A stretch of DNA of 35,090 nucleotides from an uncultured Candidatus Saccharibacteria bacterium (lineage in GTDB: Bacteria > Patescibacteriota > Saccharimonadia > Saccharimonadales > Saccharimonadaceae). The stretch spans positions 1 to 35,090 of the forward strand of contig CAMVNH010000005.1 in assembly GCA_947168825.1 (NCBI GenBank). Direction: 5' to 3'. A model generated the notes under the pieces. The model was not told where the DNA came from. It saw only the letters and a program-made list of their open reading frames with translations, and did not search any database. Numbering within the stretch: position 1 is the first letter of the stretch; each line of letters starts with the position of its first letter. The translations under genes were made by a program, and so were the position numbers. This document shows, one piece after another, positions 1 through 35,090 of the stretch.

Positions 1-113
1 CTATTCCACTAACGGTCTAACTCTACGCCCTGTCTACTAGTTGGGGTACCATTCATCACCCTCGCTTCCTCCCTGGAACAGGCCCTTAAATAGCCCCATC
101 CACCAAAATATGT
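1..113. other. Unassigned window edge
   Basis: I cannot assign this stretch. On the minus strand there is a 20-codon ORF (99 to 37, ATG to TAG), but it lacks the extended -10 seen before other genes here. Part of the minus strand faintly resembles a small SRP RNA (GGAAGC, GACAGGGC), but the invariant AGCAG side of the symmetric loop is absent. It may be the edge of a feature lying outside the window. Confidence 0.2.
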
Positions 114-119
114 TACAAT
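111..119 (+). promoter_or_regulatory. Extended -10 promoter of the 34-aa ORF
   Basis: TGTTACAAT, an extended -10 (TGN plus TACAAT at 114-119), ends exactly 6 nt before the ATG at 126. The same geometry precedes most first genes of transcription units in this window. No convincing -35 is visible. Confidence 0.5.
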
Positions 120-125
120 ATAACT

Positions 126-230
126 ATGCAGGATGAAGAATTACTAAGCAAGAAACGTGCCATCGAACTATGCGACAGCGGCAAAATCGACGACTTCGAA
201 ATCGGCACAACCGAAGGACTAAAACAATAA
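126..230 (+). CDS. 34-aa micro-protein, unknown function
   Basis: This short ORF encodes a charged 34-residue peptide beginning MQDEELLSKK and ending TTEGLKQ. It has no membrane segment and no motif that I recognise; a helical first half rich in Glu, Lys and Leu is likely. There is no Shine-Dalgarno site. Instead an extended -10 (TGTTACAAT, 111-119) sits exactly 6 nt upstream of the ATG, as at the other leaderless genes here, which is the main reason to believe it is expressed. It lies convergent to the GH57 gene, 39 nt from that gene's stop. It could be a truncated remnant of a larger protein or a genuine small protein; only conservation in relatives would decide. Confidence 0.45.
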   Translation: MQDEELLSKKRAIELCDSGKIDDFEIGTTEGLKQ

Positions 231-269
231 CGAAGATCAGGCAAAATACGATATTAATAAGCTGTAAGC

Positions 270-1472
270 TTACCCAGCCTGTTTCAGCCGCCACTCCAAA
301 TCGCGCAAGATGTTCATATAGTACATAAATGCGTCAAACGGGGAATCATAAGCCGAGAAATAGGCGTGGACATCGCCGTCGTTCCAGTACTTTGTACACA
401 TGTAGTATGCGTGATCTGAAGTTGTTAATCTTCGAAAATCAGAGATTAATTTGTTGTCTCCGGTCTCAAAAATCGCCGAACGCATTTCGTATAAGTTATT
501 CATCGCTTCTTGTTGCATCTCATTACTCATCCAAGCCGAAAGATCTCGTTCTGTGTCTGCCCAGGTGACCGTCGAAGGCATCGAGACTTCGTCTACCGGC
601 TCTTCTAGTTCGGCCGCTTCCGAAACGGTTACGAATTTATTGTCGTAGACTGATAGCCAGCGCTGTACTAGCGCGTCGAAGAAATCGAAAATTCCTGTAT
701 CCGCCCATTGGTGTTCGCCAAAGGTTTCGAAATCCATGAATAAGTTTACTACTGGCCCACGCAAGAAATCCATGTCCATCCAGTGTAGGTATTTGTCGAC
801 CGTTAGCGGCCATTCACTCCATCCGCGGTTCGAAAAACGAAATGCAATATCGTCTGATAATCGATAGTTTTTTAGGAGTAAACGTGTGTTTCGGGCGCCT
901 TCTGGGCGATAAACATGGTTTGGCGAACGCCAGCCGAGGACCTTGTCCCAGCCTTCTGCTAGTACGGCTTTGAAGCCGCGCTCGTCGCACCAGCGTCCAA
1001 GCTCGTTGTTGTATGCTAGCTCTGTGTTGCGGAAAACTTGCGGACGTACGCCAAAAGTATGATAGACTTTTTGGTAGTGTAGCTTTACTTGCTCCTCGAA
1101 CTCAGCACGGTCGTAGAAGAAACTCATCGAATGATAGTAAGTTTCCGACACGATTTCGACTCGCCCAGTTGAGGTCATCCGTCGAATTTGCTCAATCAGC
1201 TCTGGTGCCCATTCCTCGGCTTGTTCCAGCCAAGTTCCGGTAATCGAAAGCGAGACTTTAAATCCAGGGAACTTCTGCAGATTTCGCTCCAAGGCCTCAA
1301 GCATTGGACGGTAAGATTTATCCGCCACTTTCTCGAAGATTCGCTGGTTATTCTGTTTGTCGTAGTAGTCAATTTCATCCCAGTAATTATGGTCGTGGGC
1401 TACATCAAAAATGCTATATCGCTCATAGCGGTACGGCTGATGCATGTGTAGATAGAGACAGATTGCCCTCAC
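270..1472 (-). CDS. Glycoside hydrolase family 57 protein (alpha-amylase / alpha-glucan-active)
   Basis: This 400-aa protein has the ordered conserved regions of GH57: HQP at residues 11-13, GRVEIVSE at 103-110, a nucleophile region NTELAYNN with Glu151, and MDFETFGEH at 246-254 with Asp247 as likely acid/base. GH57 enzymes hydrolyse or rearrange alpha-1,4/1,6 glucans by a retaining mechanism. There is no signal peptide, so a cytoplasmic enzyme is inferred. The start is GTG at 1472, chosen because a GGAGGT site (1482-1487) lies 9-10 nt upstream. It follows the GT4 gene by 30 nt on the same strand, so the two are probably one operon for making and trimming an intracellular alpha-glucan. Amylase versus branching or transferase activity cannot be told from sequence alone. 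At 400 aa it resembles short amylase-type members more than the longer branching enzymes. Confidence 0.85.
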   Translation of the reverse strand: MRAICLYLHMHQPYRYERYSIFDVAHDHNYWDEIDYYDKQNNQRIFEKVADKSYRPMLEALERNLQKFPGFKVSLSITGTWLEQAEEWAPELIEQIRRMTSTGRVEIVSETYYHSMSFFYDRAEFEEQVKLHYQKVYHTFGVRPQVFRNTELAYNNELGRWCDERGFKAVLAEGWDKVLGWRSPNHVYRPEGARNTRLLLKNYRLSDDIAFRFSNRGWSEWPLTVDKYLHWMDMDFLRGPVVNLFMDFETFGEHQWADTGIFDFFDALVQRWLSVYDNKFVTVSEAAELEEPVDEVSMPSTVTWADTERDLSAWMSNEMQQEAMNNLYEMRSAIFETGDNKLISDFRRLTTSDHAYYMCTKYWNDGDVHAYFSAYDSPFDAFMYYMNILRDLEWRLKQAG

Positions 1473-1502
1473 CCTAAAATTACCTCCAAAATTTAAACAT
1501 GT

Positions 1503-2717
1503 TTATGTTTTCTCTATTTCATTATAGACCGAAATAATTTTTTTCGCAATATCTCTCCACGAGATTTTTTGATATTCTCGCGCAATTCCATCACGCAAGG
1601 TGTACTGCAAGCCAGAAGATCTCGCAATCGCAATAATTTCATCCGCCAATTTTTCTTCGTCCCAAAAATCATAACGCATTGCGCTGCGGATTACTTCTGC
1701 TACACCAGATTGTTTGGTTAAAATTAATGCATCGCCATGGTGTGCCGCCTCTAGCGCGGTCAAACCGAAAGGTTCCGAAATCGAACTCATCACGAAAATA
1801 TCGGAAAGTTGGTAGATATCGCGAAGCTGCTTACCACGCACAAAACCCGTAAAAACTACATTTTTAGAGATTTTATATTTGGCGCTCATTTCGAGTAGCT
1901 CATTTTTTTGCTCGCCATCTCCAGCGAACACAAAGATTAGGCGTGGTTCTTTCGACAATGCTTTTGCCGCTGCCCGCATCATGTTTGCGAGGCCTTTCTG
2001 CAAGGTAAAGCGCCCCACCGTCGATACGATTGTATAGCCTAGCTCTTTCATCATCTCGAGGTATTTGTAGTCATCTCGGTCGTATTCGTACGCTGATTTT
2101 AGAAAAGCCTCGTCCAGTGAGTTATATACTACAGAAATCTTGTCTAGTGGGATGTCATATTTTTCGTGAATTTCTTGTCGCGTCGCCTGAGAAACCGCGA
2201 TAATTTTATCTGCGAGCATCAGCCCCTCACGTTCGATTGCATGGATTACTGGGTTTCCACCATGCATTCCCGAACGGTCGTATTCTGTTGCGTGTACGTG
2301 CGCCACTAGTGGCACCCCGTAATTTTTCTTTGCCAGCACCCCAGCCTCAAACGTCAACCAATCGTGCGCATGTACCACGTCTGGTTTATACTCCATCAAA
2401 TATTTTTCTACGAATTTGCAATAATCTTTTTGCACTTCCCGAATCGACACCATTTTTTCTTTGTTAGCGGTCGGAATAATCATCTCCTCAATTTTGTCAG
2501 AGCTGTATGCTCCGCCTCCGTATCGATAAATCGGGTCAAGCTTAGTCGCCGAAAGCACCTTCATAAACTCAATCTCAGGATGATCGGCAGTATAAGGGAC
2601 CACAAAATCAATCTCTACGCCATCCTTCGCGAGCGCACGCGCCAAATTTAGACACGCCACTCCGAGTCCTCCACTATTATGCGGCGGTAACTCCCAACCA
2701 AGCATAAGTATCTTCAT
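1503..2717 (-). CDS. GT4 glycosyltransferase, glycogen/starch synthase-like
   Basis: This 404-aa GT-B fold glycosyltransferase begins MKILMLGWELPPHNSGGLG; the SGGLG loop near residues 15-19 corresponds to the nucleotide-sugar contact of glycogen synthases. Other marks are HAHDW (116-120), VGRFTLQKG (234-242) and SEPFGLTALEAA (314-325), the EX7E motif with Glu315 and Glu323. It probably transfers glucose from ADP- or UDP-glucose to an alpha-glucan. The frame is open 39 nt further upstream, but the start at 2717 is preferred. It matches the family N-terminus and lies 6 nt after a perfect extended -10 (TGTTATAAT), so the mRNA is probably leaderless. It heads an operon with the GH57 gene. A trehalose- or sucrose-type GT4 specificity remains possible. 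Confidence 0.85.
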   Translation of the reverse strand: MKILMLGWELPPHNSGGLGVACLNLARALAKDGVEIDFVVPYTADHPEIEFMKVLSATKLDPIYRYGGGAYSSDKIEEMIIPTANKEKMVSIREVQKDYCKFVEKYLMEYKPDVVHAHDWLTFEAGVLAKKNYGVPLVAHVHATEYDRSGMHGGNPVIHAIEREGLMLADKIIAVSQATRQEIHEKYDIPLDKISVVYNSLDEAFLKSAYEYDRDDYKYLEMMKELGYTIVSTVGRFTLQKGLANMMRAAAKALSKEPRLIFVFAGDGEQKNELLEMSAKYKISKNVVFTGFVRGKQLRDIYQLSDIFVMSSISEPFGLTALEAAHHGDALILTKQSGVAEVIRSAMRYDFWDEEKLADEIIAIARSSGLQYTLRDGIAREYQKISWRDIAKKIISVYNEIEKT

Positions 2718-2723
2718 GTAACT

Positions 2724-2732
2724 ATTATAACA
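2724..2732 (-). promoter_or_regulatory. Leaderless extended -10 promoter of the GT4 gene
   Basis: On the minus strand this reads TGTTATAAT, followed by six bases (AGTTAC) and then the ATG at 2717. No Shine-Dalgarno site fits in this space. Confidence 0.75.
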
Positions 2733-2739
2733 CGGTATA

Positions 2740-2777
2740 ATTATTTTTTGTAGCATGAAGTCACTACAAAAAATAAT
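2740..2777. repeat. Perfect 14-bp inverted repeat between divergent promoters
   Basis: ATTATTTTTTGTAG (2740-2753) and its exact reverse complement CTACAAAAAATAAT (2764-2777) are separated by 10 nt. A second inverted pair interlocks with it: TAGCATGAA (2751-2759) with TTCATGCTA (2781-2789). The element lies between the outward promoters of the GT4 gene and tRNA-Trp. It could be a regulator site, a cruciform, or a trace of promoter duplication. Confidence 0.75.
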
Positions 2778-2784
2778 GAATTCA

Positions 2785-2793
2785 TGCTATAAT
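2785..2793 (+). promoter_or_regulatory. Extended -10 promoter of tRNA-Trp
   Basis: TGCTATAAT, with the -10 hexamer at 2788-2793, ends 10 nt before the first base of the tRNA at 2804. This would give a short 5' leader for RNase P to remove. Confidence 0.65.
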
Positions 2794-2803
2794 AAGCACA
2801 CAA

Positions 2804-2879
2804 AGGGGTATAGCTCAGTTGGTAGAGCACAGGTCTCCAAAACCTGGTGTCGGGGGTTCAAGTCCCTCTGCCCCTGCCA
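2804..2879 (+). tRNA. tRNA-Trp (anticodon CCA)
   Basis: A full 76-nt cloverleaf. The acceptor stem AGGGGTA pairs with TGCCCCT, the D arm is GCTC/GAGC, the anticodon stem is CAGGT/ACCTG with loop CTCCAAA (anticodon CCA), and the T arm is GGGGG-TTCAAGT-CCCTC. The 3' CCA is encoded. CCA reads UGG (Trp). TGA is used as a stop in this window, for example at 11589-11591. Confidence 0.95.
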
Positions 2880-2885
2880 TAGTCA

Positions 2886-3431
2886 TTAAACGCCGGGCGA
2901 AAATTGTTTTAACTTCGCGCGGTGATTTTTATAGCGAGGATCATGTTCGCCTACTTCATCCCAAAACTCGGCCGAATGATCCATATGATGAAGATGCGCC
3001 AGTTCATGCAGAATCACATAATCGCGCAGTACTTCCGGCACTTGCATTAGCCCAATATTCAGCGAGATAGTTCCCGAAGATGAACAGCTCCCCCAACGTG
3101 TATTAGCATGCGAAAGCCGCACCTTGTCATATCGATAACCGTAACGTTTTGCCCAATATTCTAGACGATAGGGAAGGTATTCTTTCGCTTTTTTCATCAA
3201 AATCTTTTTCTTCGCATCTCGTGCTCGCTGCAACGAAGGGTCTTTAATCGGTAACTTTGCTCGCACCATTTCACGATTTTGCGCCAAAAATCTTTTCGCC
3301 AAAAAAGACGACGTATATTTTGGCACCGACATCTGTAGCCGTCCAGAAGTGGACACCGAAAACCTTACGCCACGGGCCAGCGCGTTTTTCCGGACCACCA
3401 CTTCACCAAATTCGGAATCTTGCAGAATCAT
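2886..3431 (-). CDS. YgjP-like zinc metallopeptidase domain protein (M48/DUF45 type)
   Basis: This 181-aa protein carries the zinc motif HELAHLHHMDHSAEFW (142-157), with His142, Glu143, His146 and probably His152 as the active-site set. The family signature TRWGSCSSSGTISLN precedes it at 111-125. This combination defines the YgjP/WLM-like group of small predicted metal-dependent proteases, in Escherichia coli often next to restriction or housekeeping genes and of unproven substrate. There is no signal peptide or membrane segment, so it should be cytoplasmic. Its ATG overlaps the stop of the upstream kinase gene by one base (TAATG), which points to translational coupling. The stop lies 7 nt from the convergent tRNA-Trp. 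Confidence 0.85.
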   Translation of the reverse strand: MILQDSEFGEVVVRKNALARGVRFSVSTSGRLQMSVPKYTSSFLAKRFLAQNREMVRAKLPIKDPSLQRARDAKKKILMKKAKEYLPYRLEYWAKRYGYRYDKVRLSHANTRWGSCSSSGTISLNIGLMQVPEVLRDYVILHELAHLHHMDHSAEFWDEVGEHDPRYKNHRAKLKQFSPGV

Positions 3432-3916
3432 TACTCAGCAAGCTGCGAAAGCACGGCCTTGAGCTGGGTCTCAAAAGTATGCTTACCAGAAAGCACGATT
3501 GGATGCTCTTCTTCGGACGGAGCCTCAAGAATCGCCACCTTTGCGTCGTAAGCTTCCTTCGCCTTTGCTACCGACTTCAGGCGCGTTTTAAGCCGCGACT
3601 TAATCGTGCTTACGTCGGTTTGAATCCAGACGAGCGACGGCGTATAACCGCGAGAACGGAAAAGTTTTTTAATCTCATCACGCTCTGCGACCGTGTCTAG
3701 CCCGCCCTCAATGATGATATTCGCCCCAGTTTGAGCTAAGAGGTCTAGGATCACTAGCTGTTTCTCACGCGAAAAACCGCTGTCCGTCTCTAGCTCGTTT
3801 AAGTTATAATATGGCGCCCGAAATTGACGAGAAAACTTCTCGCAGAATGTTGTCTTGCCACTGGCTGGCGCACCGAAAACCAGAATGGCCCTTGACTGTG
3901 ATCTGTTACCTTCCAT
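3431..3916 (-). CDS. Small P-loop kinase / AAA-type NTPase
   Basis: This 161-aa protein is a single P-loop domain: Walker A GAPASGKT at residues 15-22, a Walker-B-like strand NIIIEGG in the middle, and an Arg/Lys-rich segment (KSRLKTRLKS) where small kinases place their lid. This resembles AAA_33/zeta-type or nucleotide and polynucleotide kinases. The phosphate acceptor cannot be read from the sequence. It is translationally coupled to the downstream YgjP-like gene. A TGTTACAAT extended -10 lies 9 nt before the ATG, inside the 3' end of the YhhN-like gene, so it may have its own nearly leaderless transcript as well as read-through from upstream. Confidence 0.7.
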   Translation of the reverse strand: MEGNRSQSRAILVFGAPASGKTTFCEKFSRQFRAPYYNLNELETDSGFSREKQLVILDLLAQTGANIIIEGGLDTVAERDEIKKLFRSRGYTPSLVWIQTDVSTIKSRLKTRLKSVAKAKEAYDAKVAILEAPSEEEHPIVLSGKHTFETQLKAVLSQLAE

Positions 3917-3923
3917 AATGTTT

Positions 3924-4601
3924 CTATTGTAACATAGTTTTATTCAGTTTTGAACTATTTGAGATAAAAATTTGCGATGGATAGTAAAAAGCCCATGCAA
4001 AATAATTAGCGAACCCATAGAGCGCCGCCGGTAGTACACCGATAAAGGATAGATATGAACCCGCTACACATATATCGCATAGCACAAATAAAATAAAACC
4101 AACATACGCGCACCAAGAGCCCATAGATGGGTGCTCTCTGTACCATTTCCAAGATAAATATATGTTTACCATCAGTGTTAGTCCATAAATTCCCGCCGAT
4201 ATAAAAATCGGATCAATTTCCCCAGTCGCACCAAAAATCATCGCCCCCGCAACTAACACGACATACCACCAAAGATTCCGCATCTTTATTTGCCACAGCC
4301 TCCCCAGATGTGTCAGTTGTGCCAAGCAGAACACCATCACCCCTATAAGAGAAACGTTATCTACCACCAAAATCGTATCCGCAAGCAAAGTTAGCGCTAG
4401 CGCTATCTGCAACATAAAATCTTGGCTAAATTTCTGATGCGCATAAACCAGTGTCAAGGCTACTCCTGTGTACCTTAATACTGTCGCACCCCAAAAGGTA
4501 GGAAAGCATCCCGCAAGCACCAAAAATCCGCCATAAATCAGGGTCCAACAGATAAGCCAACCCCTGTCAGCAGTATTAAATTGCTTGAGAAAATGCTGCA
4601 T
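3924..4601 (-). CDS. YhhN-like polytopic membrane protein (lysoplasmalogenase-type fold)
   Basis: This is a very hydrophobic 225-aa protein with about seven predicted transmembrane segments. Regions such as LADTILVVDNVSLIGVMVFC and FVLCDICVAGSYL resemble the conserved acidic-residue helices of the YhhN/TMEM86 family, which contains ether-lipid (lysoplasmalogen) hydrolases. Family membership is a tentative reading by eye and the substrate is unknown. The frame is open to an ATG at 4619, but that codon would lie between the -35 and -10 boxes. The start at 4601 is chosen because TTGACA-N17-TATGCT ends exactly 6 nt before it, the leaderless geometry used elsewhere here. The gene is divergent from the first sortase-like gene and shares its promoter region. 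Confidence 0.65.
   Translation of the reverse strand: MQHFLKQFNTADRGWLICWTLIYGGFLVLAGCFPTFWGATVLRYTGVALTLVYAHQKFSQDFMLQIALALTLLADTILVVDNVSLIGVMVFCLAQLTHLGRLWQIKMRNLWWYVVLVAGAMIFGATGEIDPIFISAGIYGLTLMVNIYLSWKWYREHPSMGSWCAYVGFILFVLCDICVAGSYLSFIGVLPAALYGFANYFAWAFYYPSQIFISNSSKLNKTMLQ
3926..3934 (-). promoter_or_regulatory. Extended -10 promoter of the small kinase gene
   Basis: The minus strand reads TGTTACAAT, with TACAAT 9 nt before the kinase ATG at 3916. It overlaps the stop codon of the upstream gene (3924-3926), so the promoter is partly coding sequence. Confidence 0.5.
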
Positions 4602-4607
4602 ACCATA

Positions 4608-4648
4608 AGCATAAAACACTTGACAAAAAATGTCAAGAGTGGTATAAT
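4608..4648. promoter_or_regulatory. Interleaved divergent promoters sharing a TTGACA palindrome
   Basis: The plus-strand promoter has -35 TTGACA (4620-4625), a 17-nt spacer and -10 TATAAT (4643-4648, extended by TGG), and drives the sortase-like gene at 4687. The minus-strand promoter has -35 TTGACA (4636-4631), a 17-nt spacer and -10 TATGCT (4613-4608), and drives the YhhN-like gene. The two -35 boxes are the arms of the 17-bp palindrome TTGACAAAAAATGTCAA, so each promoter's spacer contains the other's -35 and RNA polymerase could occupy only one at a time. Confidence 0.8.
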
Positions 4649-4686
4649 GGAAGTAACCTGTAGAGCAGGAGTTAATTGGAGTTTTT

Positions 4687-5436
4687 ATGGGGTCAAAGGT
4701 TGAAATTAATTATATTTCGCCTAAATCTACCATTTTGGCGAAAAGCAATATCCGCGGCTTAGTTATGCCACTTATTTTGGCAGTATCGCTTTTTACTAGC
4801 TTCATCAATGCTGGTCTCATTCCTATGCCAAAGTCAGTTCCTGCCGACACTGCTCCAACGACTTCGTCTTCTAGCCTCGAGAAGCTTGAAAAAATTGAAA
4901 CCCCAGCTTCTTCTATCTCCACTATCAAGACTTCTTATGCTCAAAATAAAAAGACCCCATTCCGCACTACTAGAACTACTAATAAAGCCGCCTCTTCTAT
5001 CTCTACTGCTAGCAGCTCGACCACGCAGCCTAGCCAGCCTTCTTCCTATTTCACTATCAACGGTCGGTCTAGCGCCATCTTTAACGTTGCAAGTAATATC
5101 AACGCTTTCCCAGATGCTGGCAGAAGTATCGGCTTCTATCGCGGTAAGTTTTTCTACGGCCACCGTCACTCTAGTGTGTTTGGTCAGCTCGCTTCCGCCA
5201 ATGTTGGCAACACCGTCAGTATCACCTTGAACGGCGCAACTTCCGCATATCGCATTTCTAATAAAATCACTCTTGAATGGAATGATGCCAACAGTAACCG
5301 TGGTAATTTTTACAACGCCATCGACAATAACGGCGTACGGCACAAATACGCTCTCCAGACCTGTGCCGGTAGCACCGTCACTCTTCCAAACGGCGCTACT
5401 CGCTCCTCGCACATCACTTACGTTTTTCTAGACTAA
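4687..5436 (+). CDS. Atypical sortase-family protein with Ser/Thr-rich linker
   Basis: This 249-aa protein has an N-terminal membrane anchor (about residues 24-44), a long low-complexity Ser/Thr linker (about 55-120) and a C-terminal domain with the sortase triad in order: GHRHSS with His159, LQTCAG with Cys226 and TRSSHIT with Arg239. Sortases are membrane-anchored cysteine transpeptidases that cleave a sorting motif and join proteins to the wall or each other. A linker this long is unusual and would let the domain reach through a wall. It is transcribed from 4620-4648 with a real leader (about 4655-4686) and a GGAG site 5 nt from the ATG, unlike most first genes here. A second sortase follows 48 nt downstream. 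No LPXTG-type substrate is encoded in the window. Confidence 0.7.
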   Translation: MGSKVEINYISPKSTILAKSNIRGLVMPLILAVSLFTSFINAGLIPMPKSVPADTAPTTSSSSLEKLEKIETPASSISTIKTSYAQNKKTPFRTTRTTNKAASSISTASSSTTQPSQPSSYFTINGRSSAIFNVASNINAFPDAGRSIGFYRGKFFYGHRHSSVFGQLASANVGNTVSITLNGATSAYRISNKITLEWNDANSNRGNFYNAIDNNGVRHKYALQTCAGSTVTLPNGATRSSHITYVFLD

Positions 5437-5464
5437 AAAACACTAGCTTTCTTCATCCCACTTG

Positions 5465-5473
5465 TGCTATAAT
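5465..5473 (+). promoter_or_regulatory. Extended -10 promoter of the second sortase
   Basis: TGCTATAAT (hexamer 5468-5473) lies 11 nt before the ATG at 5485. This predicts a 5' UTR of only a few bases with no Shine-Dalgarno site. Confidence 0.6.
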
Positions 5474-5484
5474 CATAAGCATAA

Positions 5485-6054
5485 ATGGGAAGTGTCATAT
5501 ATCAAGATTTTTCGGACGTCCGTCCTCTAAGGCTTAAACGCCATCACTGGAGTGTTCGTCATACAAAAATAGCGATCCTAATCTTTTATTTGCTTGCTAT
5601 CCCTACCTACCTCATTATCGGCCTGCAGCCTTCTTCCACATCCATGGCCGAGACTTTGGCCGCCGAAAGTCAAAACGCTTCTGGTTTCCTCATTATCAAT
5701 AGTATCGGCCTTTCCACTCCGGTCGTCGATGTGGCGCTTCAAAATCGCGTCCTTTCAGCTCCAGAATATATCGCCGGCAGTTTTAGCTCCGAGCCACATA
5801 AGACTCTGCTCATTGGCCACTCGTCTACGATTTTCCAAAACCTAAAAGATGTCAAATTCAGCGACATTGTAGACTATAACGAACATTCTTATCGCGTCGT
5901 AAATATTGAAACTCGCGCCAAAGAAGATATTTCCATGTCTCACATCCTTAAAGGTGAGACTGTTGACACTATCGTTTTGATGACTTGCACCGGTCAGAGT
6001 ATTGGCACTAATGATTATAGCCACCGCCTTATTATTACCGCCGAAGCAGTTTAA
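5485..6054 (+). CDS. Sortase (class D/E/F-like)
   Basis: This 189-aa sortase has a cytoplasmic basic N-terminus, one transmembrane anchor (about residues 27-47) and a compact catalytic domain: LLIGHSSTIF with His112, VLMTCTG with Cys168 and SHRLII with Arg181. The length and TLxTC-like motif fit housekeeping or pilin-type class D/E/F sortases rather than class A or B. It would act outside the membrane and couple surface proteins to an acceptor. The start is fixed by an extended -10 only 11 nt upstream. It follows the Ser/Thr-linker sortase in tandem and may work with it on different substrates or in sequence. Its stop is 7 nt from the convergent GH97 stop. Confidence 0.85.
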   Translation: MGSVIYQDFSDVRPLRLKRHHWSVRHTKIAILIFYLLAIPTYLIIGLQPSSTSMAETLAAESQNASGFLIINSIGLSTPVVDVALQNRVLSAPEYIAGSFSSEPHKTLLIGHSSTIFQNLKDVKFSDIVDYNEHSYRVVNIETRAKEDISMSHILKGETVDTIVLMTCTGQSIGTNDYSHRLIITAEAV

Positions 6055-6061
6055 TTTCAAA

Positions 6062-8032
6062 CTACTGAATCTTCTTAAAACGTATCGCAAAACCTCCGCC
6101 TGGAGCCATCCAGACGTCTAGAAAATCGCTGCTACGTACCTTTTTCTGCTCTACCGCAAACGCCAAAGGATTGTCACGGTAATGCGCACCGTCTCCATCC
6201 CGATAGATTTGCGCTTCGTAATCTTCGTCGAACTCCAAAAAGCTCAAATCTAATCGCACGCGCCGCTCAGTCTCATTTGTTACTGCCCCAACATACCAAT
6301 CATCACTCTCGCGATCTTTTCGCGCTACGACGTAATATTCTCCAATCCGCCCAAGCAGCGGCAACGTAGAATCCCAACTCAGCGGCACATCTTTTATGAA
6401 TTGATACATTTTTGAATATTCTTTTTCGTAAAATCTTGGCCGATCAGCCGCCATCTGCATCGCAGAATAAATCGTCACGTAATAGGCTAGCTGCCTAGCT
6501 ATCGTCGTTGCAATTCGCTTTGTTGCGTTCGTCACATCAAAAATTCCACTCGTATAATCCATTCCTCCAGCCAGCAACCTCGTAAAAGGTAAAATAGTCG
6601 TATGCGACGGCGACAACGCACCACCCTCATATTCTTGTCCTCTGGCACCCTCACGTGTAAGTAGATTAGGGAAAGTCCGCTCGATTCCGGTGCCTTTTAT
6701 CGGCTCGTGCACGTCTAACATTATGTGATATTTCGTTGCCAACTCCAAGGCTCTTTGATAATGGTTGACTCCAGCCTGCGAATGATGGTATTCCCTTCGT
6801 CCGCGAATTGTCATCATCGACCCGGCGTAACCAGGCTTGACATAATGCACTCCGTGCGAGGCATAATATTTATAAGCATCCTCCATTTGTTTTTCGTAAT
6901 TGTCGATAAAGCCTACTGTTTCATGATGTCCAACCAACTTCACACCATTTTCCTTTGCGTAGTTTGAAATATCATCCATGTCAAAATCATGCATCGGCTG
7001 CAGGAAATTCGTTTTACTTCCGTTCTGTAGCCAGTCGCCTTCCCAGCCATCATTCCAGCCTTCAATCAGCAGCCCCTCAATTCCCAATCTTTTGCAGGCA
7101 TCGATATATTCATGCGCATGTTTCGTGGTTGCACCATGTCTCGGTCCCGGAGCCCACGTCCATTCACCTACAAACATTGCCCACCAAATTCCCATAAATT
7201 TGAGTGGCTTTACCCATGAGAAATCTTCACGCGCAGGTTCGTTCAGGTTTAGCAACATCCGATTTATCGTCAGGTCTTTTACTGTATCTGCCACCATAAT
7301 CACTCTCCACGGAGTATTAAACGGCAATTCTACGTAAGCTTTCATTCCATCCGAAAGCGGCGTAATGTCGGACATCAGCGCTCGATTCTGATTCAAGCGC
7401 AAAGTCATCGAACCATAATTATAAAGCGCCGCTTCATGAATGGAAATGAAATACCCACTCGGCATCTCGATTGTTAGTGGCGTATGTACCGAATGCGTTA
7501 GTTCGTATACTGGGTCTTGGGAATAATTATATTCATACCGATCCGGCTGATAAGCTGGAATATGCCAGGCTAGCGCATTATTGTCCACTCTAAACTCAGT
7601 AATCTCATCCGCAATCGTTAAGCGTTGATATTCTGGCTGTGGTGGAATTTCATATCGAAAGCTTACCCCCTCATCAAAAACTCTAAACCTCACGGTAAAT
7701 AGCCGCTTTTTGCCATTTATTTCCGCCAGATAAACTGCTAACTCATGATAGTTGTTTCTGATTCGCCTCGCTTCGCCCCATTCAGTTTCCCAAGTTTCAT
7801 CTCTCGACTTTTCGTAATCTCTTACTACACCAAGATCATGAAGCAGCGGCTTTTCACCACGCACAGCAATCCCTAGTGCCGATTCTGCAATCAGTAAGTG
7901 CTGATCTTTCTCGACGCTATAAAAAAACCGCCCGCCTTTCAACTGAACATGTAATACTAGACGACCATTAGGTGAAAAAATTTTTTGGTCGTAGGCTAAT
8001 TTCGGTTTCTTAAACCATGAGAATAACCCCAT
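6062..8032 (-). CDS. Glycoside hydrolase family 97 protein, alpha-glucosidase-like
   Basis: This 656-aa protein has the GH97 architecture: an N-terminal beta-sandwich (about 15-270), a catalytic barrel (about 275-560) and a C-terminal beta domain. Signature stretches are HHET (369-372), DVHEPIKGTG (440-449) and RTFPNLLTREGARGQE (452-467). Spacing against Bacteroides SusB as I remember it suggests Glu371 and Glu443 as the inverting-type bases and Glu467 as general acid, so alpha-glucosidase rather than the retaining alpha-galactosidase branch. Unlike periplasmic SusB it shows no signal peptide, so it probably works in the cytoplasm, perhaps on products of the GH57/GT4 pathway. A TGATATATT box ends 6 nt before the ATG, giving a leaderless start. 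Confidence 0.85.
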   Translation of the reverse strand: MGLFSWFKKPKLAYDQKIFSPNGRLVLHVQLKGGRFFYSVEKDQHLLIAESALGIAVRGEKPLLHDLGVVRDYEKSRDETWETEWGEARRIRNNYHELAVYLAEINGKKRLFTVRFRVFDEGVSFRYEIPPQPEYQRLTIADEITEFRVDNNALAWHIPAYQPDRYEYNYSQDPVYELTHSVHTPLTIEMPSGYFISIHEAALYNYGSMTLRLNQNRALMSDITPLSDGMKAYVELPFNTPWRVIMVADTVKDLTINRMLLNLNEPAREDFSWVKPLKFMGIWWAMFVGEWTWAPGPRHGATTKHAHEYIDACKRLGIEGLLIEGWNDGWEGDWLQNGSKTNFLQPMHDFDMDDISNYAKENGVKLVGHHETVGFIDNYEKQMEDAYKYYASHGVHYVKPGYAGSMMTIRGRREYHHSQAGVNHYQRALELATKYHIMLDVHEPIKGTGIERTFPNLLTREGARGQEYEGGALSPSHTTILPFTRLLAGGMDYTSGIFDVTNATKRIATTIARQLAYYVTIYSAMQMAADRPRFYEKEYSKMYQFIKDVPLSWDSTLPLLGRIGEYYVVARKDRESDDWYVGAVTNETERRVRLDLSFLEFDEDYEAQIYRDGDGAHYRDNPLAFAVEQKKVRSSDFLDVWMAPGGGFAIRFKKIQ

Positions 8033-8038
8033 ATATAT

Positions 8039-8047
8039 AATATATCA
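8039..8047 (-). promoter_or_regulatory. Leaderless extended -10 promoter of the GH97 gene
   Basis: The minus strand reads TGATATATT, then six bases, then the ATG at 8032. It is back to back with the CapA-like promoter inside a 36-nt intergenic region, so the two polymerase footprints overlap. Confidence 0.65.
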
Positions 8048-8053
8048 CAAAAG

Positions 8054-8062
8054 TGCTATAAT
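8054..8062 (+). promoter_or_regulatory. Leaderless extended -10 promoter of the CapA-like gene
   Basis: TGCTATAAT (hexamer 8057-8062) ends exactly 6 nt before the ATG at 8069. Any -35 would fall inside the divergent GH97 promoter. Confidence 0.75.
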
Positions 8063-8068
8063 TATGTC

Positions 8069-9586
8069 ATGAGAAGCAATATTCGTCGTAAAAAAAGCCC
8101 GCTGAAATTAATCTTGATAACGGCAGTAGCTCTAATCGTTGCGCTTGTCGTTGGCATTAGAATCATCCCCCATGTTCTTGTTCCGACCAAAACCGGAGTT
8201 TTGATTTACGATGATAGTCTATCAGAATCCGAAAAAAATCTTATTGCGGAGGTTGTTTCTGAAGATGAACGTTTTTCAAAGGACCTTATTGCTAGTGCCA
8301 AAGATTCTCAATCTCGGCCGACCGACAACGACCACGAAGTTCTCGCCGACATTCTCTTGCCGGTAGTGGATTTTTATAGTCCGTTCAGCGACATTTCTAG
8401 CGAAAAATTATTAAACGCTACTAATTCGGATGAAATAGAGCTAATTTCACTAAACAACCTTGATTCTTCAAAAAAGCTTCTTTCAGTTGATAATAAATAT
8501 TTCCTTGATGACTTCGATGGCGGCGCCCTATTCCGTACACTTTCTGTCGAAACGACAGACGGTAATACTGATGATGAGGCGCAGGCTCTCGTTGCTAGAA
8601 TTTCCGAGCATTTTCCGAAGTTTATCTCAAAAGATGATGTCTTGTCTATTAACCAGACCGGCGTGACCGCACTTGCCCGTGCCATGCAAACTAAGCTGAA
8701 CCAAGTAGGCGATGCCGGCTATTTTGCCGAAAAAATCGCTGATTTTCTAAGTGCCACTGACCTCACACATATTAGCAACGAAGTCTCTTTTGCCGATAGC
8801 TGTACAACCAGTTCAGGTTCAACTACACTCTGTGCCGACCCTCGCATGATTAAGGCCATTGAGGCTATCGGCACTGACATCGTCGAGCTTACAGGCAATC
8901 ACAACAACGATTGGTCCGCCAAGGCCAATCTAAGTTCTCTCGCACTCTATGAGGAAAAAGGTTACAAAACTTTTGGCGGTGGCAAAGACGAGGAAACTGC
9001 CAAAATCCCTCTGAAGCTCGACGAGAAAAATACTAAAATCACCTGGATTGGCGTTAATCAGTCCACCTCCACGAAGGCTAATGGTCAGGGTGCACTTGGT
9101 AGTCATCCTGGAGCTAACATTTACGACGAAAAAACAGTCAAAGAACAAATCGAATCTGCCAAAAAAGACGGAGATTTTGTCATTGTCGACGTCCAGTTCT
9201 TTGAATGCTATAGCTACCCAGCAAAAGGCACAGAAATGCCTTCATGTGACGCTCCGATTTCCGGGCAGCAATCATTTTTCCGTCATTTAATTGATCTTGG
9301 TGCCGATATGGTAGTCGGTACTCAGGCTCATCAGCCGCAGACTTATGAAATTTATAGCGGCAGGCCAATTTACTACGGCCTTGGCAACCTCTTTTTCGAC
9401 CAAGTTTATTGGCCTGGCACCGAACGAGGAATCATCCTCACGCATTATTTCCTGAATGGCAAACTTCTTCAAACCCGCATTTCTCCGACCATCTACGATA
9501 CTGCACTCCAAGTTCAACTCATGGACAAATCTTCCGCAGAACAATTTCTAACCAGAATTCTTAAGTCTAGCCCGCGCGGCAAATAG
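8069..9586 (+). CDS. CapA-family (PGA_cap) membrane-anchored metallophosphatase-like protein
   Basis: This 505-aa protein has one N-terminal membrane anchor (about residues 13-31), about 200 residues of unassigned extracellular sequence, and a C-terminal CapA/PGA_cap domain. Marks of that domain are SNEVSF (236-241), LTGNHNNDW (274-282) and GTQAHQPQTYEIYSGRPIYY (417-436), which supply metal-binding Asn, His and Glu residues of the calcineurin-like fold. CapA proteins are required for poly-gamma-glutamate capsule export in Bacillus, but most family members have unproven substrates. No capB or capC is present here, so polyglutamate synthesis should not be assumed. It may act on the surface glycan made by the genes downstream. 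It starts leaderless at 8069 and is followed by the MurF-like gene after 35 nt. Confidence 0.75.
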   Translation: MRSNIRRKKSPLKLILITAVALIVALVVGIRIIPHVLVPTKTGVLIYDDSLSESEKNLIAEVVSEDERFSKDLIASAKDSQSRPTDNDHEVLADILLPVVDFYSPFSDISSEKLLNATNSDEIELISLNNLDSSKKLLSVDNKYFLDDFDGGALFRTLSVETTDGNTDDEAQALVARISEHFPKFISKDDVLSINQTGVTALARAMQTKLNQVGDAGYFAEKIADFLSATDLTHISNEVSFADSCTTSSGSTTLCADPRMIKAIEAIGTDIVELTGNHNNDWSAKANLSSLALYEEKGYKTFGGGKDEETAKIPLKLDEKNTKITWIGVNQSTSTKANGQGALGSHPGANIYDEKTVKEQIESAKKDGDFVIVDVQFFECYSYPAKGTEMPSCDAPISGQQSFFRHLIDLGADMVVGTQAHQPQTYEIYSGRPIYYGLGNLFFDQVYWPGTERGIILTHYFLNGKLLQTRISPTIYDTALQVQLMDKSSAEQFLTRILKSSPRGK

Positions 9587-9606
9587 CCAATTTTTTGCGA
9601 GCTTTA

Positions 9607-9615
9607 TGGTATAAT
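9607..9615 (+). promoter_or_regulatory. Leaderless extended -10 promoter of the MurF-like operon
   Basis: TGGTATAAT (hexamer 9610-9615), then GCTAAT, then the ATG at 9622. This position rules out the upstream in-frame ATG at 9595, which would precede the promoter. Confidence 0.7.
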
Positions 9616-9621
9616 GCTAAT

Positions 9622-10911
9622 ATGATAACTATCGCAAAGCTAAAAAAGCGCTTCTACTTCGTTGCGGCGGCTTATTTTCGATTCTTTGCGAACTTTGCTT
9701 TTAGACGCTGGCATCCACGAGTCATAGCTATTACCGGTTCCGTCGGCAAAACTACCATGCTTAATCTTATAGAGTATGAATTTGGCGACAAAGCTCACTA
9801 CTCGCATGACGCTAACTCCGCTTTTGGCATTGCCTTTGACATGGTTGGCCTAAGAGGAATTACCGGTAGTAAACTTCGTTGGCTCTACCTCATTTTCGCC
9901 GTCCCTATTCGCTCCATTTTTTATTGTCGTAAAGAAAAATTTTATATCGTAGAAATTGATGGCGAACGCCCACATGAGACAGAATTTTTAGCTAAATGGC
10001 TAAAACCGGAAATCACGCTTTGGATTTCGCTCGGTCTTTCGCACGCCGTGCAGTTCGAACATCAAGTAGAAAGTGGTACTTTTGAAAGTCTCGACAAAGC
10101 CATTACTCATGAGTTTGCGATGCTTCCACAATACACTACGAAAAAAATCTTTATTGACGGTGACGTTCCACTCATGTTGAAAGCTACCGAAAAAATTAAG
10201 AAGAAGAACCTTACAAAAGCTGAAGTCGTTAAATGTTTTAAATCCGAGCTCACCAGCTACTCATTATGCCCAGATCATACTGAATTTAAATTCAAAGATA
10301 CTACCTTCCGTTTCTACGCCCCGATACCGAGAGACGTTTCCATTCAGCTAGTCATGTTGGAGAGACTTTGTCACGAGATGAATGTTCCGCTAAAAACTGA
10401 CTTTGTTAATCTCATTCTTCCTCCCGGTCGCAACAGCTATTTTGTCGGAAAGAACGGGCTAAAATTAATTGATAGTAGCTATAATGCACATCTAATCAGT
10501 ATGCAGTCGATCCTAAAAATGACAAAAGAATTAAAGACTAAGCACAAGTGGCTAATTATTGGAGACATCGTAGATCAGGGATCGATTGAAGAACAAGAAC
10601 ATACTAAATTGGCTGATTTAATTGCCGAAGCCAAGCCAGAACAGGTTCTTCTCGTCGGTCGCCGCACCAAGAGATGGACTGCCGCACGTCTGAAAAAATT
10701 AGAAGTAAATTACGTAGCGTTTGATGGTCCGAAGCAGGCACTAGCTTATATCAAACAGCATGCCACTGGCAAAGAAACTCTCATTTTTAAAGGCAGCCAA
10801 TATCTCGAATGGGTTATCGAAAAATTGCTTCTAAATCCTGCTGACGCCGAGCTTCTTCCGCGTCGTGAGCCAGCCGCACAGAAGCGCCGTGAAAGGAGAG
10901 GACTAAACTAA
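9622..10911 (+). CDS. MurF-like Mur ligase lacking the N-terminal UDP-binding domain
   Basis: This 429-aa protein has the Mur ligase ATP-binding core: P-loop TGSVGKTT (38-45), PPGR (267-270), DSSYNA (284-289) and a C-terminal domain beginning LIIGDIVDQG (311-320), all closest to MurF. In ordinary MurF the P-loop lies about 100 residues in, after a domain that holds UDP-MurNAc. Here that domain is replaced by about 30 basic and aromatic residues that could lie on the membrane. It should ligate an amino acid or peptide with ATP, but on a different or lipid-linked substrate. The start at 9622 is fixed by the promoter. It overlaps the next gene by one base (TAATG) and heads an operon with an alpha/beta hydrolase, aminotransferase and two FemABX proteins. 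Confidence 0.8.
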   Translation: MITIAKLKKRFYFVAAAYFRFFANFAFRRWHPRVIAITGSVGKTTMLNLIEYEFGDKAHYSHDANSAFGIAFDMVGLRGITGSKLRWLYLIFAVPIRSIFYCRKEKFYIVEIDGERPHETEFLAKWLKPEITLWISLGLSHAVQFEHQVESGTFESLDKAITHEFAMLPQYTTKKIFIDGDVPLMLKATEKIKKKNLTKAEVVKCFKSELTSYSLCPDHTEFKFKDTTFRFYAPIPRDVSIQLVMLERLCHEMNVPLKTDFVNLILPPGRNSYFVGKNGLKLIDSSYNAHLISMQSILKMTKELKTKHKWLIIGDIVDQGSIEEQEHTKLADLIAEAKPEQVLLVGRRTKRWTAARLKKLEVNYVAFDGPKQALAYIKQHATGKETLIFKGSQYLEWVIEKLLLNPADAELLPRREPAAQKRRERRGLN

Positions 10912-11591
10912 TGAACAAAACACTGTATATTATACACGGTTGGACCTATACAACCGAGCCGTGGGATACCACACTTAGGCTCTTGCAAAAACAGGGGATT
11001 AATGTCAAAATGCTAAACGTCCCGGGTCTAACTTCTCCTAGTCAAAAAGTTTGGGCTATCGACGACTATGTTACCTGGGCTGACAAAAATATTCCAGACG
11101 GAGCCATCGCTTTAGGACATAGTAATGGTGGCCGTATTCTACTAAATTTATTATCAAAAAATCCAGAGAAGTTAAAACATGTTATTCTGTTAGATAGTGC
11201 TGGTGTCTACGAAGAGTCAAAAAAACGTAACCTTGCGCGTAAAACTTCTAAGGTTTTTTCTCCACTAAAACGCGTTAAACTTTTCCGCAAGGTCTACCAC
11301 AGACTACTAGGGGCGACCGATTATGATCGTGCGCCAGAGAACATGAAAAAAACTTTGTCGAATATGCTGGATAGTGACAAAAATCTGCAGCTTGACCAAA
11401 TTACAACACCAGCCACTATTCTTTGGGGAAAGAAGGACAACGTTACTCCACCGCATCAAGGTGCCGCCATCCATAGAAACTTAAAAAACAGTCAGATAAT
11501 TTTCGTAAATGATTGGACCCACGCTCCATATATCTCTGATCCTGTCGGGCTCGCAAAGGCGATTACTAAAACTATGAGGGAGATAGACTGA
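10911..11591 (+). CDS. Alpha/beta hydrolase
   Basis: This 226-aa alpha/beta hydrolase has an oxyanion-hole strand IIHGW (7-11), nucleophile elbow GHSNGG (69-74) with Ser71, acid LWGKKD with Asp176 and base WTHAP with His204. The triad is complete, so it should be an active esterase, thioesterase or amidase. No signal peptide is present. It is coupled on both sides: TAATG with the Mur ligase upstream and TGATG with the aminotransferase downstream. An AGGAG site lies in the end of the Mur gene. The context suggests it processes or edits an intermediate of the same envelope pathway, for example an ester-linked precursor. That role is inference from position only. Confidence 0.8.
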   Translation: MNKTLYIIHGWTYTTEPWDTTLRLLQKQGINVKMLNVPGLTSPSQKVWAIDDYVTWADKNIPDGAIALGHSNGGRILLNLLSKNPEKLKHVILLDSAGVYEESKKRNLARKTSKVFSPLKRVKLFRKVYHRLLGATDYDRAPENMKKTLSNMLDSDKNLQLDQITTPATILWGKKDNVTPPHQGAAIHRNLKNSQIIFVNDWTHAPYISDPVGLAKAITKTMREID

Positions 11592-12700
11592 TGTACTTTT
11601 TAGGACTTGCCGCAAACTATAAAGGGATGGACATTCTAAGGCATACTTTTGCTTTTGGCACCCAGAAAGATTCTGATGCACTTCGAGCTTATCTTGCTGC
11701 ACATTATGGCACGAGTTATAATCATGTCGCTCTGTATCATAACGGGCGTTCAGCCCTAGCGGTAGCGTTAAAATCGCTCATTCCCGAAAAATCTGAAGTC
11801 GTAGTTACTGGCTTTACTTGCTGCGCCGTCGTCCAGGCAGTTCGTGCTGCGCACTGTACGCCAGTTTATGCCGATATTAATCGTGAGACATTGCACTATG
11901 GTCGCGCAGAACTCGAAAAAACTCTCAAAAACCACAAAAATATTAAGGCTATCATCGTCCAAAATACGCTCGGCATTCCGGTAGACATTTCTGAACTTGA
12001 AGAAGTTTGCAAGGAACAGGACTTAGTCATAATAGAGGATCTTGCACACTGTGCCGGCGTTCGCTACGCTGACGGTCGTGAGGTCGGTACGGTCGGTCGA
12101 GCTGCTGCACTTTCTTTTGGCAAAGGTAAAGCCATCGATACCATTTCTGGCGGAGCATTAATCCTGCTAAATCCTGAGGATAAGCCAATCAAACAGCCAA
12201 CGAAACGTCCGTATTTTTCTGAGACTTTGGCTGATCGCTGGTACCCATTTCACGGTCGCATGATTCGCACCTTCCACTATCTAGGTCTTGGTAAAATTCT
12301 TACTGCGATTCTCTTAAAACTTGGTTGTATCGAACGTTCCGCTGATTCTCGCCTCTCTGCCACTACGCGACTAACTCATTGGCAGGCGAAATTGGTTCTA
12401 AGCAAGTTTCAAAAATTACCTAAAAAAGGTCGCCCACCAATCAGAGACCATTACTTCGTCGAAGATCGTGGCGAGTTACTAAAAAGACTACACAAAGTTG
12501 GCTACATGTTTAATGAAATTTGGTACGAGGTTCCTATCTCGCCAGCACGTTATTATAAACGTATGCATTTTGACGAAGAAGCCTGCCCAGTCGCTACTGC
12601 CGTGGCCGACGAAATCATTAACCTCCCGACCTACTACTCAAAATCCGATTTAACGCCAGCCTACAAGATTATCAAGGAGTATAAAATCGATGAAAAATAA
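11591..12700 (+). CDS. DegT/DnrJ/EryC1-type PLP aminotransferase
   Basis: This 369-aa PLP-dependent enzyme has family signatures: substrate and cofactor loop GRSAL (52-56), IEDLAHCAG (148-156) with Asp150 for the pyridine nitrogen, and SFGKGKAIDTISGGA (175-189), in which Lys180 takes the position of the internal aldimine lysine. Most family members are sugar-nucleotide aminotransferases that make amino sugars for glycans. A few make other amines. It overlaps the hydrolase (TGATG) and the first FemABX gene by 11 nt. In this operon it may supply an amino sugar or amino donor that the Mur ligase and FemABX proteins then decorate. Exact substrate unknown. Confidence 0.8.
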   Translation: MYFLGLAANYKGMDILRHTFAFGTQKDSDALRAYLAAHYGTSYNHVALYHNGRSALAVALKSLIPEKSEVVVTGFTCCAVVQAVRAAHCTPVYADINRETLHYGRAELEKTLKNHKNIKAIIVQNTLGIPVDISELEEVCKEQDLVIIEDLAHCAGVRYADGREVGTVGRAAALSFGKGKAIDTISGGALILLNPEDKPIKQPTKRPYFSETLADRWYPFHGRMIRTFHYLGLGKILTAILLKLGCIERSADSRLSATTRLTHWQAKLVLSKFQKLPKKGRPPIRDHYFVEDRGELLKRLHKVGYMFNEIWYEVPISPARYYKRMHFDEEACPVATAVADEIINLPTYYSKSDLTPAYKIIKEYKIDEK

Positions 12701-13649
12701 TGAGAATATTGGTAATTTCTTGCAGTCGTCGGAATGGATGAAAGTAAATGAGCTTGTCGGACATAAAACTATTTCTCGGGTTTTCCAAAAAAAGTATCCG
12801 GTCTACATGATCGTAAAAAACGCCAAACGTGGACGATATTTAGAGATTCCTGGTGGTCCACTTATTAACTGGCAGGACCACGACTTAGTCGAAGAAGTTT
12901 TTGCAGAAATTCGAAAAATCGCACGTCATGAATCATGCGTTTTTATTCGCTTGCGTCCACAACTTCTTGATACCGCCGAAAACATAGAGCTGCTCTTACG
13001 TCTTGGCTGTCGCAAATCCCCGATGCATCTTCATGCTGAGCATACTGTAATCTTAGATCTGACAAAAGAAGAAGACGTTCTTCTCGCGGAAATGCGTCGG
13101 CAAACTCGTTACGAGGTACGTCGTTCCATGAAATTAGAAATTAAAGTCGAAAGTAGCAGTTCCGAAGAATTATTCAACGAATTCCATAAAGTTCAGGTCG
13201 AGACTGCCAACCGCCAGCATTTTATCCCGCCACAAAAAAAGGACCTTTTAGCCGAACGTAAGGCTTTCGGAAATAATGCGGTGATTTATGTAGCAAAAAC
13301 TCCTGAAGACGAGCCAATTGCCTATGGCCTGATTTTAAAAAATGGCGTAGAAGCTGATTATTTCGAAGCAGCCTCCACCGAGCTAAACCGTAAATTGCCA
13401 GGAGCTTATGCTCTGCAGTGGCAGGTGATTCGCGATTTAAAGAAGGAAGGTTTCTTACGCTATAATCTTTGGGGTATAGCCCCTCCGGGCCAGCCGCATC
13501 ATCGCTATGCCGGCGTCACGACTTTTAAAACTGGATTTGGTGGAGAAAATGTAACTTTCGTTCCAGCGCATGACATCGTGATTGACTCACTACGATATAA
13601 GTTCGATCTACTTGTAGAAACCATACGGAAAAAAAGGAGAAAACTATGA
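12690..13649 (+). CDS. FemABX-family aminoacyl-tRNA-dependent transferase, copy 1
   Basis: This 319-aa FemABX (GNAT-fold pair) protein has PGGPLINW near residue 55, a basic helix MRRQTRYEVRRS and a C-terminal WGIAPPGQPHHRYAGVTTFKTGFGG stretch typical of the family (shown in part across residues 270-300). FemABX enzymes transfer amino acids from aminoacyl-tRNA to peptidoglycan precursors, building interpeptide bridges. It overlaps the aminotransferase by 11 nt and has an AAGGAG site at 12674-12679. It overlaps the second copy by 4 nt. The tandem suggests two successive additions. It lacks the coiled-coil arm of staphylococcal FemA and is shorter, as in FemX-like single-residue enzymes. Confidence 0.85.
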   Translation: MKNNENIGNFLQSSEWMKVNELVGHKTISRVFQKKYPVYMIVKNAKRGRYLEIPGGPLINWQDHDLVEEVFAEIRKIARHESCVFIRLRPQLLDTAENIELLLRLGCRKSPMHLHAEHTVILDLTKEEDVLLAEMRRQTRYEVRRSMKLEIKVESSSSEELFNEFHKVQVETANRQHFIPPQKKDLLAERKAFGNNAVIYVAKTPEDEPIAYGLILKNGVEADYFEAASTELNRKLPGAYALQWQVIRDLKKEGFLRYNLWGIAPPGQPHHRYAGVTTFKTGFGGENVTFVPAHDIVIDSLRYKFDLLVETIRKKRRKL

Positions 13650-14695
13650 CAAAATACCAAATCATCGATGCTACCGACCGTACTGCGTGGGATAAGTTTG
13701 TCACTGCGCATCCAGAGGCTAACTTCCTGCAGTCGTGGGACTTCTACGAGTTTCATAAAAGTCGTGGACTTGAAATTGTTAGGCGTATTATTGTCGAAAC
13801 CTTGCCGAAGAGCAGTCGTAAACGTCCTCAAATATTTGCCGCTTATGCTGGGGTCGTAGAACACGCCAAACGTGGGCGACATCTTGCGATTGCTGGTGGG
13901 CCGATTCTGGACTGGAGCGACAAAAAACTCGTCAATATGATTTTCGAAGATATGAGGACGCAAGGCGAGAAGAATAATTGTGTTTTTGTTCGCGTACGCC
14001 CACAGCTCGAATTATCCGACAAATCCTTGAAACTGTTTAAAAATCATGGCTTCAAAAAAGCACCAATGTATCTTTCTGTTGAGTTTGCCGGCGTGCTAGA
14101 CCTCTCAAAAAATGAGGATGAAATTTTAGTCGGTATGCGCCAACGTTTACGTCGTGCGTTAAGGAAGGCCGCAAAAAATGACATCGTCGTTGAAACTTCA
14201 ACCGATCCAAAAGACATCCACACTTTTTATGAAATTCAGCTTCAGACGGCTCGTCGTCATGACTTCGTTAGTTTTTCCGAAGACTTTTTGACTAAGCAAT
14301 TTGCCGCCTTTGCACCAAATGGTGAGGCGGTTCTATACACTGCAAAATATCAGGGCGAAATCCTTGCGCAAAATTTCATGATTTTCTATGGCAATGAAGC
14401 CTCCTATCACTACGGAGTTTCGAGCGAACTCGGCACCAAACTTTCTGGTGCGCCACTTTTGCATATGCAGGCCATGCGCGATGCTCGCGAGCGGGGAATC
14501 AAACGCTATAATTTTTGGGGAATTGTTGATGAGGATGATGTAAAACATCGTTTCTATGGCGTCTCCCAGTTTAAGCGTGGCTTTGGCGTTACGGAGCTAA
14601 AGTACCTTCCGGCCCACGATTTAATTTTGAATCCATTCGCCTATCAAAAAACTAAATTTATTGAAACCGCCCGCCGCAAGCTGCGCCATGTCTAG
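13646..14695 (+). CDS. FemABX-family aminoacyl-tRNA-dependent transferase, copy 2
   Basis: This 349-aa paralogue of the preceding gene has the same landmarks: NFLQSWDFYEF at the start, AGGPILDW, MRQRLRRALRKAAK basic helix and FWGIVDEDDVKHRFYGVSQF in the C-terminal lobe. The two copies are clearly related but diverged (for example different residues before the acceptor-side loop), which suggests distinct amino acids or positions rather than simple gene dosage. Its ATG overlaps the first copy's stop (ATGA). Its own stop overlaps the stop of the convergent TetR-like gene (14692-14695). It is the last gene of the operon that starts at 9622. Confidence 0.85.
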   Translation: MTKYQIIDATDRTAWDKFVTAHPEANFLQSWDFYEFHKSRGLEIVRRIIVETLPKSSRKRPQIFAAYAGVVEHAKRGRHLAIAGGPILDWSDKKLVNMIFEDMRTQGEKNNCVFVRVRPQLELSDKSLKLFKNHGFKKAPMYLSVEFAGVLDLSKNEDEILVGMRQRLRRALRKAAKNDIVVETSTDPKDIHTFYEIQLQTARRHDFVSFSEDFLTKQFAAFAPNGEAVLYTAKYQGEILAQNFMIFYGNEASYHYGVSSELGTKLSGAPLLHMQAMRDARERGIKRYNFWGIVDEDDVKHRFYGVSQFKRGFGVTELKYLPAHDLILNPFAYQKTKFIETARRKLRHV

Positions 14696-15312
14696 ACACA
14701 ATAATTAAGGCGATGGCAAGCCGTGTCTGTCAAATATAGTAGATATTTTATATGCTTATCCACCAATCGATTTGAAAAATTCTCCACAAAAGCCCATTCA
14801 TAGTATTCGTGTAGTAATTCAAAACAGTAGGCTCTGTAAATTCTCGACGTAAGTTGATTATCGGCTTTTGAGGATGGACTTTCTGTATTTTTAGACCATC
14901 TCATTAATACGATTGGCTGTAAATTTTCTGTTGCAAAAATCTTGAGCATCGCTAAGTTTAGGCGACGTCCTGCATTCTTAAAATATAACTGATTATCTCC
15001 AAGATAAGCAAAAAGCCTATAAAAAGTAATTCGTAGATTTTTCGAAGAAACACATTTTTTCAAATCATCATAGACCGCTTGATCACGTGACGCGATTGCC
15101 TCCGGTATATTTGTATAATGGCGATAGAAAGTTGAGGCATAAATCCCGACATATTTACTAAAATCGCACACCTGAGTCTTAATATTATTATTCGCAATCA
15201 TTTCATCAATCGCTTGATTTATGCGAGCCATTGTGCGTCGGAAGCGCTTATCATCCCTATTTTTTATCGAGCCCCCAGTTCGGCGCACGGCACCAGCTAG
15301 ATAATCATACAT
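14692..15312 (-). CDS. TetR/AcrR-like transcriptional regulator
   Basis: This 206-aa protein has an N-terminal helix-turn-helix resembling TetR: residues 26-45 form the first helix, and VCDFSKYVGIYASTFYRHYT (48-67) matches the recognition region (a small residue, then xTFYRHY). The C-terminal two thirds are helical without recognisable ligand motif. It is probably a dimeric repressor, target unknown. Candidates are its own promoter and the adjacent envelope operons. It is transcribed from a textbook promoter (TTGACA-N17-TATAAT) with 6 nt to the ATG, so leaderless. Its stop codon overlaps that of the convergent FemABX gene. Confidence 0.7.
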   Translation of the reverse strand: MYDYLAGAVRRTGGSIKNRDDKRFRRTMARINQAIDEMIANNNIKTQVCDFSKYVGIYASTFYRHYTNIPEAIASRDQAVYDDLKKCVSSKNLRITFYRLFAYLGDNQLYFKNAGRRLNLAMLKIFATENLQPIVLMRWSKNTESPSSKADNQLTSRIYRAYCFELLHEYYEWAFVENFSNRLVDKHIKYLLYLTDTACHRLNYCV

Positions 15313-15318
15313 CTACCC

Positions 15319-15347
15319 ATTATAACATAAAATGATTATTTTGTCAA
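15319..15347 (-). promoter_or_regulatory. Leaderless promoter of the TetR-like gene
   Basis: On the minus strand: TTGACA (15347-15342), 17-nt spacer, TATAAT (15324-15319) extended by TGT, six bases GGGTAG, then ATG at 15312. The -35 touches the T-tail of the terminator of the upstream 85-aa gene. Confidence 0.85.
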
Positions 15348-15377
15348 CAAAAGAGCCGCCCTTTTGTGAGCGACTCT
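15346..15377 (-). terminator. Intrinsic terminator after the 85-aa gene
   Basis: On the minus strand AGAGTCGC (15377-15370) pairs with GCGGCTCT (15359-15352) across a 10-nt loop, followed by TTTTGTT. It lies 10 nt past the stop of the 85-aa gene and abuts the promoter of the TetR-like gene. Confidence 0.65.
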
Positions 15378-15386
15378 CATTGAGAA

Positions 15387-15644
15387 CTAAATCTTTGACA
15401 ATTGCCAAATCAATTTGATTGAGTTGAACTCAAGGCGATAATGCTCGTGTCCAACCAAAACCTCGAAGATGTGGATCGCCGTAGCTCCCGCAAACCGAAT
15501 CTGGGTCTTTAGAAGCTCTGTGATTTCGACTTCGTCTCGCTCGCCACGACGTTTAAACGACAGTGGCTGACAAGGCGTCATTTCGTAGCCGAACAGGGCC
15601 ATAACTTCGACTTGTTCTCTGTTAATTAAATTATTGTTTTCCAT
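15387..15644 (-). CDS. 85-aa protein, unknown function
   Basis: I do not recognise this 85-residue protein. It is soluble and mixed charge, with one Cys (residue 25) and a C-terminal half of alternating hydrophobic residues (AIHIFEVLVGHEHYRLEF) that looks like paired beta strands. It is well supported as a gene: a GGAG site lies 7 nt before the ATG, a terminator follows the stop, and a promoter with a roughly 130-nt structured leader precedes it. Such a long leader is exceptional in a genome segment where most first genes appear leaderless, so expression is probably regulated after initiation. It is divergent from the surface-glycan operon. Confidence 0.6.
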   Translation of the reverse strand: MENNNLINREQVEVMALFGYEMTPCQPLSFKRRGERDEVEITELLKTQIRFAGATAIHIFEVLVGHEHYRLEFNSIKLIWQLSKI

Positions 15645-15673
15645 AAGTAACTCCTAAATTAATGTCTAGAAGT

Positions 15674-15720
15674 CATTTATGTGAGCCTGATTTATTGGCT
15701 CCTGGCTAAGGGTATAAATG
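15674..15720 (-). promoter_or_regulatory. Structured 5' leader of the 85-aa gene
   Basis: Nested inverted repeats lie in the leader: outer stem CATTTAT (15674-15680) with ATAAATG (15714-15720), inner hairpin GAGCC (15683-15687) with GGCTC (15697-15701). The Shine-Dalgarno site follows about 20 nt downstream. This could be a protein-binding or temperature- or ligand-responsive leader; no known riboswitch class is recognised. Confidence 0.45.
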
Positions 15721-15782
15721 ACGATGCCCAAAGCTTAATAATTTTCTCATTGCCAGTGACCGAAGTATAGCAAGATACTTTC

Positions 15783-15811
15783 AGTATAGCACATTTCGCT
15801 TATGATTTAAA
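15783..15811 (-). promoter_or_regulatory. Promoter of the 85-aa gene
   Basis: On the minus strand TTTAAA (15811-15806), a 17-nt spacer and TATACT (15788-15783) extended by TGC. A second GCTATACT copy lies 19 nt further on (15769-15764) without a good -35. Confidence 0.5.
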
Positions 15812-15856
15812 GATTTTATAATACTAGTCCCACTCCAGAACAAAATGATATAAACA

Positions 15857-15885
15857 TTGACATTTTAAAGCATACGTGCTATAAT
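15857..15885 (+). promoter_or_regulatory. Leaderless promoter of the surface-glycan operon
   Basis: TTGACA (15857-15862), 17-nt spacer, TATAAT (15880-15885) extended by TGC, then six bases AAAGGC and the ATG at 15892. It is a consensus promoter with the start site predicted on the start codon. Confidence 0.9.
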
Positions 15886-15891
15886 AAAGGC

Positions 15892-16512
15892 ATGAATGGG
15901 ATTTACCACACTCTCAAGCGAGTTTTTGATTTTTCTATCGCAAGTCTCGGCTTAGTGATTCTTTCCCCTGTTCTTATAATTATAGCAATTACAATAAAAT
16001 TAGATAGTAAAGGTCCCGTCCTGTTTCGCCAAAAAAGAACAGGGAAGAATGGTAGAGTTTTCGTTATCTATAAATTCCGTACCATGATTGCAAATAACGA
16101 CATAACTGACCGAAATTTGCAAGATAAACATACTCGCGTTGGCACCTTTCTTCGCCAAACTTCACTAGATGAACTCCCACAACTCTTGAATGTTATCAAA
16201 GGCGACATGGCTATTATTGGCCCACGCCCTTGGATTACAGATTATTTACTCTATATGAATCCCACCGAACGTGGGCGTCTCGCTGTCCGTCCCGGGATTA
16301 CTGGACTTGCCCAGGCCAAAGGTCGAAACGGCCTAGACATCCACGAAAAAATCGCCTACGACCTTGAGTATGTCGAAAATTTTGGATTCGAAGAAGACTT
16401 AAAAGTGCTTCACTATACGCTTAAATCTCTTCTCCCATCCAGCCACACCCTCGTCGAAGCTGGTAAAGCCCATATCTACACCGAGCTCGATCAGCTTAAG
16501 GCCGCAATTTAG
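15892..16512 (+). CDS. Initiating sugar-1-phosphate transferase (PglC/WcaJ-type)
   Basis: This 206-aa monotopic phosphoglycosyl transferase has an N-terminal hydrophobic re-entrant helix (about 12-36), KFRTM (61-65), the catalytic Asp93-Glu94 dyad in TSLDELPQL, and GPRP (110-113). It transfers a sugar phosphate from a UDP-sugar to undecaprenyl phosphate on the cytoplasmic face of the membrane, the first committed step of glycan assembly. The short length is the minimal PglC form without the extra N-terminal transmembrane domain of WbaP/WcaJ. It is first in a run of six genes ending with a flippase and is driven by a consensus leaderless promoter. The sugar cannot be predicted. Confidence 0.9.
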
Positions 16513-16523
16513 GAGACACCAAG

Positions 16524-17723
16524 ATGGAAACGTCTAAAAACGCTCGCAAAAAGGTTCTGTTTATCATCCATACTCTAGGGGGAGGTGGTGCAGAGGCCGT
16601 CCTAGTCAATTTAGTGAACAATCTATGCCCCAATAAATACGATATAACCGTCATGACGCTCGTTGATACTGGAGAGCTAAAGCATAAATTGGCTTCATAC
16701 GTGACGTATAAGACTACTATTCCAATCAAGCATAAGCAAAAAGTATCTCACAGGGATGTATCCGGAAGCCTACTAAACAAGCAAAGTCGCACGAAAAACA
16801 TTGCAATTAAAACATATACGGCTTTTTGGAAATATTTTCCGACAAAAATATTACACAGACTATTTGTCAGAGAAAAATATGATGTTGAGATTGCTTTTCT
16901 CGAAGGTATCTGCGCTAAATTCGTCGCAAATTCGCCAAATAAAGATTCCAAAAAATACGCCTGGATACATGTTGACCTAGAGAAGCAAGATAAGTCATCC
17001 AAAATCTTCAAAAACTCTAAAGAGGAACGTAGGACATACGAGAAATTTGACAAAATAGTTTGCGTATCCAAAGATGTGAAACGAAAATTTATCAAAAAAT
17101 ATGGTGCAGATAGTCGGAAAGTCATAGTTAGATATAATCCAATTGACGCTGATGAAATTATTGGTAAGGCCATACGCAGTTCAAAACAGAAAAAAGATGA
17201 GCTCATCGTCACTAGTATAGGGAGACTAAATCGTCAGAAAGGTTATGATCGCCTACTTAGAGTAGCAAAACGCCTGATCGATGACGGCGAACAATTTTCG
17301 TTACAAATTATCGGCGAGGGGACCAGTAAGCAGGCATTAGTAGATTATCTCATCAAAAATAATCTCGGCGAAAGCATAAAGCTGCTAGGATTTAAGAGTA
17401 ATCCCTATGGCCATCTTAGGCAAAGCGACATTTATGTCTGTTCTTCCAGAGCCGAAGGTTTTAGCACTTCTGTATCAGAGGCACTTATACTTGGCCTTCC
17501 CATAGTTACCACCAATTGTGCCGGTATGAAAGAAATATTGGGTGAGCACAACGAATATGGAATTATTACTAAGAATTCTGAAAATGCGCTATACGAGGGT
17601 CTAAAAAGTCTATTAAGCTCTGCAAAGTTGCGCTCATACTATCGCGATCAAGCCGCTAAACGGAGCCAAATTTTTGATATAAGATCCGCAATCGCAGAGA
17701 TAGAGGAGCTACTAGATGCGTAA
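16524..17723 (+). CDS. GT4 family glycosyltransferase
   Basis: This 399-aa GT-B glycosyltransferase begins VLFIIHTLGGGGAEAV (the glycine-rich acceptor loop of GT4 capsule enzymes), and has SIGRLNRQKGYDRL in the second domain and SRAEGFSTSVSEAL as its EX7E-like donor site. It should add the second or a later sugar to the lipid-linked intermediate on the cytoplasmic face, with retention. It follows the initiating transferase by 11 nt with a weak GGAGA site near 16512, and it overlaps the GT2 gene by 8 nt. From this gene onward AGA, AGG and ATA codons become common, unlike the flanking genes. Confidence 0.85.
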   Translation: METSKNARKKVLFIIHTLGGGGAEAVLVNLVNNLCPNKYDITVMTLVDTGELKHKLASYVTYKTTIPIKHKQKVSHRDVSGSLLNKQSRTKNIAIKTYTAFWKYFPTKILHRLFVREKYDVEIAFLEGICAKFVANSPNKDSKKYAWIHVDLEKQDKSSKIFKNSKEERRTYEKFDKIVCVSKDVKRKFIKKYGADSRKVIVRYNPIDADEIIGKAIRSSKQKKDELIVTSIGRLNRQKGYDRLLRVAKRLIDDGEQFSLQIIGEGTSKQALVDYLIKNNLGESIKLLGFKSNPYGHLRQSDIYVCSSRAEGFSTSVSEALILGLPIVTTNCAGMKEILGEHNEYGIITKNSENALYEGLKSLLSSAKLRSYYRDQAAKRSQIFDIRSAIAEIEELLDA

Positions 17724-18663
17724 TTGTCCGAGAGTTAGTATTGTCATACCAGTATTTAACGGCGAAAAATATCTATGCCGTAGCATTGAATCTGTCCTCA
17801 AACAAACTTACCCCAATATTGAATTAATTGTAGTAAATGATGGCTCGACCGACAAAACCACTGAAATTCTTGGACATTACCAGAAAACAATAAAAATTAT
17901 CGAGAAACAGAACACCGGGGTATCCGATTCTAGGAATATCGGTATCAAGCATGCTTCCGGCGAATACGTTATGTTTCTTGATGTCGACGATGAGATTACG
18001 GCTGATGCCGTAAGCTATTGTGTTGAGACGATGCGAAACGTAGGCGTTGACATTATTCGCTTCAATGGTCAACTTAGATACAATAACAAAATTAGAAAAA
18101 TGAGACCACCTTTAAATGAGGGAGTTTATGCAAAGGATGAGTTCTTAAACGAAATCTTATCCGGCAAAATCCCCTCTTTTGCCTGCTTTTTATTTGCAAG
18201 AACAGACCTAGTAAAAAAAGTCTTTTTTCCGAAAAACATATCCTATATGGAAGACTACTCATTCACGATCGACCTCGTAAGCCACTCGCAAAAAATCTAT
18301 CTATCCTCCAGACCGCTCTATGTGTACTATCAAGAATCGACATCGGTCAGTCACTCGATAGATATTAAAAGAAGACTTACTGGGATCTCATATTCATATC
18401 AAAAAACCACAGCAAAATTAAAGCTGCCAATAGGCAAACGGGCAGCGAACTACTTTATTGGAATCTACTTAAAAACCGAACTGTACTTAGATTCAAATCA
18501 TAGCTACTGGCACAAAAAAATTTTAGGCAATGTTCAATCTATCCTCAGAGAAAACCACCTCACATATAATAACCTCAGCCTCCAAAACAAGATACTTTTT
18601 ATAGTCACAAAATCAATTATTTCATTGCCTGGTATAATTAATCATGGGAGGGCGACAAAATGA
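17716..18663 (+). CDS. GT2 family glycosyltransferase
   Basis: This 315-aa GT-A fold inverting glycosyltransferase has VSIVIPVFNGEKYL (7-20), VVNDGSTDKT (39-48) and FLDVDDEI (87-94), whose DVDD is the metal-binding DXD equivalent. These are the standard GT2 marks. It should extend the lipid-linked oligosaccharide. It overlaps GT4 upstream by 8 nt and the CDP-glycerol transferase-like gene downstream by 4 nt, so translation is coupled. About two thirds of its arginine codons are AGA or AGG, in contrast with the CGC/CGT-dominated LCP gene downstream, a sign of different origin. Confidence 0.85.
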   Translation: MRNCPRVSIVIPVFNGEKYLCRSIESVLKQTYPNIELIVVNDGSTDKTTEILGHYQKTIKIIEKQNTGVSDSRNIGIKHASGEYVMFLDVDDEITADAVSYCVETMRNVGVDIIRFNGQLRYNNKIRKMRPPLNEGVYAKDEFLNEILSGKIPSFACFLFARTDLVKKVFFPKNISYMEDYSFTIDLVSHSQKIYLSSRPLYVYYQESTSVSHSIDIKRRLTGISYSYQKTTAKLKLPIGKRAANYFIGIYLKTELYLDSNHSYWHKKILGNVQSILRENHLTYNNLSLQNKILFIVTKSIISLPGIINHGRATK

Positions 18664-19829
18664 TAAGCAAAATCGCAAAATTCATATACGCTAGCATTGT
18701 TTATACTTTTGTGTACCTTTTTCTAGTTGTTCCTACCCGTGTCCTAAAAATTAAAGTCCCAAATGACATTTGGCTAGTTGGGGAGTTACGAGATTCCGCG
18801 CGTGATAATGGCCTGGCGTTTTATGAATATTGTGCTAAAAATCACCATGACAACGTCTATTATGTTATTAATAAAAAGTCGCCAGATTATAATTTCATAA
18901 AATACAAGAACCATGTAATTCAATACGGAAGCATTAAGCATATATACTACTATCTCCTAGCGTCCCGCGTTGTCGTATGCTTTGAAGGTGGATTGTGTCT
19001 AAGCAAAGCTTTAGAAAATATTCTAAGAAAGATTGGTGTACTTAGAACAAGTGAAGTTTTTTTGCAACATGGAGTCACTAAAGACTATATCTCCGGCTAT
19101 ACGTTTGAGCATTATAAGCCAGACTTATTTATCACCGCAACTAAACCTGAGACGAAATTCATTGTTGAAAAATTTAATCAGCCAAAAAGGGTCGTAAAAA
19201 TGACTGGGTTTGCTCGTTTTGATCTTCTCGAAAACATTGCAACTGGCACAGGCAGTATTCTCGTCGCGCCAACTTGGCGACGATGGATGACCTCGCTTAG
19301 GCCAGACGATTTCGTTAAAACAACATTTTTCAAGAAGTACACTGAGCTATTTGACATATTATCTAATTTAGATGATACCAGCACTATAGTCTATCTGCAC
19401 AATAATTTTCAAAAATATACTCATCTGTTCCCAATTTACAAAAATATTCGTTTCGTCACCTCAAACGATGTCAGGATAAATACGCTATTTATGAAAAGCG
19501 ACCTAATGATTACTGATTATTCAAGCGTCGCGTTTGATTTCGCATATATGAACAAGCCAGTAATCTATTACCAATTTGATGCCGATGAATTCTTCTCCAA
19601 ACATTACCAAAGAGGGTATTTTAGCTACGAACGTGACGGTTTTGGCTTAGTGACTAAAACTTCGCCTGAATGTCTAGCAGAAATTAGCCGCATTAAAAGA
19701 CGCAATTTTTCAATGTCAAAAAAGTACTCTGCTCGTGCAAAAAGCATTTTTACGTATAACGACAATAATAACTGTGAACGAATTTATCGTAAGGTAGCCG
19801 AACTAGATAAGGGGGCCACTTATGCTTAG
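18660..19829 (+). CDS. CDP-glycerol glycerophosphotransferase-like (teichoic-acid TagB/TagF type)
   Basis: This 389-aa protein belongs to the CDP-glycerol:poly(glycerophosphate) glycerophosphotransferase family. It has an N-terminal hydrophobic stretch (about 10-28), FLQHGVTKDY (134-143), APTWRRW (203-209) and MITDYSSVAFDFAYMNKPV (283-301), the last containing the conserved CDP-polyol-binding residues. Family members put glycerol- or ribitol-phosphate onto a lipid-linked disaccharide (TagB) or polymerise it (TagF), and some transfer polyol phosphate to other glycans. The length fits a single-domain TagB-like primase rather than a long polymerase. The substrate polyol and any CDP-glycerol synthase are not in this window. 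Confidence 0.8.
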   Translation: MISKIAKFIYASIVYTFVYLFLVVPTRVLKIKVPNDIWLVGELRDSARDNGLAFYEYCAKNHHDNVYYVINKKSPDYNFIKYKNHVIQYGSIKHIYYYLLASRVVVCFEGGLCLSKALENILRKIGVLRTSEVFLQHGVTKDYISGYTFEHYKPDLFITATKPETKFIVEKFNQPKRVVKMTGFARFDLLENIATGTGSILVAPTWRRWMTSLRPDDFVKTTFFKKYTELFDILSNLDDTSTIVYLHNNFQKYTHLFPIYKNIRFVTSNDVRINTLFMKSDLMITDYSSVAFDFAYMNKPVIYYQFDADEFFSKHYQRGYFSYERDGFGLVTKTSPECLAEISRIKRRNFSMSKKYSARAKSIFTYNDNNNCERIYRKVAELDKGATYA

Positions 19830-20943
19830 GGAAATGTTAGGCGAACTTATTGTTTATATACTCTCTTACAGTATTTTTGCCTTTTTCATGATTCTACTGA
19901 GCAGACGCATGAAGAATAAAAAGATTGCCAGTCTAATTGTGGTTTTGTCATGCATTATTTACGCCAGTATTAGATATAATGTAGGTTCAGATTATGATAC
20001 ATACTACCTTCAATATAATAATATCCTGAGTTATTTTTCATCCCCGATGCAAATCCTAAATGCTGATTTTCAATCCGGATTTAACCTTCTAGAATTTTTC
20101 ACGAAAGTTTATCTCCAAAATCAATACGCTATATTCTTTGTTGTCTCGCTCATTGTCTACCCACTGAACTTTCTCATTATTCGAAAATGTTCCAAAAATT
20201 TTGGCGAATCAGTGCTACTGTATTTTTTGCTCGGTTTCCATCTTGTGTCTTTAAACATTTTGAAACAAGAAATTGCCATGGTGATATTTTTGGTGATCTA
20301 TAGGCTCCTGTCCTCCCCTAGAAAGAAGTGGTGGCCCTACGCACTAATGGTCGGACTCTCGGTAGTGATGGTTTCATTCCATATTTCCGCCATCATACCA
20401 CTCATCATTCTACTAGCTGCAAGATTTATCAACCCAACTAGACTAAAAATTATACTGTCATTAGCAGCATCATTCATCCTACTCTCCGCATATACCGCAA
20501 TCATGAGCGCTTCTATCTTCTTCGGGCGTTATGTTGGCTACCTTGATGCCGTTAATCACGAATATTATATCGTAATCATTGGCGCTATCGGATATCTCAT
20601 CTTTACATCTATTATCCTCCTATTCCTCATACGGAAGAAAAAAGAGCTCATAAAAATTAACCCTGCCAACAAATATATTATCAGTGCTCTCATTCTCTCG
20701 ATCCCATTCAAGGTAATCGGCATTGATAATTTTCCAGTTTATAGATTATCGCTTTATATCGATCAATTACTTCTTTTCATTATTCCCGATCTTTTAGCTG
20801 TATACAAAAAACAAAATCCAGCAAGATACCACTCGGCCTATATTTTCTACCTAGCCCTAATGTATATCTTCTTTGTGTTCTCCATTGTATTCCTGGCACA
20901 CAATAACTTCTATACGTATCAAACAATCTTTGGCAGAGGGTAA
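19822..20943 (+). CDS. EpsG/Wzy-like oligosaccharide polymerase
   Basis: This 373-aa polytopic protein has about ten transmembrane segments. EpsG-family marks are ASIRYNVGSDYDTYY (48-62), KQEIAMVIF (146-154 region) and FHISAIIPL (190-198 region). EpsG proteins polymerise lipid-linked repeat units on the outer face of the membrane, like Wzy. It overlaps the CDP-glycerol transferase-like gene by 8 nt and precedes the flippase by 2 nt, consistent with a Wzx/Wzy-dependent pathway. Wzy-type proteins diverge very fast, so the family call rests on these short motifs and on the neighbours. Confidence 0.75.
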   Translation: MLREMLGELIVYILSYSIFAFFMILLSRRMKNKKIASLIVVLSCIIYASIRYNVGSDYDTYYLQYNNILSYFSSPMQILNADFQSGFNLLEFFTKVYLQNQYAIFFVVSLIVYPLNFLIIRKCSKNFGESVLLYFLLGFHLVSLNILKQEIAMVIFLVIYRLLSSPRKKWWPYALMVGLSVVMVSFHISAIIPLIILLAARFINPTRLKIILSLAASFILLSAYTAIMSASIFFGRYVGYLDAVNHEYYIVIIGAIGYLIFTSIILLFLIRKKKELIKINPANKYIISALILSIPFKVIGIDNFPVYRLSLYIDQLLLFIIPDLLAVYKKQNPARYHSAYIFYLALMYIFFVFSIVFLAHNNFYTYQTIFGRG

Positions 20944-20945
20944 TC

Positions 20946-22499
20946 ATGCGTACTAAAAATTCTATCATTAATCTGATAACCGCACTTTTAGGGCAGTTTT
21001 TCGGGCTAGCCATCAGTTTTGTCGCACGCATTGTTTTTATTCGTCTCCTTGGGGCGGACTATCTAGGTATTAACAGTTTGTTTACAAATATCCTGACAAT
21101 GCTTTCTCTAGTAGAGCTTGGCGTTGGGGCGGCCATGTCCTATACACTGTATGCTCCTCTCGCGGAGCATAATCACGCAAAAATCAAATCACTAATGCAT
21201 TTTTATAGGACAGCTTATCGTGTCATAGGTGCTGCAATCTTGGCGATAGGTATTCTACTTACTCCTGTCTACCCGCTTTTCCTAAATTTTACGCCTGATA
21301 TACCAAACTTAAACCTAATCTATGTCCTTTTTGTCATCAACACTGGCATCTCTTACTTCTATTCTTATAAAAGAACACTAATCATCTGCGACCAGAAAAA
21401 ATACATTACAACAATTTATCGCTACGGTTGCTATTTTGTACTTAATATCGCTCAGATAGTGGCGTTGCTCCTGACGCATAATTATCTCCTTTTTCTTATA
21501 ATCCAAATATTATTCACACTCGTAGAAAATATTCTGGTGTCGCAAAAAGCGGATAGATTATATCCTTACCTAAAATCCAGAGACACAATGAAGCTCACAC
21601 GAGCAGAACTAAAACCAATCAAAAAGAATATCCGCGCGATGAGCCTTCACAAAATAGGCAGCATTGCTGTAAACTCCACTGACAACATTCTTCTTTCTAA
21701 AATTGTTGGGTTAGTATCTGTGGCAAAGTATTCTAACTATTATCTCATTATTTCCGCAATCGAAACCATTACCAACCAATTCTTCAATGCTACCTTAGCT
21801 AGCGTAGGACATCTTAATGCGTCCGAAAGCAAACAAAAAGTAGAGTCCACATTTAATACCATCTTTCTGCTTAACTATCTAATTTTCAGCAACTGTGCAA
21901 TATTATTTTTCTGTTTAGCTAACAATATTGTCGAAAAATGGGTTGGCGCAGACATGGTATTCGAATCCGGAATAATCCTGACACTGACTATATGTCTTTA
22001 TCTCAAAGGCATGCGCCGTAGCGTATTAATGTTCAGAGACGCTATGGGGTTATTCTGGCATGACAGATATAAGGCGATAGTTGAAACGGTGATAAACCTT
22101 GTAGCTTCTATAATACTAGGCATGCAAATGGGTACGATCGGAATATTTATTGGCACAATCATATCAACTGTTATGACTTCACTGTGGGTAGAACCCTATG
22201 TTCTTTATAAATATGGGTTCAACAGCAAGCTTCGGAAGTATTTCTTTAGCTTTTTGAAATATACGGTATACACTATTTTTAGCGGTGTCATTTGTTATTG
22301 CATTAGTCTTAATTTCTTAAATAACCTTATCTTACGGACCATAGCTGTCTTTATTTTGTCAGTTACCCTAACTACAATACCAGTCATATCTAGCCCAGAC
22401 GCGTTTAAATTGCGTGAGATCGTCAAAGATATTTTCCAGAAAATTACAAGACAAATCGGAAGAATACAACATCCGACATTGACAAAACCACCTAAATAG
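20946..22499 (+). CDS. Wzx-like oligosaccharide flippase (MOP superfamily)
   Basis: This 517-aa polytopic protein with about 12-14 transmembrane helices begins with the typical MOP/polysaccharide flippase pattern (TKNSIINLITALLGQFFGLA, then RLLGADYLGINSLF). It should move the undecaprenyl-linked repeat unit across the membrane for polymerisation by the adjacent EpsG-like protein. The gene follows epsG-like by 2 nt and ends the glycosyltransferase block. The promoter of the LCP gene (22479-22507) lies across its last codons. AGA and ATA codons are frequent, as in the rest of the block. Confidence 0.85.
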   Translation: MRTKNSIINLITALLGQFFGLAISFVARIVFIRLLGADYLGINSLFTNILTMLSLVELGVGAAMSYTLYAPLAEHNHAKIKSLMHFYRTAYRVIGAAILAIGILLTPVYPLFLNFTPDIPNLNLIYVLFVINTGISYFYSYKRTLIICDQKKYITTIYRYGCYFVLNIAQIVALLLTHNYLLFLIIQILFTLVENILVSQKADRLYPYLKSRDTMKLTRAELKPIKKNIRAMSLHKIGSIAVNSTDNILLSKIVGLVSVAKYSNYYLIISAIETITNQFFNATLASVGHLNASESKQKVESTFNTIFLLNYLIFSNCAILFFCLANNIVEKWVGADMVFESGIILTLTICLYLKGMRRSVLMFRDAMGLFWHDRYKAIVETVINLVASIILGMQMGTIGIFIGTIISTVMTSLWVEPYVLYKYGFNSKLRKYFFSFLKYTVYTIFSGVICYCISLNFLNNLILRTIAVFILSVTLTTIPVISSPDAFKLREIVKDIFQKITRQIGRIQHPTLTKPPK

Positions 22500-22507
22500 G
22501 ATAAAAT
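22479..22507 (+). promoter_or_regulatory. Leaderless promoter of the LCP gene
   Basis: TTGACA (22479-22484), 17-nt spacer, TAAAAT (22502-22507), six bases ATTACC, then ATG at 22514. The -35 is coding sequence of the flippase. Confidence 0.8.
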
Positions 22508-22513
22508 ATTACC

Positions 22514-23797
22514 ATGAAACATCATCTTCGCCATTCTATCGGCAGAAAAATCTTGAAATTTATCTTCGGGGCCATCTTAGTCGTCGGCATTGTCGCTGGT
22601 GGTTATTTTTTCTACACCAAGCATCATCTAACTAACTTTCTCCAAACTATCAGCGATCAGAGCGAAGAGACTCAAACCTACTCCGTTCTCACCTTAAAAA
22701 CCAGCAGTTTCAACGATATCAAAGATCTGAAGAATCAAAAAATCGGCTTCCTCTCTACTAACCCATACCTCGAGCAGGCCGAGGCTAAACTTGAAGAAGC
22801 CGTAGAATTTACTCCCGGGCTAGAAAACGACGTCGACGGCCTCCTAAAAAACCTAGAAACCGGCAATGATCTTCTTGCCATCTCTCTCGAAAATAGTTAC
22901 CTCGACACTTTAGATGATGAAGAAATCATCAAAAAAGACGACCTCAAAATCATCTACACCTACGAAATTAAATTGAGCGATACGAACGAAAATCAAGCCG
23001 AAAAAACTACTTTTGACCAACCGTTTGTTATTTATATTAGTGGCAGCGATTCTCGCGGAACTTTATCCGAGGCTGCTCGTTCTGATGTTAATATTCTCGC
23101 TGTAGTTGACCCTAAGAATGCCAAAGTTCTCCTCGTTAATACTCCGCGCGACTATTACGTGCAGCTCCATGACACTACCGGTTTGAAAGATAAGCTCACT
23201 CATGCCGGTATTTACGGCATCAACATGAGTAAGTCTACCCTCGAGGACCTCTACGGCATCAATATTGATTATACGGCCAAAGTTGGCTTTAAAGCTGTCA
23301 CTGGCATCGTGGACGCTATTGATGGTATCGAAATTGATTCCGATAAAGCCATGACTCTTAAGTCCGAAGACGGCCATACTTGTACATATGTAGAGGGGAA
23401 ACAGCATCTCTCCGGCGCCTGTGCACTCCGCTACGCACGCGAGCGCAAATCCTACAAAACTGGCGATCGCCACCGCGGTGAGAATCAGCAACAAGTCATC
23501 ACTGCCATCATTGACAAAATCTCGGCCAACCCTGCCTATCTTATCAAATGGCCACAAATTCTTGCCGCTGCCGAAGGTTCGCTCGAAACCTCCGCAACTT
23601 TCAATGAAATTACTGCTTTTGTCAAGCAGGAAACCAAAAATCCAAGAAAATGGCAAGTTGAATCTATCTCTGTAGATGGTACCGGCTCTATGCAGCCGAC
23701 TTACTCCATGGGCGCAAATCGCAAGCTCTACGTTATGCTACCAGATACAGCTTCACTAGAAGCTGCCAAAGCGAAAATGCTTGACATTTTACGCTAA
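22514..23797 (+). CDS. LytR-CpsA-Psr (LCP) family cell-wall glycopolymer ligase
   Basis: This 427-aa protein has a short basic N-terminus, one membrane anchor (about 13-34), an accessory domain (about 55-150, LKNQKIGFLSTNPY) and an LCP domain from about 170. Conserved polar residues of the family are visible: GSDSRG (177-182), RSDVN (189-193), NTPRDYYV (209-216), RYARERK (306-312) and GDRHRGENQQQ (317-327). LCP enzymes transfer lipid-linked glycopolymers such as wall teichoic acid or capsule to peptidoglycan outside the cell. It has its own leaderless consensus promoter, so the attachment step can be controlled apart from glycan synthesis. Codon use (mostly CGC and CGT) matches the core genome. 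Confidence 0.9.
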   Translation: MKHHLRHSIGRKILKFIFGAILVVGIVAGGYFFYTKHHLTNFLQTISDQSEETQTYSVLTLKTSSFNDIKDLKNQKIGFLSTNPYLEQAEAKLEEAVEFTPGLENDVDGLLKNLETGNDLLAISLENSYLDTLDDEEIIKKDDLKIIYTYEIKLSDTNENQAEKTTFDQPFVIYISGSDSRGTLSEAARSDVNILAVVDPKNAKVLLVNTPRDYYVQLHDTTGLKDKLTHAGIYGINMSKSTLEDLYGINIDYTAKVGFKAVTGIVDAIDGIEIDSDKAMTLKSEDGHTCTYVEGKQHLSGACALRYARERKSYKTGDRHRGENQQQVITAIIDKISANPAYLIKWPQILAAAEGSLETSATFNEITAFVKQETKNPRKWQVESISVDGTGSMQPTYSMGANRKLYVMLPDTASLEAAKAKMLDILR

Positions 23798-23809
23798 GTA
23801 TGCTATAAT
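23781..23809 (+). promoter_or_regulatory. Leaderless promoter of the Wzz/BY-kinase gene
   Basis: TTGACA (23781-23786), 17-nt spacer, TATAAT (23804-23809) extended by TGC, six bases GAAAGC, ATG at 23816. It resembles the promoter at 15857-15885 almost base for base around both boxes. Confidence 0.9.
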
Positions 23810-23815
23810 GAAAGC

Positions 23816-25225
23816 ATGGAAGAGTTAAATCTAAAAGAGTTTTTTCTCTATTTACGTAAGTATATCGTGCTTTACGTTTTAATTTTGGCCGCCGCGCTAT
23901 CTGGTACCTATTTCTACGACACCGAAGTCAAAACCGACCTCTATCAGTCGAAGACTTCTGTCATTCTCGCTCAGTCCGAAAATAGCGCTAACTCCACTAC
24001 CGCACTCAACGATGTTAACGTGAGTCAAAAACTTACCACTACTTATGGTGAGGTTGCGAAATCTGAACTCGTTTTGCAGCAGGTTATCGACAATTTGCAC
24101 CTAGATCTTCCCGTCAAAGAGCTTCAGAATAATATCAAAGTTACTTCAATCGATGACACTGCTATTATTAATATTACGGTTAAGAACGAAAACCCAGAAA
24201 AATCCGCCGAAATTGCCAACGAAATTGCGAAAGTTTTCTCTGAGGAAATTGTTAAAATCTATAAACTCGATAACGTTTCCGTCTTGGACGTAGCTAAAAC
24301 CCCAGACCAGGTTGCAAATAATACTACCGTCAGGGATTTGGTCATTGCTGCCATTCTTTCGATTTTCGGCGTTTCCGCTCTTGCCTTCCTATTATTCTAT
24401 TTTGACGACACCGTAAAATATCACGAGGACATTGAGCAAAAAATAAAAGTTCCAATCGCTGGTAAAATTGTCAAAAGTGAAGTCAAGTTGGATAAAAAGC
24501 GTCGGTCTAATTCCGATGTCCACAGCTCGCTAGATATGGCTTCTCGTGGCAAGATCTCGAACGAGCTCGTTGTCGAAAAACGTCCAAAAGCCATTGTTTC
24601 CGAGAACATTAAAAGCCTTCGCGCCAATCTCCAATTTACCTCAGTTGACAACGCCCTTAAAACTATATTAATTACTTCGACTAACGCTGGTGAGGGTAAG
24701 TCATTCGTTGCTGCCAACCTCGCCGCCTCATTTGCTCAGACAGATAAAAAAGTTCTTCTAGTCGACTGTGATCTTCGTAAAGGCCGCTTACACAGGCTTT
24801 TTAACGTCTCTAATCTTTCCGGCCTTTCGAACCTATTGACGGACGAAATCCTAAATAGCCGTCGCTATATCCAACCTACTGGGATTAAAAATCTCAGCAT
24901 TATTACCCGTGGCACTTATCCACCAAACCCAGCTGAACTCCTTTCTTCCGAAAAGAACAAGGCCTTAATCTATCGCTTGAAGCAAGATTACGATATCATA
25001 ATTTTCGACGGTACCCCATGTAACGGTCTTGCCGACAGCGTTATCCTTTCAACGCTAGTCGATGAAACCCTGATTATTACGCGCGATGCGGCAGTATCCA
25101 AAGGTGCATTTAATAGCACGAGGGAATCTCTAGAAAAAGTTGGCGCAAATATCGCTGGCGTAGTCTTTAACGGTATTAACAAAAAAATTACAAAATACTA
25201 CTCTTATTACGGGGAAGATCGCTAA
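23816..25225 (+). CDS. Wzz chain-length domain fused to BY-kinase (CpsC-CpsD/Wzc type)
   Basis: This 469-aa fusion protein has an N-terminal Wzz domain with membrane helices at about 15-33 and 173-197 around an extracellular loop, and a cytoplasmic BY-kinase/CpsD domain: Walker A STNAGEGKS (288-296), Walker A' LLVDCDLRKG (314-323) and Walker B IIIFDGT (394-400). A C-terminal tyrosine cluster (KYYSYYGEDR, Tyr461, 462, 464, 465) is the expected autophosphorylation tail, though short. Such proteins set polymer length and coordinate Wzy and LCP activity. In Firmicutes the two domains are usually separate genes; here they are one chain as in Proteobacteria. It overlaps the cognate phosphatase gene by one base (TAATG). 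Confidence 0.9.
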   Translation: MEELNLKEFFLYLRKYIVLYVLILAAALSGTYFYDTEVKTDLYQSKTSVILAQSENSANSTTALNDVNVSQKLTTTYGEVAKSELVLQQVIDNLHLDLPVKELQNNIKVTSIDDTAIINITVKNENPEKSAEIANEIAKVFSEEIVKIYKLDNVSVLDVAKTPDQVANNTTVRDLVIAAILSIFGVSALAFLLFYFDDTVKYHEDIEQKIKVPIAGKIVKSEVKLDKKRRSNSDVHSSLDMASRGKISNELVVEKRPKAIVSENIKSLRANLQFTSVDNALKTILITSTNAGEGKSFVAANLAASFAQTDKKVLLVDCDLRKGRLHRLFNVSNLSGLSNLLTDEILNSRRYIQPTGIKNLSIITRGTYPPNPAELLSSEKNKALIYRLKQDYDIIIFDGTPCNGLADSVILSTLVDETLIITRDAAVSKGAFNSTRESLEKVGANIAGVVFNGINKKITKYYSYYGEDR

Positions 25226-25935
25226 TGATTGACATCCATTCTCATCTGCTTCCAGGTGTCGACGACGGCGTTAAAACCTTTGAAGAAAGTGTAGAAATCA
25301 TCAAGAACTTATCGTACCGTGGTGTTTCCGATATTATTATCACTCCTCATTACATCACAGAAACGACCTGGACTAGCCCACGTCAAAAAAATCGTCTAAT
25401 TTTTGCTAAACTCCAAGAAAGAGCTAGCGAAATCCCTGTCAATTTATACCTCGGCAATGAGATATACATTGATCGCAGCATTGATCAACTGCTCAAAAAA
25501 TATGAGATTTCTTCTCTTGCTGACAGTAAATTCCTACTAGTTGAACTTCCGATTAGTGGAGAATTTGACGACTACGAGTCGATTTTGACCGACCTTCTAT
25601 TAAAAGGCTACCGTGTCATTCTTGCACACCCTGAGCGCTATCACACTATTCAGAAAAATCCCAAAATTATCGAGAGACTTCATGAAAACGGTGTCCTATT
25701 CCAATGCAATCTCGGCAGTATACTCGGGCAATATGGTCATAAGCCACAAAAGTTAGTTAAAAAACTTGCGAAAGCTAACCTAATTTTCTGTTTTGGTAGT
25801 GATATTCATCATATTCGTGACTACTCCGAAATCAATAAGGCCCAGAAAAAACTTGAAAACTATTACACCGAGTTTGAGCTGGATCAAATTCTTGACAAAA
25901 ACCCTAGACAAATCTTAGGAACTGTGATAAAATAA
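25225..25935 (+). CDS. CpsB/YwqE-type PHP-domain tyrosine phosphatase
   Basis: This 236-aa PHP-fold metal-dependent phosphatase has DIHSHLLPGVDDG (3-15) with His5 and His7, TPHY (40-43), a Glu in GNEIY, AHPERY (about 134-139) and GSDIHH (about 191-196), the metal ligands of the CpsB family. It should dephosphorylate the tyrosine tail of the BY-kinase encoded just upstream, resetting the polymerisation cycle. The ATG overlaps the kinase stop (TAATG). The promoter of the ribosomal protein operon lies in its last 30 nt, so the two operons abut without a clear terminator. Confidence 0.9.
   Translation: MIDIHSHLLPGVDDGVKTFEESVEIIKNLSYRGVSDIIITPHYITETTWTSPRQKNRLIFAKLQERASEIPVNLYLGNEIYIDRSIDQLLKKYEISSLADSKFLLVELPISGEFDDYESILTDLLLKGYRVILAHPERYHTIQKNPKIIERLHENGVLFQCNLGSILGQYGHKPQKLVKKLAKANLIFCFGSDIHHIRDYSEINKAQKKLENYYTEFELDQILDKNPRQILGTVIK
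25905..25933 (+). promoter_or_regulatory. Promoter of the rplF operon
   Basis: TAGACA (25905-25910), 17-nt spacer, TAAAAT (25928-25933) extended by TGA, within the end of the cpsB-like gene. It predicts a leader of about 25 nt with an AAGGGA site, so this unit is leadered, unlike its neighbours. Confidence 0.55.
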
Positions 25936-25965
25936 TCTGGATTATTATTAACTAAAGGGAACAAT

Positions 25966-26502
25966 ATGAGTCGTATCGGAAAACTACCTGTGGACATCCC
26001 TGCAGGCGTGACAATTACGGTCGGCGACGAGGTTATTACCGTTGCTGGCCCGAAAGGCACGCTTGAGGTTCCTGTCCAGCAGAATACTACCACTAAGGTA
26101 GAAGACAATAAAATTATTGTCACGAGAGTAGACGATGAGCCAAAGTCTCGTGCTTGGCACGGTCTACAACGCGCCCTATTAAATAACGCTGTCGAAGGCG
26201 TTACTAAGGGATTTGAAAAGAAACTCGAGATTAACGGTGTAGGTTTCCGTCTATCTGGCGGTCCAAAAGACATCGAAATGGCTCTCGGTTTTTCTCACCC
26301 AGTCAAATATAGTGCCCCAGAAGGCATTACTTTGACCACGAACAAAATGGAAATCACTGTTTCCGGCATCGATAAACAGAAGGTCGGCCAGGTTGCAGCT
26401 GAGATTCGAAGCCTGAAGAAACCTGAACCATACAAGGGTAAAGGTATTAAATATGTTGATGAAGTTATCATCCGCAAGGCTGGAAAGGCAGGTAAGAAGT
26501 AA
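25966..26502 (+). CDS. rplF: 50S ribosomal protein L6 (uL6)
   Basis: This 178-aa protein is full length for L6. It begins MSRIGKLPVDIPAGV and ends with the highly conserved KGKGIKYVDEVIIRKAGKAGKK. L6 binds 23S rRNA helix 97 near the sarcin-ricin loop. An AAAGGGA site lies about 6 nt before the ATG. It is the first gene of the truncated spc-type block here; the genes that normally precede it (rpsH, rpsN, rplE) are not adjacent upstream, as the cpsB-like gene is. Its stop overlaps the rplR start (TAATG). Confidence 0.97.
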   Translation: MSRIGKLPVDIPAGVTITVGDEVITVAGPKGTLEVPVQQNTTTKVEDNKIIVTRVDDEPKSRAWHGLQRALLNNAVEGVTKGFEKKLEINGVGFRLSGGPKDIEMALGFSHPVKYSAPEGITLTTNKMEITVSGIDKQKVGQVAAEIRSLKKPEPYKGKGIKYVDEVIIRKAGKAGKK

Positions 26503-26831
26503 TGAAAGCTATCTATCGTGCTAATCGCACACGCGCAAAAATTCATGGCACTAGCGAGCGCCCTCGTCTCACGGTCCATATTAGTAATTTACACATCACC
26601 GCACAAATCATCGACGATGATAAGAAAACTACCCTAGCTTACGCTACTACGGTTGGCCAGAAATTAACTGGCACTAAGACCGAGAAGGCTGCTAAGATCG
26701 GCAAAGAAATCGCCGAGAAAGCTAAGAAGGCTAAGATCAAAAAAGTCGTTTTCGACCGCGGTTCTTTAATTTATGCTGGTCGCCTCTCTGCACTCGCAGA
26801 TGCTGCCCGCAAGGAAGGATTGGAGTTCTAG
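26502..26831 (+). CDS. rplR: 50S ribosomal protein L18 (uL18)
   Basis: This 109-aa L18 binds 5S rRNA in the central protuberance. Recognisable stretches are RANRTRAKIHGTSERPRLTV near the start and KVVFDRGSLIYAGRLSALADAARKEGLEF at the end (residues 81-109). It is slightly shorter than the Escherichia coli protein (117 aa), with the N-terminal tail trimmed. It is coupled to rplF by TAATG and separated from rpsE by a single base. Confidence 0.97.
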   Translation: MKAIYRANRTRAKIHGTSERPRLTVHISNLHITAQIIDDDKKTTLAYATTVGQKLTGTKTEKAAKIGKEIAEKAKKAKIKKVVFDRGSLIYAGRLSALADAARKEGLEF

Positions 26832-26832
26832 C

Positions 26833-27498
26833 ATGGCTGAGAATACACAACCAAAAGTAATTAACAAATCCGGCACCCTTAAGATGACCGACGAGGTCGC
26901 AAACAAGAAGCAGACCCGCGACATTGCTGGTCGCCCTATGGATCGCCGTCGTCGTGGTGGTAACCGCGCTAAAGCTGAGCTTGCCCCTAAAGAATTCGAC
27001 GAAGTTACGATTAATATCGATCGCGTTTCTCGTACCGTTAAAGGTGGTCGCCGCATGCGCTTCAAGGCTCTTGTTGCCATCGGTAACCATAAAAACAAAG
27101 TCGGTGTTGGCGTAGCTAAAGGTGGCGATGTTACCTCTGCTGTCCAAAAAGCAGCTACTAAGGCTCGCAAAAACATGATTGAGTTCAATATGGACGAAGA
27201 GACTATCTGCCACGAAGTCGAAACCAAAGTTACAGGTGCAGACGTTTTAATGAAACCAGCTGCTCCTGGTACTGGTATTATCGCCGGTGGCGTTGTACGT
27301 TCCATTATCGGTCTTACTGGTGTTAAGAATTTGATTTCCAAATCGCTTGGTTCGACTAATAAGGTCAACATCGCCTATGCTGTGATCGAAGGTTTACGCC
27401 AGCAGGTTCCTCGCAAAGATTGGGAAACCACTAAGGTAGCAAAAACCTCCGAAAAACCAGCTGCGAAGAAAACCGCCGCTAAGAAGGAGGCTAAATAA
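26833..27498 (+). CDS. rpsE: 30S ribosomal protein S5 (uS5)
   Basis: This 221-aa S5 has the double-stranded-RNA-binding core KEFDEVTINIDRVSRTVKGG (from about residue 56) and GNHKNKVGVGVAKGGDV. It carries a long N-terminal extension (about 50 residues with a basic RRRRGGNRAK patch) and an Ala/Lys-rich C-terminal tail. Escherichia coli S5 has 167 residues. The start at 26833 is chosen because it lies one base after the rplR stop; a longer open frame would run inside rplR. Its stop overlaps the rplO start. No rpmD (L30) follows, although it usually sits between S5 and L15. Confidence 0.96.
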   Translation: MAENTQPKVINKSGTLKMTDEVANKKQTRDIAGRPMDRRRRGGNRAKAELAPKEFDEVTINIDRVSRTVKGGRRMRFKALVAIGNHKNKVGVGVAKGGDVTSAVQKAATKARKNMIEFNMDEETICHEVETKVTGADVLMKPAAPGTGIIAGGVVRSIIGLTGVKNLISKSLGSTNKVNIAYAVIEGLRQQVPRKDWETTKVAKTSEKPAAKKTAAKKEAK

Positions 27499-27980
27499 TG
27501 AAGTATAATGAACTAACCGTTTCAGCAAATACTCGTCCTTCTCGTAAAGGTCGTGGTATTTCCGCCGGACAAGGCAAAACCGCTGGCCGCGGCACTAAAG
27601 GCCAGAAGGCTCGTACCGGTCATCGTAAGATGCCAGCCGGATTCATGGGTGGTCAGCGTGCTATCATGCAGGCTGTTCCGAAGCTCAAAGGCTTCAAATC
27701 TATCCATCCGAAAGCTGAGGTCGTCTATACAGATCGTTTGAACGAACTCAAAGGCTCAGTCGACAACTTCAAGCTCTACGAAGCTGGACTAATTTCTAGC
27801 CCATTCGTAAAAGTAAAAGTCATTACTCGTGGCGAACTAACCGCTAAGCTTGATCTTGACACTCAGTACGCATCTAAAACTGCGATTGAGGCTATCAAGA
27901 AAGCTGGTGGTAAATTTACCCAGACCGGCATCCCTTCTCGTAAGATCGCAGAAGACAGCCGCAAAGGTAGCAAAAAATAA
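27498..27980 (+). CDS. rplO: 50S ribosomal protein L15 (uL15)
   Basis: This 160-aa L15 has the conserved Gly/Arg-rich N-terminal region (RKGRGISAGQGKTAGRGTKG, residues 16-35) that threads into 23S rRNA, and a C-terminal GGKFTQTG stretch. It is coupled to rpsE by TAATG with an AAGGAGG site before it. A strong hairpin terminator begins 20 nt after its stop, which separates it from secY. In most bacteria these two genes are co-transcribed. Confidence 0.97.
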   Translation: MKYNELTVSANTRPSRKGRGISAGQGKTAGRGTKGQKARTGHRKMPAGFMGGQRAIMQAVPKLKGFKSIHPKAEVVYTDRLNELKGSVDNFKLYEAGLISSPFVKVKVITRGELTAKLDLDTQYASKTAIEAIKKAGGKFTQTGIPSRKIAEDSRKGSKK

Positions 27981-27999
27981 GTCGATTGACTAAAACTCC

Positions 28000-28029
28000 A
28001 AAAACCGGTTGCAAAGGCAGCCGGTTTTT
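28000..28029 (+). terminator. Hairpin terminator between rplO and secY
   Basis: AAAAACCGGTTGC (28000-28012) pairs with GCAGCCGGTTTTT (28017-28029) as a 13-bp stem (one G-U) with loop AAAG. The 3' T-run belongs to the stem. It should end or attenuate the rplF-rplO transcript; the A/T symmetry makes it potentially bidirectional. Confidence 0.8.
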
Positions 28030-28037
28030 GCTATTAT
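28009..28037 (+). promoter_or_regulatory. Candidate secY promoter overlapping the terminator
   Basis: TTGCAA (28009-28014), 17-nt spacer, TATTAT (28032-28037). The -35 lies in the terminator loop, so a folded RNA and a new initiation would share the same DNA. The match is modest. Confidence 0.35.
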
Positions 28038-28063
28038 AGATAGAGTAAGAAAGAGTTATTTCC

Positions 28064-29482
28064 ATGCATTTCAAGACTATTTTCAAATCGTTCAAAAATA
28101 AAGACATGCTAAAGCGTATTCTTATCGTGCTTGGCATTATTGTCGTTTACCGCTTCATGGCCCATATTCCTGTACCTCTAGGCGACTCTTCTACTTTTAA
28201 AGAGGCTATCGAGAACTTACTCTCCAAATCTGATTTTGGTAGCTTCCTCAATCTAATTTCTGGTGGTGGTCTGACTAGCTTCTCAGTTATACTTGTTGGT
28301 CTTTCGCCTTTTATTACCGCCTCTATCGTTGTTCAGCTTATTACTAAGGCTATCCCGCGCCTCGAGGAACTTTCTCAGGATGGCGAGTCTGGCCGCCGCA
28401 AGATTAATCAGTGGACTCGTCGCGTCTCCGTACCTCTAGCCATTGTCCAATCTATCGCTTATATGTATATTCTCTATCGTTCCGCCGCTGCGAATGTTTC
28501 TACGGATATGAATCTAACTTCGGCGGATTGGATTTTATCTGTCACCGCTATGACTGCTGGTTCAGTTATTTTGATGTGGCTCGGCGAGCTAATCACTGAG
28601 CAGGGAATCGGCAACGGAATTTCCATGATTATCTTTGCTTCTATTATTTCCCAGCTTCCGACTACCTTGGCTGGCCTTAGCACTTCGCTCTTTGATACCA
28701 GTGCTGGCTCGCTCGAGCTTTGGGGATGGTTTAAATTGCCGGTTAACCCGACCGTCTTCTGGATTGTACTCGGGTTCGCTATCGCACTCCTTATCGTCAT
28801 TTACTTCCTTGTCAAGCTGAACGAGGCTCAGCGCATCATCACGATTAACTATGCTAAGCGCGTCCACGGCAATAGTACCTATGGCGGCATTAAATCTATT
28901 CTCCCAATTAAGCTAATCGCTGCTGGCGTCATCCCAGTCATTTTCGCCACTAGCTTCCTTGCTCTTCCGGCTCTCGTTGGTCAGCTTATTCAGGTAATTA
29001 ACCCGAACAATGCCTTCGGTGCTAAACTCCTCGAGCTCTTTACTGCTCCGAGTGCTAGTAATTTTGCTACTATGTATCCAGATGGCATTAATGCTAAATG
29101 GTTCTTCTACCCAGCACTCTACTTTATTCTCGTCGTTCTCTTTACATACTTCTACACGTCTATTATCTTCAATACTAAAGAAATCGCCGATAATCTTCAG
29201 AAACAAGGTGGCTTCATCGAAGGAGTTCGTCCTGGCCAAACTACAGCCAAATACCTTGACAAGGTCGTCAATCGTCTCAACCTCTTCGGCTCTCTTTCGC
29301 TAGGCCTCATCGCCATGCTTCCATTCATCACCGATTATATCTTCATTCTTACTACAGGTGCGCCGGTAGGTCTCTCGCTCTCCGGTACTGGTCTCTTGAT
29401 TATTGTCACCGTTGCCCTCGAAAACTTACGTCAGATTGATTCGCGCGCTTTGATGATTACTTACGATGATTTTAAAGCATAA
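28064..29482 (+). CDS. secY: Preprotein translocase subunit SecY
   Basis: This 472-aa SecY has ten transmembrane helices and is the channel-forming subunit of the Sec translocon in the cytoplasmic membrane. Family marks are YRFMAHIPVPLGD in the first helix, GGLTSFSVILVGLSPFITASIV in the plug/helix 2 region (about 67-87), YAKRVHGNSTYGGIKSILPIKLIAAGVIP and the C-terminal cytoplasmic loop VRPGQTTAKYLDKVVNRL (in part). The start at 28064 has only a weak purine-rich site upstream, and an in-frame ATG at 28106 is an alternative. Neither adk nor map follows, unlike in the standard spc operon; a sortase gene comes next. Confidence 0.95.
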   Translation: MHFKTIFKSFKNKDMLKRILIVLGIIVVYRFMAHIPVPLGDSSTFKEAIENLLSKSDFGSFLNLISGGGLTSFSVILVGLSPFITASIVVQLITKAIPRLEELSQDGESGRRKINQWTRRVSVPLAIVQSIAYMYILYRSAAANVSTDMNLTSADWILSVTAMTAGSVILMWLGELITEQGIGNGISMIIFASIISQLPTTLAGLSTSLFDTSAGSLELWGWFKLPVNPTVFWIVLGFAIALLIVIYFLVKLNEAQRIITINYAKRVHGNSTYGGIKSILPIKLIAAGVIPVIFATSFLALPALVGQLIQVINPNNAFGAKLLELFTAPSASNFATMYPDGINAKWFFYPALYFILVVLFTYFYTSIIFNTKEIADNLQKQGGFIEGVRPGQTTAKYLDKVVNRLNLFGSLSLGLIAMLPFITDYIFILTTGAPVGLSLSGTGLLIIVTVALENLRQIDSRALMITYDDFKA

Positions 29483-29499
29483 TTAAATAAGGAGAAAAA

Positions 29500-30192
29500 G
29501 TGGGCAGAAGAATTAGATTTGACTGGCGTAAAGATGGCCTCAGGCTCATACTTATTATTATCGGCATCGCCGTTGGTGCTTGCCTAATCAAAGTACTTAT
29601 TTGGGAGCATTATTATTATCTCGAAAAGGAAGGTAGCGAGCGCTCGACCGCTATTTCTTCTCCAACCACAGAAGACAACCTAGACGAAACCGAGATTTCG
29701 GACGCGGAGTTGAATAATTATACAGTTGCTCCAGATCGCCCACGCTATCTCTCCATCGAGAAGCTTGGCATCAAAAATGCGCGCATTCTCCCGGTCGGAC
29801 TTTCTAGCTCTAAACAGCTTCAAACCCCAAATAACATTTTTGATGTCGGCTGGTACACCGGTTCTGGGCTTCCTGGAGAAGGTGGCACTATGGTCATGGA
29901 TGGACATAATGGTGGTCCGACCAGGGCGGGCGTCTTCAAATACCTCCCTGATTTAACCGAAGGCGATATCATTAATGTTGAGAGAGGCGATGGCAAAAAC
30001 TTTAGTTACTCCGTGGTCGAAAACACTGCTTACCCCTTAGATCAGGCCAATGCCAATATGAATTCTGCTTTCATTAGTCCAGTTAGTGGTAAAGAATCAA
30101 TCACCCTGATTACTTGCTCCGGCGAATGGTCTGATGTTCAGAAGACCTACCTTTCTCGCCAGTTCGTTAAAGCCGTCCTACTAGAACAATAA
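29500..30192 (+). CDS. Sortase (class E/F-like), between secY and infA
   Basis: This 230-aa sortase has a basic cytoplasmic N-terminus, one membrane anchor (about residues 14-34), an acidic linker (about 44-75) and a catalytic domain with VMDGHNGGP (His136), LITCSGEW (Cys206) and YLSRQF (Arg220). The His is in a DGHN context that is close to class F/D enzymes. The start is GTG at 29500, with AAGGAG about 6 nt before it. It follows secY by 17 nt without a terminator, so the two are probably co-transcribed. This links the translocon that secretes surface proteins with an enzyme that anchors them. It occupies the place where adk and map normally lie. Confidence 0.9.
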   Translation: MGRRIRFDWRKDGLRLILIIIGIAVGACLIKVLIWEHYYYLEKEGSERSTAISSPTTEDNLDETEISDAELNNYTVAPDRPRYLSIEKLGIKNARILPVGLSSSKQLQTPNNIFDVGWYTGSGLPGEGGTMVMDGHNGGPTRAGVFKYLPDLTEGDIINVERGDGKNFSYSVVENTAYPLDQANANMNSAFISPVSGKESITLITCSGEWSDVQKTYLSRQFVKAVLLEQ

Positions 30193-30209
30193 AAACTCAA
30201 ATTTTCTTG

Positions 30210-30238
30210 TTTACACACAAAAATATGTATGATATAAT
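30210..30238 (+). promoter_or_regulatory. Promoter of the infA operon
   Basis: TTTACA (30210-30215), 17-nt spacer, TATAAT (30233-30238) extended by TGA, 13 nt before the infA ATG. The 5' UTR would be about 6 nt, too short for a Shine-Dalgarno site. Confidence 0.75.
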
Positions 30239-30251
30239 AGTAAAGTAATTT

Positions 30252-30476
30252 ATGGCTAGTCAAAAGGAAGTGATTAAACTCACCGGCAAAGTCGTTGAGG
30301 CTTTGCGAGGTACCCAGTTTCGGGTTGAACTCGAGAATGGTCATATTATTATTGCTCACATGAGCGGAAAAATGCGTAAAAACTATATCCGTCTCGTGCC
30401 AGGCGACAAGGTGGAAGTGGAGCTCACGCCTTATGATCTCACGAAAGGCCGCATCAGCTTCCGTCTAAAAGATTAA
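30252..30476 (+). CDS. infA: Translation initiation factor IF-1
   Basis: This 74-aa single OB-fold protein matches IF-1 in length and sequence: [20 protein letters not shown] (13-32), [20 protein letters not shown] and a C-terminal [14 protein letters not shown]-1 occupies the ribosomal A site during initiation. It starts a new transcription unit after the sortase, with an almost leaderless mRNA. That is notable for an initiation factor in an organism that seems to use leaderless start codons often. Confidence 0.97.
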
Positions 30477-30503
30477 TAACTAAAGAAAGGATTTTTGCAC
30501 ACT

Positions 30504-30620
30504 ATGAAAGTACGTGCTAGTGTTAAAAAAATCTCGCCAGATGACATCATTGTCCGCCGTAAAGGTGTACTTCGTGTCATTAATAAGAAAAAACCTAAGA
30601 ATAAGCAAAGGCAGGGTTAA
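30504..30620 (+). CDS. rpmJ: 50S ribosomal protein L36 (bL36), zinc-free form
   Basis: This 38-aa protein starts [10 protein letters not shown] and ends with the family signature PKNKQRQG, exactly the Escherichia coli length. The CxxC, third Cys and His that bind zinc in the common form are replaced (SPDD, Asn, Asn), so this is a C-minus L36. AAAGGA lies about 15 nt upstream. It stands between infA and rpsM in the usual order. Confidence 0.95.
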
Positions 30621-30626
30621 GTAAAT

Positions 30627-31013
30627 ATGGCAAGAATTGCAAGCGTTGTCATCCCTTCCGAGAAACAAGTGTGGATTGCCCTCACTTACGTTTACGGTAT
30701 CGGACGCACAACCTCAAAAGCCATCCTTGCGGAGGCTAAGATTGAGCCTACCACTCGGGTGAAAGATCTCACCGAGGCTGATGAACAGAAAATCAACGAG
30801 GTTATTTCCAGTAAGTACCAAGTTGAGGGTGATCTTCGTCGCCTCGTCAGTAATAATATCAAGCGCATCAAGGATATCAATTCTTATAAGGGTATCCGCC
30901 ACAAGGCAAAGTTGCCAGTAAACGGCCAACGTACTCGTACGAATGCACGGACTCGTAAGGGTAAGGCGATCGCGGTCGGTGGAGCGCAACCAAAAGCAGC
31001 AAGTAAGACTTAA
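30627..31013 (+). CDS. rpsM: 30S ribosomal protein S13 (uS13)
   Basis: This 128-aa S13 contains [20 protein letters not shown] at the start, the YGIG motif, [17 protein letters not shown] and the conserved [17 protein letters not shown] tail that contacts the P-site tRNA. It starts 7 nt after rpmJ, with only a weak AGG-type site in the rpmJ end, and precedes rpsK by 15 nt. Confidence 0.97.
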
Positions 31014-31028
31014 ATTTGAGGAGTAAAT

Positions 31029-31469
31029 ATGGCAGAAGAAGAAGTCAAAACCACTGAAGCTGTAGCCGAAGCTCCTGAAGTCAAAGCTACAAAAGTTAAA
31101 GGTAAAAAAGGCAAGCGCATCGTCCAATCTGGCCAGATGCACATCCAAGCCACCTTCAACAACACTATTATCACTATTTCCGACAAGACCGGCAAAGTAC
31201 TTTCCAGCTCTTCCGCTGGCGCCAACGGTTTCCGTGGCAGCAAAAAGGGTACTGCTTACGCAGCTCAGATTGCCGCTGAAAAAGCTGGCGAAATCGCCAA
31301 GAAAGATCACGGCCTCAGCTCCGTTGACGTCTATGTTAAGGGTATTGGTCTCGGCCGCGACAGCGCTATTCGCGCAATCTCTGGTCTCGGTATCAAAATT
31401 GACAGCATTACCGACAAAACGCCTATCGCGCACGGTGGTGTCCGTCCTAAAGGAGAAAGGAAACCATAA
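31029..31469 (+). CDS. rpsK: 30S ribosomal protein S11 (uS11)
   Basis: This 146-aa S11 has the core GQMHIQATFNNTIITISDK and the C-terminal TPIAHGGVRPKGERKP. An acidic then basic N-terminal extension of about 30 residues (EEEVKTTEAVAEAPEVKATK) is added to the usual 117-129 aa protein. A GAGGAG site precedes the ATG by 5-6 nt. The stop overlaps the rpsD start (TAATG). Confidence 0.97.
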   Translation: MAEEEVKTTEAVAEAPEVKATKVKGKKGKRIVQSGQMHIQATFNNTIITISDKTGKVLSSSSAGANGFRGSKKGTAYAAQIAAEKAGEIAKKDHGLSSVDVYVKGIGLGRDSAIRAISGLGIKIDSITDKTPIAHGGVRPKGERKP

Positions 31470-32086
31470 TGGCACGCGATAAATCTCCAATTGTTAAACA
31501 ATCTCGTCGCGAAGGTTTCGCCCTCGCTCCAAAAGCACATAAAGTCATGGCCAAAAAATCTGGTATTCCAGGTGAACACGGCGATATGCGCGTGCGAAAG
31601 GGCAGTCTTTATTTGACACAGCTCCGCGAAAAACAGAAGGTTCGTCGTATGTACGGTCTTCTTGAGAAACAATTTGCAAAATTAATGAAAGAAGCCCAGA
31701 GAGCCGAAGGTCTAGCTGGCGAAAACCTGCTCGAGTTCCTCGAGCGCCGCGCTGACAACGTAGTCTATCGCGCTGGTTTCGCTACGACTCGCCGTCAGGC
31801 ACGTCAATTAGTCTCTCACGGTCATTTCCTATTAAACGGTCGCCGCATCGACATTCCTTCCATCCGCTTAAACCCAGGTGATATTCTCGAAGTTCGTCCA
31901 AAGTCTCAGAAATCTGAGTATTTCAAGAATCTTGAAAACATCATGGGCAACGCTGGCCAAGGCGTCCTTTCCTGGATTAAAGTCGATGGCAAGAAAATGA
32001 AAATTGAGGTTACCGGTAAGCCTAAGCGCGAAGAAGCAGAGGCGGGCATTAACGAACAACTAATCGTTGAGTATTACTCACGCTAA
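31469..32086 (+). CDS. rpsD: 30S ribosomal protein S4 (uS4), cysteine-free
   Basis: This 205-aa S4 has the S4 RNA-binding domain RRADNVVYRAGFATTRRQAR (92-111) and SHGHFLLNGRRIDIPS. The N-terminal zinc-cluster cysteines of many S4 proteins are absent, which is the C-minus type. S4 nucleates 30S assembly and in Escherichia coli represses the alpha operon; whether this operates here is not visible. It is coupled to rpsK and followed after 14 nt by rpoA, with AAGGAGG in the gap. Confidence 0.97.
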   Translation: MARDKSPIVKQSRREGFALAPKAHKVMAKKSGIPGEHGDMRVRKGSLYLTQLREKQKVRRMYGLLEKQFAKLMKEAQRAEGLAGENLLEFLERRADNVVYRAGFATTRRQARQLVSHGHFLLNGRRIDIPSIRLNPGDILEVRPKSQKSEYFKNLENIMGNAGQGVLSWIKVDGKKMKIEVTGKPKREEAEAGINEQLIVEYYSR

Positions 32087-32100
32087 GGAGGAAGTAAATA

Positions 32101-33051
32101 ATGACAACTAAAGTTATCCACGAAGCAAGCCTCGCAGAGGTTAACTCCTTGAGCGAGAACAGTGCTGAGTTTGTGATCCGACCGCTCTATTATGGCTACG
32201 GCAACACTCTCGGCAACTCTCTTCGCAGAGTCTTACTCTCGAGTGTCAAAGGTGCTGCAATTACTTCCTTCAGTATCGAAGGTAGTACTCACGAATTTAC
32301 CGCTATTCCTGGTATTCGTGAAGATGTTGTCGACATCATGCTAAACCTCAAAGCTATCCGCTTCAAGGTCCACACTGACGCTCCAATCGAACTCAACCTA
32401 GAAATTAAAGGCTCAGATCAATCCACTAAAGATGGCGACCCTCGCGTCGTAGCTGGCGACATCAAGCTTCCAGCCGAGGTCGAAATCGCCAACCCACACC
32501 AGACCATTTGCCACATCGACGATCCAAAGTTCACTCTTAAGATGCACTTTATCGTTGAGACTGGTCGTGGTTATCTCACTATCGAGAAAAGCAGCCAAGA
32601 ACGCGTTCATAGCGATATGATTGCTCTCGACGCTGTCTTTTCTCCAGTCCTTCGTGTTCGCTACAAGGTAGAGAATACTCGTGTTGGTCAAGATACTAAC
32701 CTTCAGCAGCTTACTATCACTATTGACACTGATGGCACAATCACCCCTCAGGAAGCCTTCGAAGAAGCTGCTGCTGTTCTTGTCAACCAGTATTCCGCTC
32801 TTGCCGGCGGCACCACCGTCGAATCGGCACCAGCTCCAGGCTCTTTCGCCGAAGAAGAAGACACCGGGCTCATGCTCCCAATCGAAGAATTGGGTCTCTC
32901 CGCCCGCACCGCTAACGCTCTTGTCAATAACGATATCAAGACCGTTCGCGACCTCGTCTCCCTCTCCGACTCCGACTTAAAAGAGCTCAAAGGTTTCGGT
33001 ACTAAAGCCCTCGACGAAGTTAAAGAAAAGTTAACGGAGTTAAATATTTAA
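32101..33051 (+). CDS. rpoA: RNA polymerase alpha subunit
   Basis: This 316-aa protein has the alpha-NTD dimerisation domain (GYGNTLGNSLRRVLLSS, about 31-47) and a linker at about 235-255 leading to a complete alpha-CTD (IEELGLSARTANALVNNDI, then LKGFGTKALDEVKEKL). The CTD Arg of LSAR corresponds to the DNA-contacting Arg265 of Escherichia coli, so UP-element recognition is possible. An AAGGAGG site (32086-32092) lies before the ATG. rplQ starts one base after the stop. Confidence 0.98.
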   Translation: MTTKVIHEASLAEVNSLSENSAEFVIRPLYYGYGNTLGNSLRRVLLSSVKGAAITSFSIEGSTHEFTAIPGIREDVVDIMLNLKAIRFKVHTDAPIELNLEIKGSDQSTKDGDPRVVAGDIKLPAEVEIANPHQTICHIDDPKFTLKMHFIVETGRGYLTIEKSSQERVHSDMIALDAVFSPVLRVRYKVENTRVGQDTNLQQLTITIDTDGTITPQEAFEEAAAVLVNQYSALAGGTTVESAPAPGSFAEEEDTGLMLPIEELGLSARTANALVNNDIKTVRDLVSLSDSDLKELKGFGTKALDEVKEKLTELNI

Positions 33052-33052
33052 T

Positions 33053-33448
33053 ATGCATCGCCACGGATATAAAGGCCGCAAATTCGGCCGTGAAACCGAT
33101 CAGAGGAGAGCACTCGAACGTGGGCTGATGTGCGCTCTGATTGAACACCAATCTATTACTACCACTCTCGCCCGCGCCAAAGAAATGCGCCGCGGCACCG
33201 AGAAACTGATTACTCGCGCGAAAAAAGGTGGTCTCGCTAATCGCCGTATCATTATGGCACGCCTAAACAGTATCGATACCGCCAACCTTCTCGTCGACGT
33301 AATCGCACCACAAATCACTCGTGATTCCGGCTACCTCCGTATCGAGCACGCCGGCTTCCGCAAAGGTGATAACGCCGAAATGGGCACCATCTCCTTTGTT
33401 GACACGATTGATCTCAGTAAGAAACCAGGGAAGGAGGCTAAAAAATAA
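33053..33448 (+). CDS. rplQ: 50S ribosomal protein L17 (bL17)
   Basis: This 131-aa L17 starts MHRHGYKGRKFGRETDQRRA and contains LITRAKKGGLANRRIIMARL and GYLRIEHAGFRKGDNAEM, all typical. It lies near the peptide exit tunnel. It follows rpoA by one base, so it is translationally coupled, and overlaps rplM by one base. Confidence 0.97.
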   Translation: MHRHGYKGRKFGRETDQRRALERGLMCALIEHQSITTTLARAKEMRRGTEKLITRAKKGGLANRRIIMARLNSIDTANLLVDVIAPQITRDSGYLRIEHAGFRKGDNAEMGTISFVDTIDLSKKPGKEAKK

Positions 33449-33873
33449 TGAAAACTTATAGCCAAAAGTCCGCTGAAATTAACCGTAAATGGTGGGTGAT
33501 CGACGCCCAGAGCCTACCTCTAGGCAAACTTGCCGTCGTCATCGCCGACAAACTCATGGGCAAAAGCAAAGTGACTTACACCCCACACATCGATAATGGT
33601 GATTACGTCATCGTCGTAAACGCTAAAAACCTAGTTGTCACCGGCAACAAAATGGTCGACAAGATGTACTACCGCCACAGCGGTTACCCAGGTGGCTTAA
33701 AGGAACTTCGCCTCGAAGAGGTGGTCGAGAAGGATCCAAGCCGCGCCATTAAAGAAGCAGTCAAAGGCATGCTCCCGAAGAACAAACTTGCCGCTGAGCG
33801 CTTGAAGCGTCTCCGCGTCTTCGACGGTGCTGAGCATACCCATACCGCTCAGAATCCAAAGGAGATCAAATAA
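33448..33873 (+). CDS. rplM: 50S ribosomal protein L13 (uL13)
   Basis: This 141-aa L13 has KWWVIDAQSLPLGKLAVVIA near the start, then YTPHIDNGDYVIVVNAKNLVVTG and a YRHSGYPGGLK motif, with KGMLPKNKLAAERLKRLRVF near the end. AAGGAGG precedes it at the end of rplQ. In Escherichia coli rplM-rpsI form a separate operon; here they are fused onto the alpha operon. Confidence 0.97.
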   Translation: MKTYSQKSAEINRKWWVIDAQSLPLGKLAVVIADKLMGKSKVTYTPHIDNGDYVIVVNAKNLVVTGNKMVDKMYYRHSGYPGGLKELRLEEVVEKDPSRAIKEAVKGMLPKNKLAAERLKRLRVFDGAEHTHTAQNPKEIK

Positions 33874-34274
33874 TGGTTGCTACAAAAAAATACACCTACG
33901 GTCTTGGCCGTCGCAAAGCCGCTACGGCTCGTGCTCGCCTCTATAAAGGCAAAGGTGAAATCACGATTAATGACAAGCCAGCCCTCGAATATCTTTCCGG
34001 GAACAAGGCTTATCTCGCCGAGATTACCGATCCTCTCGCTTTAACTCAGAAGCAGAAAGATTACGACATTACAATCGTAGTCAAAGGTGGTGGTCTCGCT
34101 GGCCAAGTTGATGCGATTAAACTCGCTATCAGCAAAGCCATCATCACCGAGTCTCCAGACCTTCGCCCAGTTCTAAAGAAGGCAGGAAGCTTGAAACGCG
34201 ACCCACGCGAAAAGGAACGCAAGAAATACGGTCTTCGTTCTGCTCGCCGTCGCGAACAGTTCAGCAAGCGTTAA
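33873..34274 (+). CDS. rpsI: 30S ribosomal protein S9 (uS9)
   Basis: This 133-aa S9 begins with YGLGRRKAATARARLYKGKG and ends in the invariant C-terminal tail KKYGLRSARRREQFSKR, whose last Arg contacts the P-site tRNA anticodon loop. It overlaps rplM by one base (TAATG) after an AAAGGAG site. It is the last gene of the infA-rpsI operon and is followed by a strong terminator. Confidence 0.98.
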   Translation: MVATKKYTYGLGRRKAATARARLYKGKGEITINDKPALEYLSGNKAYLAEITDPLALTQKQKDYDITIVVKGGGLAGQVDAIKLAISKAIITESPDLRPVLKKAGSLKRDPREKERKKYGLRSARRREQFSKR

Positions 34275-34287
34275 AACCGCCGCACAG

Positions 34288-34318
34288 AAATACCCCCTAT
34301 CAAAAGGGGGTATTTTTT
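34288..34318 (+). terminator. Rho-independent terminator after rpsI
   Basis: AAATACCCCC (34288-34297) pairs with GGGGGTATTT (34306-34315) across an 8-nt loop, with a run of six T at 34313-34318. It closes the ribosomal operon. The A-rich 5' side gives it a weaker terminator potential for the convergent minus-strand gene. Confidence 0.9.
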
Positions 34319-34326
34319 GGTGGTGG

Positions 34327-34926
34327 TTATGTAGCTCTAATTACATAGTTATGAAAAGTCGGTTGATCTACGTAGGCGACCGATGGCAGAACAGTGTCCT
34401 TATCCGTTGTAGTTGTGACGATATTGTTAAGGTAATTCATGGCCGCTTCCTGACTCGCAAATACCAAAACGTTATGTTCTTCATCAAAGTACGACTGACC
34501 TTCTTCTGTTTCAACTTCGCAAGGTTTCAAACGTAGCAGACTTTTCAGTTCATCTGTTAAAACTATCGGATCGATTTCGGATAATTGACCATCAATTTCC
34601 TGGAAATACAACATGGTATAGGTCCCAAGCTTCGTACAGATATATTGCAGATATTCGCTATCATCCGACGGGAAAGAGACCGTACAGAGCATTACGTCAT
34701 CGGACTTTCTGCTTTGAGTATCTTCCACCTCAATTCCATAAAGCACTTTCACGCCGAAATATTCTTCAAGACTTTTCTTGATGATGATTAATTCCGGCAG
34801 TTCACTTACGAAATCTACTCCTGGATAAAACGTATGGTCTGGTAATGCCCAATAACACAACTCTGAAAACCGACCAGTCACATCGGGACAATAATCCATC
34901 CGTGCAAACATTCCGTCTGTGTTCAT
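34327..34926 (-). CDS. 199-aa protein, unknown function
   Basis: I do not recognise this acidic 199-aa soluble protein (starting MNTDGMFARMDYCPD). It has no signal peptide, membrane segment or known catalytic motif. Strand-helix alternation, with VLYGIEVEDT, MLCTVSFPSDDSEYL and VLVFASQEAAMNYLN, suggests an alpha/beta fold. The frame is open up to 35037, but that would run through the tRNA-Ala gene. The start at 34926 is chosen because a perfect AAGGAGGT (34940-34933) lies 6 nt upstream and a TGGTATAAT promoter about 43 nt upstream. It is the strongest Shine-Dalgarno in the window outside the ribosomal operon, so high translation is likely. Confidence 0.7.
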   Translation of the reverse strand: MNTDGMFARMDYCPDVTGRFSELCYWALPDHTFYPGVDFVSELPELIIIKKSLEEYFGVKVLYGIEVEDTQSRKSDDVMLCTVSFPSDDSEYLQYICTKLGTYTMLYFQEIDGQLSEIDPIVLTDELKSLLRLKPCEVETEEGQSYFDEEHNVLVFASQEAAMNYLNNIVTTTTDKDTVLPSVAYVDQPTFHNYVIRAT

Positions 34927-34968
34927 TTTACCACCTCCTTCTAAGGTACCACCCCACCATCTACTAAA

Positions 34969-34977
34969 ATTATACCA
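34969..34977 (-). promoter_or_regulatory. Extended -10 promoter of the 199-aa gene
   Basis: The minus strand reads TGGTATAAT, with a weak -35 TTTATT 17 nt upstream. Here the leader is about 36 nt and has a Shine-Dalgarno site, in contrast to the leaderless genes. Confidence 0.65.
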
Positions 34978-34988
34978 TTTTTCACCAC

Positions 34989-35010
34989 AAAAATAAAGCC
35001 CAAGGGCCTT
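34989..35010 (-). terminator. Terminator directly after tRNA-Ala
   Basis: On the minus strand AAGGCCC and GGGCTTT form a stem with a very tight loop, then ATTTTT. The first base is the last A of the tRNA CCA end, and the T-tract overlaps the weak -35 of the next gene. Confidence 0.5.
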
Positions 35011-35086
35011 GGTGGAGCAGATGGGAGTCAAACCCACGACCTCACGAATGCGAATCGTGCGCTCTAGTCAACTGAGCTACTGCCCC
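35010..35086 (-). tRNA. tRNA-Ala (anticodon CGC)
   Basis: A 77-nt cloverleaf on the minus strand. Acceptor GGGGCAG pairs with CTGCTCC and includes the G3-U70 wobble that is the identity element for alanyl-tRNA synthetase. The anticodon stem is CACGA/TCGTG with loop TTCGCAT (CGC), and the T arm is GTGGG-TTTGACT-CCCAT. CCA is encoded. Its promoter would lie outside the window. Confidence 0.95.
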
Positions 35087-35090
35087 AATT

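Follow-up and report, generated by a model that had tools for sequence, protein, structure and literature searches.

A conserved gene cassette of Saccharibacteria suggests an unusual route by which the wall peptide is completed and branched

MurF attaches the D-Ala-D-Ala dipeptide made by Ddl to UDP-MurNAc-tripeptide. Both enzymes are antibiotic targets and, to our knowledge, they are nearly universal among walled bacteria. The vanA-type clusters are replacement gene sets that alter how the stem peptide ends, and FemABX enzymes move residues from aminoacyl-tRNA onto the amine of a precursor. One domain of DhpH, a protein of dehydrophos biosynthesis, is a PLP enzyme. Its FemABX-like domain uses Leu-tRNA and a small amine to form a product that resembles a dipeptide (PMC12945691). 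MurT, which has no UDP domain, takes lipid I/II rather than UDP precursors as its substrate (PMC6085368), and the authors of work on MurT argue that this domain would not be needed there and would collide with the membrane (PMC6113224).

The ligase of the cassette described here is like that of MurT/GatD in lacking the UDP-binding domain, and a membrane location is expected for both. However, the cassette contains no GatD class I glutaminase, and its ligase keeps the catalytic histidine and is nearer to MurF in sequence and structure. Its two FemABX proteins share the FemAB domain and the catalytic lysine motif of FemX/FemA/FemB and MurM/MurN, with 6snr and 1lrz as the nearest structures, but they are co-operonic with a MurF variant, a hydrolase and a DegT protein, and in one genome FemAB is fused to DegT. 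That fusion recalls the union of a FemABX-like domain and a PLP enzyme in DhpH, although DhpH belongs to a natural-product pathway that involves no Mur ligase. The van clusters bring in a relative of Ddl and keep MurF, whereas in the present case Ddl has been lost and it is the MurF-like ligase that differs. All of these families are known. As far as the literature was searched, what is new is that they are combined, that this combination and Ddl nearly exclude each other, and that a walled lineage bears penicillin-binding proteins (PBPs) without a detectable Ddl; the search returned a description of none of these, and nothing relevant on Saccharibacterial MurF, Ddl or FemABX.

Layout and conservation of the cassette

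The cassette spans positions 9622-14695 on the + strand of the window, the whole 35,090-nucleotide stretch of DNA that was analysed. The first-pass annotation had read it as five coupled genes that overlap end to end, and the open reading frames, their coordinates and their overlaps are all borne out. The ligase and hydrolase genes share 1 bp, as do those of the hydrolase and DegT; the overlap is 11 bp between DegT and FemABX 1 and 4 bp between FemABX 1 and FemABX 2. The features of the region are as follows.

8069..9586, + strand: CapA/PGA_cap-like protein, directly upstream of the cassette
9607..9615, + strand: extended -10-like motif TGGTATAAT, a putative promoter seen by direct reading
9622..10911, + strand: clade C MurF-like ligase (P0001), with an N-terminal basic aromatic helix and Mur middle and C-terminal domains
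10911..11591, + strand: alpha/beta hydrolase (Abhydrolase_1), with Ser71, Asp176 and His204 invariant
11591..12700, + strand: DegT/DnrJ/EryC1-type PLP enzyme (DegT, 120 bits), with Lys180 and Asp150 invariant
12690..13649, + strand: FemABX transferase 1 (FemAB), with the active-site motif lysine kept
13646..14695, + strand: FemABX transferase 2 (FemAB), with the lysine kept

The TGGTATAAT motif ends 6 nt upstream of the ligase start codon and was not among the sites reported by a consensus promoter scan. Since it lies so close to the start codon, a leaderless transcript may begin there. A 206-aa protein with no Pfam match is encoded on the - strand at 14692-15312, overlapping the end of FemABX 2 by 4 bp. 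No promoter-like site in the region is stronger than the one just upstream of its gene (TTGACA-17-TATAAT at 15347-15319).

The same five-gene order occurs in 25 loci of the genus, a set drawn from named Saccharibacteria records and whole genomes in which some genomes are counted twice. The flanking genes of these loci differ, so the arrangement is far beyond what chance would leave. Named records with informative titles come from goat and sheep gut. A relative of the ligase is present in 68 of the 72 genomes of the genus, and the remaining four are 59-86% complete. The order ligase-hydrolase-DegT-FemABX also recurs outside the genus, in g48, g59, g62, g63, f31, f37 and f9, and the expectation that it would reach beyond one strain thus holds across several genera and families.

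Some variation exists among these cassettes. DegT is missing from that of g53, which reads ligase-hydrolase-FemABX-FemABX, and there is a single FemABX gene in f9, f20, f31 and f37; consequently, neither DegT nor a second FemABX step is obligatory. One genome (G116) has the ligase, then the hydrolase and then a DegT-FemAB fusion, which suggests that DegT probably works with FemABX. Most loci retain the ligase, the hydrolase and one or more FemABX proteins as constant members; no hydrolase or FemABX partner was detected beside the ligase in the G097 locus or in G312. In g48, murE is immediately 5' of the ligase gene, and in g68 it is about 2 kb upstream. Together with the match of the FemABX proteins to lipid II transferases, this upstream murE in two more genera upholds the earlier view of a coupled, conserved system of peptidoglycan type.

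The CapA-like gene does not keep its place within the genus and is probably outside the cassette. A CapA-CapB type pair was considered and seems unlikely, as this neighbor is not conserved with the cassette. A small conserved gene upstream of many loci was also considered as a partner and set aside, since it resembles ribosomal protein S10.

The catalytic residues of the partner enzymes are preserved. The hydrolase triad listed above is invariant in 15 sequences. This protein is related to a hydrolase found upstream of another murF-ddl pair of the order (clade A, below), and it is therefore not specific to the new route. Among solved structures, the relatives of DegT are sugar aminotransferases. 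DegT proteins of the genus (11591-12700 in the window) are about 25 residues shorter in their C-terminal half than that of genome G079 (L076). The two FemABX proteins score 120.9 and 122.6 bits against FemAB (Pfam cut-off 24). The closest solved relative of FemABX 1 is S. aureus FemA (1lrz), and that of FemABX 2 is the S. aureus lipid II:glycine glycyltransferase FemX (6snr). An FK motif aligns in both proteins with the catalytic lysine, which is Lys305 in Weissella FemX (PMC12945691). A cross-bridge would be the simplest and most likely product of these two transferases.

The MurF-like ligase and its relatives

The ligase shares the MurF fold, its P-loop, and Glu111, His141, Arg270 and Tyr287-Asn288. 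Its C-terminal domain is recognized by Pfam (Mur_ligase_C, 40.6 bits) and its middle domain is too divergent for PF08245, but alignment and structural matching place both domains with their ATP-site residues present. The best NCBIfam match is MurF (TIGR01143) at 94.8 bits, far under the cut-off of 288.6, which none of 120 genomes of relatives reaches. Sequence matches in the PDB are to MurF only. The best structural match of the AlphaFold2 model (pLDDT 87) is MurF 3zl8 (VIA Z 28.7, rmsd 3.3 over 345 residues), with MurT also among the fold matches (9sqj, Z 22.3; 6fqb, Z 21.6).

The UDP-MurNAc-binding N-domain is absent from this protein, and its P-loop begins at residue 39. Residues 2-30 form a basic aromatic helix in the model, with a net charge of +7 and F, W or Y at 10 of 29 positions. 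Replacement of the UDP-binding domain by a basic, aromatic N-terminus, as the first-pass annotation had described, is thus confirmed by alignment and model. The hydrophobic moment of this helix is not above that of shuffled sequences, so the case for a membrane role rests on its basic aromatic composition and on the hydrophobic N-domains of the clade A relatives. Absence of the domain is real but not special to this operon. A standard UDP-binding domain was found in no aligned MurF-like protein of the order, which makes its loss a trait of the group.

The MurF-like ligases of the order fall into three well-supported clades (A, B and C) that are separate, with E. coli MurF, from MurC/D/E in the tree. 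Clade A proteins are about 475 aa long, and their N-terminal region contains membrane-like, hydrophobic segments; just upstream of the ligase gene is one for a hydrolase, and ddl is just downstream where this was checked. Clade B proteins, of about 425 aa, are often encoded near Ddl and a class IV aminotransferase. Clade C is the ligase of the cassette. All three share the ATP-site residues, and two substitutions recur in clade C. The DDSYN motif (E. coli Asp330-Asn334) reads DSSYN in the cassette ligase, with YN kept; the position of Asp331 is serine in all 15 clade C proteins and aspartate in 27 of the 28 proteins of clades A and B. Gly160 is changed to aspartate in every clade C protein that was examined.

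Two kinds of neighboring genes were observed at these loci. In G229, a 140-aa open reading frame (L181:10697-11119) matches the N-terminal membrane part of clade A and adjoins a clade C ligase; judging from this resemblance, it is possibly the remnant of a replaced clade A gene. Related proteins of 300-380 aa (L077:1517-2659, L078:6365-7486, L069:4354-5316, L100:4780-5688 and L181:11142-12038) are encoded just 5' of ligase genes that belong to clade B or, in some cases, to clade C. They have one hydrophobic, membrane-like segment near the start, and the four of the five that were scanned have no Pfam match.

Near-exclusion of clade C and Ddl

The genome (578 kb, 87% complete) was searched for MurF with the Mur_ligase_M and Mur_ligase_C profiles, E. 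coli proteins and clade HMMs. None of these detected a second MurF, full-length or otherwise. The cassette was expected to be an extra system beside a normal MurF; instead, its ligase is the only MurF-like enzyme of the genome and in this shares MurF's position in the pathway. The first-pass annotation had held that either a sole MurF that complements a murF defect or an unconserved gene order would speak against its reading; the genome does have a sole MurF-like ligase, which is half of the former, and the conserved loci show the opposite of the latter.

The rest of the lipid II pathway is largely present. MurA, MurB, MurC, MurD, MurE, MraY, FtsW, MurG and MurJ are encoded, as are an FtsI-like PBP and a class A PBP, both with the SxxK, SxN and K(T/S)G motifs. 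Most of the UDP-binding domain is missing from MurE as well (L016:8161-9504, contig C2), and its gene is followed at L016:9935-10708 by one for a 257-aa protein with the Mur middle domain (Mur_ligase_M) alone. E. coli Ddl, Alr, MurI and DacA queries have no match in the genome, and neither Alr nor D-amino-acid transaminase was found in the genus sample. The one weak ATP-grasp match, at C2:4647, was considered as a hidden Ddl and rejected; its sequence and a protease-like neighbor indicate a RimK-like protein. L,D-transpeptidases were likewise rejected as a reason why D-Ala-D-Ala might be dispensable, given that YkuD is absent from the genome and patchy in the genus.

Clade C and Ddl rarely occur together. 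Across 393 genomes of the order, with Ddl called at E <= 1e-15, clade C is present in 120 and Ddl in 236. Ddl is found in 2 of the 120 clade C genomes versus 234 of the 273 without clade C, counts that are not independent because the genomes are related. The two exceptions are G097, in which a clade A ligase is also present and has its own Ddl close by, and G229, in which the Ddl match is weak. At the level of genera, Ddl is lacking in 12 of 14 with clade C versus 17 of 142 others (Fisher p = 1e-8, with related genera again not independent). The split is also visible within genera. In g59, G219 (one contig, 99% complete) has clade C and no Ddl, and Ddl is present in G226 (one contig) and in G383, where about 8 kb separate it from a clade B ligase; in g53, clade C and Ddl are in different genomes. 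Neither is present in 39 of the 393 genomes, and loss of Ddl is therefore not always accompanied by clade C. Three clade B genomes that are 95-99% complete (G077, G096 and G105; loci L086, L098 and L099) have no clear Ddl.

Many relatives with Ddl seem to lack Alr and D-amino-acid transaminase. Since Ddl is kept in genomes that apparently have no enzymes for making D-Ala, uptake of D-Ala alone does not explain its loss. Changes in the PBPs were sought as a mark of a new donor and none was found; class B PBPs share no change that distinguishes clade C genomes from those with Ddl, which argues that the donor still resembles D-Ala-D-Ala.

Possible roles of the cassette

These observations incline us, by a modest degree, to the reading that the cassette replaces MurF and Ddl as the operon that finishes and branches the peptidoglycan stem peptide. 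The N-terminal helix would hold the putative ligase at the membrane, where the enzyme would join a nucleophile not made by Ddl to a lipid-linked or UDP-linked tripeptide. This nucleophile could be one amino acid, possibly incorporated in two rounds, or a dipeptide of some other origin. The FemABX enzymes might then draw on aminoacyl-tRNA to add one or two residues that most likely form a cross-bridge, with DegT preparing an amine for these enzymes and the hydrolase trimming or proofreading an intermediate. If MurF and Ddl have been exchanged in this way, then the stem peptide has a different end or the wall is built on a dipeptide made by the host. The lineage affected comprises the clade C genomes, 120 of the 393 sampled in the order, which keep the lipid II genes and PBPs, and either outcome would open the little-known wall chemistry of these epibionts to mass spectrometry and enzyme assays.

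The host-made dipeptide can also be taken as the whole explanation. Uptake of D-Ala-D-Ala or D-Ala-D-X from a host bacterium would have led to the loss of Ddl, while the ligase made a normal pentapeptide and the FemABX proteins a normal cross-bridge. We regard this as possible, if rather unlikely. The unchanged PBPs are the main point in its favor. It also agrees with the reliance of cultured Saccharibacteria on host metabolites for peptidoglycan (PMC10768705), the lack of Alr and D-amino-acid transaminase in the genus, and the commonness of FemABX cross-bridge enzymes. However, the many Ddl-containing relatives that lack those two enzymes still keep Ddl, and the loss of Ddl mostly tracks a distinct ligase clade with new partners rather than an unchanged ligase of clade A or B.

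A more radical form of the replacement of MurF and Ddl, which we think doubtful, is a tRNA-dependent substitute for Ddl that yields a wall with no need of D-Ala-D-Ala. DegT would make or supply an amine, and FemABX would add to it an amino acid such as glycine taken from aminoacyl-tRNA. The clade C ligase would then use the free alpha-amine of the resulting dipeptide-like unit to attach it to the stem peptide. By analogy, the MurF-Ddl-aminotransferase set of clades A and B might correspond gene for gene to MurF(C)-FemABX-DegT.

It is improbable that the cassette instead serves a surface glycan or capsule, with DegT making an amino sugar, FemABX aminoacylating it and the ligase adding amino acids in a capsule or poly-glutamate-like manner. 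Sugar aminotransferases are indeed the solved relatives of DegT, and the window has the CapA-like gene upstream and a sugar transferase, glycosyltransferases, an LCP protein and a flippase-like protein downstream. Yet neither CapA nor the polysaccharide neighbors are conserved with the cassette in the genus, the ligase matches MurF and not PgsB, and murE adjoins or is near the ligase gene in two genera. A glycan role would also make the association with Ddl loss unexpected and leave the genome without any MurF.

Very improbable is a MurT-like role, in which the ligase activates a lipid II carboxylate for amidation with ammonia from another protein and pentapeptide synthesis is lost or salvaged: the two-domain architecture without a UDP domain and the MurT fold matches fit it, but the Z scores of MurF structures are higher, at up to 28.7, sequence matches are to MurF only, the cassette pairs the ligase with a hydrolase, DegT and FemABX and has no GatD-like gene, and the Mur ligase histidine missing from MurT (PMC6085368) is kept as His141.

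Two other parts of the window encode proteins of carbohydrate or surface type. A polysaccharide-type run at 15892-25935, with the cassette on one side and a ribosomal protein operon on the other, contains a sugar transferase, glycosyltransferases, polymerase/flippase-like membrane proteins, an LCP protein (assigned by Pfam), a chain-length/tyrosine-kinase-like protein and a PHP-type phosphatase. On the - strand at 6062-8032, a glycoside hydrolase family 97 protein adjoins a small sortase-domain protein (5485-6054).
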